Source: Procambarus clarkii (taxonomy: Eukaryota; Arthropoda; Malacostraca; Decapoda; Cambaridae). Taken from it: DNA of 64,000 nucleotides. Position 1 is the stretch's first letter. Each line of letters begins with the position of its first letter. Shown one piece after another: positions 1-64,000 of this stretch. The stretch is from assembly GCF_040958095.1 (NCBI RefSeq), contig NC_091208.1:8654548-8718547 (forward strand). Reading direction: 5' to 3'. The position numbers and the translations under genes were made by a program. Under the pieces are notes generated by a model. It had not been told where the DNA came from and did no database searches. It worked only from the letters and a program-made list of their open reading frames with translations.

Positions 1-128
1 GCTATTCTCACCCTGTTCAGTACATCGTGTTAATACATATATAGACACACATCACAAACAATAAACATATTACCGAACATTCTGAGAGATAAACATATAC
101 ATTCCTCCTTTACACAAGTAGTATGGTA

Positions 129-985
129 TCAGACGTACATACAAATACTTTTATGACCTAGGTATACTGTATAGACAATTTGCAAGAGACATGCAGATAA
201 TTCAACAAAAGATTGCAGTCTTGGTGCAAAATTCTTATATCTCTCAAGAATATCATCAACCTTTCCGTTGTGACACACCCAGGCTATTTGCTCAGGAACA
301 GTCCTTATCTCAGTGTTTCTATATACATTAATCAATGGACAATCAAGAACATAATGGGCAAGGATGTGAGACCTTAACATACCACATAGTTTATACTTCG
401 TGTCATTATCATGAACACCTATCCAATATTTTCAGTAGTATTTGTACCCAAGCCTGAGCCGCATGTGCACAGTCACTCCAAGCATTTCTCCTTTTACCAT
501 AAGTGAAATGGGTGTTTTGACTCACATGTAGTGTTGCATGGTTTGACTTCTCTCATACATTATACCTTTCCTCTCCACTTCTGCCTGTGCCTAAATATTT
601 CTGATTTTGCTTCTTATTTGTCTCATTGTGAATTCACATTCGATGTCAACTTGTGGTTTTGATGTGGCACGTGTTTGGCCAGGTCATTCGCCACCTCGTT
701 GAGCACTATTCCAACATGAGATGGAATCCACATGAATTTCACACTATGACCTTTCAGCTGTATCTCAGTTATTCTTTTCTTACAATCCTCAACTATGGAC
801 ATGAAGACTGGGTTTCGTCTGTTTAAGGAATCAAGTGCTCCTCGGCTATCGACAAATACAAAATCATCTTTGTTGTCATGATGTACTTCCTCCAAACACG
901 CCAGAATGGCCTGCAGTTCAGCTTGTGTGGATGATATATAATTACTAAGTCGGAGTTTAATTTTCCTGTCCAGTCCCAAACTCAC
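129..985 (-). pseudogene. LINE ORF2 C-terminus: RNase H domain plus downstream Cys/His tail (I/jockey-like)
   Basis: Read on the minus strand, 985 to about 623 encodes an RNase H-like segment. It has the pattern STQAELQAI near the start, FVDSRGAL in the middle and WIPSHVGI followed by NE..NDLAKH near the end, the usual order in RNase H-bearing non-LTR retrotransposons. After a decayed stretch with stops (622-381), 380-129 resumes with LRSHILAHYVLDCP, the tail seen after the RNase H domain in I- and jockey-like ORF2 proteins, normally preceded by RLGYKYYW and a CKLC pair (degenerate versions are visible at about 390-450). The endonuclease and reverse transcriptase parts are absent, so this is a 5'-truncated, frameshifted remnant. 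The motif order is visible in the sequence; assignment to the I/jockey group is by family resemblance. Confidence 0.75.
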
Positions 986-1090
986 TATACTGTATTCCCA
1001 TGTGTGCAGTCGAAGGGTTTAGTCACTTATCATCTGGACTAGTCAGTTGTCATGTACCTTTCACCAAATTTCATTATTTTTTCTCTCCCT
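986..1090. other. Short stretch between LINE remnant and DIRS left end
   Basis: I see no gene or recognisable repeat here. It separates the minus-strand LINE remnant from the left terminus of the first DIRS copy. Confidence 0.4.
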
Positions 1091-3882
1091 GTCTTTTCTG
1101 TGTGGAGCCCTTTTGGCTCCCTGGAGCTATTGGGCTAATATGCAAAGCATTAGACCAGGGCATTAGTCTGGAGTTCAGCCTACCATTACCCATGAGCCAG
1201 ACCCTGGCCTCCTCAGAGAGAGACAGGGAGCAATGGCCCTGAAAACCCCCCTCTCCCTGTGGTTGGGGGTTTTCCTTATCTGCATTTGACCGGGGTTAGG
1301 CGCCCAGAAAGGTAGGTATAACAAAACAGACCCCACATGGCAAGAAAATTGCAATCAAAAACCAAACGGAGAGGCAGAACTCCCTTGAATCCCTCGGAAA
1401 CAAGCAAACATCAAACCTTGTAGTCATGCCGTTTATCCCCTGCAGCCCCGGGGGAAGCCTTAGAACCCCCCTCCCCACTTGCTGGCTACCTTGCGCATTG
1501 TTTCGTCAGCCAATGTGAATCGGGGCAAACGTCTTCTGTGGCCTCGCTTTCCAAGCAGTGCTTTGCCTTCGTGGTGTCCTTCGGAGTACCGAGGCTGCAT
1601 GCGCTTAGGGGCATTCTTCCCTAAGCGCCCTTGTGTGCTAGGGTTCTCTTCCCTGGTGCATTCGGGAAACCATTTCTGTAGGTGTTTTTGCTGCTCAGTA
1701 ATTACCCCGCCCTTGGGGCCAGCTAGGGTTTCGTGGCCCTTGTCTTGGCCTTGGGTAGTAAGTGGTATTGTGCTGGTTGAGGCATCAAGGTGTTGTGCAG
1801 CCTGCCTACCTACGCAATGGCTGATTCCTGTTTCCTCTGGGGCGTTGTACTTTTGCTGTTTTGTTTTACCTTTTGTTTTTGTTTTCCTTGCCTGGTGGGG
1901 GTCTGCCTGGTGTGGCTATAGTTCCACTTATAATAATTTGGTGGCCCCCATGAATGTACACATTACAGGGGATTCAGTGTTTGATCTCCCTTCTTGTTAG
2001 CTTTGGGTCTTAACCGATTAGCAACACCTTGCCCGGGTTTCCCGTAGCAGTCAGCCTACTGGCCCTGGAAAACCCTGTCAGGGCTCTGTGGTCCTACAGA
2101 TGCGTCTTCCAAGTTCCAGCCCACCTCGTGCAGATGTGAAGGTTGCTGTGTGCTCTTGTCTCAGGGTGACAGTCATCACTTTTGTCTCCGTCATTCTGCC
2201 TGTTGGGTCAACAATACCTTTGACCCAGAATCTTGCAAGTCGTGTGCTCTGTTTGTTCTCCAGTACTGTTCTGATGACAATTCAGTTAGGGTACAGGCAG
2301 CATCTGCATTGCATGCTAGGTTTAGGTTTCTGCAACTCGCTAAGTTAGTTTTCCATCCAGATGCCCCGCGGCTTCCCTGCTTTGGTTATAGGGAACCTGA
2401 CCTGAGGGCATTAGTTGTTTCAACTTTGGTTCAGTCAGTGCTCCCCGGTCCTTCCCATGTTGTTCATCCTGCACCTCCCCTTCCCCTCTTCCCTACTTCC
2501 AGCTCCCAAATGTCTGAGATTTTGGGGGTCTTGGCAGGGTTTAGTTGGTAATGAGACTCAAGCAGCTTCGGGGGCTGCCCCGTTCGAGTTGGGGACGGAG
2601 GCACTCGAGCCGGTTCCTCCTTCAGAGGCTTCTGGGTCCCACCAGCAGGTCCCCTTCTTTTCAGACTTTTCCCTGGACTCTGCCTTTTCTTCAGGAGTAG
2701 AGGGTATGCAGGATGGCTCTGCCCTAGGATCCTGACCTGGGGGATCCTGGGTCTGGGGAGGAGTTGACCTGGAGGGGCCTTGGGCCCCCTTTGACCCCGC
2801 CTGGGTGTTGGTGCCCTATTTGCAGGGCTTGTTGTTGCAGGGGGAGGGGGTTTTCTTATCCCCCCTTTCCTGTATGAGTATGAATTGGGGTCGGCTTCTC
2901 CACGGGTTTGGTTCCTCGGCTTCATCATTCCGGAGGTTTTCTGCCTCTCGAATCTCACCTAAAGAGGTTCGGGAGGCTCTTGCTGCGTAACTCCGGTGAG
3001 ACTCGAATTGCATCTCTGTGATGAATTTGTCCTTGTTTGAGATTGATTCTTCCCCGTTTGGGTGGCATTTGGAGGTTCCAGTCTTCCTGGCTGGCAGACT
3101 GCCCATTCTTTTCATTGGGGGGGGCGTAGCAATGGTTCTGTTGTGGACCCGCACGCTTGAGTGTCGAGAAACTTCTACCATTCTGCAGGTTTACCTGGGG
3201 GTAAAAACTGCAGAACTCCCTCCCCCCCACTTCCCAGGGGAGGGGCGAGTTTGAGTGCCTTAATACGTGCTTGTTCACCCCTATGCTCTCTAGGGATGTT
3301 GGCCTTGTGCAGCTACACGTGCAGGTTCGTACCCTTTCTGCATCATTGGTTGCTGAGGAGTCCTGTCTGGAGGAGGATGTGGAGGCATACTCCTGGGTCT
3401 TCATCTGATGTGCTGGCCTCGGAGGCTTGGGTGTCGGTTGCACTGTTGAAGCTGTTTACACCTATCCTGAAGGAGGCAGTGTCTCTGCTCTTTGCTTCTC
3501 GCCTTGCATCATTAACTACATCAGGCTGTGCTCGCTCTCTCTTTGGAATCCACTTTGGCCTTGGCTCTTAGGTTTTTGTCGCCGTTTTGTCTGATGCTGT
3601 TTGCGGAGGCTGCTGTCACCCAGTTTCTGCAGGTCGCTTTGTTTAGTTGTCATCCTGTATCGGACTTGTTGGTTCTCCGGGGTAGCCATTCTTGGCCTTC
3701 TTGGAGGGGTCGTACCAGGGCTTGGGGTTCTGCTGGTTAGGGTGAGCCATTGATGCCGGCTTCTGAGCTAATGCTCCCTTCAGAGCCAGTGTCATCTGGT
3801 CGGCACTGTGATCGCCCCCGTATCGGCTTCTCGTAATGGGCGTCGGCCCATTCGCGGTTCGCCCTGTTGATGGGGCAATGGG
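1091..3882 (+). mobile_element. DIRS-like retroelement, copy 1 (left inverted terminal repeat plus gag part only)
   Basis: The left end (CTTTTCTGTGTGGAGCCC) and the next 400 bases match the left terminal repeat of the better preserved DIRS copy at 20497. The body then follows the gag-like region of that copy in parallel, ending at a point equivalent to about 23383. The gag start is recognisable at 2095-2260, where a GDSHHFCLRHSACWVN stretch parallels GDSHLFCLRHAACWVN of the other copy. Many stops and frameshifts break the frame, and reverse transcriptase, RNase H and recombinase are missing. The right edge is the junction with a LINE fragment at about 3883. Family assignment comes from the linked recombinase in the related copy at 20497-26506. 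Confidence 0.7.
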
Positions 3883-3917
3883 GAAATAGAGGGAATACAG
3901 AGAACATATACGGCATA
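3883..3917 (+). mobile_element. LINE ORF2 fragment, left piece (split by a Tigger)
   Basis: The last 35 bases before the decayed Tigger read REYREHIRH in one frame. They continue on the far side of that Tigger (15976 onward) with DAIKHLNYWDPLKAL, the standard C-terminal ORF2 sequence of a LINE also present at 34680-34760. The split shows that the Tigger landed inside this LINE. A two-base excess (TA) remains at the join, as expected for a TA duplication plus small change. Confidence 0.6.
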
Positions 3918-4420
3918 CAGTGGGGCCTCGATTTTCGATGGTAATACAGTATCCACTCAATTTAACGGCCTCTTTTATACCGATCTGCCGGTATTAACAA
4001 CCGGTTTGGGAGACCGGTATCTGGAGCCTGCTATACCGGTCTGCGGTCGATATTACCGACGGTCGGTATTGGGTTTGTTGTGGCATCAGCGTCCCCTCAC
4101 ATGGCGACCAGGCCACCGACCTGGATCGTCCAGAGTCATATATTACATCTTAATTTTCTTTTAAAATGATTCTCTTTAATGAAGAAAATTGTAAATTATT
4201 ATTAATAAAATATTTTGAAACAGTTTTTATTAAGCAAAAGTCTTTGTTTTCTTATTAAATACCTTTTATAGTATAGGCACCAGGTATTTTTTTCCCACGG
4301 ACCTAGAATGTACTCCGCCGGGCCATGTGTTCCCATTGTTTACCGTGAACTCGCGCGGCTAGCTTCAATTGTGAAGGATATTACTGTACTGTAATTGTGA
4401 TCTTCTTTTTAATTTACAAA

Positions 4421-6547
4421 ATGCCAAAAGTTACCCAAAGGAAGCGCCTGATGGTTGCACAGAAGCTGGAGTTAATTAAGAAACTTGATAAAGGATATTC
4501 TCATGCACGAGCAGCAGCAGAGTTTAACATCGGGAAAAGTACAGTAAGTGACATCAAGAAACAGAAGGATACTCTATTAAAATATGTGAGCACAACAGAG
4601 TGTGCTACTTCTGGTGCTGCATGTTCGAGAAAAACAGTAAAGTCTGGTCAGTATCCACAATTGGATGCTGCAGTGTATAAGTGGTTTATTCAGCACCGCA
4701 CAATTGGCATGGCAATAAGATTTGAAGAGCTTAAAGTTGCAGCAAGTAAACTTGCCATTCAATTAGGTATAAAAGATTTCAATGCAAGTGATGGGTGGGT
4801 TGGAAGATTTAAGGCTCGGCATAACATTTCAAACACCAAAAAAATTTCTGGTGAGGCGTCAAGTGCTGATCCCACTAATGTTGATTCATTCAAGGCTAAA
4901 TTAAACGAGTACATTGTCAGTAATAATTTAAGCAAATATCAAGTATATAATGCTGACGAGACTGGGTTTATGTGGCGAGCTGTACCAAGTACATCCTTAA
5001 CCAGTAGGATGCAGGAAAATATTCCTGGACGAAAGATAAGCAAGGAACGGCTCTCAGTCTTGCTCTGTGCTAATGCTGATGCCTCTCACAGGACAAAATG
5101 TGCCGTGGTAGGCAAGTCTAAAAATCCTCGAGCCTTAAAAAATATAATGCAGGCATTACCTGTAATATATTACAATTCTAAGAAATCATGGTTTAATCAA
5201 ACAATATTTACGGACTGGTTTGAAAACCACTTTTGCAAAGAAGTCAGAGAATTCCAGATCAACAAATGTGGAATAAAGGCCAGTGAGGTTAAGGCATTGT
5301 TGCTGCTAGATAATGCCCCTGCTCATCCCATTAGCAAGTTAATTTCAATGGATGGCAGAATAAAATGCATGGCACTTCCACCAAACACAACATCCTTGAT
5401 CCAGCCCATGGACCAAGGTGTTATCCTTGCTGCTAAACGTATGTACCAAACAGCAATGCTTGAAGATGTTTTAGTTGTTTTACCTAGCGAGGAAGATGAA
5501 TTGACAGGAAAGGATACAAGGGCTCAAAGAACACTAGAAAATCTAAAAAAGTACACAATCAGGGAAGCAATATTCCACTGGGCTAGGCTTTGGAATAAAG
5601 TGAAAGAAACCACACTAACAAATTCATGGAAGAAACTGTTAACAGAGAGGCCTAGATGTGAAGCAGCAGTATCTGATAGTGAATTCGAAGGTTTTGAAAA
5701 TGAAGCCAATGATTTTGAAGGGTTTGAAGAAACGATCCGAACAATGTTGCTCCAAGCTGGTCAGGGTGTACAAGTGAATGATATCAATGAATGGTTAGAA
5801 AATGATTACGATCCTGGTTATGAATTGTTAACTGAAGAACAGATTGCGCAAAGTGTTCTCGGAAATGACTCTGATGACTCTGATGACTCTGATGATGACT
5901 CGGACGATGTTGGTGAGGCTCTGCCTAGAGGTGTCGGATATCAGAAAAGATTGGAACAAGTTGAGGAACTATTGAATATTCAATAAAAAGTAAACATGAG
6001 GTTATTGGAAATTTTTATGTACACCTTACAGCCTTAAAGCAATGTCTCAGAACGTTAGCCAGAAATCAGATTCAGAAATCAGAAATCAGAAATCAGAGAA
6101 AATCAGATTCAGACAAAAATAGATAAATTCATGATTTCAACGGTTCGTGAAAAATCTTCGTCGACAAGCGATGCTGCACCCTTCGATGCTGAATTACCAT
6201 CGACAAGTAGTGGAGCATCCGCCAGCAATGAATGCTCTGCAAGCGATGCTGCACCCGCCGATGCTGAATTCCCATCGACAAGACGTGGAGCATCCGCCAG
6301 CAATGAATGCTCTGCAAGCGATGCTGCACCCGCCGATGCTGAATTCCCATCGACAAGACGTGGAACATCCGCCAGCAATGAATGCTCTACAAGCCATGCT
6401 GCACCCGCCGATGCTGAATTCCCATCGACAAGACGTGGAACATCCGCCAGCAACGAATGCTCTACAAGCCATGTTGCACCCGCCGATGCTGAATTCCCAC
6501 CAACAAGTCGTGACAAGTCATCCACTAACGATATAAAATATGATTGA
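4421..6547 (+). pseudogene. Tigger (pogo-like) transposase, copy 1, frame disrupted near the C-terminus
   Basis: The protein begins MPKVTQRKRL; an in-frame ATG 24 bases upstream is less likely because it precedes the conserved start. Domains in order are an N-terminal psq-type HTH (about residues 5-55, HARAAAEFNIGKSTVSDIKK), a CENP-B-type DNA-binding domain (about 75-140, ending DGWVGRFKARHN), and a DDE/D catalytic domain. The catalytic acids sit in YNADETGF, LLLLDNAPAHP and QPMDQGVI. An acidic stretch (DSDDSDDSDDDSDD) and 25-residue tandem repeats follow. Relative to the copy at 40200-42140, one C is missing near 5968, which ends the frame at 5986. A 34-bp repeat expansion near 6073 restores the frame, so the tail to 6547 is open. 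Host regulation is not evident. Confidence 0.88.
6160..6530 (+). repeat. 75-bp (25-codon) tandem repeat in the Tigger transposase tail
   Basis: About five copies of a 75-bp unit encode AAPADAEFPSTRRG followed by SASNECS. The related element at 40200 has about three copies, so the number varies between copies. Because the period is a multiple of three, other frames stay open as well and mimic extra genes. Confidence 0.85.
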
Positions 6548-6846
6548 AAGGCATATAAATTAGTGTAAAAAGTGTTGATAGAGTACAGTATTGTAAGTGT
6601 TAATGATTAATTAAGCCTAGACAAAAAGATACTGTACAGTGTAAATATACAGTAGAAATAATTGTCAATAGTGAAGTAGAATTAGAACTCATGTGAATTA
6701 GTAGTAAGGCTAGCTGTTGTGTGAAGTGAGTGCCTGAAAATAAGTGTACATACAGTACAGTATGTACCCTGTATACAATATATACAATATAAAACAAGCG
6801 CTGCAGAGGATGACGTAATTATCACAGCTTCGTAATCTTCAGCTTC

Positions 6847-7275
6847 ATTAAAAGTAAGTCAATTTACCAATTTTATTATAGTATTACAAGATATTAATTG
6901 TTTTTTTTCAACAAAAGCTACATATTAGTCTCTGCAAATGTATATTCTATCGTCAATAGAGAAAAGGTGAGCTCAAAATATTTCGTCTTGGCTAGCTCTC
7001 AGTGACAAGGCTCGATCGCCATTGTTATGGCATGGCCGCCACAGCCTGTGTTGTAACATTAAAAGTAAGTCAATTTACCAATTTTATTATAGTATTACAA
7101 GATATTAATTGTTTTTTTTTTTCAACAAAAGCTACATATTAGTCTCTGCAAATGTATATTCTATCGTCAGCAGAGAAAAGGTGAGCTCAAAATATTTCGT
7201 CTTGGCTAGCTCTCAGTGACAAGGCTCGATCGCCATTGTTATGGCATGGCCGCCACAGCCTGTGTCGTAACATTA
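6847..7275 (+). repeat. Direct 211-bp duplication in Tigger 3' region
   Basis: The segment beginning ATTAAAAGTAAGTC at 6847 recurs at 7058 with very few differences. Each unit ends in a GC-rich stretch with CGATCGCCATTG and GGCATGGCCGCC. The same duplication is in the opposite-strand Tigger (39507-39935), so it predates both insertions and may be a cis-acting part of the family. Confidence 0.85.
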
Positions 7276-7987
7276 AAAATACATTACCTGCACTGTTCAG
7301 GGTAAATCAAAACACATCTCTAAAATTTTATTAAGACAATATTAACTCACTGATTGATACATGAAATATTTTGCAATACAAAGGAATGAATCAATTTTTT
7401 CCCACCCATCTGGACTTGATCAGAGCGTGTTCACACATCATCCATGCAGCAGCCAGCAACTGGCTTAATCGTCGGCCGTGCACTAAATTGGAATGCAATT
7501 ACACAATGAACTTTATTTAATTTTAGTTATACAGTATAAAATATATCCTACCTGAATGTTACTTGAAAAATTACCCGACCCGACTTAACTTCGGAAATAA
7601 CGGAGCTCCGGAAATAACGACTAGGGTACAGCCCCATATAGGCCGTTAAATTGAGTGGATACTGGTACGTTCCCAGAGACGTATCGTAAGTCGAAATATC
7701 GTAAGTCGAAGCGATTTTTCCCATAAGAAATAAAGGGTATAACTTAAAAATACATTTTATACTGAATACAATTTTTTTTTCTAACTACAATACAGTACAT
7801 ATGTTTATCTTACCTTTATGGAGGACTCTTGATGCGTTTGGAAGATGGGGAGGAGGAGAGATGTTACTGTTTGGAAGGGGAGTCCCCCTTCTATTATAAC
7901 ATCAGGCAGTGATGACTTCTCTGGGGTACACTCTCTCCTACGTTTTGCCTGCATACCACTATGACTTGGTTGTGATTCACTGCTTGT

Positions 7988-8170
7988 TTATCTCACTAAA
8001 AACCTTTCCATAGATTTTTGTTTTTCCAAACGTTTTAATTTTTTTCTTTAGTGAGGCATCACGGTGTCATTAAAAAGGTTAAGGCAACGGCCTACTGCAC
8101 CGTGATTTGGGCGAGTCGTTTCAGCAAAAATTTGCAATTCTTCCCATGCTGCACACAATTTCTTAATTAA
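7988..8170 (-). pseudogene. Outer Tigger transposase, C-terminal piece
   Basis: On the minus strand this encodes IKKLCAAWEELQIF, then AVGRCLNLFNDTVMPH, a stop in place of one residue, and finally RKKLKRLEKQKSMERFLVR before the terminal stop at 7990-7988. Tigger transposases commonly end with this layout: a helix containing a W, a CLNLFND-like stretch, and a basic ...RFLV tail. It is separated from the rest of the gene by the TTAA-flanked insertion at 8171-15227. Joining across a single TTAA restores an open frame (PSSL then IKKL), which supports the excision model. Confidence 0.7.
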
Positions 8171-8629
8171 CCCTTTAACTGCTCCGCCTCCAAATATGAC
8201 ATTCCCCCCCCCCCCCTCCAGTGCGCTGGAAATAAATTATCTTGAAATTTTTTTTTTGTTTTTTTAGTGTCAAAAACCCTTCCCCCAGTATGGGTATGTC
8301 AAAAAAAATTTGAAATTGTACTTTGGCTGCTATGAGGTCCATAAGTTGGCACGTAATGTCATCATTCCCCATTCGCCTGTGACGTATGCTCCCGGAGCCA
8401 GCAGGGCGGCCGGGCGGGGCGCGCAAGTTGCCGCAAATATATTTTTGTTAATTTTTTTGCGTGAAGTTTCAAATACATTTTATTTGTTTTTATGTGCTAA
8501 TCCTATGTATAATGAACACATACACTATATTATGGCAGTAAAACATCTGTACTGTCTGAGGACACTGTGTTACGTGAATGACACTTGTGTACACATATGT
8601 TGCACATATTTACGATGTATCCTGCTAAT

Positions 8630-9010
8630 TTATGTATATATGCATTCTATTTACAGACTATACACTGTCACACACTATATACATTCACCATCAACACATT
8701 CAGAACACCGCGAGTGTGAGCTGTCACACCCAGCCAGCCCTCCCTCACTCCTCCAACATTGTATTCGCCAACATTGCTCCTCCCATCATACAGTTATTCA
8801 CACCAATGTTTCATGTTCATTTATGTATATTTACAACATATGTACACACTATACACTGTCACACACTATATACATTTATCATCAACACATTCAGAACATC
8901 GCGAGTGTGAGCAGCCACACCCAGGCAGGCCCTCCCTCACTCCAATGTCTTACTCCCAACATTGCTCCTCCCACCATACTGTTATTGTTTTTATTACACT
9001 ATTTACACAT
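8630..9010 (+). repeat. 191-bp tandem duplication inside the piggyBac-like element
   Basis: A unit containing TACACTGTCACACACTATAT and CAACACATTCAGAACA..GCGAGTGTGAG occurs at 8661 and again at 8852, with a partial third match near 9150-9210. Long open frames here (for example 8310-9059) are low-complexity and resemble no protein. Confidence 0.8.
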
Positions 9011-9211
9011 GTTATATATACCTATCAACATGTTTTATTTACCAAAACTATGCAAGTAAGCCGGTATTGCGTCCAAGCAGTACAGTGGCCATCATACACT
9101 GCATGAGAAATCACATAGCAGACAACAGACGACACTACGATTACGACGTCACCTCCCTCACCAAAATAGCTCCACTCAACATACTCCTGTTGCTGTTATT
9201 ACACTATATAT

Positions 9212-9212
<1 letters not shown>

Positions 9213-9299
<87 letters not shown>
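9213..9299 (+). repeat. (CA)n microsatellite
   Basis: An uninterrupted CA run of nearly 90 bases immediately precedes the LINE ORF1 remnant, and probably marks or produced its 5' truncation. Confidence 0.98.
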
Positions 9300-9303
<4 letters not shown>

Positions 9304-9836
9304 GCAACCAAGATAAAACAAACATTAGGCTAGAAGTGAGGAAAGAATTGGCATCTAACCCGAAGTTGGTGCAAAACACAGTTGATCGGAGTAAGTCCCT
9401 GATCATTTTTGGCTGCAAAGAAAAGGCGATAACATCTAGGTCAGAAAGAGCTGTAGAAGAAGCTAAAGTAGTAGATAAAATTGTTGGCCTCGTGGAAGGT
9501 CTTACAAACAGAGAGAATGTGTGCGACTACAGGAGAATAGGCAGGTACGTAAAAGGGAAAGATCGACCTTTGAGGATCACCCTAAACGGTGCCAAACAGA
9601 TGGAAGAAGTACTAAGGAATGCTAGAAAATTGCAAAGGGATGAGGATGGGAAAGGGTGGTCATTAAGACGAGATCTTTCAAAAGAAGATAGAGAGAAGCT
9701 GAAACTGAACCTCGCCGAGGCAAAACATTTAAATGAGAGCAGGAATGAAGAAGAAATAAATTCTTTTTTCTACAAAGTGATAGGGGTAGGCAAACCAGTA
9801 AAGTGGTACATAAAGGCAAACCAACAAAATCAATAG
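9300..9836 (+). pseudogene. LINE ORF1 protein, C-terminal part
   Basis: The frame encodes a basic, charged protein: LRITLNGAKQMEEVL near the centre resembles the end of an RRM-like fold, followed by WSLRRDLSKEDREKL, then FFYKVIGVGKPVKWYI before the stop at 9834-9836. This order (RRM-like region then a helical basic tail) is usual for nucleic-acid-binding ORF1 proteins of LINEs. The N-terminus is lost in the (CA)n tract; upstream codons are translated CA repeat. The stop overlaps the start of ORF2 by 34 bases in a different frame, suggesting coupled or reinitiated translation in the intact element. Confidence 0.7.
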
Positions 9837-12718
9837 AGAGAGGGGGAGTGAAGAATAAGGAGAGGGGGAACAAGTTCCTGAAGATTGCATACACCAACAT
9901 AGATGGAGTGAGATCGAAGATACTGGAGTTAAGTGATGTAATACAGCTGCAGACACCAGACATTGTTGCACTCACGGAGACAAAACTTGAAGATGTAATT
10001 TTAAATGAGGTCATATTCCCGAGGGGCTACTCAATTTGGAGACGGGACAGAAAAATTAGGAAAGGCGGTGGCGTTGCTGTGCTGGTAAAAGAACACCTAA
10101 AGGTGAAGGAAATAACGACTGCCAATCCACAAGAAGTTGACATAATAGCACTAGAGATCTGCTATGAGGATGATAAACTAATGATGATAAATGCATATAG
10201 TCCACCACCAAGCAGCACATGGTCAAAGGAGGAGCTAGATAGTAAACGTGAAGGTCTTATAACAATAATGAGAGAGATTATAGCGAGAGCGGATAACGAT
10301 AGATCACGACTGTTGATAGTCGGTGACTTCAACTTGAAATCCATAGACTGGGAAGCATATGAAGCTAAAACAGAAGATTTTTGGACCTGTAAATTTGTAG
10401 ACCTCATCCTGGAAACATTCTTGTATCAACATGTTAAACAAGCTACGAGGATGAGGGAAGGGGACGTTCCCTCCATGCTAGATTTGATATTTACCAGGAA
10501 GGAGGAAGAGATATTTGACATTCAGTACCTTCCTCCCTTGGGTAAAAGTGACCATGTCTTTTTGGGAATAAAGTATGCAATGCGTTATAAGCTGGAAGAA
10601 AATAAGGAGGTTGAAGCAGTTGGAAAACCAGACTTCAGGAGAGGACATTATGGTGACCTTAGAAATTTTTTTAGTGAGTATAATTGGACAGACTTGATGC
10701 TAGGCAAGGAAGTGAATGAGATGTATGGCAAGTTTTGTGAAATATATGATAAAGGCACAAAAAAATTTATACCAAAACAGAGATGCAGAACTAGGAAACA
10801 GGATTGGTTCAATAGAAATTGCGAGAGGGCTAGAGACCGAAAGACACAAAAATGGAATCAATACAGGAAGAGGCCGAACCCCCAAACATACCAGCGATAC
10901 AAAGATGCGAGAAACAACTACACGGCAGTGAGGAGAGAGGCAGAAAGAAATTTTGAAAAAGGGATTGCGGACAAATGTAAAACAGAACCAGGTCTATTCT
11001 ATAAATTCATAAACAACAAATTGCAGGTAAAGGATAATATTCAGAGGTTGAAAATGGGAAATAGATTCACGGAAGATGAAAAGGAAATGTGTGAAACACT
11101 AAACGAAAAGTTCCAAAGTGTGTTTGTACAAAATGAAATCTTTAGGGAACCAGATACAATAAGAATTCCAGAGAACAACATAGAACACATAGAGGTGTCT
11201 AGAGACGAAGTGGAAAAAATGCTCAAGGAGCTCGGTAAGAACAAAGCAGCTGGCCCAGATGGCGTTTCACCATGGGTTCTGAGAGAATGTGCATCTGAGC
11301 TCAGCATTCCACTTCACCTGATCTTTCAGGCATCCCTGTGTACAGGAATCGTAGCAGACGGGTGGAAACAGGCTAACATAGTTCCAATCTACAAAAGTGG
11401 CAGCAGGGAAGACCCCCTCAATTATAGACCTGTATCATTGACAAGTGTAATAGTGAAAGTATTGGAAAAACTAATCAAAACTAAATGGGTAGAACACCTA
11501 GAGAGAAATGATATAATATCAGACAGACAGTATGGTTTTCGATCTGGAAGATCCTGTGTATCGAATTTACTCAGTTTCTATGATCGAGCCACAGAGATAT
11601 TACAGGAAAGAGATGGTTGGGTTGACTGCATCTATCTGGACCTAAAAAAGGCTTTCGACAGAGTTCCACATAAGAGGTTGTTCTAGAAACTGGAAAATAT
11701 TGGAGGGGTGACAGGTAAGCTTCTATCATGGATGAAAAATTTTCTGACTGATAGAAAAATGAGGGCAGTAATCAGAGGCAATGTATCAGAATGGAGAAAT
11801 GTCACAAGTGGAGTACCACAGGGTTCAGTTCTTGCACCAGTGATGTTTATTGTGTACATAAATGATCTACCAGTTGGTATACAGAATTATATGAACATGT
11901 TTGCTGATGATGCTAAGATAATAGGAAGGATAAGAAATTTAGATGACTGTCATGCCCTTCAAGAAGACCTGGACAAAATAAGTATATGGAGCACCACTTG
12001 GCAAATGGAATTTAATGTTAATAAATGTCATGTTATGGAATGTGGAATAGGAGAACATAGACCCCACACAACCTATATATTATGTGAGAAATCTTTAAAG
12101 AATTCTGATAAAGAAAGAGATCTAGGAGTGGTTCTAGATAGAAAACTATCACCTGAGGACCACATAAAGAATATTGTGCAAGGAGCCTATGCTATGCTTT
12201 CTAACTTCAGAATTGCATTTAAATACATGGATGGCGATATACTAAAGAAATTGTTCATGACTTTTGTTAGGCCAAAGCTAGAATATGCAGCTGTTGTGTG
12301 GTGCCCATATCTTAAGAAGCACATCAACAAACTGGAAAAGGTGCAAAGACATGCTTCTAAGTGGCTCCCAGAACTGAAGGGCAAGAGCTACGAGGAGAGG
12401 TTAGAAGCATTAAATATGCCAAAACTAGAAGACAGAAGAAAAAGAGGTGATATGATCACTACATACAAAATAGTTACAGGAATTGATATAATCGACAGGG
12501 AAGACTTCCTGAGACCTGGAATTTCAAGAACAAGAGGTCATAGATTTAAACTAGCTAAACACAGATGCCGAAGAAATATAAGAAAATTCACCTTCGCAAA
12601 TAGAGTGGTAGACGGTTGGAACAAGTTAAGTGAGAAGGTGGTGGAGGCCAAGACCGTCAGTAGTTTCAAAGCGTTATATGACAAAGAGTGCTGGGAAGAC
12701 GGGACACCACGAGCGTAG
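9803..12718 (+). pseudogene. LINE ORF2: apurinic-type endonuclease + reverse transcriptase, one nonsense codon
   Basis: A 972-codon frame runs from 9803 to 12718, interrupted only by TAG at 11684-11686. The other copy has TGG (Trp) at this place, so copy A is one base from an uninterrupted frame. Endonuclease: IAYTNIDGVRSK, ALTETK, LLIVGDFNLKSIDW and GKSDH, in order. Reverse transcriptase: KAAGPDGVSPWVL, NYRPVSLTSV, YGFRSGRSC, YLDLKKAFDRVPH (first catalytic Asp), GVPQGSVLAPVMF and MFADDAKI (catalytic Asp pair). The C-terminal region holds VRPKLEYAAVVWCP and ends shortly after YDKECWED. No RNase H. The protein would nick the target and copy its own RNA; the family is CR1-like by domain order and 3' tail. 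Confidence 0.9.
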
Positions 12719-12759
12719 CTCTCATCCTGTAACTACACTTAGGTAATTACACTTAGGTA

Positions 12760-12761
<2 letters not shown>

Positions 12762-12841
<80 letters not shown>

Positions 12842-13056
12842 CACACTCACACTCACACTCACACTCACACTCACACACACTCACACACTCACACACTCAC
12901 ACACTCACACACTCACTCACTCACTCACTCACTCACTCACTCACTCACTCACTCACTCACTCACTCACTCACTCTCTCACTCTCTCACTCTCTCACTCAC
13001 TCACTCACTCACTCACTCACTCACTCACTCACTCACTCACTCACTCACTCACTCAC

Positions 13057-13096
<40 letters not shown>

Positions 13097-13143
13097 TCAC
13101 TCACTCACTCACTCTCACTCTCTCTCTCTCTCTCTCTCTCACA
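12762..13143 (+). repeat. Compound microsatellite (AC)n-(ACTC)n-(TC)n
   Basis: The tract starts at the LINE 3' tail as pure AC, then drifts through ACTC-type units to TC runs, nearly 380 bases in all. It probably grew from the LINE tail (…TTACACACAC). Confidence 0.97.
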
Positions 13144-13452
13144 CTCTGTATATACCCATGTACATGTGTGTTCCCCATAGCGAACCACGAAGCTAGTATG
13201 GTGACCCTCTCCCTCACCAAAATTCCTCCTTCCACAGTACTATGCACAACGCTAATTATAACCACAATCCTGGTCACTAATTCCTGTAAATGAATAATTG
13301 ACCACAAGTTTATTTTGAAAAGAAACCTAAGAAGTCGTTTGAAGATTCCTAAATAGATGAAATAATGCTGTGGTGCTGTGGCTAGCACTGTGAACATCGT
13401 GAACAGCATTGAACAGTGATCATCGTGAACATCGTGAACAGAACATGATGTG
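13144..13452. other. Interior piggyBac-like element sequence
   Basis: Non-coding sequence between the microsatellite and LINE copy B. It contains short direct repeats of GAACATCGTGAACAG. CCCTCACCAAAAT also appears at 9155, consistent with the same host element. No gene seen. Confidence 0.5.
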
Positions 13453-14845
13453 TGGAAAAAGGCTAACATAGTTCCAATCTACAAAATTGGAAGCAGGGAA
13501 GACCCCCTTAATTATAGACTGGTATCATTGACAAGTGTAACAGTCAAAATATTGAAAAAAATAATTAAAACTAAATGGGTAGAACACCTGGAGAGAAATG
13601 ATATAATATCAGACAGACAGTTTGGTTTTCGATCTGGAAGATCCTGTGTATCGAATTTACTCAGTTTCTATGATCGAGCAACAGAGATATTACCGGAAAG
13701 AGATGGTTGGGTTGACTGCATCTATCTAGACCTAAAAAAGGGTTTTGACAGAGTTCCACATAAGAGGTTGTTCTGGAAACTGGAAAATATTGGAGGGGTG
13801 ACAGGTAAGCTTCCAACATGGATGAAAAATTTTCTGACTGATAGAAAAATGAGGGCAGTGATCAGAGGCAATGTATCGGACTGGAGAAATGTCACAAGTG
13901 GAGTACCACAGGGTTCAGTTCTTGCACCAGTGATGTTTATTGTCTACATAATGATCTACCAGTTGGTATACTGAATTATATGAACATGTTTGCAGATGAT
14001 GCTAAGATAATAGGAAGGATAAGAAACTTAGATGATTGTCATGCCCTTCAAGATGACCTGGACAAAATAAGTATATGGAGCACCACTTGGCAAATGGAAT
14101 TTAATGTTAATAAATGCCATGTTTTGGAATGTGGAATAGGAGAACATGACCCCACACAACCTATATATTATGTGAGAAATCTTTAAAGAATTCTGATAAA
14201 GAAAGAGATCTAGGGGTGGTTCTAGATAGTAAACTATCACCTGAGGACCACATAAAGAATATTGTGCGAGGAGCCTATGCCACGCTTTCTAACTTCAGAA
14301 TTGCTTTTAAATACATGGATGGCGATATACTAAAGAAATTGTTCTCGACTTTTGTTAGGCCAAAACTAGAATATGCAGCGGTTGTGTGGTGCCCATATCT
14401 TAAGAAGCACATCAACAAACTGGAAAAGGTGCAAAGACATACTACTAAGTGGATCCCAGAACTGAAGGGCAAGAGCTACGAAGAGAGGTTAGAGGCATTA
14501 AATATGCCAAAACTGGAAGACAGAAGAAAAAGAGGTGATATGATCACTACATATAAAATAGTAAAAGGAATTGATAAAATCGATAGGGAAGATTTCCTGA
14601 GACCTGGAACTTTAAGAACAAGAGGTCATAGATAAAGCTAAACACAGATGCCGAAGAAATATAAGAAAATTCACTTTCGCAAACAGAGTGGTAGACAATT
14701 GGAACAAGTTAGGTGAGAAGGTGGTGGAGGCCAAGACTGTCAGTAGTTTCAAAGCGTTATATGACAAAGAGTGTTGGGAAGACGGGACACCACGAGTGTA
14801 GCTCTCATCCTGTAACTACACTTAGGTAATTACACTTAGGTAATT
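13453..14845 (+). pseudogene. CR1-superfamily LINE, copy B (5'-truncated ORF2)
   Basis: It begins at the sequence equivalent to 11363 of copy A and ends with the same repeated ACTTAGGTAATTAC tail. It encodes the reverse transcriptase from NIVPIYKIGSREDPLNYR onward, with GFRSGRSC, YLDLKKGFDRVPH (Ala-to-Gly relative to copy A), GVPQGSVLAPVMF and MFADDAKI. Frameshifts near 13965 (a missing A in the YINDLP region) and 14155-14215, plus a small deletion near 14635, break the frame. Both copies share most bases but carry private changes, so they look like separate insertions of one family, not a tandem duplication. Confidence 0.88.
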
Positions 14846-15227
14846 GAATCACTGATATTTGAACATTGTACCCAGTCATTATCACACTCGGGCTCTTCTA
14901 TAATATTTTCATGGCTAAATAATACAGGTTATATATATATTTTGACATATTAGGTGATGCTGTGGTCACACACTGAACAGCAGTGCTGTGCGCTCATGCT
15001 GCGAGCACCAGCCTTGGTTGCTCACTCACTACCGAGGCTCTCACACCCGGAAATGTGGATCATGATTTTTGTTAAAGATGGCGTCTGTTTACAAGAGCCC
15101 TGAGGAAGCTGATGTGAACCCCAAGTAGCCGCGGGAGTTTTGAATGGAATGTGAAAATTACAATTACCTGGAGGCGCATAATTGCACCCCAGACGTGAGC
15201 CTGCAGGCACGTTGCGCAGTTAAAGGG
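14846..15227. other. Right part of the piggyBac-like element
   Basis: Non-coding sequence between the LINE copy B tail and the right terminal repeat. No open frame with recognisable motifs. Confidence 0.6.
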
Positions 15228-15828
15228 TTAATGAGGAAGGGACATTCTGTACTGTCTCTTCCTCCCATGAAGAAATTTCCTCAGCTGTCTCTTATTGCTG
15301 TTCTTTGTGAAGTTCTTCGGTGGTCAGTTCTTCGCTGTGTTCCTCCACCAGCTCGCAACACACAACACTCAGAACACTATGAATGCTACTTCTTTTTCTA
15401 AATTTCTCAAACCATCCCCTGCTCGCCTTAAACTCTTTTGCATTTGCATCACTCGTTCCAGGGGTTTTCTTTAAAAGGTCTTCATGCAATTTCCTTACTT
15501 TTTCACAAATGATGGCCTCTGAAACTCTATCAACCACTAACTCCTTGCTGTGTATCCAAATTAATAATAATTGCTCAACATCCTCAAGTGTTTGTGGTCT
15601 TTGTTTCGTGATTATTGATATGCCTTTTGCCACTTTAGCACTCATAATGTCCTTTTTCTTAGCAAGTTTGGTGGATATCGTTGACTGAGATTTGTTGTAC
15701 TGCCTAACTAGATCAGCAACCCGCACACTATCTTCATATATACAAATGATCTCTTATTTTTGCTCTATGGTCATCCTTACATGTGTTTTTATATGTTGAA
15801 CCTTACCACTGACTTTCTTGGGACCCAT
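15228..15828 (-). pseudogene. Outer Tigger transposase, N-terminal HTH/CENP-B-like piece
   Basis: Reading from 15828 leftward: MGPKKVSGKVQHIK, an early in-frame stop at about 15754, then VADLVRQYNKSQSTIST (the first helix-turn-helix) and FKASRGWFEKFRKRSSIHSV (end of the CENP-B-type DNA-binding domain). The next residues, LVEEHSEELTTEELHKEQQ and then SSWEEE, belong to the acidic C-terminal region of Tigger transposases. The whole DDE catalytic domain between them is therefore gone. The gene is non-functional, with an internal deletion, at least two nonsense changes and the TTAA insertion. Function would have been DNA transposition; domain placement follows the Tigger/TIGD family. Confidence 0.75.
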
Positions 15829-15975
15829 AGCTTGATATATATAATAATCGATTTTATGTTCAAAAAAAAAAAACACCAAAAAAATAGAATTTCTTATAAG
15901 TGTGATAGTCACCAAGCGGGCGGCTCTGGTAAACTGAGGTAGGTCCCGATCACTCGGTGTAGGTCGGTGCCACTG

Positions 15976-16390
15976 TATATAGACGCAATAAAGCACCTAA
16001 ATTATTGGGATCCTCTCAAAGCTCTCCAAATGTACTCACTAGAAAGGAGACAAGAGATACCAAATAATATACACGTGGAAAATACTGGAGGGCCAAGTCC
16101 CAAATCTACACAGTAAAGGAACAACATACTGGAGTGAGCGATATGGAAGAAAATGCAGAATAGAACCAGTGAAGAACCAGAGCAATATTAGAAATATTGA
16201 TGGAACAACCGTGGACAAAACTAGATAAATTTCTCTAAGGAGTGCCGGACCAATCGGGCTGTGGTGGATCTGTGGGCCTGTGGGCTGCTCCAAGCAACAG
16301 CCTAGTGGACCCAGCTCTCATGAGTCAATCTTGGCCTCGGGCCAGGCTTGGAGAGTAAAGAAACTCCCAGGACCCCATCAAGCAGGTATT
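15976..16390 (+). pseudogene. LINE ORF2 C-terminus and 3' end (right piece)
   Basis: Continues the LINE interrupted at 3917. It encodes DAIKHLNYWDPLKAL, SLERRQERYQIIYTWKILEG and KCRIEPVKNQ. Then comes a non-coding or decayed 3' part with CGGACCAATCGGGCTGTGG and CAAGCAACAGCCTAGTGGAC. The same C-terminal pattern (SLERSLERYIIIYTWKIVEG) occurs in the LINE at 32196-35145. A deletion and stop after KNQ end the frame. Confidence 0.7.
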
Positions 16391-18339
16391 AAGCAGGGCA
16401 GCTTTGGGGGCTGCCCCATTCGAGTCAGAGATGGAGGCATTCGAGCCTGCTCCTCTTGCCAAGGCTTCTGGGTTCAACCAGTAGACCCCCTTCTTTTCTG
16501 CTGCCATTGGTTTGGAAGGGTGGCTCTGCCCTGGGGCCTGTGGAGGAGTTGACCTGGTGGGGGGGGGCCAGTTTGGGCCCCCCCTTTGATCCCGTTTGGG
16601 TTTTGGTGCCCTCTTTGTCTGGTTTGTTGTTGCAGGGGGGGGGGGGAATGTTTTCTTACTCCCCTTCCCAGTATGAGTATGATTGGGGTCGGCTCCTTCC
16701 CGGGTTCGGTTCCGAGTTCCTTTGGTTTCCTCGGCTCCTTTCTGGAGGTTTTCTGACTCTCGAATCTTGCCTAAGGAGGTTCTGGAAGCTATTGCAGCTT
16801 ACCTCCTGCGAGACCTGGATTTTGTCTCTGTTTACGGATTCGTCCTTGTTTGAGTTCGGTTCTTCTTCCCCATATTGGGTGCGTTATGAGGTCCCAGAGT
16901 CTTCCTGGCTTGCAGACTGCCCTTTCTTTTCGCAGAGTGTGGGGCATGGGTTGTGTCGGACCCGCTCGTTTGAATGGCGGGAGGCTGCAACCATTTTGCA
17001 GATTTACCTGGGGGGCGAGTTTGAGTGCCTTAATGCATGCCTGTTCACCCCTGTGCTTCCTCAGGATGTTGGCCTTGTACAGCTGCACGTACAGGTTCCC
17101 ACCCTTTCGGCGTCTTTGGTGGCTGAGGACTTGCACGCTCACAGGCTGTTGTTGTTGTTATAGATTCAGCTACTCGGAACAAGTTCCAAGTAGCACGGGC
17201 TATGGTGAGCCCGTAGTGGACTTACCTGGCACAGGAGCGGTGCTGTGTGTGCGCTTACGGGCATTTGGCCCCAGTTTTATACCTCTTTTTTTTTCCCTTC
17301 TCAAGTTGTTCTCGGACTGAGTTGGGGAGGATGTAAAGGCGTTGAGTGCTGGGCCTTCGTCTGGTGCACTAGCCTTGGGGACTAGGGTGTTGGCCGCATT
17401 CTTGAAGCTGTTTGCGACGATTCATAGGGAGGCGGTATTCTCTGTTCATTGCTTCTCGCCTAACGTGCTGCCAGGCCGTGCTTGCTCTCTCCTTAGAATC
17501 CACTTGGGTCCTGGCTCTTAAGTTTTCGTCACCTTTTTGTCCGTTGCCATTTGTGGAAGCTGTTGTCACTCAGTTTCTGCAAGCAGCCTCGTCGTCGTCC
17601 TATGTCTGACTTGTTGGTTCTCCTGGGGGGGGGGGCTGTTCTCGGGTTTCTCAGAAGGGTTGTGCCAGGGCTCGGGGTTCTTCTAGTCGAGGTGGGCCAT
17701 TGGTGCCACTTTTTAAGCCGATGTTTCCCTCGGCGCCGGCATCATCTGGTCGATGCAATGCTCATTGACTGGCTTCTCATAAGAGGCGTCGACCCTTTCT
17801 GTGGGGAAACGGACTTGTGGGATTTATTTATTTAGCTCTTAGGTTCCGGGTGGCTCGGGCAGTTGTGTGGGAGTCTGAACGTCACTGTACAGTACCCACT
17901 CAATTTAACGGCCACTTTTATACCGATCTGCCGGTAATAATGACTGGTTTGGGAGACCGGCATTTAGAGCCTCGTATAACGGTTTGGTGGTCGAGATTAC
18001 CAAAGGTCGGTATTCGGTTTATTTTGGCATCTTTGGTTCTCACATGGTAAGCAAGCCGCCTACCTCTATCCTCCCTTTCTTACCCTCACTGCACCTCTAC
18101 CCCACTCCTGCTCTCCCTCCACACCCTCACTTCCTGCCTCCCCCCTCCTCTCAAGACCCTTCTGGAAAATGGCTCAGTAGATTGCCAGCCAGCCAGAGAC
18201 AGCCTGGAGAATCTCCATCTAATACAATAAAGCATTCATGAAACAAGTATTTTATAACTTTTTATTATCCTAATAATATTAGGAACATCCAAACCAGATG
18301 AAAAATTCTGGATGAATAAACATCCAGAATTTAATTAAG

Positions 18340-19136
18340 TAACATCTGGTTCACTTGGTCAAGTGTGTTAGGCTTATCAGTGAGCCGGTCCTTTCCCCAC
18401 CACCGACACACCTCCCCCACCTGCCACCCCCCCCCCCATACTTCCCATACACACGCTGTCTCTGCTTCAACATCCATCCCTCCATCCCTCTCTCTCCCTC
18501 CCTCCCTTCTTCCCTCCCTCATTCCCTCCCTCCCTCCCTCCCTCCCTCCCTCCCTCCCTCCCTCATTCCCTCCCTCCCTCCCTCCCTCCCTCCCTCCCTC
18601 CCTCCCTCCCTCCCTCCCTCCTTTCATCCCTCCCTACCTCCCTCCCTCCCTCCCTCCTTCCATCCCTCCCTCCCTCCCTCCCTCCCTCCCTCCCTCCCTC
18701 CCTCCCTCCCTCTTTCCCTCCCTCCCTCCCTCCCTCCCTCCCTCTTTCCCTCCCTCCTTCCCTCCCTCCCTCTTTCCCTCCCTCCTTCCCTCCCTCCCTC
18801 CCTCCCTCCCTCCCTCCCTCCCTCCCTCCCTCCCTCCCTCCCTCCCTCCCTCCCTCCCTCCCTCCCTTCCTCCCTCCCTCCTTCCTTCCCTCCCTCCCTT
18901 CTTCCCTCCCTCCCTCCCTTCCTCCCTCCCTCCTTCCTTCCCTCCCTCCCTTCTTCCCTCCCTCCCTCCCTTCCTCCCTCCCTCCCTCCTTCCCTCCCTC
19001 CCTTCTTCTCTCCCTCCTTCCCTCCCTCCCTTCTTCCATCCATCCATCCATCCATCCATCCATCCATCCATCCATCCATCCATTCATCCAAAATTTTAAG
19101 AAACATCTGGTTCACTGGGTCAAGTGTGTTAGGCTT
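18340..19136 (+). repeat. (CCCT)n/(CATC)n tract flanked by a duplicated segment
   Basis: The CCCT-type run spans about 18480-19030 and changes to CATC at 19033-19090. The segment before it (ACATCTGGTTCACTTGGTCA, then GTGTGTTAGGCTTATC) recurs just after it at 19100-19140, and continues beyond the SINE (AGTGAGCCGGTCCTT at 18381 and 19461). The whole block is thus a direct duplication. Long Pro/Ser or Gly/Arg/Glu frames here are translations of the repeat, not genes. Confidence 0.95.
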
Positions 19137-19137
19137 A

Positions 19138-19140
<3 letters not shown>

Positions 19141-19170
<30 letters not shown>

Positions 19171-19438
19171 AGATATATACAAGAGTTGTTACATTCTTGT
19201 ACAGCCACTAGTACGCGTAGCGTTTCGGGCAAGTCCTTAATCCTATGGTCCCTGGAATACGATCCCCTGCCGCGAAGAATCGTTTTTTCATCCAAGTACA
19301 CATTTTACTGTTGCGTTAAACAGAGGCTACAGTTAAGGAATTGCGCCCAGTAAATCCTCCCCGGCCAGGATACGAACCCATGACATAGCGCTCGCGGAAC
19401 GCCAGGCGAGTGTCTTACCACTACACCACGGAGACTGC
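19141..19438 (-). mobile_element. tRNA-derived SINE with poly(A) tail
   Basis: On the minus strand the head at 19438-19370 is tRNA-like, with an A-box-like GTGGTGTAGTGGTAAGAC and a B box GGGTTCGTATCC. These are followed by a conserved body (TCGTATTCCAGGGACCAT and GCCCGAAACGCTACGCG) and an A-rich tail seen as T(29) at 19141-19169. Boxes A and B form the internal RNA polymerase III promoter of such SINEs. It is inserted in the second copy of the duplicated segment. Confidence 0.85.
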
Positions 19439-20496
19439 AAGTGAGTGAGCCGGTCTCAGTGAGCCGGTCCTTCCCCCACCACCGACACACCTCCCCCACC
19501 TGCCACCCCCCCCCCCCCCCATACTTCCCATACACACCCTGTCTCTGCTTTAAGATCCATCGCTCCATCCCTCCCTCCCTCCCTCCCTCCATCAATCCAT
19601 TTATCCATCAATCTCCATCCTACCATCCATCTCCATCCTCTCCCTCCCTGCCTAACACCCAGCCTCTGCCTGGCTGCCTCCCTCCCAAGTTCTGCTTGCC
19701 TGCCTTCCTCCTTGCCTCTCCTTCCCTGCCTCTGCCTGCCTGCCTCCCTCCTTGCCTCTCCCTCCCTGCCTACCTCCCAAGCTCTGCAGGACTGACGCAA
19801 TGAGTGTATTTGGAGCCGACATGGTGCACGGATGTTCCTTGATTGTGCAGATATGTCCAACATAGTCACAGAATGAACACTCCAGCCTCATGACAAATCA
19901 AAACAATGTGCCATGAATCTGTGACGTCACAGGGTAGAAGGCACTAGAGTGGTGGACCCAGTGGCTGTCTGTAAAAAATATATCTTACCTGAATGTTACT
20001 TGAAAAATTATAGACACTTCGGAAATACCAGAGCTCCGGAAATAACGACCAGGGTACGGCCCTATATAGGCTGTTAAATCGAATAAATACTGGTTTACCC
20101 GCCGGGTTGGGCCTGGTGACTCCTCTGCTGGATTCTCTGCTTTTGGCTCTCCGTGCGGTTCATATCCGGGGAGTGTCCAACGGCCTATCTCCGTTCATTC
20201 CCCTGTCCACAGAATGGACGGTCAACGCCGACTTGGTCAGTTGGCTCTGCCAAACGTCCAAGGCTCCCAGAGGCGGATCTCTTTGCATTGGCATGGTCTC
20301 AGCATCTACCGATATATGTGGCGCTTTTCTCCGACTGTGTATCCATCGTGGTCGATGCCTTTCGGCAGGATTGGTGGCTGGCCCAGCCTTGGTTTTAGGC
20401 ACAGCTTGCTCTGTGTCGAACCCCGCTTCTTCCAGCAGATCGGGCTGGTCCAGTACATGGCTGGTTTGGTCTACTCTTCTGCTCTTTGCTTCTGGT

Positions 20497-20931
20497 CTTT
20501 CTGTGGGGAGCTCCTACGACTCCCTGGAGCTAATCAGGCTAATGTATGTTATATTAGACCGGGACATTACCTATAGAGTTCAGACCCACCAGGGACCAGT
20601 GCCAGAACCTGGCCCCTTCAGAGAAGTTTCAGGGAGCAACGGCCCTGGAAAACTCCATTGTGGTTAGGGGGTTTTCCTTAGGGGGTATCTGCCATCGACC
20701 GGGGTTAGGCACCCAAAAAGGTAGACATAACAAAACAAACCCCCACATGGTAAGAAACTAAAACAAAAAACGAACGGAGAGATAGAAACTCCCTACAATC
20801 CCAAGGAAACAAGCAAACAAACAATCACAATTTACTGCTGCGGCGGTCGTCCGCGCATCCCTCCCCTCCCCGAGAGGAGGAGGGGGGTCCCCGGACCTCA
20901 CCGCACCGGCTGCCTTCAGTTCGTAAGCTAG
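20497..20931 (+). repeat. DIRS copy 3 left inverted terminal repeat
   Basis: It is the reverse complement of 26049-26470. Both arms contain CGACCGGGGTTAGGC (or inverse), GGTAGACATAACAAAAC and a GC-rich segment near CGGTCGTC. The left edge reads CTTTCTGTGGGGAGC, whose complement is found in the internal complementary region at 25930. Confidence 0.88.
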
Positions 20932-21574
20932 TGTTAACCGGGATAGATGCTTCTCTGGCTTCAAATTCCTGGGCGGTGTTTGCCTTGTGTGGTGTTCTCT
21001 GATGTCTTAGTGTGGTGTGCGGTGGCCAGGAGTACCTCATCAGTGCCGGGGCTGCATGCGCTTAGGGGCTTTGTTCCCTAGGCGCCCTTTGAGTACTGCC
21101 CCTGCGTGTTTGGGTTATCTTCCCTGGCGCGTTCGGGAACCGCTCTCGTAGGGGTTCTTGCTGCTCGGCATTTGCCTCGCCCTTGGGGCCAGCTGGGGCT
21201 TGGGGCCCTTGTTAGGCCTTGGGTAGGGAGTGGTGTTGTGCTGGTTAGGGCGTCAAGGTGTTGCATGACCTGCCACCTAAGCTGCGACCGGTTCCTGTTG
21301 CCTCTGGGGACGGTGTAGTTCTGCGGGGTTTTTCTTTTGCTTTGTTTTTGTTTACCTGGTTGAGGTTCTGCCTCGGGGGGCCTATAGTTCCCTTGATACT
21401 GTTTTGGTGGCCCTCTGCTAGGCCCCCGTGCTTGTACACATCCCAGGGGTTTCAGTATAATCATCTACCCCTTGTTTGTTTGAGTTTCTTAACCGGTTAA
21501 TAACACCTTGCCCTGGCTTCCCGTAGTTGTTACTCTACAGGCCCTGGAAACCCCTGTCGGGGCTCGGTGGACCA

Positions 21575-23310
21575 ATGGATGCGTCTCCCGAGTTCCAGCC
21601 TGACTTGAGCGGGTTTGAAGGTTGCTGTGTGCCCTTGTCTCAGGGTGACAGTCACCTGTTTTGCCTCCGTCATGCTGCCTGTTGGGTCAACGACACCTTT
21701 GACCCGGAGTCTTGGGAGTCATGTTCTCTGCTTGTGCTCCAGTTTTACTCTGAGGATATTCCTGTTAGGGTACAGGCAGCATCAGCATTGCATGTTAGGT
21801 TTAGGTTACTGCAACGTGCTAGGTTGGTTTCCCATCCGGATGTCCCGAGGCTGCCCCGTTTTGGTTTTAGGGACCCGAACCTGGGGGCATTAGTCACTTC
21901 AACTTTGGCTCCTTCTGCGCTCCCTGGTCGTTCCTCTGTGGTTCATCCTGCACCTCCCCCCCCTCCCCCTGTGTCCGGCTTCAAAACATCTAAGGGTTTC
22001 GGCTTCGGCACAGGGTTTAGTTAGTAATGAGGCTCAGGCGGCCTTGGGGGCTGCCCTATTCGGGTCAGAGACGGAGGCATTTGAACCGGTTCCTCCTGCC
22101 GAGGCTTCTGGGTCCCACCAGCAGACCCCCTTCTTGTCTGCCTTATCCCTGGACTCTGCCTTTTCTTCAGGGATAGAGGGTTTAGAGGACAGCTTTGCCC
22201 TGGGTCCCGACGTGGGCGATCCTGGGGCTGGGGAGGAGTCAACCTGGGGGCCTTGGGCCCCCTTTGACCGCGCTTGGGTGCTTTTGCCCTCCTTGCGGGG
22301 TTTATTGTTGCAGGGGGAGGAGGTTTTCTTACCCCTCTTCCCTGTATGAGTATGATTTGGGTTCGGTTCCTCTCCGGGTTCGGTTCCGGGCTCCTTTGGG
22401 TACCTCGGCTTTGTCTTTCCAGAGGTTTTCTACTTCCCGTATCTCCGCAAAGGCGGCTTGGGAGGCTCTTGCTGCATACCTCGTGTGAGACCCGGTTTAT
22501 GCCTCTGTGATGGATCCGTCCTTGTTTGAGTTCGGTTCTTCTACCCGCTTTTGGTGCGTTTGGGTTTGGTGCTGTCAGACTGCCCTTTCTTTTCGTTGGG
22601 GGCGTGGCATGGGTTCTGTCAGACCCGCACACTTGATTGGCGTGAAACTTCTACATTTATGCAGGTTTATTTGAGGGGCGAATTTGAGCACCTTTAATGC
22701 GTGCTTGTTCGCTTCCGTGTTTTCTCGGGATGTTGGTCTTTTCCAGCTTTACGTGCAGGTTCCTCTTCTTTCAGCATCGTTGGTTGCGGAGGATTTGCGC
22801 GCCCGTGGGCATTTGGCTTTGGTCTTACATTTCTTTTCCCTTCTCGAGCTGTCTTCTGCCTGACTTGAGGAGGATGTGGGAGAGTTGAGTGAAGGGCCTT
22901 CGTCTGGAGCGCTGACTTCTGCAGCTAGGGCGTTGGCTGCACTGTTGAAGCTCTTTGCGCCCATCCTGAAGGAAGCGGTGTCTCTGTTTTTTGCTTCTCG
23001 CCTCGCGTGCAGTCATTCTGCACTCGCCCTCTCTTTGGAATCCGCTTGGGCCGTGGCTCTTAGGTTCTCGTCTGCGTTTTGTCCGTTGCTGTTTGCAGAG
23101 ACTGTAGTCTCACAGTTTCTGCAAGCAGCTTTGTCTAGTTGTTGTCCTATGTTGGACTTGTTGATTCTTCGGGGCGGTCCTTTTCGGCAGTCTCGGAAGG
23201 GTCGTGCCAGGGTTCCGGGTTCCGCTGGTCAAGGTGGGCCATTGGTGCCAGTTTCTGAGCCAATGTTCCCTTCGGGGCCAGCGTATTCTGGTCGGAGCGG
23301 TGATCGCCCT
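21575..23310 (+). pseudogene. DIRS gag-like protein, degenerate
   Basis: It starts MDASPEFQPDLSGF; ATG at 21575 is preferred because it opens the conserved segment. A Cys/His cluster follows (CCVPLSQGDSHLFCLRHAAC), resembling the zinc-binding start of DIRS gag proteins, then VQAASALHVRFRLLQRA. The frame stops at 22022 and continues in other frames through acidic, proline-rich segments (EAFEPVPPAEASGSHQQ) and SLFEFGSS. At least four frameshifts or stops are evident by comparison with copies 1 and 2. It would have been the structural protein of the element. Confidence 0.65.
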
Positions 23311-23499
23311 GTTTGACATTTGGGTTCTCGTAACGGGCGTCGACCCTTTCTCAGTTCGCCCTGTTGACGGGGCAATGGGGGGAAGGCTCGCTCTGTTTGC
23401 CCACGCTTGGTCCCACTGGTCCTACGATTTGTGGGCTTTTTTTTGGTCGTATCATCCAGCCTGCGGCGGCATTAGGCAGCCTGTCCTCCTTTGGGGGGT

Positions 23500-24870
23500 T
23501 CGGGGCTAACAGGGCAGGTTTCTTCTGCGCTTCAAGTCATCTTGGAGTGGGTGCGCTTGGGCGTGGTCGAAACCACTCTGTCCCTCAGGTGGGTTTCCCG
23601 CCTGTTTCCAGTGCCGGAACGGGACTGTGCAAATCTGAGGTTTAAATCTGTTCAAATCTGAGACGAGCTTGTCTGCTCGCCAGGGATAAGGTTCATTCCC
23701 AGCTCGCCAGGTTCGGGTTCCTGGTGAACTGGAGGAAGTCCCATCTGGTTCCGTCCCAGGTTCGAACCTGCCTGGGTCTTGTTTGGGATTCTTGGACCGC
23801 TTCCTTGTCTCTCCCTCCAGCGGCGTTGCTGTGGCTGCAGGCCTGCTGTCGGTTGTTTCTGAGGGAGTCCCAGGTCACTCAGTGGTTGCTCGAGTGGTTG
23901 TGCGGGAGTCTGAACTTCGCTGTGCTGATCTACCCGCCTGGTCGGGTTTGGCTTCGGCGACTGTTTTGGTTCCTTCTGGGACGTCCCTTCCACCTCTCTT
24001 GCGATCGTTGGGTTCGTCCTCCGGGGGCCTTGTGTCAGTTGGTGCATCACTGGCTTCCTCTTCGGGGTTTTCAGGGTTCCGTGCCTTGATGCCTTCCCGA
24101 GCCTTTGCTCGATGTGTTCACGGGCGCATCGTCTCTCGGCTGGGGCTTTATGACTAGTGCTCACCAGGCTGGCCAGGGATGGTGGGGTCCGTCGTTCCGT
24201 CGGGCTCACAGCACGGTTCGGGAGTTTGCAGCAGTCTGGTTCGCGCTTCGGAGGGTTCGGGTCGCTTGGGGATCGACCATCCGGCTCCATTTGGAATGTT
24301 CTCCAGTGGTTCATTGCCTGAACAGCAGGGGTTCTCTTCGGTCCTTGGCTCTCTGGGGTTGATCCCTTAAAGTCGTTCATCTGCTAGATTCTCGGGGTTT
24401 GGTTCTCCGTGCGGTTCATGTCCGGGGAGTCCAACGGCCTGTCTCGCTTCATTTCCCTGTCCACTTAATGGATGGTCGACAACTATTCATTTTGTTGGAT
24501 CTGCCAGACGTACGGTCTTCCAGAAGTGGACCTCTTCGCGTCGGCGTGGTCTGGGTGTCGCCCAGTCTATGTGACGCCTTTCCCTGACTGCAAGGCGTTC
24601 GTGGTGGATGCCTTTCGGCAGGACTGGTTGAGGTGTGGGTTCAGCTGTTGCTTCGGGTTCTGTCTCGGTTGGAGACCTTCCCAGGGAGAGTATTCTTTGT
24701 GGCCTCTTGGTGGCCGGCACGGCCTTGATTTCCGGCGCTATTGGCTCGGTGTCCGAACCCGGGGCGTTTCCCGCGGCTCTGCCTTTTTCAGCAGGTCGGA
24801 CTGGTCTGGTACGCAGCTGGTTCGACCTTCTCCTCTGCTCTTCGCTTTTGGTCTTTTTGACGCGGGTGTA
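23500..24870 (+). pseudogene. DIRS pol: reverse transcriptase edges and RNase H, core deleted
   Basis: Before 23640 the fingers region is recognisable (LEWVRLGVVETTLSLRWVSR, then LFPVPERD). By 23675 the sequence is already in the thumb (ARDKVHSQLARFGFLVNWRK). Everything between, including the catalytic aspartates, is missing. A nearby direct repeat CAAATCTGAG (23629 and 23652) may have mediated the loss. RNase H follows: DVFTGASSLGWGF (expected Asp in TDAS replaced), TVREFAAVWFALRRVR, then VVHCLNSRGSLRSLALW. After it comes LPEVDLFASAWSGCRPVYV, a region shared by DIRS elements between RNase H and the recombinase. Frameshifts at about 24090, 24365 and 24480. Confidence 0.72.
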
Positions 24871-24879
24871 TCTATGATG

Positions 24880-25850
24880 ATCAGGTGACTTCGTCGAAGG
24901 TGTCCCACCTGAGAGCTTCGTCTCGGCGACAGTATGAAGTTTCCTGGTGTTTTTTTTTTTGCCATTTTCTTGCTCTTCGTAGGTTGTCTTATCTTTTGGA
25001 TCGAGTTGTGTTGTCCTTTCTTTCTTGGCTTTTTCAGGACTGTCATTTGATGCATAATACTGTCGCCTCGTATTGTGCGGCGCTGGCAGAGCTGCTCAAG
25101 CTAGTGTTCAGGGTGGATGTCAGATCCGCCCCGTTCCATAAGCTTTCTCGTGCTATGTTTCACCTCCGGCCTGCTCATGCGCCTCCTTAGCCGTCCTGGT
25201 CCTTGGGACAGGGTGCTCTCCTATCTTTCCTCTTCTCGGTTTGTGGTGGCCCTTTCGGTTCCAGATTGTTTTTCCAAGGCTTTGTTTTTGTTGGTATTGG
25301 CCTCTGGGGGTCGGGTAGGGGAGCTTCATGCTCTCCTGCGGCACAGGGGTTTCTGCTCTTTTGGTCCTGGGGGGTAGGTTTTTCCGTTTGCAGCCTTCTC
25401 CATCTTTTCTGGCAAAGAATGAGACTGCTGCTTTCTGGAGGGGTCCGTGGGTCATTGATGCTTGGTAGGTTCGGCCGGGGGTGCATCATGTGTTGTGTCC
25501 GGTTGCGGCTCTTTGGCGTTACCTGCCCGCCTCAGCTGGGATGGTGGGGATGCGCTTTGGGTTGATCCGGTTTCCCTCGTTCCCTGTTCCAGGGTTCGGG
25601 TCTCCCAGGTTGTCCGCAGGGTTATTAAGTCTAGCCAGCCTGCGGTCTATCCTCGCACCCATGACATTCGGAAGTTTACAGCTTTGGTTGTTGTGTTTGG
25701 TAACATGTCTTGGGCTCATATTCGGGCACGTGGATTTTGGAAGTCGAACAGGGTCCTGGCCGCCCGTTATTTGGTGAACCAGCCTGCTCCTCGTCGTTCT
25801 TGTGTTGCTTTGGGTCACAGATTGCAGCCAGTTGTCTCGACTTCGCATTG
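24880..25850 (+). pseudogene. DIRS tyrosine recombinase (YR), frameshifted
   Basis: An N-terminal core-binding part is seen as HLRASSRRQYEVSW and NTVASYCAALAELLK. Then SWSLGQGALLSFLFS-like sequence and SGGRVGELHALLRHRG carry the first catalytic Arg. FLAKNETAAFWRGPWVIDAW and GVHHVLCPVAALWRY follow. The HDIRKFTA box supplies the His-x-x-Arg pair, then GNMSWAHIRARGFWKSNRVLAARYL, where DIRS recombinases place the nucleophile region. At least three frame changes (about 25190, 25375, 25600) disrupt it. In an intact element the enzyme would integrate a circular DNA intermediate without target duplication. Confidence 0.78.
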
Positions 25851-25910
25851 AGGAGTTTGTGGCCGCCGCCTCCTGGGGTAAGTCCCTATTATCCTTCTCT
25901 TTGGGTATAT

Positions 25911-26013
25911 AGCTCCAGGGAGCCGTAGGGGCTCCCCACAGAAAGCCAGCATTGAATGTAATGAAACACCATTTTCTGGGTGAGCCCCGGAGGCTCCCTG
26001 GCTACCCTCCCTC
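25911..26013 (+). repeat. DIRS internal complementary region
   Basis: The first half (AGCTCCAGGGAGCCGTAGGG through CCACAGAAAG) is complementary to the left edge at 20497. The second half (CCAGCATTGAATGTAATGAA onward) is complementary to the right edge at 26470-26506. The two halves meet at about 25940, giving a template that pairs with both ends, as described for DIRS replication through a circle. Confidence 0.82.
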
Positions 26014-26048
26014 CCTTTCGGTCGGTGTTTTTTTTCGTGTTGGTTGAA

Positions 26049-26506
26049 GCCTAGTTTCCGAACTGAAGGCAGCCGGCGCGGTGAAGTCTGGGGCCCCCAC
26101 CCCTCCCCTTCTCAGGGAGGGGAGGGCTGCGTGGACGACCGGCGCAGCAGTAAATTGTGATAATTGCTTGTTTGCTTGTTTCCTTGGGATTGTAGGGAGT
26201 CTCTACCTCTCTGTTTTTTTGTTTTAGTTTCTTACCATGTGGGGTTTGTTTTGTTATGCCTACCTTTTTGGTTGCCTAACCCCGGTCGATGGCAGATAAG
26301 AAAAAAACCCAACCACAATGGGGTTTTCCAGAGCCATTGCTCCCTGAAATATCTCTGAAGGGGCCAGGTTCTGGCGCTGGTCCCTGGTAGGTTTGAACTC
26401 CATAACTAATGTCCCGGTCTAATATAATATACATTAGCTTGATAAGCTCTAGGGAGCCTCCGTGACTTACCCAGAAAATGGCATTTCATTACATTCAACG
26501 CTGGTT
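26049..26506 (+). repeat. DIRS copy 3 right inverted terminal repeat
   Basis: Reverse complement of the left repeat, extended by an outer segment (CCCAGAAAATGGCATTTCAT onward) that is not in the left arm. The outer edge is CATTCAACGCTGG. Confidence 0.88.
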
Positions 26507-27640
26507 TATTGATGCGGGTGTATCACCACTTGTTTGGTGATCAGGTGGCTTCTTTGATGGTGTCCCACTTGCAAGCTTCGTATCGGCGACAATATGAAGT
26601 TTCCTCGCTTTCTTTTTGCCATTTCCTCGCTCTTTGTAGGTTGTCTTCTATTTCTAATCGGGTTGTTTTGTCCTTTCTGGCTGTTTCAGGACCATCATTT
26701 GATGCATTTGATGATGCCTAATACTGTTGCCTTTTATTGTGAGACGTTGGCGGAGGCTCTTTAGCTTGCGTTTGGGGTGGATGTCACTTCTGCCCCATCC
26801 CATAGCCTTTCTCATGCTTTGTTTCACCTCCGACCTGTTCATGTGCTGCCTGGGCCGTCCTGGTCCTTTGACTGGGTGCTCTCTTTTCTCTCTTCTCCTT
26901 GGTTTGTAGTGGCCCCTTCAGTTAAAGATCGTTTTGCCAAGGTGCTGTTTCTGTTAACATTGGCCTGTGGGGGGTCGGGTTAGTAAGCTTCATGCTCTCC
27001 TCCGGCACAGGGGATTCTGCTCTTTCGGTCCTGGTGGTCGGTTTGTTCAGTTTCAGCTGTCTTCTTCTTTTCTGGCGAAGAATGAGACGGCGGCTTTCCG
27101 GAGGGGCCCTTGGGTCATTGATGCTTGGTTTGTCAGGCTGGGGGTGCATCATGTGTTATGTTAGGTTGCGGAGCTTTCCCGTTATCTGCATGCCTCGGCT
27201 TTTGTGGCTGGGGATACGCTCTGGGTTGATCCGGTTTCCCCTCATTCCCTGTTCCAGGGCTAGCTAGGGTCTCCCAGGTCGTCCACAGGTTTATTAAGTA
27301 TAATAAGTATACATAATGTATACTAAGTATACGTATAAGTATAATAAGTTTATTAAGTATAATAAACCCACAGGTTTATTAAGTCTAGACAGCCTGCAGT
27401 CTATACTTGTGCTTATGACATTCTCAAGTTTGCTGCTTTGGCTGCCGTTTTCGGCAACATGTCTTGGGCTGACATTCGGGCACGGGGATTTTTTAAGTCG
27501 AACAGGGTTCTGGCCACCTGTTAGTTGGTAAATGTTCCTGGTCTCAGTCATTCTTATGTGGCTTTGGGTCGCAGGTTGCAGCCAGTTGTCTCGACTTTGA
27601 GTTGATGAGCGCGTGGCGGCTGCCTAACGGATAAGTCCTT
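26507..27640 (+). pseudogene. DIRS copy 2 tyrosine recombinase remnant
   Basis: Parallel to the recombinase of copy 3: HLQASYRRQYEVSSLSFCH, then FHLRPVHVLPGPSWSFDW, LACGGS.. with the catalytic-Arg neighbourhood (SKLHALLRHRGF), FLAKNETAAFRRGPWVIDAW and GNMSWADIRARGFFKSNRVLA. In place of the HDIRK box it reads AYDILKF, so the His and Arg are lost. Numerous stops. About 85 bases of AT-rich sequence are inserted at 27300-27370. Confidence 0.75.
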
Positions 27641-27659
27641 TTACTTGTCTTTAGTTTGG

Positions 27660-28286
27660 TAGCTCCAGGGAGTCGAAGGGGCTCCCCACAGAAAACAAAC
27701 GTTAAATGTAATGAAACACCATTTTTCTGGGTGAGCCCCGGGGGCTCCCTGGCACCCTCCATCCCTCTGGTTGGTGGATTTGTTTTGTTTTGATACTCGG
27801 CCTCTGAACTGGAGGTGTGAGTAGCCGATGCAAAGGGGTCCGGGGCTCCCAATCCCGGGAATGGAAGAGCTGTGTGGACAAGTGGCGCAGCTGTGGTGTA
27901 TGATGTTTGATCGTTTGCTTGTTTCTTTAGATTTGAGAGAGTTCTACCTCTCTGTTCGGTCTTCGGTAGCAATTTTCTTACCATGTGGGGTCTGTTTTGT
28001 TATGCCTACCTTTCTGGGTACCTAACCCTGGTTGATGGCACACATGGAATGCCCCCAAATACATGGAGGTTTCCATAGGCCATTGCTTCCTTTGCCTCTT
28101 TGAGGGGGCTAAGTTCGAGCTCGTGGTCCCGTACGCTGAACTCCAATTGACTGATGCCTCCAGACTAATATAGCATATCTCTTTCTGATAGCTCCAGTTA
28201 GCCAGAGTCTCCATGGAGCTAGCTATTAGAAGCCCTATTTCTGGGCTCGTCCAGAAAATGATGTTTCATTACATTCAATGCTGTTT
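27660..28286 (+). repeat. DIRS copy 2 internal complementary region and right terminal repeat
   Basis: 27660-27770 parallels the internal complementary region (AGCTCCAGGGAGTCGAAGGG, then TTAAATGTAATGAAACACCA). 27800-28286 parallels the right terminal repeat, ending CATTACATTCAATGCTG. It defines the right edge of DIRS copy 2, next to the last GSTK intron. Confidence 0.8.
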
Positions 28287-28448
28287 TTTTTGTTAATTAT
28301 TCTCTCAAGAATATTCTCTCTTTCTTGCCAACTAATAATACCCAAGATTTATAATGTCATGCAGCAATTCATTATAATAACTACCTTTTACAAGACTTTA
28401 AATAGGCATATTTAATATCCTACCAATTCCTAAGAATTGAGCTTTAAT
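28287..28448 (+). other. Intronic sequence of the GSTK-like gene
   Basis: Unique AT-rich sequence between the DIRS right end and the Penelope-like insertion. It ends with the first copy of the 13-bp target duplication ATTGAGCTTTAAT (28436-28448). No exon seen. Confidence 0.6.
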
Positions 28449-28837
28449 GTTGACCAGACCACACACTAGAAATTGAAGAGACGACGACGTTTCGGTCCAT
28501 CCTGGACCATTCTCAAGTCGATTGTGATGAGGACAGGTAGGGACAGGCATTAAATAGGCAAGAGAGAGCTGAGGAGGAAAGTCAGGTGTAGGGGATAGCA
28601 GTAATGAGAACCGCAGCAGGCCTATTGGCCCATACGAGGCAGCTCCTATTATAACCACCGAAGGAGATAGTAATAGGAATAAGAAGAGGATAGCAAGGGA
28701 GCGTAGAAGACAAGGAACAGAAAAAGGGAGAAGAGAGAATGAAAGGGAAAGAGAAAGAAAGAAATGGAAGGGGGAAAGCTTATGTTAAGTCACGTTTGTT
28801 AGAAAGATTAGAGCATTTGAGTATATACTGTGAAAGG

Positions 28838-30139
28838 CCCACCTGTTCCCCTGCCCACCTTCGTCACTCTCAGGACTTCATAGAAAGACTGCGCCTGCAA
28901 CCCTCTTGTAAAATGCTTAGTCTTGATGTCGACTCTCTGTTCACTAATGTTCCGCTTGATGACGTTCTCTCTTTCCTCAGACAGAAGGCGTCAGAGGGTC
29001 TCCTTCCTCTCCCACTTCCCACTGACGTTTTCCTCGATCTCATTAGACTCTGTGTTGAATCTAACTCTTTCTCTTTCAACGGTAAATATTACACTCAAAC
29101 TTTCGGTGTCGCTATGGGTTCCCCTCTCTCCCCTGTTCTTGCTAATTTCTACATGGAATACTTCGAAACTGTTCTTCTTCCTTCTATTGATACTCGTCCC
29201 TCTCTCTGGCTTCGCTATGTTGATGACATTTTTGCTTTATGGCCTCATGACCTTAATCTTTTCCAGCCTTTCCTCGCCTCTCTTAACAATCTGGCTCCTT
29301 CTATCCATTTCAAAGTTGAGTGGGAATCTAATTCCCTCCTTCCTTTTCTTGATGTTCATGTTCACAGCTCTGTGTCTGGGTTCTCTTTCTCTGTCTACCG
29401 TAAACCCATGCATAGTGGCATGTACATTCACTTCTTTTCCTACCATCCTCCTTCTGTTAAGAAAAGTGTCCTCGTCTCTCTCTTCCTCCGCGCTCTACGC
29501 ATCAGCGACCCTCAGTTTCTTGATTCTGAAATTGCCTTTATCTACAAATCATTCTCTCGCCTTGGTTATCCTTTGCATTTCATCAACTGTGCCCACTCTC
29601 AAGCTAAACGAAATTTCTTTCATCCTAAACCTGCTTCCAACACTAGTAGCACTGTACTATGCCTTCCCTTCATATCTGAACTCAAAACTTTTACCAATAC
29701 CTTTCGTCCTCTTGACATTAAACTCGCCTTTCGACAAACTAACACACTTCGTAGCAATCTAGTTCACACTGCTCCTCCTGCTTCTAATGCTGCTGGTGTC
29801 TACTCTATTTCCTGTTCATCTTGTCCTCTCCAATACTTTGGCGAAACTGGCCGTACACTGAATGACAGACTTAAAGAACACAAGAGAAGTGTTAAGTCTG
29901 CTGACACTAACAATGCTCTCTTCTGCCATGTGAGGGATTCTAATCATCCCATTGATTGGTCTTCCTCCAAAATAATCTTTCCTGCCTCTACTCTACACAG
30001 ATGCCGTCTTGTAGAATCAGCTCTTATTAACAATGTACTCAACATGAACTTGAGTCCTGGCTTTGTTGCTGTGGACTCTTCCCTTTCACAGTATATACTC
30101 AAATGCTCTAATCTTTCTAACAAACGTGACTTAACATAA
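28838..30139 (+). CDS. Penelope-like reverse transcriptase + GIY-YIG endonuclease, N-terminally truncated
   Basis: The open frame (28739-30139) begins with 33 codons from the inverted arm, which are not native. The native part starts about RPTCSPAHLRHSQDF. Reverse transcriptase: SLDVDSLFTNVPLDDVL (first catalytic Asp), FGVAMGSPLSPVLANFYMEY, then LWLRYVDDIFALW (catalytic Asp pair), LPFLDVHVH and VYRKPMHSGMYIHFFSYHP. C-terminal endonuclease: GVYSISCSSC, YFGETGRTLNDRLKEHK and CHVRDSNH, with Glu in LVESALI as the likely metal ligand. The linker with paired Cys (SCSSCP) is usual for Penelope enzymes. The N-terminal reverse transcriptase motifs are missing, so activity is unlikely, but no stop interrupts the remaining 434 codons. 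Confidence 0.92.
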   Translation, partial: PTCSPAHLRHSQDFIERLRLQPSCKMLSLDVDSLFTNVPLDDVLSFLRQKASEGLLPLPLPTDVFLDLIRLCVESNSFSFNGKYYTQTFGVAMGSPLSPVLANFYMEYFETVLLPSIDTRPSLWLRYVDDIFALWPHDLNLFQPFLASLNNLAPSIHFKVEWESNSLLPFLDVHVHSSVSGFSFSVYRKPMHSGMYIHFFSYHPPSVKKSVLVSLFLRALRISDPQFLDSEIAFIYKSFSRLGYPLHFINCAHSQAKRNFFHPKPASNTSSTVLCLPFISELKTFTNTFRPLDIKLAFRQTNTLRSNLVHTAPPASNAAGVYSISCSSCPLQYFGETGRTLNDRLKEHKRSVKSADTNNALFCHVRDSNHPIDWSSSKIIFPASTLHRCRLVESALINNVLNMNLSPGFVAVDSSLSQYILKCSNLSNKRDLT

Positions 30140-30400
30140 GCTTTCCCCCTTCCATTTCTTTCTTTCTCTTTCCCTTTCATTCTCTCTTCTCCCTTTTTCT
30201 GTTCCTTGTCTTCTACGCTCCCTTGCTATCCTCTTCTTATTCCTATTACTATCTCCTTCGGTGGTTATAATAGGAGCTGCCTCGTATGGGCCAATAGGCC
30301 TGCTGCGGTTCTCATTACTGCTATCCCCTACACCTGACTTTCCTCCTCAGCTCTCTCTTGCCTATTTAATGCCTGTCCCTACCTGTCCTCATCACAATCG

Positions 30401-30445
30401 ACTTGAGAATGGTCCAGGACGGACCGAAACGTCGTCGTCTCTTCA
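30401..30445 (+). ncRNA. Hammerhead-like motif in the PLE terminal repeat
   Basis: GGTCC-AGGAC-GGACC (30411-30425) forms a five-pair stem directly followed by GAAAC (30426-30430) and GTCGTCGTC. It is preceded by CTTGAGAAT where a canonical hammerhead has CTGATGA. Penelope-like terminal repeats are known to carry hammerhead ribozymes, and the stem-GAAAC part fits. The changed CUGAUGA core makes self-cleavage uncertain. The inverted arm carries the same motif (28490-28515, minus strand). Confidence 0.45.
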
Positions 30446-30559
30446 ATTTCTAGTGTGTGGTCTGGTCAACATACTTCAGCCACGTTATTGTGACTCATCG
30501 CCTACATTGAGCTTTAATCTGCCGTGTTGAATACAAAGAAAAATATCATTACAATATTA

Positions 30560-30607
30560 TATAATAATTTCTTTATTAACTGTAATAAGATTATTTCTGT
30601 CTTTCAG
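30560..30607 (+). promoter_or_regulatory. 3' splice site of the GSTK-like terminal exon
   Basis: A branch-point-like TTAAC (30575-30580 region) and the tract TTATTTCTGTCTTTCAG precede the exon. The Penelope insertion ends about 100 bases upstream and leaves this signal intact. Confidence 0.75.
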
Positions 30608-30751
30608 GCATTTGGATTACCTGCTATAGTTGCCCATATTGGAGGGAAGCCAATGCTCTTCTTTGGCTCAGACAGGTTTCCTGTCTTAGCCCAAGAGATA
30701 GGAGAAAAATGGCTTGGGCCAGAACCTGATGTACCTCAAACAAGGTTATAA
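30608..30751 (+). CDS. GSTK1: Glutathione S-transferase kappa-like, terminal exon
   Basis: After a polypyrimidine tract and AG (30606-30607), 47 codons and a stop read AFGLPAIVAHIGG, MLFFGSDRFPVLAQEIG, EKWLGPEP and end in TRL. Vertebrate GSTK1 ends with the same arrangement: FGLP, AHV, MLFGSDR, LGEKWMGP and a terminal RL. The product would be the end of a thioredoxin-fold, DsbA-like glutathione transferase of mitochondria and peroxisomes; a C-terminal (A/T)RL can serve as a weak peroxisomal signal. Upstream exons are not in the window, or lie beyond the repeats to the left. The frame is clean with exact splice phase 0, so this looks like a functional exon. A processed copy is unlikely because of the intact acceptor. 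Confidence 0.85.
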   Translation, partial: AFGLPAIVAHIGGKPMLFFGSDRFPVLAQEIGEKWLGPEPDVPQTRL

Positions 30752-30868
30752 AAGCATGGGATGTTCATATATCTACATGTATATGCAGTGTATAATAATG
30801 CTAGAAATTTGGGGATCTTGCATATTCTTACAGACTTGCAAGACCTTTTAAGGGGAAGACTTTGCTTA

Positions 30869-30874
30869 AATAAA
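30869..30874 (+). terminator. Polyadenylation signal AATAAA of the GSTK-like gene
   Basis: AATAAA lies about 118 bases after the stop codon, followed by a T-rich stretch (TCTTTAATACTTTTCTC). This is a suitable distance for the 3' end of the transcript. Confidence 0.7.
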
Positions 30875-30899
30875 ATCTTTAATACTTTTCTCTTGTGGG

Positions 30900-31350
30900 A
30901 ATGTCAGTAGCTCCCAGAGTTAAGTGCTGGTCCAGTCAAGTCTTAGAGATGTACGAGCCCTCAGACCAACCCTTGCATGCCGGGAGCCAGGACCAGAATG
31001 AGCCAAACTGCCACCAGGTGGCAGCTCAGGTCACCCAGAGTCACAGCCAGCCTGCTATTCACTCGCTCACCTGGTTACAACATCCATCTTCTGATATCCC
31101 TGGAACAGTTCTGCTGGGGGATTTTGCTTTCTGATCTTTATCCTTTCTCTTTCAAAATTGTGATTAGTAGACCCTGGCTTCAGTTTCTTGCAGGACCAGT
31201 GTCCATGTTCCTTAGATTCCTGGATGGGTAGGGGTTCTTGTGTGCTTGATTGTGATTGCATGTGCAATCACATGCCAGTTGCGTGTGATTGCATTTGACA
31301 GTTGGTGGAGTTTGGCTTGCCAGCCTTCATAGTCTGCCAACATAACAGTA
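30900..31350. other. Unassigned sequence downstream of the GSTK 3' end
   Basis: No convincing gene. Short CA/TG-rich stretches (CATGTGCAATCACATG, a near palindrome at 31258-31273). It may belong to the old DIRS remnant that follows, but I cannot show it. Confidence 0.35.
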
Positions 31351-31925
31351 TAATGGGATGATGTCTGAGCGCTTTCCAACACACTTGGTCCCAGAATTTC
31401 TGGACATATTGCGTAGTGTGTCGGGGTCTTTGGTTGATATAGTACTCCTCATGTCCAGTGTTTTGTTGACCAGCCCAGCCATGCGGAATTTGTTGACAAA
31501 AGTGTGCTTGCAACCCATCACAACCCATCGTTGCAAAGGGTGCCCCCACTTCTTTCTTGTCCCCAAGTGGAATACTTTAGAGGTTCATTTTATTTTTTAC
31601 CTGTCAGTTCTCAAAGGGTTAATTTCTTCTCCCACGTTACATATGACCACAGCATTTCAGGTTCACCAGGTGGTTTTGAACCGCTTTTGGCTTAGTTCAT
31701 TAGATCTTTAGGAGGCTATTTGCACTTTTCATCCATCTGGGTTTTAGTTTTTACTTGTGTTCAGTGGCGTTTAGTGTAACAGTGTTTTTTCCTATCTCGA
31801 TAGCTGACTGGTGTGGGTGGGTTCAAACTCTTCCAGCTTATCTGCAGGCCAGGAATCTGTTTTTTTCCCAGTTGGCTTGCTTCAGCTTTCTGGTTGGGAT
31901 TGATGTAAAATACTACAACTACCTT
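31350..31925 (+). pseudogene. Old DIRS-like reverse transcriptase remnant
   Basis: Reading frames with several stops give LKGLISSPTLHMTTAFQV, then VLNRFWLSSLDL.EAICTFHPSG, matching the palm start of DIRS reverse transcriptases (…MTTA.QVRQ…WL.SLDL.DAY.HIP). At 31800-31910, ADWCGWVQTLPAYLQARN and FFSQLACFSFLVG match the thumb region of DIRS copy 3 (QLARFGFLVN). The catalytic YxDD part is not seen. It is more diverged than the three DIRS copies to the left and is cut by the SINE/LINE insertions at 31936-35145. Confidence 0.6.
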
Positions 31926-31935
31926 GGGGGGAGAT

Positions 31936-32195
31936 GGTCGGCCGAGCGGATAGCACGCGGGACTTGTGATCCTGTGGTCCTGGGTTCGATCCCAGGCGCC
32001 GGCGAGAAACAATGGGCAGAGTTTCTTTCACCCTATGCCCCTGTTACCTAGCAGTAAAATAGGTACCTGGGTGTTAGTCAGCTGTCACGGGCTGCTTCCT
32101 GGGGGTGGAGGCCTGGTCGAGGACCAGGCCGCGGGGACACTAAAAGCCCCGAAATCATCTCAAGATAACCTCAAGATAACCTCAAGATAACCTCG
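31936..32195 (+). mobile_element. tRNA-derived SINE with (CTCAAGATAAC)n tail
   Basis: The head GGTCGGCCGAGCGGATAGCA holds a leucine/serine tRNA-like A box, and GGTTCGATCCC at 31983-31993 is a B box. The body includes GCAGAGTTTCTTTCACCC and TACCTGGGTGTTAGTCAGCTG. The 3' part (GGCCTGGTCGAGGACCAGGC, then GCGGGGACACTAAAAGCCCC) matches the 3' end of the LINE finishing at 35145. It ends in four CTCAAGATAAC repeats. Confidence 0.88.
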
Positions 32196-35145
32196 ATTGA
32201 TTTCAGCAAATTGAACTTCAATATTAAACAGGTAAACTGGGAGCAAATAAACCAAGACTTCACAGAAATAAGCTGGGAAGAACAGCTAGAAAATGCAAAC
32301 CTGAACCAGTGCCTGGAAAAAATAAGCTCATAGAACTAGTAATATGCTCAAACTGCATACCCCTAAAAAAAAAAAGAGTAAGAGATGCAGATTGGAAGAG
32401 GAACATCGTTCCCACTATAGGCGAAGAAAACTAATCACGAAACAACTTGAGTCGCACCCCATCTCAAGAATGGCGAAGAAGGTTAGGTAGAGAAATAGAA
32501 ACAATTGAATTAAAGCTACAAGAAGAATCACACAAAACCCAGGAGAGGCAAAGAGAGCAAAAGGTCATCAGTGAAATAGAGAAATCCTAAATTTTTTCTC
32601 CTATGCAAAATCAAGATCAAAAACCACATCTAGTATCGGGCCCCTGCAAAATGGAGATGGAAGTTTCACCGATGACAACATAGAAATGAGCGAGTTACTG
32701 AGGAAGCAGTATGACTGTTTTCAGCGAGCCACTAGACACACTAAAGATTGATAACCAAATGAATTTTTCATGGATACGATACAACATCAAATCATGTATC
32801 AGACGTCACCCTATCCCCACTGGATTTTGAAGAAGCCATAAACAGTATGCCTATACACTCTGCACCAGACTCTGATTCTTAGAACCCAATATTCATCAAG
32901 AACCGTAAAAAGCCGCTATCGCAGGCCCTCCACATTCTTTGGAGACAAAGCCTAGATACTGGCATTATCCCTGTGTGACGGTAACGCGTTGGTGTTCGGC
33001 TGTTCAAAGCTAGGGGTATGGCCTCGTCACATAGTATTAAAAAAAATAGAAAATCTGGAACTTCGTCTGTGGTAAGGTAAGGAGAAGAGACACAAAACAC
33101 AAGTAAATTTTAACAATGAAATTTTAATTACGTTAAAGAAATAAAACATGAATAAAATGGTCAAACAATTCGTATAATATAAATCAATCAATCAAAATAA
33201 TAAGAATAATTAAATGACACAATGAAAAGTTACGTTAAGACAAAATAACAAGAAGTGCAATATAAAAGTAAATGAAAGGTGCTGGAATATTGGCTTTAAG
33301 CTATCACCTCTCTTAGTACACGTACGCCAAAGCTTATGTCTAGCAGGGAGAAGTGTTAACTGTGAAAGCACGGAATATTCTGAGGACTGAGGTTGTGGCG
33401 ACCCCAGACATCAAGTAGTATGGGGGGGTGGAGTGCAGTTGCAGCCCGACCGGCGACCAATCAGAGGAGCCGGCAGCAAGACGGGTAGTTTGGCGGTTTG
33501 AGTCTGAGCAGGTGTTCCTGGCTGCATACGTTTTGCGCTCTGGCAAACCTTGGAGATGTTGTTGTCGTTGTTGGACATTTCTTCCATAGTAGTTTTATAT
33601 AGTTGTATCGACGTAATTGTGGAGGGAAGAGCAGGCTCAATCTCTTGAAGGAGATTATTGTCACACCTGACATACTAAAAACAGTAGAGATAGCACCACA
33701 CCATAAAGGAGGAAATAAGGCAGAGGTAAAAAATTACAGATAGCACAAACATCGTACATCGTAAAAATCTTTGAGAGTGCTAAGAAGTGAGATCACAAAA
33801 TACATGGAATTACAGCATCTCCATAACCCTGGACAATATTGTTTCAGAATAGGGCGCTCTTGCCTGTCACAGTTGCTGGACCACTATGACATGGCCTTAG
33901 ATGCCATGGAAGACAAACAAGATGCTGATGTGATTTACACAGATTTCGCAAAAGCCTTTGACAAATGTGACTATGGTGTTATTGCACATAAAATGCGTTC
34001 AAAAGGAATTAAGGGAAAAATAGGCAGATGGATCTACAATTTCCTGACTAACAGAACCCAACGTGTAATAGCCAACAAAATAAAATCCGGTCCATCTACC
34101 GTGAAGAGCTCAGTACCCCAAGGGTACTGTGCTTGCTCCAGTACTTTTTTCTCATCCTCACTTCGAACATAGACAAGGATACAATCTATAGTACTGTATC
34201 ATCCTTTGCAGATGACGCTAGGATTTTCATGAGAGAAGACAACATAGAGGACACAGCAAACCTCCAATCAGATGTAAATCATGTCTTTCTATGGGCTACA
34301 GAAAATAATATGGTGCTTAAAGAAGATAAGTTCCAGCTTGTGAGCCACTGAAAAAATGAAAATATAAAAACGGAAACCACGTACAAAACTCAGTCAAATC
34401 ACAACATAGAACGAAAAGGCAATGTTGGAAGACCTTACCTTTAAATAACACAATAAAGTAGCCATCACAACTGCAAGAAAAATGACAGGTTGGATAACAA
34501 GAACCTTTCACACTAGAGATGCTATACCGATGATGATACTTTTCAAAACGCTAGTGCTCTCTAGAGCGGAGTACTGCTTCACATTCACAGCCCCTTTCAA
34601 AGCTGGAGAAATTGCTGACCTGGGGAGCATGCAGAGATCTTTTACTGCTAGAATCCACTCAGTAAAACATCTAAACTAATGGGACCGACTAAAGAGCCTA
34701 AATCTGTATTTCCTTGAGCGCAGCTTGGAGAGATACATAATAATTTATACGTGGAAAATAGTAGAGGGGCTGGTCCCATACCTGTACACAGAAATAACAT
34801 CACATGAGACCAGGAGGCATGGATGGATGTGCAAAATACCCCCACTGAAAAGCAGAGGTGCAACAGGTACTCTGGGAGAAAACTTTATCAACATCAGTGG
34901 CCCGAGACTGTTCAACACGCTTCCACTACACATAAGGGGCATAACTGGCCGACCCCTCACAGTGTTCAAGAGAGAACTTGATAAGTACCTCCAAAGGATA
35001 CCTGATCAATCAGGCTGTGATTCATACATCAGGCTGCAAGCAGCCGCATCCAATAGCCTGTTTGACAGTCCAGCAACGAGGAGGCCTGGTAGACGACCGG
35101 GCCGCGGGGACACTAAGCCCCGGAAGCACCTCAAGGTAAGGTAAG
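32196..35145 (+). pseudogene. LINE ORF2 (reverse transcriptase to 3' end), degenerate, split by a solo LTR
   Basis: It begins mid-ORF2 (FSKLNFNIKQVNWEQIN), with FFSYAKSRSKTTSSIGPLQN and a decayed MPIHSAPGPDSWNPIFIK-like motif. ALHILWRQSLDTGIIP is followed, after the LTR, by DILKTVEIAPHHKGG. Palm motifs are YTDFAKAFDKCDYGVI (catalytic Asp), SVPQG.(frameshift) and SSFADDARIF (Asp pair). The C-terminus has LSRAEYCFTFTAP, SLERSLERYIIIYTWKIVEG and GRPLTVFKRELDKYLQRIPDQ, ending GRRPGRGDTKPRKHLKVR. Stops and frameshifts are frequent. No RNase H. The 3' tail CAAGGTAAGGTAAGG and upstream stem are shared with the SINE at 31936. Confidence 0.82.
32974..33665 (+). mobile_element. Solo LTR (692 bp) with 4-bp target duplication
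   Basis: It starts TGTGACGGTAAC and ends TTATTGTCACA, giving TG...CA edges with a short inverted repeat TGTGAC/GTCACA. CCTG flanks it at 32970-32973 and 33666-33669. Removing it with one CCTG rejoins the LINE frame (GIIP then DILKTVEIAP). An AATAAA is near 33138. It is probably Gypsy-type by duplication length; no internal coding part remains. Confidence 0.85.
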
Positions 35146-35640
35146 GTACCTCCTTCCCTCTTCCACTGTAGCAGCTGCTCTACTTTCTCCAACTGGTAGT
35201 GGGGAGGTCTCAGTTTTTCCATCAGGGCCTCAAACACCATGTGGACGGCCTCAACTTGCCTTGCATGGAACTTGGCCACTTTATCCAGTTGGCATCCTTT
35301 TGCTGGTGTTGGGACAGTGCATCACATGCCCTGCTTCACTTAAGGGGAATCTTGCATTGCCATTTTCCTTTTCTGGCTTTGTGAGGTTCAGTTCCATGGT
35401 GATCTCCATTGGTTGAGCTGTTCATGGATGCATCGAACCTCTACTGTTTCTTCATCTCCCAGCTGTCGCCATGAAAATTGGGACGCCTCCTCGGCCACAG
35501 TGGGCATATACCTTGCTGCAGGAATTTGCAGTTGTTTGGACAGCAGTTCAGCACATTCAACTTCAACAGGGCTTTGCTCTGTCTTTATGTAGATTTCTCT
35601 GCTGTAGTTTATTGCCCCAACAGTGGTGGTTCAGTCATTA
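35146..35640 (+). pseudogene. Old DIRS-like RNase H remnant
   Basis: With frame changes it reads VELFMDASN (TDAS-like), then ATVGIYLAAGICSCLD in one frame or LLQEFAVVWTAVQHIQLQQG in another, and LYVDFSAVVYCPNSGGS. This is the RNase H layout of DIRS copy 3 (FTGAS, EFAAVWFALRRV, CSPVVHCLNSRGS). It probably continues the remnant at 31350-31925. Confidence 0.6.
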
Positions 35641-36095
35641 TCTTCCAATGTTTGCACTTTTCTTGATATCCTTAAAAAAGCAAGAGTAACGCCAATTCAT
35701 AAAGGAAGCGAGACAGTTGTCATAACCAGTTACAAACCAATATCAAGTCTACCTATACTCTCAAAAATATTTGAAAAAAATTATTTACAGACAGCTCTAT
35801 TCCTACATTGTAAAACTCAACATAGTCCTTGCCAGTTTGGCTTCTGTGGCCAAAAGAATTCCAATGATGTCATTATTAGTCGGGTTCATATAATCTACAC
35901 AGCCCTTGACAAAAAAAAAAAAGAGTTCACACTAACCCAGCCAGCAGCCCTAGGGCATTCTGGAAATTTTTTCCAAGATGACTGCCTCTCACTAGAGGTC
36001 TCAAGAGTTCATTTCATACACAACCTACTGCGCACACATTTTGAATGGGTACGATATGTGCAAAAAGTGTTTACTCGGTTGGCACAGTTTCCCAC
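35640..36095 (+). pseudogene. Second LINE reverse transcriptase fragment
   Basis: The frame 35623-36102 encodes ILKKARVTPIHKGSE, ITSYKPISSLPILSKIFEK, CQFGFCGQKNSND and RVHIIYTALDKKK. This matches the fingers to first palm motif of LINE reverse transcriptases (KIARVTPI.KGG…NYRPIS.LP.LSKIFEK…QFGF). It is truncated on both sides and lies within the old DIRS remnant. Confidence 0.65.
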
Positions 36096-36129
36096 CGACT
36101 GAGTTTTCTCGGTTGGCACAGCACAGTAG

Positions 36130-37095
36130 TTAAGGATGATTTTCTTCTGGCTTAGACTTCCAGCTGGCAGGTTGTGAAGCCTCACACTCTTCCATTAAAG
36201 CATTGTCTGAGTTAGGTAATGGTTTTCTTCTCCATTCTTCTCCACCATTTTTAGCTAAGAATAAGACTTATGTTTTTTGGCTGAGGGTGTATCATATACT
36301 CTGTACTGTGTCTGCGTTGTGGCATTATTTGTGCACTGCTTATGCTCTTTAAGTTGAGGCCTTGTTTGCCAACCCCTTGTATCATGTCCCCTGTTCCAAA
36401 GCAAGCTCTTCCAGGTTATGCGAAGGGTGGTTCACGTCACACAGTCTGCTGTGTATTCTTTCTCATGATTTACTGAAAATTCACTGCTCTGATGCTCACA
36501 GCTAAAGTTCTTCTGCCTAGGCACCCTTCTGCCATTTTCTCATGGATAATCCCTGGCTTCATTTTTCTGTTAGCTAATTTTTTTTTTAAGAAATGCCGGC
36601 TGCTTCTACCCAGACATTGTTTAGTTAGTTCAGCTATTGAGGGGGTCCTTCCCAATAATTGTGTTGATTGTAACAAAATCCCTTTTTCTGGTGGGGCCCT
36701 CAGTAGCTTCTTATTCTGGCCCTGTTTCTATCTTTCACGTGGCGTGGAAGGGTTTGATCTGGGTGGGTTGTGAGCAAGGAGGTAGGCTGTCTGGGACCTC
36801 AGGTGACCTAGACAGCCACCTGGTGGTGATCAGATGCATCACGGAAGAGTATGCAATTGTCACTTGCTTCATTACCATCGGGTGCCAAATTCTCTTCAAG
36901 CAGTTGCTTGTTTTGTTGCACTTCAGCTTTCTGTAGAGAACCATATTCTAGGCTTGACTTCCTATAGGCAAGGGTGGGTCTCTGACATTTGGTGCATTTT
37001 CCTAAGGTTTGGCTGGGTCAGCGCTTACCTCGGAGGTACGTAATGTAACGGTAAATGACCAGGAAAGGTCATTTCATTACAATGAAGGCTTGATT
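36130..37095 (+). pseudogene. Old DIRS-like recombinase remnant and right terminus
   Basis: FLAKNKTYVFWLRVYHIL, then CTVSALWHYLCTAYAL, SHDLLKIHCSDAHS and SWIIPGFIFLLANF follow the recombinase of DIRS copy 3 (FLAKNETAAFWRGPW, CPVAALWRYLPASAG, THDIRKFTA, ARGFWKSNRVLAARY). The final 80 bases include AGGTCATTTCATTACAATGAA, comparable to the conserved DIRS right edge. Many stops; strongly diverged. Confidence 0.6.
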
Positions 37096-37640
37096 ATTTC
37101 TAGCCTTTTATATACTTACCAACACTGCCTTGTAAATTTTATTTGTGAAAATATTTTATGATTTCTTATTCTCCAAAGATATGCCAAATTAAAAGCTGTA
37201 TATTTTAGCCAAATAAAAGTAGAAATTATTTGTGTTTTAACTACTAAACTACTTTATTACTATATTTGCATAGTAGTTAATAAATGGTACATTTACTGTA
37301 GCTTAAATAAACCAAGCACAAATGTCTTCCAAGCATATTGTGCAGTCTTTACGACCTGTGCAACTGCTAGTAAAGTAATTATTTAGTCTGTTATTGTACA
37401 CAATGTTACTGTTAGTGAGAGGCGTCTGAGAGTTCTATATTTCTACTTGAACATGCTTCACATTGCAGGTGTTAGATGGGAAATATTTTAGTACAGTAAT
37501 TGCAAAATAGTAATGGCAAAATTTAGTAATTGCTAAATTTTCAATAGTTGGTTTCCCAAAGTCAGGCACGGAAAGATCTCTCTAAATCAGAGAGCCAACT
37601 GCTGACATTTCCCAGGATGCAATTTACAATAGTTTTCTAA
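37096..37640. other. AT-rich sequence with no recognised gene
   Basis: AT-rich and unique-looking. Short inverted TAATTGC/GCAATTA-like motifs near 37490-37540. Nothing coding. Confidence 0.5.
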
Positions 37641-37800
37641 CTCCTGGGGGCATGTTTAATACTAGGTTAACAGAGGCATCTGGTAAAAGGAAACATTGCC
37701 CAAATGCTATAGTTCTGCCATACGAATTAAACCGAAGACCTTTTGGCTGTGACCTGACTGCAAGCACCACTATGCCACTGGAAAAACAGTACAGTACTTG
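37640..37800 (-). mobile_element. Degenerate tRNA-derived SINE
   Basis: On the minus strand it parallels the SINE at 31936: a B-box-like GGTCTTCGGTTTAATTCG, GGGCAATGTTTCCTTTTACC in place of GGGCAGAGTTTCTTTCACCC, and GCCTCTGTTAACCTAGTA in place of GCCCCTGTTACCTAGCAG. It is old and diverged. Confidence 0.65.
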
Positions 37801-38440
37801 CAAAACTACTAACTGCAGGAAATTACAACAAACATAATAAGGTGAGTACGTACTTGAGTCAGATGCCCCCTCCCTTTCCAGCCTGTTGCCGTCATGAGGG
37901 GATGGGCGACTGCCGGAGTGGGATGCTCAGTATGACAGCATGTCCTCTTGCCTTTTGAAGCCTTATGCTCCTGCTGCTGTCTTCATTAATTTTGCTAGTT
38001 GCTTTTTCTTCTTCTTTCAAATGTTTCATTTTTCCTCCTCACCTCTCCTTTCTGATTGTTCTCTTCCTGCTGACTTTTTGCCATTCTTGAATATTCTTTC
38101 CGATGCTTTCTGTTTTGATGCCGGGTGTTTGGGGAGGCACACACACACACACACACAAAATTCAAAAGGTGACACCCCTAGGGTCAACACTTGCAGCAGA
38201 GGAGCTCCAGCATAATTCAACAATCCTAAGTATTATAGTACAGGTTGATGGTAGTGAGTGGTGTCCCAGAGAACATAAAGGTATAATGCTCTTGAAAAAT
38301 AGGTGAGATAACAGGAAAGTGCCAAGGGAAGTGAAAAATCGGATTAACGATTATTTTCATATTAACATATTTTCATATTTCATATTAACATGTTAATATT
38401 AACATGTTAATATTAACATGTTTAATATTAACTGTAATCG
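37801..38440. other. Intergenic sequence with a short (CA)n
   Basis: No gene found. (CA)n at 38138-38157. AT-rich palindromic TTAATATTAACATGTTAATA-type repeats occur at 38355-38430. Confidence 0.5.
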
Positions 38441-38977
38441 GGACTGGATGAAAAAACGTAAAAATGACCCCTCACTTGCTCTAGTGCTCTTGGGAGGTGG
38501 TATATCTTTGGAGTGTATAAATACTCCGAAATTACCATCTCTTTTAAGGGTCTGAGCAGGTGGTGGAGTGGGTTAAGGCGTACCTCTTATGCCAGTTGCT
38601 GGAAGGCTTCTGTGCTGGCTAGGGTTCGAGTCTCCTGGTGGGAAAGTGTTCTAAAGTTGTATACTTCACTCTCGTGTTTAGGAGAGTTGTGCCTTAAGCA
38701 TAGACAGTGTTCTCCCATATTAACAGGGACTGGATGAAAAAACGTAAAAATGACCCCTCACTTGCTCTAGTGCTCTTGGGAGGTGGTATATCTTTGGAGT
38801 GTATAAATACTCCGAAATTACCATCTCTTTTAAGGGTCTGAGCAGGTGGTGGAGTGGGTTAAGGCGTACCTGTTATGCCAGTTGCTGGAAGGCTTCTGTG
38901 CTGGCTAGGGTTCGAGTCTCCTGGTGGGAAAGTGTTCTAAAGTTGTATTCTTCACTCTCGTGTTTAGGAGAGTTGTG

Positions 38978-38982
<5 letters not shown>
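38441..38982 (+). mobile_element. Tandem pair of tRNA-like SINE units (286-bp period)
   Basis: GGACTGGATGAAAAAACG at 38441 recurs at 38727, and the two units are almost identical. Each has GGTGGTGGAGTGGGTTAAGG (A-box-like) and GGGTTCGAGTCTCC (B-box-like) about 55 bases apart, typical of RNA polymerase III internal promoters. The second unit runs into (TA)n, the likely 3' tail of the family. Upstream of the boxes is an unusual leader with TATAAATACTCC. Confidence 0.65.
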
Positions 38983-39067
<85 letters not shown>

Positions 39068-39072
39068 TTATA

Positions 39073-39121
<49 letters not shown>
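38983..39121. repeat. (TA)n tract, left of the Tigger insertion
   Basis: Pure TA, with a few ATAATATATTA breaks. It continues after the Tigger at 42620-42727, so the transposon landed inside one (TA)n. Confidence 0.97.
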
Positions 39122-39124
<3 letters not shown>

Positions 39125-42100
39125 TATCCACTCAATTTAACAGCCTATATGGGGCTGAGCCCAAGTCGTTATTTACGGAGCTCCGTTATTTCCGACGTTA
39201 AGTCGGGTCGGGTAATTTTTCAAGTAACATTCAGGTAGGATATATTTTACACTGTATAACTAAAATTAAATAAAGTTCATTGTGTAATTGCATTCCAATT
39301 TAGTGCACGGCCGACGATTAAGCCAGTTGCTGGCTGCTGCATGGATGATGTGTAAACACGCTCTGATCAAGTCCAGATGGGTGGGAAAAAATTGATTCAT
39401 TCCTTTGTATTGAAAAATATTTCATGTATCAATCAGCGAGTTAATATTGTCTTAATAAAATTTTAGAGATGTGTTTTGATTTACCCTGAACAGTGCAGGT
39501 AATGTATTTTTAATGTTACGACACAGGCTGTGGCGGCCATGCCATAACAATGGCGATCGAGCCTTGTCACTGAGAGCTAGCCAAGACGAAATATTTTGAG
39601 CTCACCTTTTCTCTGCTGATGATAGAATATACATTTGCAGAGACTAATATGTAGCTTTTGTTGAAAAAAAACAACTAATATCTTGTAATACTATAATAAA
39701 ATTGGTAAATTGACTGACTTTTAATGTTACAACACAGGCTGTGGCGGCCATGCCATAACAATGGCGATCGAGCCTTGTCACTGAGAGCTAGCCAAGACGA
39801 AATATTTTGAGCTCACCTTTTCTCTGCTGATGATAGAATATACATTTGCAGAGACTAATATGTAGCTTTTGTTGAAAAAAAAAAAATTAATATCTTGTAA
39901 TACTATAATAAAATTGGTAAATTGACTTACTTTTAATGAAGCTGAAGATTACGAAGCTGTGATGATTACGTCATCCTCTGCAGCGCTTGTTTTATATGTA
40001 CAATTATTTTCAGGCACTCACTTCACACAACAGCTAGCCTTACTACTAATTCACATGAGTTCTAATTCTACTTCACTATTGACAATTATTTCTACTGTAT
40101 ATTTACACTGTACAGTATCTTTTTGTCTAGGCTTAATTAATCATTAACACTTACAATACTGTACTCTATCAATACTTTTTACACTAATTTATATGCCTTT
40201 CAATCATATTTTATATCGTTAGTGGATGACTTGTCACGACTTGGTGGGAATTCAGCATCGGCGGGTGCAACATGGCTTGTAGAGCATTCGTTGCTGGCGG
40301 ATGTTCCACGACTTGTCGATGGGAATTCAGCATCGGCGGGTGCAGCATGGCTTGTAGAGCATTCATTGCTGGCGGATGCTCCACGACTTGTCGATGGTAA
40401 TTCAGCATCGACGGGTGCAGCATCGCTTGTCGACGAAGATTTTTCACGAACCGTTGAAATCATGAATTTATCTATTTTTGTCTGAATCTGATTTTCTCTG
40501 GCTAACGTTTTGAGACATTGCTTTAAGGCTGTAAGGTGTACATAAAAATTTCCAATAACCTCATGTTTACTTTTTATTGAATATTCAATGAGTTCCTCAA
40601 CTTGTTCCAATCTTTTCTGATATCCGACACCTCTAGGCAGAGCCTCACCAACATCGTCCGAGTCATCATCAGAGTCATCAGAGTCATCAGAGTCATTTCC
40701 GAGAACACTTTGCGCAATCTGTTCTTCAGTTAACAATTCATAACCAGGATCGTAATCATTTTCTAACCATTCATTGATATCATTCACTTGTACACCCTGA
40801 CCAGCTTGGAGCAACATTGTTCGGATCGTTTCTTCAAACCCTTCAAAATCATTGGCTTCATTTTCAAAACCTTCGAATTCACTATCAGATACTGCTGCTT
40901 CACATCTAGGCCTCTCTGTTAACAGTTTCTTCCATGAATTTGTTAGTGTGGTTTCTTTCACTTTATTCCAAAGCCTAGCCCAGTGGAATATTGCTTCCCT
41001 GATTGTGTACTTTTTTAGATTTTCTAGTGTTCTTTGAGCCCTTGTATCCTTTCCTGTCAATTCATCTTCCTCGCTAGGTAAAACAACTAAAACATCTTCA
41101 AGCATTGCTGTTTGGTACATACGTTTAGCAGCAAGGATAACACCTTGGTCCATGGGCTGGATCAAGGATGTTGTGTTTGGTGGAAGTGCCATGCATTTTA
41201 TTCTGCCATCCCTTGAAATTAACTTGCTAATGGGATGAGCAGGAGCATTATCTAGCAGCAACAATGCCTTAACCTCACTGGCCTTTATTCCACATTTGTT
41301 GATCTGGAATTCTCTGACTTCTTTGCAAAAGTGGTTTTCAAACCAGTCCGTAAATATTATTTGATTAAACCATGATTTCTTAGAATTGTAATATATTACA
41401 GGTAATGCCTGCATTATATTTTTTAAGGCTCGAGGATTTTTAGACTTGCCTACCACGGCACATTTTGTCCTGTGAGAGGCATCAGCATTAGCACAAAGCA
41501 AGACTGAGAGCCGTTCCTTGCTTATCTTTCGTCCAGGAATATTTTCCTGCATCCTACTGGTTAAGGATGTACTTGGTACAGCTCGCCACATAAACCCAGT
41601 CTCATCAGCATTATATACTTGATATTTCCTTAAATTATTACTGACAATGTACTCGTTTAATTTAGCCTTGAATGAATCAACATTAGTGGGATCAGCACTT
41701 GACGCCTCACCAGAAATTTTTTTGGTGTTTGAAATGTTATGCCGAGCCTTAAATCTTCCAACCCACCCATCACTTGCACTGAAATCTTTTATACCTAATT
41801 GAATGGCAAGTTTACTTGCTGCAACTTTAAGCTCTTCAAATCTTATTGCCATGCCAATTGTGCGGTGCTGAATAAACCACTTATACACTGCAGCATCCAA
41901 TTGTGGATACTGACCAGACTTTACTGTTTTTCTCGAACATGCAGCACCAGAAGTAGCACACTCTGTTGTGCTCACATATTTTAATAGAGTATCCTTCTGT
42001 TTCTTGATGTCACTTACTGTACTTTTCCCGATGTTAAACTCTGCTGCTGCTCGTGCATGAGAATATCCTTTATCAAGTTTCTTAATTAACTCCAGCTTCT

Positions 42101-42619
42101 GTGCAACCGTCAGGCGCTTCCTTTGGGTAACTTTTGGCATTTTGTAAATTAAAAAGATCACAATTACAGTACAGTAATATCCTTCACAATTGAAGCTAGC
42201 CGCGCGAGTTCACGGTAAACAATGGGAACACATGGCCCGTCGGAGTACATACTAGGTCCGTGGGAAAAAAAATACCTAGTGCCTATACATACTATAAAAG
42301 GTATTTAATAAGAAAACAAAGACTTTTGCTTAATAAAAACTGTTTCAAAATATTTTATTAATAATAATTTACAATTTTCTTCATTAAAGTGAATCATTTT
42401 AAAAGAAAATTAAGATGTAATATATGACTCTGGACGATCCAGGTCGGTGGCGGCCTGGTCGCCATGTGAGGGGACGCTGATGCCACAACAAACCCAATAC
42501 CGACTGTCGGTAATATCGACCGCAGACCGGTATAGCAGGCTCTAGCTACTGGGCTCCCAAACCGGTCGTTAATACCAGCAGATCGGTATAAAAGAGGCCG
42601 TTAAATTGAGTGGATACTG
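39122..42619 (-). mobile_element. Tigger element, copy 2 (complete, open transposase)
   Basis: Terminal inverted repeats CAGTATCCACTC...AAC(A/G)GCC at 39122 and 42619, flanked by TA on both sides within a (TA)n. Length 3498 bp. It contains the duplicated segment (39507-39935) and an uninterrupted transposase gene. It is the best preserved mobile element in the window. Confidence 0.95.
40200..42140 (-). CDS. Tigger (pogo-like) transposase, full-length
   Basis: Start chosen at MPKVTQRKR (42140-42138, context ACAAAATGC); an in-frame ATG at 42161 adds MIFLIYK. About 646 residues from the chosen start. N-terminal HTH (HARAAAEFNIGKSTVSDIKK), CENP-B-type DNA-binding domain (ending DGWVGRFKARHN), and DDE/D catalytic residues in YNADETGF, LLLLDNAPAHP and QPMDQGVI. 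An acidic region (DSDDSDDSDDDSDD), a helical LEQVEELIEYSI and about three 25-residue repeats complete it. All expected catalytic residues are present and no stop interrupts the frame. The enzyme would cut and paste the element at TA sites in the nucleus. Confidence 0.95.
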   Translation of the reverse strand: MPKVTQRKRLTVAQKLELIKKLDKGYSHARAAAEFNIGKSTVSDIKKQKDTLLKYVSTTECATSGAACSRKTVKSGQYPQLDAAVYKWFIQHRTIGMAIRFEELKVAASKLAIQLGIKDFSASDGWVGRFKARHNISNTKKISGEASSADPTNVDSFKAKLNEYIVSNNLRKYQVYNADETGFMWRAVPSTSLTSRMQENIPGRKISKERLSVLLCANADASHRTKCAVVGKSKNPRALKNIMQALPVIYYNSKKSWFNQIIFTDWFENHFCKEVREFQINKCGIKASEVKALLLLDNAPAHPISKLISRDGRIKCMALPPNTTSLIQPMDQGVILAAKRMYQTAMLEDVLVVLPSEEDELTGKDTRAQRTLENLKKYTIREAIFHWARLWNKVKETTLTNSWKKLLTERPRCEAAVSDSEFEGFENEANDFEGFEETIRTMLLQAGQGVQVNDINEWLENDYDPGYELLTEEQIAQSVLGNDSDDSDDSDDDSDDVGEALPRGVGYQKRLEQVEELIEYSIKSKHEVIGNFYVHLTALKQCLKTLARENQIQTKIDKFMISTVREKSSSTSDAAPVDAELPSTSRGASASNECSTSHAAPADAEFPSTSRGTSASNECSTSHVAPADAEFPPSRDKSSTNDIKYD

Positions 42620-42640
42620 TATATATATATATATATTATA

Positions 42641-42727
<87 letters not shown>
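42620..42727. repeat. (TA)n tract, right of the Tigger insertion
   Basis: Continuation of the tract at 38983-39121. Confidence 0.97.
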
Positions 42728-42731
<4 letters not shown>

Positions 42732-43144
42732 CCCAGGGCCAAACACTATTTCCTTGTGTAAATTCATACATCGCTGTAAAAATGTATACAATGTCACGAA
42801 ACAGAGATTTAGGTAAATGTATAGAGAAGGAAATGTAAAAGACATTGCTGAAAACCTTTATCTGTAGCAGTCCGAATCATTATCCCTTTTCCCTTCATCT
42901 TCCCCTTCCTTCCCTCCCCCTCACCCTCTCTTCCTCTCTCCCTCTCTTCTCTACAAACTTTTGTATTTTCTCCCCATCAAACAGTGGCTGTCAATATAGT
43001 TGGGAAAACATTAAATCAGCATTTACATGAGATGAAGTTAGGGTGCCCTTATTACACTGAGTCTCCGTTAAATGACGAATCTGAGTTATTAATATAAGTG
43101 CAATAGTGTAATTTGGCATTACATATCAAGGCTGTTCTCTCTCC

Positions 43145-43552
43145 TTGTGGCCACCTGCTGACTCTAGGCTTACTGCTCTGTGGCCACCTGCTGGCTCTAG
43201 GCTTAGTGCTCTGTGGCCACCTGGTGACTCTAGGCTTACTGCTCTGTGGCTACTTACTGCCTCTAGACTTACTGCTCTGTGGCCACCTGCTGGCTCTAGG
43301 CTTACTGCTCTGTGGCCACCTGCTGGCTCTAGGCTTACTGCTCTGTGGCGCCCTGCTGGCTCTAGGCTTACTGCTCTGTGGCCACCTGCTGGCGCTAGGC
43401 TTACTGTTCTGTGGCCACCTGCTGGCTCTAGGCTTACTGCTCTGTGGCCACCTGCTGGCTCTAGGCTTACTGCTCTGTGGCCACCTGCTGGCTCTAGGCT
43501 TACTGCTCTGTGGCCACCTGCTGGCTCTAGGCTTACTGCTCTGTGGCCACCT
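43145..43552 (+). repeat. 33-bp minisatellite A
   Basis: About twelve copies of a unit containing GTGGCCACCTGCTGGCTCTA and GGCTTACTGCTCT. Degenerate copies recur at 45000-45035 and 55945-56125. The period is a multiple of three, so all frames are open. Confidence 0.95.
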
Positions 43553-43559
43553 GACCGTA

Positions 43560-44100
43560 ACACTAACATTAAAAATCACCTGTTGAATGGTTAAATTTTG
43601 ACAACTACTGGCCTCGGAACAGGGTACACAGTAGCTGAATGTCCCCAACACTAACAAATGCGACGATCACCGTATTACACAGTAGATATATGATCCCAGC
43701 CCGCTGCCGACAGCAAAGTTTAATGGATGCTTTGTGCACTCAAAATTTTAAAACTTTCAGCATTAATTAAGGAATAAGTGTCTTTTTATATAAGTAAAAT
43801 AAAATTACAGAAAATAAATACAGTAAAATTTTATGTTAAATTTATACATGTGTTTACAAATTTAAAAAAATAATTATAGCCTTTTTTTTAATCTCATATT
43901 AACGTAAAAGTTTTATATTAAAATATTTTCTTGTCGTTACCTAATCAAATTTAAAAGGTAATAATTATTAATATCCTGCACACATATGGTCGTGGTTTTC
44001 TATACCGATTTAATGGGTAATTGTTTAATTGAATTTTTTTATGTTTCATTCTAACAAAAATAGTTTTAATATTATGAATACCTTATTAATATCCCCTTTG
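43560..44100. other. Non-coding array block with AT-rich spacer
   Basis: It contains a GGTACACAGTAGCT segment, then strongly AT-rich sequence. Related blocks are at 45400-45900, 47790-48300 and 56170-56640. No gene. Confidence 0.6.
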
Positions 44101-44407
44101 TGTACCGTATTCTTAGGCCACTGTCACAGTCGTCAGTAAGTGGGGATCACTTAGCTACTGGGTACCATTCCTTCCTTCCATTCCACCCTCCACCCTACAA
44201 CCTTCCCAGTCCTATCCCAAATCCTTATCCTGTAACGGGATGCAGGTTTTGCAGATGCAGTGCACACTGCATCAACACAGTGCAGTGTTGAGTGCAGAAA
44301 TATTGAGATATTGTTATTGAATTCAAGAAACAACCAGAAAGCAAGTGTTTAACTGTGCCTTACAATGATCACTGCACTGAGCAGTGAGTCCATTCACATG
44401 TCAGGGT

Positions 44408-44985
44408 CCCCACATTCATGAGGGGTTCTGCTTAGTGCATGACGTCACTGGGGTCCTGCTTAGTGCATGACGTCACTGGGATTCCGATTAGTGCATGACG
44501 TCGCTGGGGTCCTGCTTACTGCATGAAGTCACTGGGGTTATGCTTAGTGCATTACGTCACTGGGGTCATGCTTAGTGCATGAAATCACTGGGTCCTGCTT
44601 AGTGCATAGCGTCATTCGGTTCCTGCTTAGTGCATGACGTCACTAGGGCCCTGCTTAGTGAATAACGTCACTAGGGTCCTGCTTAGTGCTTGACATCACT
44701 GGAGTCCTGCTTAGTGCATGACGTCACTGGGGTTATGCTTAGTGCATGACGTCACTGGGGTCCTGTTTAGTGCATGACGTCGCTGGGGTCCTGCTTAGTG
44801 CATGACGTCACTGTGGTTCTGCTTAGTGCATGACGTCACTGGGGTCCTGCTTGGTGCATGACGTCACTGGGGTCCTGCTTAGTGCATGACGTCACTGGGG
44901 TCCTGTTTAGTGCATGACGTCGCTGGGGTCCTGCTTAGAGCATGCCGTCACTGAGGTCCTGCTTAGAGCATGAAGACACTGGGAT
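44408..44985 (+). repeat. 28-bp tandem array bearing TGACGTCA, block 1
   Basis: About twenty units of TGCATGACGTCACTGGGG followed by TCCTGCTTAG. Most keep the palindrome TGACGTCA or a one-base variant. TGACGTCA is the full cAMP response element recognised by CREB/ATF bZIP proteins; binding here is not shown. Confidence 0.92.
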
Positions 44986-45036
44986 TAAGTACTCTGTGAC
45001 CACCTGCTGGCTGTATGCTTAGTGCAATGTGGCCAC

Positions 45037-45395
45037 CTGACCAAAACACCAACAACAAGAAACACCAGCGTGACCAAAACACTAACAACAAGAAACACCA
45101 GAGTGACCAAAACACCAACAACAAGAAACACCAGCGTGACCAAAACACCAACAACAAGAAACACCAGCGTGACCAAAACACCAACAACAAGAAACACCAG
45201 CGTGACCAAAACACCAACAACAAGAAACACCAGCGTGACCAAAACACCAACAACAAGAAACACCAGCGTGACCAAAACACTATCAACAAGAAACACCAGC
45301 GTGACCAAAACACTATCAACAAGAAACACCAGCGTGACCAAAACACTATCAACAAGAAACACCAGCGTGACCAAAACACTAACAACAAGAAACAG
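45037..45395 (+). repeat. 33-bp minisatellite B
   Basis: About eleven copies of ACCAAAACACCAACAACAAG plus AAACACCAGCGTG. A two-unit version is at 47722-47785 and a single decayed unit at 56125-56165. Confidence 0.95.
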
Positions 45396-46082
45396 CTGTT
45401 GAAAGGTGAGTTTCTGTATCAACCACTGGCCTCAGAACACGGTACACAGTAGCTAAGTGTCCCCCCACACTCTAACAACTGTGACAACCACTGTAGTACA
45501 CAGTATCTAAGTTATACCTTCTCACGATCGAAAGTAAAGTTTAATCTTTTGCGTGTATATTGTACACATAACGTTTTATAAATTTGTATTGGATGTGTAA
45601 TAAAAGTAGTGCCTAAACATATAAATAATTTTTTCGTACAAATTTTTTTTTTAATTTTGTGCTAAAATAAAAACAATTAAATAACACAAAACAAAATTTA
45701 AACTGATTTTTTTTAAATTGTATATTGTTAAACAAACCCTATTATCAATATTTTTGTAACGATTTAATTATATTTAAGTAATAAATAATAATAAAATGCT
45801 TTTCCTTCCACACTATCAAGGTTGGTCGGGGTTTCCTGTACTACCTTTATGGGTAACTTTTATATTCAATAATTCATACGTTTCATTCTAACAGAAATTT
45901 TGTGTTGATACTCTGAATACCCTATTAATATCCCCATTGTGTACCATATTCTAAGGCCACTGTCACAGTCGTCAGTAAGTGGGGATCACTTAGCTACTTG
46001 GCACCATTCCTTCCTCCACCACCTCCTTTGCCGTCCTATCCCAAATCCTTATCCTGTTATTGGATGCAGTGTCTAACAACAT

Positions 46083-46352
46083 AACCAGTCCAGGTTATGG
46101 TGTGGCTGAGGGCGTGGAGGCTGGTGTTGATGTTGTTCAGGGCCTTGTTGAGGTTGGTGATGCAGTGCCTGGTTATGGTTATGTTGTGGCTGAGGGTGTG
46201 GAGGCTGGTGTTGATGTTGTTCAGGGCCTTGTTGAGGTTGGTGATGCAGTGCCTGGTTATGGTTATGTTGTGGCTGAGGGTGTGGAGGCTGGTGTTGATG
46301 TTGTTCAGGGCCTTGTTGAGGTTGGTGATGCAGTGCCTGGTTATGGTTATAA
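46083..46352 (+). repeat. 84-bp minisatellite, block 1 (about 3 units)
   Basis: Each unit contains GTTATGTTGTGGCTGAGGG, GTGGAGGCTGGTGTTGATG and CAGGGCCTTGTTGAGGTTGG. In one frame it reads VVAEGVEAGVDVVQGLVE; both strands and all frames are open because 84 is divisible by three. Confidence 0.95.
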
Positions 46353-46585
46353 CAATAAGCACTACAATAAACAGCATGGAAATGATAGATCCAGACAACT
46401 TCTTTATGCGTGATATCCAAACTTCTGTAAACATAATTGATATCAACACGAGCGAGACAGATTTTGCAAGAGAAATTGTCAACAAGCCCATGCACTCAGC
46501 CCCGGGTCCAGACTCATGGAATTCAATATTTATAATGAAATATTTTTCTAAACTGTATTCTAAACTAAAAAATGAGTTAGAAGCA
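46353..46585 (+). pseudogene. LINE reverse transcriptase fragment in macro-unit (copy 1)
   Basis: With frame changes: DPDNFFMRDIQT, then NTSETDFAREIVN and MPMHSAPGPDSWNSIFI. This is the segment just before the catalytic palm of the LINE at 32196. Equivalent fragments with the same start and end points lie at 48635-48810, 50565-50770 and 58806-59210, so it was duplicated as part of the unit. Confidence 0.75.
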
Positions 46586-46892
46586 TGATGATGTTGCAAC
46601 ACGTCTTCCTACTTGTTACACTGCAACATTGTTCAGATTTTGGACATTTCTTTCTCATTCACTTGCTATGTAGTATTTAAGTACGGGTTAAAGGGAAGAT
46701 TGCGACGCCGTTGTCAAGGAGACATCACCCTCCTCCTCCTCTTGACTGATGTTTACACAATTACGCCATTCACCGCTGTTCATTCACCGAATTCAAGAAA
46801 CAACCAGAAAGCAGGTGTTTAACAGTGACTAACAATTATCACTGCAAACAGTAGTGAATCCATTCTTATGTCAGAGTCCTCACATTCATGAG

Positions 46893-47705
46893 GGGTCCTG
46901 TTTAATGCATGACGTCACGGGTCCTGTTTAATGCATGACGCCACTGGGTCCATGTTTATTGCATGACGTGACTAGTCCTGCTTAGTGCATGATGTCACTG
47001 GGGTCCTGCTTAGTGCATGACATCACTGGGGTCCTGCTTAATCCATGACGTCACTAGGCTCGTGCTTAGTGCATGACGTCACTGGGGTCCTGCTTAATCC
47101 ATGACGTCACTGGGCTCGTGCTTAGTGCATGACGTCACTGGGGTCCTGCTTAGTGCATGACGTCACTTGGATCCTGCCTAGTGCATGACTTCACTGGGGT
47201 CCTGCTTAGTGCATGACTTCACTGGGGGTCCTGCTTAGTGCATGACTTCATTGGGGTCCTGCTTAGTGCATGAATTTACTGGGGTCCTGCTTAGTTTAAG
47301 ACGTCATTGGGGTCCTGCTTGGTGCATGCCATCACTGGAGTCCTGCTTAGTGCATAACATCACTAGGGTCCTGTTTAAAGCATGCCGTCACTGAGGTCCT
47401 GCTTAGTGCATGACGTCACTGTGATCCTGCTTAGTGCATGACGTCACTGAGGTCCTGCTTAGTGCATGACGTCACTGGATTCCTGCTTAATCTATGACGT
47501 CACTGGGATCGTGGCTAGTGCATGACGTCACTGGGGTCCTGCTTAGTGCATGACGTCACAGAGGTCCTGCTTAGTGCATGACGTCACTAGGGTCCTGCTT
47601 AGTTCATGACATCACAGGGGTCCTGTGTAGTGCATGACGTTACTGGGATCATGCTTAGTACATGACATCACTGGAGTCCTGGTGAGTGCATGACGTCACT
47701 GGGAT
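46893..47705 (+). repeat. 28-bp TGACGTCA array, block 2
   Basis: Close to thirty units, more diverged than block 1; several have GACATCA or GACTTCA in place of the palindrome. Confidence 0.92.
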
Positions 47706-48436
47706 TAAGTACTCTGTGGCCACCTGAACAAAACACTAACAACAAGAAACACCAGCGAGACCAAAACAACAACAAGAAACACCTGTTGAAAAGTGAGTTT
47801 CTGTGACAATCACGGACCTCAGAACATGGTACACAGTAGCTAAGTGTCCCCCACTCTAACAACTGCGACGACTAGTGTAGTAGACAGTCTCTAAGTGATC
47901 CCTAATCACTGCATAGTTTAATGTGTATAATGTTTCCTAAAAATTTTTGTGTTCTCAACTCCATAACTAATATAACTAAAAGTTTCTTTTTATATAAATT
48001 AAATTATTTGACTAAAAATTTATGTAAAAAATTTTGTGTTAAAATTCTTAAAACTTTATACGAAATAGAAAATAACTAAAAAGATTTTATTTACTTTTAT
48101 ATTAGTAGTAAAATTTTTATATCAATATTTTTCATGATACAAAATGTTTGTATTTAATAAATAATAAATATTACCTTGCTTATCCTCTCACACACAAATC
48201 ATTGAATTGTCGTGATTTTCTATACCTCTTTAATGATTAACTTTTATATTTAAATTTTTTTTTTCTTTTTTACCAGAAATTTTATGTTGATACTTTCAAT
48301 GCCTTATTAATATCCGCTTTGTGTACCATATTCTTAGTCCATTGTCAAAGTTGTCAGTAAGTAAGGATAACTTAGCTGCTGGGCACCAATCCTTCCTCCC
48401 CCCCGTCCAATCCCTAATCCTTATCTTGTAATTGGA

Positions 48437-48628
48437 TGCAGTGCCTGGTTATGGTTATGTTGTGGCTGAGGGTGTGGAGGCTGATGTTGATGTTGTTCAG
48501 GGCCTTGTTGAGGTTGGTGATGCAGTGCCAGGTTATGGTTATGTTGTGGCTGAGGGTGTGGAGGCTGGTGTTGATGTTGTTCAGGGCCTTGTTGAGGTTA
48601 GTGGTGCAGTGCCTGGTTATGGTTATAA
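48437..48628 (+). repeat. 84-bp minisatellite, block 2 (about 2 units)
   Basis: Same unit as block 1, with private changes (GATGTTGATG for GGTGTTGATG). Confidence 0.93.
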
Positions 48629-48634
48629 CAATAA

Positions 48635-48810
48635 ACTGCATGAAAGTGGAAGATCCGGAAAACTTCATTATTGTATTATCCAAACTCTTGTAAAAATAAT
48701 TGATATCAACACGAGCGAGGCAGATTTTGCAAGAGAAATTGTCAACATCTCCATGCACTCGGCCCGGGTCCAGACTCAAGGAATTCAATATTTATAATGA
48801 AATATTATTC
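48635..48810 (+). pseudogene. LINE reverse transcriptase fragment in macro-unit (copy 2)
   Basis: Contains NTSEADFAREIVN and MHSARVQTQGIQY (frameshifted from MHSAPGPDSWNSIF). Confidence 0.7.
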
Positions 48811-48829
48811 TAAGCTATAAAAGGAGTTT

Positions 48830-49160
48830 AAAAACATGATATTGCAACATCATATGATACTTAGGTCATAGAGTTAAGAAGCATGATGATGTTGCAGCTT
48901 ATCCTAATATTTGAGCATAGAGTTTAGAAGCAAGAAGATGTTGCAACATATCCTAATATTTGATCATAGAGTGTAGAAGCATGATGATGTTGCAACATGT
49001 CCTAATACTTGGTCATAGAATTTAGAAGCATGATGATGTTGCAACATATCCTAATCCTGGATCATAGAGCTTAGAAGGAAGATGACCGATGACGTTGCAA
49101 CATATCTTAATACTTCGATCATAGTGTTAGGAAACATGATGGTGTTGCAACACGTCTTCC
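48830..49160 (+). repeat. About 49-bp tandem repeat with GATGATGTTGCAAC
   Basis: Six imperfect units of CATAGAGTTTAGAAGCATGA followed by TGATGTTGCAACATATCCTA. Only one unit is present in the other macro-units (46580, 50820, 59270). Confidence 0.85.
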
Positions 49161-49325
49161 TACTTGTTATACTTCAACATTGTTCAGGTTTTGGACATTT
49201 CTTTCTCATTCACCTGTTATATAGTATTTAAATACTGGTTAAAAGAAAGATGCGACGCCGTTGTCATGGAGACATCCCTCCTCCTCCTGACTGATGTTTA
49301 CACATTTAAGCCATAAACTGCATAC

Positions 49326-49394
49326 ATGTCCTGTTTTATGCCCTCCAAAAGAAGCAAACAGTCGGGTTTGTCATATAGGAAACTGGGCCTTCAG
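49326..49394 (+). other. Exon-like short frame followed by a 5' splice consensus
   Basis: ATG opens a 23-codon frame (MSCFMPSKRSKQSGLSYRKL, then GLQ) ending at CAG|GTAAGA (donor at 49395). It lies about 95-100 bases downstream of a TATA-like GTATTTAAATAC and the X-box-like GTTGTCATGGAGAC (49260-49273). The same segment occurs at 51028 and 59486, where the frame meets a stop (GGCTTTTAG) and the donor is lost. It could be the first exon of an unrecognised gene or element. No downstream exon found. Confidence 0.3.
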
Positions 49395-49399
49395 GTAAG

Positions 49400-50040
49400 A
49401 ATTCATCGTCTAAATGTCGCCTGTATCTGTGTGAGGAGCGAGGTGGTTGAGAGATGGTGTTGGGTCGCAGAGGGAGAGAGAGAGAGAGCCTCGACTCCCT
49501 GCCTTGGAAGCTCAAGGAAATAAATGATAGATTTTACAGGATGTGTTCTGAGATCATTGGGGGTGGAGAGTCCTCAAAGGAAATTTGAAAGTGATTGATG
49601 GACAACGAGTGTTTTCATGTCCACTAATTCAGTAGTGAATAAGATAATATTAATGTAAGAAATGAATGCGTAATTACACAAAAAATTCTCATCGTCCCAA
49701 AAATAATGCTTCCTCTTTATCTTCAAAGCAATTGATTCTCAATGTTGCAAGGAGTATAGATTATCTGGAGGCATGAAGAGAGGGAAGATGGATGTCCTGT
49801 CGAGGGGAGACTAGGTAATCTTGCTCTACAGTTGCATTGATCAGCTGAAGAAGAATTTGGGTTGCTGTAAACGTCATAGACTTGTCAACCATAGAGTGTA
49901 CCTAACTGAGTGCTTCATGCAAAGTTCTTCAGCTATGTCTGACGTCGTTGTATATCTTTATCTGTCGATCATGTCAGTGTTGCTGGTCAGCATACCTCAG
50001 GTGATGGTCTAGTTGTGTGCAGAAATGTTGTGTTATTGGG
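49400..50040. other. Non-coding macro-array block
   Basis: It includes a GA-rich stretch (49468-49490) and a segment with GAAGATGGATGTCCTGTCGA shared with 51612. No gene seen. Confidence 0.55.
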
Positions 50041-50562
50041 ATACAGTTCCTGGTTATGTTGTGGCTGAGGGTGTGGAGGCTGGTGTGGATATTGTTCAGG
50101 GCCTTGTTGAGGTTGGTGATGCAGTGCCTGGTTATGGTTATCTTGTGGCTGAGGGTGTGGAGGCTGGTGTTGATGTTGTTCAGGGCCTTGTTGAGGTTGG
50201 TGATGATGTGTCTGGTTATGGTTATGTTGTGGCTGAGGGTGTGGAGGCTGGTGTTGATGTTGTTCAGGGCCTTGTTGAGGTTGGTGATGCAGTGCCTGGT
50301 TATGGTTATGTTGTGGCTGAGGGTGTGGAGGCTGGTGTTGATGTTGTTCAGGGCCTTGCTGAGGTTAGTGATGCAGTGCCTGGTTATGGTTATGTTGTGG
50401 CTGAGGGTGTGGAGGCTGGTGTTGATGTTGTTCAGGGCCTTGTTGAGGTTGGTGATGCAGTGCCTGGTTATGGTTATGTTGTGGCTGAGGGTGTGGAGGC
50501 TGGTGTTCATGTTGTTCAGGGCCTTGTTGAGGTTGGTGATGCAGTGCCTGGTTATGGTTATA
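50041..50562 (+). repeat. 84-bp minisatellite, block 3 (about 6 units)
   Basis: Six units. The resulting frames of about 190-267 codons are repeat artefacts. Confidence 0.95.
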
Positions 50563-50564
50563 AC

Positions 50565-50770
50565 AATAAAGACTTCGATAAATAGCATGAAAGTGGTAGA
50601 TCCGGACAACTTCTTTATGCGTGATATCCAAACTCCTGTAAATATAATTTATATCAACACGAGCATAGTAGAATTTGCAAGAGAAATTGGCAACATGCCA
50701 ATGCACTCAGCCCCGGGTTTCAACTCATGGAATTCAATATTTATAAAGAAATATTTTACTAAACTAAAAA
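50565..50770 (+). pseudogene. LINE reverse transcriptase fragment in macro-unit (copy 3)
   Basis: Contains DPDNFFMRDIQTPVNI, EFAREIGNMPMHSAPGF and SWNSIFIKKYF. Confidence 0.75.
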
Positions 50771-51345
50771 AAAAGTTTAGAACCTTGATAATGCAAAATA
50801 TCCTAATACTTAGGTCATAGAGTTTAGAAGCATGATGATGTTGCAACACGTCTTCCTACTTGTTTCACTTCAACATTGTTCAGATTTTGGACATTTCTTT
50901 CTCATTCACTTGTTATATAGTATTTAAATACCGGTTAAAGGGAAGATGCGACGCCGTTGTCATGGAGACATCACCCCTCCTCCTCCTCCTGAGTGATGTT
51001 TACACATTTACGCCATAAACTGCATATATGTCATATTTTATGCCCTCCAAAGGAAGCAAACAGCCGGGTTTGTCATTTAAGAAACTGGGCTTTTAGGGGA
51101 GAATTCATCGTCTAAATGTCACCTGTATCTGTGTGAGGAGCGAGGTGTTTGAGAGATGGTGTTGGGTGGCAGAGGGAGAGAGAGAGAGCCTCGACCACCT
51201 GCCTTTTGAAACTCAAGGAAATATATGATAGATTTTACAAGACCTGTTCTGAGATCGGGGGGTGGGGGGGGGTCCTCTAAGCAGATTTGAAAGTGATTAA
51301 TGGACAACGAGTGTTTTCATGTCCACTAATTCAGTAGTGATTTAG

Positions 51346-51457
51346 ATGCAGGCGATGAGTCACAACGTGGCTGAAATATGTTGACCAGTCCACACACTAG
51401 AAAGTGAAGGGACGACGACGTTTCGGTCCGTCCTGGACCATTCTCTAGTCGATTAGC
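51346..51457 (-). mobile_element. Short Penelope-like 3' fragment with hammerhead-like motif
   Basis: On the minus strand it repeats the PLE right end: GGTCCAGGACGGACCGAAAC, then TCTAGTGTGTGGACTGGTCA and GTGACTCATCGCCTGCAT. It is flanked by TAGTGATTTAG and TAGTGATTCAG, an 11-bp target duplication with one mismatch. It is therefore a 5'-truncated insertion of only about 112 bases. Confidence 0.75.
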
Positions 51458-51967
51458 TAGTGATTCAGATAATATTAAAGCAAGAAATAAATGAGTAGTT
51501 ACACTAAAAATTGAAGTCTTCCCTAAGTTAATGTTTCCTCTTCATCTTTAAAGCAATTGATTCTCACAATGTTGCAAGAAGTATAGATTACATCGAGGCA
51601 TGAAGAGAGGGAAGATGGATGTCCTGTCGAGGGGAAACTAGGTAATCTTGCACCGCAGTTGCATTGATCAGCTGAAGAAGAAGTAGAGTTGGTGTAAACG
51701 TCTTAGACCTGTCAACCATAGAGTGTACCTGAGTGTTTGATGTAAAGTGCTTCAGCTATGTCTGATGTCCGTGTATATATATATCTGTCGAGCATGTCAG
51801 TGTTGCTGGTGAGCATACGTTTGGTGATGGTCTGGTTGTGTGCATAAATATTAAATATTGTGTTATTGCTGTTGAATTGAAGTAACAACCAGAAAGCAGG
51901 TGTTTAACAGTGCCTTATAATGATCAAAGCAAAGAGCAGTGAGTCCATTCGCATGTCAGAGTCCTTA

Positions 51968-52100
51968 CAATCATGAGGGGTCCTGCTTAGTGCATGACGT
52001 CACTGGGGTCCTGCTCAGTGCATGATGTCCCTGGGGTTCTGCTTAGTGCATGACGTCACTGGGGTCCTGCTTAGTGCATGACGTCACTGGTCTCCTCTCA
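51968..52100 (+). repeat. 28-bp TGACGTCA array, block 3
   Basis: About four to five units, the shortest of the three arrays. Confidence 0.9.
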
Positions 52101-52336
52101 CTAGCTGTCAGTACTTGGTCACGTGACCCTAAATGGGTCACTGAGTACTGTGAAGTTGTTCTACTTTACACCATCGTGTTTAACGGAAATAATTCATTAA
52201 CATACAGAGCCTGACACCAACCTCATTACATAATACACTGTAATATTACAGCCAATTTTCCTGGGTAACGTGTCAAGCCGTCCTCCTAATAGAACGTTGC
52301 ATTTTGACGTATAGTCTACCCAAGACCAAAAGAAGT

Positions 52337-54897
52337 TTTTTTTTATATTTATTTTTACATGCAAAGCATGCAACTTAAATACAATAAAAACAACACAGAA
52401 TACAGAACAGAACAAACGAAAACAATAGACCACCGGCCAGAAGGGCCGATAACATTTCACAATAAACCACAAACACGATAAAGGCATAGAAAAATACAGC
52501 ATACAACAAGGCACAAAGTAGAATACAATGGCAAACTAGCAAGCACAGTAACATCACAAAGCAAAACCGTCATAAAACAAAACATACATCAAAGGCACAA
52601 CAGGGAACATAACAGTACAATCACAATACATTCCAAACAAAACATAAAGAACAAACATGTACAACAGGTAAAGCACGCCATAACAAACAGAAGGCAAAAC
52701 AAAATGGCACAACCGAACAAAGAGCACTCGCCAACAGCCTGAAGGGCACACAATATGACATACACAAGAGCATACGACATCCACAACCGAATACACAAAT
52801 ACACAGGAACCGCACACCCACCCACCAGCCATACAAAGAAAACCTACAACATACACCGGAGCACGCAGGAACCGGGAAACAAAACCCACCCCACCCACTC
52901 ACACACACACACACCCCATCCTCACCGCACACAACAGGAAACACAGAATACACAGAAATCATTTGCGAGGAACAGCGTGAGAAATGTACTTCTCCGGGAA
53001 AACAGCGGAAGGATACTTCTTCTTGCAAGCCTCCCAGACTAAATCTTCAATGTCGGTAGGGTTTTTGATCCATCATAAACTCAGGAACATCGATATCGGG
53101 CGGCATCGGCCAACGCCCTAGGTCACTGACGCAAGTCGCATAACGAGGCCGGGGAGCGCCATCCACGCCCATCGAGGAAGCAGACGACACTGGAGAAGCG
53201 GACGAGGGCCGCCTAGACTGCCACGCCGTCGCACACATAGGAGCAGGGGCCGGACGACGAGACTGTAGCACCTCCATGGATACCGCAGGAGACACAGAAG
53301 AGACTGCTGGAGACGGAAGAGGCAACAAGACCGCTGCCGAGGAAACGGGTAACGAGGAAGGGGCTACAGAACTCTCAGAGCGAGCATCCTTTCACAACAC
53401 CATCACCAGGCCACCCCTCTCACCACCAACCACAGCAGGGGGGAACCACCCCCCACGTAGAACCGGAGCCACCCCACGCAGGCAACGCACCTGAAGCAGG
53501 ACCCTCGGACACCAGACCAGGAGGGGAGGCCGAAACGCCGGCACTGGCATCCTCAGGCAAGTGTACCTCCGCCACCACCATAGTGTGCACCACATCCGGA
53601 GCCACCCCACCGTCAACGGAAGGACGACACTCGTCTATGTCGCCAATTTCAGCCCACGCAGAAGAACGCCAGGAACGCTTAGGCTCGGGCTGCACATCAT
53701 CAGACCCGGAGGCAGACTCAGCGACCCACGCAGCACTAGCCGGGCGAACCGACGCACGCCGCAGTACGGAAGCCTCCTCAACCACATGGGGCACCAGGCC
53801 AGGCACAGGAGGGAATGCTGGATCCACCCCAGCTCCCAGCACAGCCGGAACAGACGGCGAGGGTGCAGGGACCGGGACAGACACAGCAGAGGAAGAACTG
53901 GAAGACGAGGGGTCCGAGCAAACGGCAGTCGGAAGAGGCTCAGAGACACCAGCCGGAGCAGGCGGAGCACTAGGCGAGGACACAACCTCCGGAGGAGATG
54001 CGGCAACAACAGGGGGCGCAACAGGCGGAGCAACAGCTGATACAGAGGGCACCTCCTCAGCCGAAGAGACGTCCACACCCACCGAATCATCCCCCACAGG
54101 AAGGGGCGGAAAATCCTTCTCACTGAAGAGATTCGCCGGTGCAACAGCAGGCGCAGAACAGGCAGCAGCCTGATGGCCCAAAAGACCACAATGGTAACAC
54201 GTTCGCGGCTGGCGGGCGTAAAACACCCGAACGTTGTACCCCATAATGCGCACAGAGGACGGAATATCCGCCCGGAGTCTCATGCCCAGGGTGCGAATAT
54301 TAGACCTCACACCCTTAAGAGGACTAGAAGACACCACGTTCACCCTCACACTATAACTACCGCGCCAAACCGCCGAAATACCGCCGTAGCAGAGCCTCTG
54401 GAAACTCAAAGGGAGCCCCATGCACACTGATGTAAGTAAGTGCACCACTTCTATCCGAGAGGGTTACAGTGCCCGCACCATCCGGCAGGGGTAGTGTCCG
54501 CCCCTCGTATCGCCTGAGAAAATCGCGATACGCCACCTCCTTCGTGAACTTCACAATCGCCTTACGGGCCGTAAGGCGATTGTGAAGTTCAACTACCATC
54601 AACTGGTGTTGATGGTAGTTGGTAACGGCCAACTCGACCCCATAAATCTCAAACACAGGGACAGAGAACATTTCACAAGCCAGTGCAATCTCCAGGTAAC
54701 CAGCCCGCACAGAGAACTCTAGTCCCACAGACTGAGCGCGGACGACAGGGGGTAGAGGGACCCCCATCGTAACGCCACGTCAGCACAGGCGAGCAGAGAC
54801 ACACCCACCCCCAACCAGCCGAAACTGGCAAACAACACCAACTGCTGGAGCGCCGATGCAACACGTCTGTCCCCTACCGAAGCTAGGGCCAGACCTC
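52337..54897 (-). mobile_element. Poly(A) retroelement encoding only a CCHC protein, copy G1
   Basis: A perfect 14-bp duplication AGACCAAAAGAAGT flanks it (52323-52336 and 54898-54911). The left end begins with T(9) and T-rich sequence, that is, a 3' A-rich tail on the minus strand. The 2561-bp body has about 130 bases of leader, one long coding region and a roughly 620-base 3' region. No reverse transcriptase is present. These are marks of LINE-type target-primed insertion of an ORF1-only or half-LINE element mobilised in trans. Confidence 0.85.
52959..54767 (-). pseudogene. RRM-like + CCHC zinc-knuckle (gag/ORF1-like) protein, copy G1, frameshifted
   Basis: It starts MGVPLPPVVRAQS. An RRM-like region holds YEGRTLPLPDGAG, SGALTYISVHGAPFEFPEAL and SNIRTLGMRLRADIP. 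Then VRVFYARQPRT precedes the CCHC knuckle CYHCGLLGHQAAAC. A DFPPLP patch and a long Ser/Pro/Val/Ala-rich, probably disordered region follow. The C-terminus (VWEACKKKYPSAVFPEKY) matches copy G2 (LWEAYCVRFPAAEWPDKY). Frame changes lie at about 54400, 53420 and 53050. An in-frame insertion with two hairpins lies at 54546-54620. The role would be nucleic acid binding in a retroelement particle, inferred from the fold order. Confidence 0.7.
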
Positions 54898-54911
54898 AGA
54901 CCAAAAGAAGT

Positions 54912-55549
54912 CGTGGAAAACAGAAGCGGCTCGCGAAAGTGACATACTGTCCCGTTTTCTGTTATGGGTCTTCTGGTTGGTTAGGATAAGGGCACTTTAA
55001 TACGACAGTTTCTTGACGTTTGGAAGCGTTAGGAGGATTAGCTGAATGTGTATTCTTTTCAAATTTGTTATGCTTCCAATGTAGGGGAAAAAATGGATAT
55101 TATTGCATTTAAGCTTTAAATTGTGCCTTTGATCCTTGCCCTAGATATCTTCCGTAAACTCTCTAAGACAAGTTTCTAAAAAATAATAACGATTTTCTAG
55201 ATTTTGGAGACATAAACAATTACAAAATATATATTACCCAACGCCAAAAACTGTTACATTGTATAAATTTTTACATCGCTGTAAAATTGCCTACAATGTC
55301 ACAAAACAAAGTTTCAGGTAAGGGTAAAGAAAATACTTTGCTGAAAGCACTTATCTAAAGCAGCCCAAATCAGAACCCCTTTTGCGCTTCATCTTCTTCA
55401 CCCTCTTCCCTTCTCATCCTTTCTTCTATACAAACCTCAGCATTTTCTTCCCATCAAACCAGAGCTGTTAATATTGATTGGGAAAACATTTACATAAGTT
55501 GATGTTAAGTTGCCTTTATTACACTTACAATACAATTTCCAATCAAGAA
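54912..55549. other. Non-coding macro-array sequence right of G1
   Basis: Continues the interrupted unit (TCGTGGAAAACAGAAGCGG onward). 55236-55520 parallels 42733-43020. No gene. Confidence 0.55.
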
Positions 55550-55820
55550 TGTAGCACTCGGCGTAGGCAGTTAATGTAATCGTCTACAAGACGCTACAAC
55601 TTCGACACAGAACAGGCAGCAGACTAGGACCTCATCGAGCTATACAACGCTCTCCTACATAGAGCTCCGCGACTCCGGTCACACTCAGCTCTTTGCTCTG
55701 CTCCAAGCTCCATCTCAACGTCAACGACACTGTTGTATCCAGGACTACTAAATAAATATGAAACTCACTAAAAACTGTGTATCTAATCTACCCAACAACC
55801 TAACATAATCGTACGTTACA
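55550..55820 (+). mobile_element. Possible solo LTR (271 bp)
   Basis: TGTAGCACTCGG at the start and CGTACGTTACA at the end give TGTA...TACA edges, with AATAAA near 55750. The related array unit lacks this stretch. No target duplication found, so boundaries are uncertain. An 11-bp inverted repeat (55809-55834) straddles the right edge. Confidence 0.35.
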
Positions 55821-56782
55821 TTGGTAACGTACGATAACACCATCCACTTTATAGTTTTTTAAAATGTTTCATCTTATTTAAATAATATTTTTTTTTTAAA
55901 TTATTAAAATAATAAAAGTTTTTGCTAAAATTTATAATTTAAGTACACTGTGGCCGCCTGCTCGCTCGAAGCTTATAGCTCTGTGGCCACTTGTTGGCTC
56001 TAGGCTTACTGCTCTATGGCCACTTGTTGGCTCAAGGTTTACGCTCTGTAACTACCTTTTGGCTCTAGGCTTAGTGCTCTATGATCAATTGTTGGCTCTA
56101 GGCTTAGTGCTATGTGGCCACCTGAACAAAATACAAATAACAAGAAACACCCTCGTGACCAAAACTGTGACGACCACTGTAGTACACAGTATCTCAGTGA
56201 TCCCTACTCACTGAAGACTGTAAAGTTTGATGTGTACACTGTACACCATAAATTATTGCAATATTAAAACCTCCACTGGAACTATCAACAATATAGTCTC
56301 TAAACGTTTCATCTTATATAAATAATATTTTTTTATAAATTATTAAACAAGTAACATAGTTTTTGCTAAAATTGATAAATATCTTAATGCTTAAAAAAAT
56401 TATTTGCTTTGCTTTTTATAATTTTATCTTGTTAATAAAATCGTAATATGAATATATTTGCAAAATACGAACTGTTGTATTTAAAAAGAAATAAATATTG
56501 ACATCCTGCTCTTTCTCCCACACTTATAAGGTTGTCTGGTCGTGATTTTCTATACCGCCTTAATGGGTGACCTCAATATTCAAAATTTTTATGTTTCATT
56601 CCACAAGAAATTTTGTTTTGATATTTCGAATACCTTATTAAAATCCCGTTTGCGTATCGTATTCTTAGGCCACTGTCACAGTCATCAGTAAATGGGGATC
56701 ACTTAGCTAATGGGCACCATTCGCTCCACCCCCCCCCCCCCACTCCTCCGTCCAATCCCAAATCCTTATCTTGCAATTTTAT

Positions 56783-57310
56783 GCAGTGCCTGGTTATGGT
56801 TATGTTGTGGCTGAGGGTGTGGAGGCTGGTATTGATGTTGTTCAGGGCCTTGTTGTGGCTGGTGATGCAGTGCCTGGTTATAGTTATGTTGTGGCTGAGG
56901 GTGTGGAGGCTGGTGTTGATGTTGTTCAGGGCCTTGTTGAGGTTGGTGATGCAGTGCCTGGTTATAGTTATGTTGTGGCTGAGGGTGTGGAGGCTGGTGT
57001 TGATGTTGTTCAGGGCCTTGTTGAGGTTGGTGATGCAGTGCCTGGTTATGGTTATGTTGTGGCTGAGGGTGTGGAGGCTGGTGTTGATGTTGTTCAGGGC
57101 CTTGTTGAGGTTGGTGATGCAGTGCCTGGTTATAGTTATGTTGTGGCTGATGGTGTGGAGGCTGGTGTTGATGTTGTTCAGGGCCTTGTTGAGGTTGGTG
57201 ATGCAGTGCCTGGTTATGGTTATGTTGTGGCTGAGGGTGTGGTGGCCGGTGTTGATGTTGTTTAGGGCCTTGTTGAGGTTGGTGATGCAGTGCCTGGTTA
57301 TGGTTATTAC
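56783..57310 (+). repeat. 84-bp minisatellite, block 4 (about 6 units)
   Basis: Six units, several with TTATAGTTATG in place of TTATGGTTATG. Confidence 0.95.
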
Positions 57311-57319
57311 AATAAACAG

Positions 57320-58805
57320 TGTAATGACCGCTTTACCCTGCCGTAATAACCGCGGCCTCTATTGTAATAACCCGATGTTCCCCAGTATTAATCCTGTTAT
57401 CTTGTTATCTCTCGTGATCGTAATATATGCTCTCTGTTGTACATCACTGTCTCTCTCCACTCAATACCCCCAGCTTAACACTGTTACAGTCCAGTATGAC
57501 CCCTCACTGGACTGCCACGTATGTAAGAGGAATATTAAATGAGGAAGATACACCAAGGACAAGGGTGATTCGCTGATTACTAATTATAAAATAAAAACCA
57601 TTAAAGCACTGCCACCACCTTCCCGACCAACCATACCTGAATGTGTCTATCACCGATCCCCCAGGAAGGCAAGGAATCAGTAACCATGGGACTCCGGGTA
57701 ATATGAATTTCAGTAATAAATTTTGGAAAATTAGTTTGTGTAATTTACGTTACTAATTTAAATCCAAGGGCAACTTTAGTATCGATTAATTGTTAGGAGA
57801 ACCTGGGGGGCTTCCAATACAACACCTAAAAATGACAAAGTAGCAAAATATATCAAAGGGGAGTTAAGTGAATACCACTGGACAAGCTATACAATTTATT
57901 TTATGAAACATGTAAATTAAGACAATTTGAACACATCACCTATTCTATTTCCCTAGAGGCACAATGGATATTTACCGAGGACACAAAACTCAAGTGCTAC
58001 GATACCTTAAATACCCGCACTACGGCCACGATGTTGATGGCTGCCCTCAGCCCCGAGGATACGGGCTTGCGGCCCTGTTCCTAATACACTCCCAAGACAC
58101 ACTGATGAAATTTAGTTTTTCCAACTTATTGCTGGGAAGGATTGCTCCTCCCACCATCTAATACAGCCCCAGGGCTCCACCCATTATTTTGGCACTGGCC
58201 AACCATTTAACACGTAGGCCTGAGGTCTGGCTCTCTAGGGCCAATAAGGACTTGGCCCTTATCTCAGGCCAATCACCTTCACTGATCTGTCGTGGAAAGC
58301 TACATGAATTTCTGAAGATTGAGTCAGCTCTCCCCAGCTACAGAGAAGGGGGACAAGGCGCGTCTATGGAGCCCAGGCACCTGCGAGCAATGTTTACAAA
58401 ACTGATAATTTATGTTCAAGCCTGTTTCCTCTAAGATAGGAGTAGGGACATTTGACTCTGCCTGGTATGGGGAAGGCCGCTGCTGAGAGGGAAAGAGAGG
58501 GAATGAGAGGGAAAGAGAGGGGATGAGAGGGGGAAGTTGAGTGGGAGAAGCCAAGGTATCCAAGACCACCCTACCCTCAGGTCAACCTCTTGACCCTGAC
58601 AAATGGGCGACAGGGGGGGGGGAAGAGGAGAGGAGACGAATGACGGCCAAGGGGAGGGGAGAAGGAAGGAGGGGAGAGGGAGAAGGAAAGGAAAGGAGAA
58701 GGAGAGGGAAAAGAGGGGAGAAGGGAGAACCAATGATCTGAGCCCCAGATCATTACAACTCCCCCTCCTCGAAAATTAAGAAATTTGTGTGTAAAGCAAG
58801 TTACA
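57320..58805 (+). mobile_element. Solo LTR or LTR-bounded remnant (1486 bp) with 5-bp target duplication
   Basis: Begins TGTAATGACC, ends CAAGTTACA, with AACAG on both sides (57315-57319 and 58806-58810). It interrupts the macro-unit between the 84-bp minisatellite and the LINE fragment; removing it rejoins AATAAACAG with CATGAAAGTG as in other units. It contains a GA-rich stretch (58480-58735). No protease, reverse transcriptase or integrase motifs are seen. Confidence 0.75.
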
Positions 58806-59210
58806 AACAGCATGAAAGTGGAAGATCCGGACAACTTCTTTATGCTTGATATCCAAACTCCTGTATTTTTTTTTCTTCTTAGGTGCATCACATCAATCAC
58901 CAATGTTTTAAACATAATATACAGTAATTAAATTTATGAATAATAGTAATTACATCTAATCTTAAAGGTATTCCCTGGTAATTAGTTAAAAATACCTCTT
59001 CAGCTGTGCAACTATGCAGCAAGGTTGCTCAGATGTATCAGCTACAGAACCTTTAATTGGAAGGATGTGCACCATTTTTTTAGCAATATATATCAACACG
59101 AGCGTAGTAGAATTTTCATGAGAATTGACAATATGCCAATGCACTCAGCCCCGGGTTCAGACTCATGGAATTCAATATTTATAAGGAAATATTTTCCTAA
59201 CCCCCCCCCC
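58806..59210 (+). pseudogene. LINE reverse transcriptase fragment in macro-unit (copy 4)
   Basis: EDPDNFFMLDIQTP at the left, then about 200 bases of extra sequence (58865-59085), then RIDNMPMHSAPGSDSW and NSIFIRKYF. A poly(C)/poly(A) stretch follows. Confidence 0.65.
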
Positions 59211-59689
59211 CCACCCAAAAAAAAAACAGTTTAGAACATTGAAGATGTTGCAAAATATCCTAATACTTGGGTCATAGAGTTAAGATGCATATTATGTTGC
59301 AACACGTCATCACATTTGTTACACTGCAATATTGTTCAGAGTTTGGACATTTCTTTCTCGTTCACTTGTTATATAGAATTTTTAATACCAGTTAAAGGGA
59401 AGATGCGACGCCGTTGTGATGGAGACATCACCCCTCCTCCTCCTCAGTGATGTTTACACATTTACGCCATAAACTGCATATATGTCATGTTTTATGCCCT
59501 CCCAAAGAAGCAAACAGCCGGGTTTGTCATTTAAGAAACTGGGCTTTTAGGGGAGAATTCATCGTCTAAATGTCACCTGTATCTGTGTGAGGAGCGAGGT
59601 GGTTGAGAGATGGTGTTGGGTCGCAGAAGGAGAGTGAGAGAGCCTCGACCCACTGCCCAGGAAGCTCAAGGAAATAATTTTTTTTTTTT

Positions 59690-61650
59690 TATTTTTTTTT
59701 TTTTACATGCGAACATGCGAATAAATACAATACAATAAATATAATAAAATAAGAAACCAATAACAAACAATCAGACAACAAAAAAATACAAAAGCACAAA
59801 GCAAATTAACACAAAGTTACACAAATACACTAAATACCGGCCTGAAGGGCCGACAACAAAATCACAACAATGAACATAAACACAATGAAACACAGGAAAA
59901 AGAAACAACAATACTGGACAGAAGGGTAACGGAAATACAATAAATACAACAAAACAGTCATGAAAAACACAACACCGGCCGGAAGGGCGCACAATAGGTA
60001 CAATACATTGCAAACAAACCACAGGTCACAGCAAGCACACTACAGACTACTCAAATTGTTCATACTTATCCGGCCACTCCGCCGCCGGGAACCGAACACA
60101 ATACGCCTCCCACAGTAACATGACGTTATCCGGAACAGGCACAGTATTAACAGTACGAGGATCAGGCATCAACTCCGGCACACCCACAACAAAACACCGA
60201 GCCCACTGTACCCAGATGGAAGAAGGGCACCACGGAACAGGATGCACGCGGTCAATAATGTCAAACCGCAGAGGATGCTGCGCATCATGCGCCACTCCGG
60301 AGGCCAAGACGAGAGGGAGAGGCTCCTTCCCTCGAGGCCGGGCAATGGGCAGCGCACTGGGAGCCTCCTCGGCCGCCTCACAGCGCTCCGCGTCAACCAC
60401 CGGACGTTGTTCCTGCCGGGACCCCCCACGCTTGGTATCCTTCTTCAGTACCAGCTTGATGCCTCGGCTCGCACCAGAACTCTCACCATCCACGTCAGTA
60501 CGAGCGACCACCCCCCACTGCGGAGAACCTTCTGCAGGAGAAAGAACAGGAGGTAAATCATAGGTACAAACATCGTCAACAGCAGACACATGGACGTCAG
60601 CCACCACCAGCGTCGTAGAGCGCGAAGCACCCAGAGGCGCCACATCATCTCCCGAAGCTCCACCTGCGTCGTAGTCCTCCGCATCAGCCCAAGCAGTAGA
60701 AGAACGCCTGGACCGCTTGGGCACTGGCCGCACATCCTCACAGCCGGAGGCGGACCCAGAACCACGGGCTTCACGAACCGGGCGAACCGACGCCCGTCGC
60801 AGAACGGCAGCAGCCTGCACCACAGGGGGAACCGGACCACACACAGCAGGAGGCACCGCAGCCACCCCAGCACCCAGCACAGGAGGAACCCGAGGGGAGG
60901 ACGCAGGGCCAGGGTCCACAGTCGAAGACGAGGAAGCCGACGGCGACGCTCCACAGGGATCACCAGGAAGGTCCACGGGAACAGCAGGGCCAGAGACATG
61001 GTCAGGAGGAACATCCGACGGCACCGCAACACCCGGAGGAGGGTCTGCAACAACCGGGGGAACGTCAGGTGACACTGGGGGAGCCGCAGCAGCGAACGGG
61101 ACGCTCACCTCCTCACCCCCGGAGTCCTCTTCCAGAGGGAGCGGCGGGAAATCCTCCTCACGGAACAAGTTCACAGGAGCGACCGGATCAGCAGTACACG
61201 CGGCAGCCTGATGCCCCAACAAGCCACACCGGAAGCAAGTACGGGGTTGCCGGGCATAAAACACACGCACGTAGTTCCCCAACAGCCGGACAGAGCACGG
61301 TATGTCCGACCTCAGTCACATCCCGAGGGTCCGAATGTTGGTCTTCACACCCGAATACGTGCCAGACGACAGTGAGTTCATCCGCACATTGACGACGGAG
61401 CCGTACCTCTGGAAGAATCGCCGGAGGAGAGTCTCAGGAAACTCCATGGGGGCGCCATGAACACTGACATACGTCACAGCACCACTACGGTCTGAAATGG
61501 TCACAGACCCGGTGCCGTCCTGTAGCTGCAAAGTACGTCCCTCGTACCTCCGTAAGAAAGCACGGTACACCGCCTCACCCACAAACTTGACAACAACACG
61601 GTGAGCAGTTACCAGCTCAATGCCATTGGATTCGCTCACTGGCCGCCAGA
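59690..61650 (-). mobile_element. Poly(A) retroelement encoding a CCHC protein, copy G2 (5'-truncated)
   Basis: The left end is a T-rich tail (59680-59703), then a 3' region with three partial GGCC-rich hairpins, then the coding region 60047-61639 on the minus strand. The leader and first part of the protein are absent. It interrupts a macro-unit after CTCAAGGAAATAA. Its 5' side abuts copy G3 in opposite orientation at about 61650. Confidence 0.75.
60047..61639 (-). pseudogene. RRM-like + CCHC protein, copy G2, one nonsense codon
   Basis: The frame of 531 codons from 61639 has a single stop at about 61318-61316: TGA sits where the related protein has Arg (LGM-R-LRADIP), consistent with a CpG transition in CGA. 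Order: YEGRTLQLQDGTG, SGAVTYVSVHGAPMEFPETL, NIRTLGM, then VRVFYARQPRT, the knuckle CFRCGLLGHQAAAC, DFPPLP, a Pro/Ser/Ala-rich region and the C-terminal LWEAYCVRFPAAEWPDKY. Apart from that stop the frame is continuous, so this copy is young or under recent constraint. No polymerase is encoded. Confidence 0.75.
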
Positions 61651-61654
61651 GGGC

Positions 61655-64000
61655 CAGGACGTGCTCGTTTGACCTGCCAGTTGTCGCCTGGTGCTGAGTG
61701 GAGGCGGGTGTGGATTGTGGTGTGGTGCGCCCGCTGGCCGGAGGGCCCGGCTGGTGGTATGGTGGTTGGTGGTGTGTCCCGCGTACGGCGGGTGGACACG
61801 GCGTGCCTTGACTTCTCAGGGGATGTGGACTGGGCGATTGTGGAAATTGCTGTCGTCGATGTGCTTCAAGCGGATGTCCAGGATTTGATAGGGCTGGAAA
61901 AGCTTTCCCCTACGCGAGTGGCGATGACCTTCTGCAGGAGCTCGCTGTACAAGGAGTTTGTGGTGCGTTGGGCCGGCCACTCGGTTCCAGTCACCGACAC
62001 GGCTGTGTCTGTGGCCGTTTCGGATCCCTGGGGGGCCGTGCAGTACGTGAGTGTGCATGGTGTACCAGTGACGTTCTCTGAGGATGAGCTGCGGGTTGTG
62101 TTTGGAAAATATGGAGAGGTGCAGTTTCATCGTTTCAACCATCTGCGTACAGGTCGGCTGAGCGGGCTGCGTACGGGCATTCGTACGCTAGGTATGAAGA
62201 TTACGTCACCGGTACCGTCTCGTCTTCTGTATCGTGGGCTCTCGCTCAGAGTATTCTATCAGGGACAGACTCGCACTTGTTTCCGGTGTGGTGCTGAGGG
62301 CCATGTGGAAGCGAGCTGTGATGCTCCTCGGGCTGAGGCTCCCTCCGTTTTCTTGGAGGGTGACTTCCCCCCTTTGGAGACGCGGGGGGCTTCCTCATCG
62401 CTTTCTCGCCCTGGCGAGGTGCCTGGGGTGGTTCCTGCGGCGGGTTCAGCAAGTGCTCCCTCGGTCCCTGTTTGGTCGGGACATAGTACGTCTGCTTCCC
62501 CAGTGTGCTCTGTGGGAACGGGAGCTCCTACCTACCTCGGGGGTTCCTCGTTCGGTGGTGGCGGAGGTGCATCCACGGCCGGAGGCTTCTGTGCGGTCCT
62601 CGGCTGCTGCTGTTGGTGTGGTGCCTGCTTCCCCTGCTGAAGATTGTCTGCTGCCCGGGGATGCTGGGGTGGTGGGGTGTGTGTCCTCCTACCTGCCCTC
62701 TGACTCTGCGTCGACTCCCTCGTCGTCTACGAAGGTCGCCTTATCCAGTGGTTCGTCGGCTGCAATTGCCTCGGCGTCCGTGGTGGATGCCCCCTGTGAG
62801 CTGGAGTGTGCTCTCCCGCTTTCTGGACCTGCTCCTTCTGCTCCGGTCTCCGGGCGTGGTGGTAAGCTGTGGCCCCATGCTGTGGAGGTTGCTGCTGTCT
62901 GTGCCCGTGCTGCTTCGGATTTGGGCCCGCCCGCGTCGGGTTCTTCTGGAGCACCCCTTGCTGGGGGTCGTTGTACCGTCGATCAGCAGCCTCATGTGAA
63001 GCGCCGTCGTTCGGCTCAGGGTACATCGCCTCGTCGGTTGTGGGCGGAGGGCGGTGTTGCGATGGAGGTTGCGGGCGAGGACATCGAGGAGGTTTCTTCT
63101 GTGGTGCCTCCAGTGACGGCAGCTGCGCCTCTTGATGGTGGCACCTCTGGGTGGGTGGCTCATCGCGGTGACCGGGACCTGGTGGTCGTGTTGTCTAAGA
63201 GTACCTGTCGGGGGTCTTCGGCCCATGTTCCGGTTGGTGGGGGCTCTGCGGATCCAGCAAAGGGCTCGTCCGTGGGGCTGGGTACGGTGACTGGCGGTGT
63301 TCATTGTGATCGCCCTGGGGTCCAGGCTGAAGTGCGGCCTGTGTGTCGCGACGGGTTGGGGGTGTCCTGAGGTTGTTCCGATGGCGCCCTCGGGGGTGTT
63401 GTGCTGGGTGTGTGTGTGGTTGCTCCTGTGGTTGTGTGTTCGGTTTGGTGTGTGGGGTTGAGTGTGAGTGTGGGTTTGCTTCTATGTTGGCTCCTGCGTG
63501 GGCCGTTGCTTGTACCTTGAGTGAGTTGCATGCGGCCGTTTTGTTACTCATTTTGTTGGTTTGATTGCTGTTCTTCCTGGAAGTGTGTTTGTTTAGGGTG
63601 CATGTATCTCTGTGTTTCATTGTTCGCCCCGGATTCTTTCTTGGGGTTGTCATATAGTAGTGCCTGGGCCTTGGCCATGGTTTGTTTTTATGTTACTTAT
63701 ATGATTTGTGTGCGATGTGCTTATGTTTTGTGTTATTTCTGTACTTGTGTGCATTGTGTATTTATATGCGTGTCTGGTTTATCCTTTATATGTTAGTTGT
63801 GTCTTTCCATGTCCGTATGCGTCCGTTTGTTGTGTGTCCGTTTCTATGTTTATGTGTATTCGGACTTGTGTCCCTGGAGTTTCTGGGGTCTTATTATGCA
63901 ATGTTCTCTTCTATGCCTGTTTATGATTATGTTTTTGTTGTTATGTTCTGTTCTTAGGTTCATGTCATGTATATATTGTGCTATACTTTGTATATTTCTT
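61655..64000 (+). mobile_element. Poly(A) retroelement encoding a CCHC protein, copy G3 (divergent, runs past the window end)
   Basis: Opposite orientation to G2 and of a more distant subfamily. The coding part extends to 63370, followed by at least 630 bases of T/G-rich 3' region with no tail reached. Being head to head with G2 without spacer, the pair could be a rearranged or twin-primed insertion, or an insertion of one into the other's leader. Confidence 0.6.
61669..63370 (+). pseudogene. RRM-like + CCHC protein, copy G3, frameshifted
   Basis: The first frame (61669-62640) includes VDWAIVEIAVVDVLQADVQD, VQYVSVHGVPVTFSEDELRV, GIRTLGMKITSPVPSRL and LRVFYQGQTRT. The CCHC knuckle is CFRCGAEGHVEASC, followed by DFPPL. 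A frame change at about 62550-62640 passes into the frame ending at 63370, with VVAEVHPRPEASVRSS, VKRRRSAQGTSPRRLWAEGG and a basic/acidic tail, comparable to KRSRRSSTAWADAED in G2. The C-terminal LWEA motif is not found. The true start is uncertain: ATG at 61669 or 61759. Confidence 0.65.

Follow-up and report, generated by a model that had tools for sequence, protein, structure and literature searches.

A 17-kb locus of Procambarus clarkii read as a small, decayed tandem array of one composite unit

What kind of locus repeats the same mixture of minisatellites, AT-rich spacer, LINE-like scrap and promoter-like segment along 17 kb of DNA? The question arises in a window of 64,000 nucleotides (64 kb) of the crayfish Procambarus clarkii genome (RefSeq assembly GCF_040958095.1, contig NC_091208.1, positions 8,654,548 to 8,718,547, forward strand). 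An earlier note proposed a composite macro-satellite and left three options: a large satellite, an amplified non-autonomous element or a decayed multigene locus. Its observations are confirmed in part and its interpretation is supported in part. Five head-to-tail copies (U1–U5) of one composite unit, all in the same orientation, extend across the 17 kb, and the arrangement of blocks in order and strand is far beyond chance. The order is L, A33, B33, K, B, G, C84, D, E49, F, X, Y, H, 28-bp array. The locus is probably a small decayed tandem array of this non-coding unit: a low-copy macrosatellite or local segmental duplication. A large satellite is the best of the three options, in the restricted sense of a low-copy, decayed local array. 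It is best read as a local tandem duplication of old date, since worn down by changes in array length, by deletions and by insertions.

The pieces originally named, comprising the 28-bp array, two 33-bp arrays, the 84-bp array, the AT-rich spacer, the probable reverse-transcriptase fragment and the TATA-like segment (seen by eye), do recur, always in the same order and on the same strand. The count of four minisatellites missed a fifth (49 bp, 48836-49152), and the inverted arms K and G, which flank the AT-rich block B, had also been overlooked. The unit was thought to end at the promoter-like block; it continues into X, Y and H for about 0.8 kb more. The features are:

42729..43058 (+), U1 L block; counterpart in U5 at 55234-55525
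43146..43553 (+), U1 33-bp array A33, 12.4 copies
43565..44236 (+), U1 K, AT-rich B and G; K is related to G in inverted orientation
44315..44421 (+), U1 H block, reached from G via a gap: C84, D, E49, F, X and most of Y missing
44422..44983 (+), U1 28-bp array with CRE octamer, 20 copies
44984..45037 (+), U2 A33 remnant
45038..45394 (+), U2 second 33-bp array B33, 10.8 copies
45390..46075 (+), U2 K, AT-rich B and G
46093..46350 (+), U2 84-bp array C84, 3.1 copies
46351..46580 (+), U2 D, probable LINE reverse-transcriptase fragment
46578..46770 (+), U2 F, TATA-like segment (by eye); X and Y missing after it
46785..46891 (+), U2 H block
46892..47703 (+), U2 28-bp array, 29 copies
47704-47726 (+), U3 A33 remnant, 23 bases
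47725..47783 (+), U3 B33 remnant, preceded by the A33 remnant
47778..48437 (+), U3 K, AT-rich B and G
48435..48626 (+), U3 84-bp array C84, 2.3 copies
48627..48826 (+), U3 D, probable LINE fragment, frameshifted
48836..49152 (+), U3 49-bp array E49, 6.3 copies
49141..49300 (+), U3 F, TATA-like segment (by eye)
49301..49645 (+), U3 X block, exon-like by eye
49646..50038 (+), U3 Y block, joining C84 of U4 at a GTTATTG word (50032)
50051..50561 (+), U4 84-bp array C84, 6.1 copies
50562..50776 (+), U4 D, probable LINE fragment
50825..51015 (+), U4 F, TATA-like segment (by eye)
51003..51347 (+), U4 X block
51348..51457 (unstranded), U4 SINE-like insertion of 110 bases; 13-base target duplication with one mismatch
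51458..51852 (+), U4 Y block
51870..51976 (+), U4 H block
51977..52096 (+), U4 28-bp array, 4 copies
52337..54897 (−), insertion with minus-strand gag-like ORF between U4 and U5; 14-base target duplication
55234-55525 (+), U5 L block, 70% identical to that of U1
55948..56121 (+), U5 33-bp array A33, 5.3 copies
56123-56165 (+), U5 B33 match, 43 bases, directly after A33
56163..56781 (+), U5 K (partial), AT-rich B and G
56781..57307 (+), U5 84-bp array C84, 6.3 copies
57320..58805 (unstranded), solo-LTR-like insertion near the start of U5 D; TG...CA, 5-base duplication AACAG
58805..59210 (+), U5 D, probable LINE fragment, split by another insertion near 58866-59089
59281..59677 (+), U5 F and X, ending at 59677, where a T-rich tract and a gag-like element interrupt the unit

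None of the five copies is complete within the window, and different inner blocks are absent from each. The spacing is uneven for this reason: K starts at 43565, 45390 and 47778 (steps of 1.8 and 2.4 kb), and D at 46351, 48627, 50562 and 58805 (2.3, 1.9 and 8.2 kb, the last into U5). The regular step near 2.5 kb that had been reported does not hold throughout. At the U3/U4 junction H, the 28-bp array, A33, B33, K, B and nearly all of G are missing. Array lengths are private to each copy, at 20.1, 29.1 and 4.1 monomers for the 28-bp array and 3.1, 2.3, 6.1 and 6.3 for C84. Elements bearing target duplications inserted afterwards into U4, into U5 and into the stretch separating them. Gag-like elements also lie at 59.7-64 kb, after the array.

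Divergence was counted without gap columns, and only the final two monomers of every C84 array entered the comparison. Within copy pairs, K, G, D, F, X, Y and H differ at about 5-22% of aligned bases (K2P 0.055-0.256). The sequence is repetitive, which might suggest an assembly artefact; copies that differ this much argue against one, and the private insertions of U4 and U5, two of them with target duplications, are hardly a product of misassembly. An artefact is almost certainly not the explanation. The same counts bear on the proposal that the block was duplicated as a unit and not assembled by repeated insertion. Shared order and junctions support it. With B and C84 set aside, four of the eight testable pairs agree, showing no difference between blocks (p 0.25-0.78); in the remaining four, blocks differ in rate (p 0.0007-0.022), largely because F and X, which are among the least diverged non-array blocks, are low, so that some constraint or patchy conversion is possible. 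The constant LINE end points cited for unit duplication agree between U2 and U4; in U3 the left end shows a gap of 12 columns and the fragment is frameshifted, and D of U5 is split by two insertions.

Most likely, the locus is an unremarkable satellite-like duplication of small size, in which two rates of change stand out as odd. (i) Block B has a K2P of 0.40-0.61, and is 1.7-4 times more divergent than G. (ii) C84 has a K2P of 0.006-0.054, and none of its variants has become fixed at any of the four loci, while the neighbouring D differs by 14-22%. In the three copy pairs that hold both, divergence of the AT-rich block exceeds that of the 84-bp array by factors of 7, 15 and 23. As to the homogenised units expected of a satellite, the picture is mixed: C84 is alike across four loci, and the other blocks have K2P values of 0.055-0.61.

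The AT core outscores the best of 200 shuffles in all six pairs, narrowly in U1–U2 (144 versus 141). K and G arms of the same copy outscore 300 of 300 shuffles in all four copies, as terminal inverted repeats would, and the U2 segment 45410-46015, the one of four K-B-G segments that was folded, forms a single large imperfect hairpin. Between copies, K-G matches reach only 78-85% over 34-46 bases. Judged from sequence, the arms are candidate element termini only. K-B-G by itself resembles foldback or MITE-type elements in its AT-rich core between inverted arms; it differs in that the arms are short and imperfect, that no target duplication is seen by eye and that all four carrying copies hold it at the same place. 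K, B and G have no DNA matches outside the array in 64 kb. The unit might be pictured as a self-destabilising module: the AT-rich block would extrude a hairpin or stall forks, the resulting breaks would drive both unit copying and the block's own fast change, and repair from neighbouring copies would keep the 84-bp arrays identical. We consider this improbable; if true, it would bring break-driven amplification and repair-driven homogenisation together in one short locus.

The history of the decayed tandem array may have run as follows. (i) A founder segment would already have held the LINE scrap, five short-repeat seeds, an AT-rich block between inverted arms and the TATA-like segment. (ii) This segment would have been copied through unequal exchange or replication slippage. 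(iii) The short arrays would have changed length by slippage. (iv) One deletion would have occurred via a 7-base shared word. (v) The 84-bp arrays would have been held alike between copies through gene conversion. (vi) The hairpin-capable AT-rich block would have changed fastest. Selected function would be unnecessary in this account. The shared word GTTATTG occurs four times on the plus strand at 42.7-60.0 kb (Y/H border of U1 and of U4, end of G in U2, U3/U4 junction). The exact word is absent from the G ends of U1, U3 and U5, and the deletion route therefore rests on the G of U2. Shared array positions, private lengths and visible gaps and insertions make the locus a readable record of a composite tandem repeat forming and decaying. 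Should arrays of this type prove widespread in the genome, they would allow slippage, gene conversion and hairpin instability to be told apart at one site; taken alone, the locus is a curiosity without shown function.

Could the unit instead be an amplified non-autonomous mobile element, for example a Helitron-like one with internal tandem repeats and captured scraps, which landed or rolled out in tandem? Helitrons and Helentrons are marked by TC...CTRR ends, a 3' hairpin and a rolling-circle helicase. The inner tandem repeats, inverted arms and probable captured LINE scrap do resemble the content of satellite-seeding elements described in PMC9659126. Against this, a second location is lacking. 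Twenty stretches cut from 42.7-55.2 kb (four blocks twice, plus two U4–U5 stretches) were searched as DNA over the 64-kb window; 19 have no match outside 42.7-59.7 kb at E<=1e-3, and the lone exception, a CT-rich part of L, matches simple repeats at 13.06 and 18.5-19.0 kb. No common unit ends were noticed in passing. Within 64 kb this second of the original options finds no support, and we regard it as unlikely.

Block D is probably a LINE reverse-transcriptase scrap, because it matches a decayed locus at 32784-32897 (tblastn, E 9e-7) with a weak RVT_1 match 1.3 kb beyond (~34.15-34.35 kb; E 0.0067, 16.6 bits, below the cut-off of 29.6), seen in one of three plus frames with stops written as the letter X. 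D itself has no Pfam match; against PDB it gives no reverse-transcriptase match, just three weak unrelated ones (E 0.67-0.79), and against the LINE at 9.7 kb it scores no better than shuffles (p about 0.1). Between U2 and U4, 4 synonymous and 15 replacement codons are a sign of neutral decay.

In a decayed multigene cluster, F would serve as promoter, X would be the first exon, carrying a splice donor, and everything else would be intergenic spacer. The low divergence of F and X speaks for it, as does the X block of U3, where ATG, 19 codons and CAG/GTAAGA can be read by eye; in U4 and U5, however, a stop is present and GT is lacking at the donor position. A Pfam search of U3–U4 in six long frames (stops again written as X) found no family at E<=0.1 in five of the six. 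The sixth gave 12 families on the antisense strand of C84 (E 3.5e-6 to 0.046; best PF04513, baculovirus PEP), each below its curated cut-off. Rfam has no match in the window at gathering scores. Neither D nor C84 shows a conserved reading frame, as a protein-coding gene family would. The X-box-like segment of the earlier note fares no better: allowing <=3 mismatches, 3.3 sites are expected in the window and five occur, two of them within F. At least as many turn up in 20 of 100 shuffles, and X-box function was rejected with the count at chance. With little in its favour, a gene cluster is very unlikely.

The C84 consensus is open in four of six frames, one antisense frame having a heptad-like 28-residue pattern by eye. 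Its 17 monomers hold 22 distinct changes, and in each open frame these fall roughly as they would in the absence of selection, a comparison of little power. A coding function of the 84-bp array was rejected, the changes being neutral-like and all Pfam matches sub-cut-off.

A selected non-coding function would cast the 28-bp arrays as CRE-bearing enhancers, F as a source of satellite RNA or the AT-rich hairpin as a site of replication. The K/G arms, above every shuffle, and the absence of fixed C84 variants are in keeping with it, although the arms agree poorly between copies, as given above. The window holds 27 exact CRE octamers where 0.65 are expected, and 26 of these lie in the 28-bp arrays; repeated copying of a single monomer would by itself account for the excess. 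Of 53 monomers, 26 carry the octamer unchanged, which places it near the bottom of the range of 23 to 34 for the 21 octamers counted. CRE positions are conserved at 0.917 and the rest of the monomer at 0.919, and the G of the CpG is the least conserved base. CRE function was rejected, the octamer being conserved no better than its neighbours, and selected function as a whole appears extremely unlikely.

Other scans of the window were at chance: CENP-B-box-like sites at <=1 mismatch number 5 (6.6 expected), and a sigma-70 promoter and terminator scan, which is not meaningful for a eukaryote, was at chance too. For a common origin of the minisatellites, two of ten monomer pairs fall below 0.05 against simple shuffles (A33–E49 0.016, C84–E49 0.02), which is not convincing over ten comparisons. 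No relatives appeared in viral contigs (four exact words, one protein) or prokaryotic genome contigs (one exact word), collections from which the window's own genome records are possibly excluded. No such structure was found in literature including the accessible parts of PMC10454600, PMC13130569, PMC9659126, PMC12376486 and PMC7859515, and three repeat words and their complements are absent from the paper text searched, a coverage that mostly omits subscription journals.

Known systems share some traits with the locus and differ in others. A land-crab satellite reportedly has a 2-kb unit. Human D4Z4 (PMC12376486), like the locus here, has a kilobase-sized tandem unit containing older repeats and a promoter-like segment, with 71% GC and a homeobox ORF; here GC per kb is 33-48% (43-53 kb), no ORF constraint is seen and the copies are few, diverged and gapped. 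Crayfish satellitomes also place many minisatellite families beside longer tandem repeats; these families are called from reads by monomer, and a unit of five nested minisatellites does not appear in the accessible parts of PMC13130569 and PMC7859515. PROsat, Pvc 20 and chicken HinfI/CR1 carry a short piece of LINE coding region inside a tandem unit (PMC9659126), whereas here the probable LINE piece makes up about 200 bases of a mostly non-LINE unit of at least 2 kb.

The window was compared with itself and scanned for tandem repeats, 42.5-64.0 kb was inspected directly, and 20 stretches excised from that region were each searched back over the window. A control stretch (37600-38981) matched, besides itself, simple repeats only. 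Five plus-strand copies (U1-U5) of one composite unit are recovered within 42729-59677. The union of copies gives the block order L, A33, B33, K, B, G, C84, D, E49, F, X, Y, H and a 28-bp array. Here A33, B33, C84 and E49 are minisatellites named by monomer length, K and G are arms around AT-rich block B, D is a probable LINE reverse-transcriptase (RT) fragment and F is a segment called TATA-like by eye. Different blocks are missing per copy. U1 lacks the B33 array, with one degenerate B33-like stretch visible by eye, and C84 through most of Y; X and Y are absent from U2; U3 terminates within Y; U4 starts at C84; U5 spans L to X, where a T-rich tract and gag-like elements cut it off. L precedes U1 and U5 only. 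The earlier note's claim that the blocks recur in one order is borne out by both the self-search and the 20-stretch search. The most economical reading is a decaying low-copy macrosatellite or local tandem duplication, with five copies in the window.

That the block was duplicated as a unit, as also proposed earlier, is upheld in part. Blocks K, G, D, F, X, Y and H show K2P distances of 0.055-0.256 within the same pair of copies. With B and C84 excluded, the tests give no difference in rate between blocks for four of eight testable pairs (U1-U2, U1-U3, U2-U3, U2-U5; p 0.25-0.78) and a difference for the other four (U2-U4, U3-U4, U3-U5, U4-U5; p 0.0007-0.022), where largely F or X falls below other blocks. 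These divergences fit unit duplication followed by a patchy history, or else a degree of constraint acting on F and X. The AT core is taken as part of the unit because its score exceeds the best of 200 shuffles in all six pairs, narrowly for U1-U2 (144 versus 141).

Two blocks depart from these rates. Over six pairs, block B reaches K2P 0.40-0.61, which is 1.7 to 4.0 times the value for G in those pairs. C84 differs by 0.006-0.054 (last two monomers of each array); its neighbour D differs at 14.5-21.7% of aligned bases. Seventeen complete C84 monomers show 25 changes, 22 distinct, from one consensus, a pattern that does not indicate coding constraint. At none of four loci is any position changed in every monomer, U3 having two complete monomers only; position 1, in three of six U5 monomers, comes nearest. 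By a simple binomial with independent changes, zero fixed differences in 84 bases has a chance of 4e-7 at 16%, 8e-6 at 13% and 4e-4 at 9%, a rate closer to F. The sameness of C84 across copies may reflect conversion between copies or recent array spread. The 28-bp arrays are unlike C84, with mean differences of 0.139, 0.163 and 0.071 inside single loci and 0.104-0.156 from one locus to another. In antisense, C84 (50051-50561, 56781-57307) carries a 28-residue heptad-like repeat in one frame, with no selection signal.

K and G of different copies form inverted matches (78-85% over 34-46 bases; self-search). Same-copy arms score 30, 37, 33 and 35, above all 300 shuffles (largest 24, 24, 24, 29), in all four copies with K-B-G; the best-aligned stretch varies among them. 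The U2 segment, the only one folded as single-stranded DNA, gives z -4.5 against 20 shuffles.

D, probably a LINE piece, looks like a dead fragment. Its U2 copy matches decayed sequence at 32784-32897 with a tblastn E of 9e-7; further along, that locus has RT-like stretches by eye and a single sub-cut-off RVT_1 match (~34.15-34.35 kb, E 0.0067). D had no Pfam match, RT was absent among its PDB matches, and against the LINE at 9.7 kb it scored no higher than shuffled sequence would (p about 0.1). The reading frame of D is open for 78 codons in U2 and 85 in U4, 15 of the 19 codons changed between them replace a residue, and U3 is frameshifted. The CRE array and TATA/X-box-like promoter block proposed earlier gain no functional support, either from conservation tests of the CRE octamer in the 28-bp monomers or from the X-box test. 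Coding constraint tests (D, C84), a Pfam search of U3-U4 frames and an Rfam search of the window give none either.

Three insertions with target duplications lie in the array:
51348-51457, SINE-like 110-base piece, 13-base target duplication with one mismatch
52337-54897, gag-like element, 14-base target duplication
57320-58805, TG...CA element, target duplication AACAG

Within 42.7-60.0 kb the word GTTATTG is present four times: where U3 meets U4, at the Y/H borders of U1 and U4, and at the G end of U2. In U1, U3 and U5 the end of G has no exact match to it. Knuckles of CCHC type are visible by eye in the gag-like ORFs at 53420-54463 and 60047-62640, for which Pfam gives no match; near 61.6 kb two gag-like ORFs run in opposing directions. 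A near-perfect 47-base palindrome (54545-54591) lies inside the gag-like insertion.

The window also holds a DDE transposase of CENP-B-like type, LINE ORFs carrying endonuclease and RT domains, and an RT that weakly matches GIY-YIG; on this content it is taken to be eukaryotic. Repeats of this sort point presumably to a decapod crustacean. The transposon, presumably of pogo/Tigger type, has two copies in inverted orientation (3944-7664, 39122-42622; 96.9% identity over 2.4 kb, inverted ends); the second has TA repeats on both sides and adjoins the left end of the array. Immediately left of that TA repeat and transposon is a tandem duplication of 286 bp (38440-38982, 99% matches). The LINE at 9749-12718, with both domains, has its frame broken by one stop, and 11362-12762 recurs at 13452-14845 (95%). 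The RT at 28694-30139, whose GIY-YIG match is sub-cut-off and which we take to be Penelope-like, is adjoined by 99.7% inverted repeats (28447-28837 and 30082-30472).
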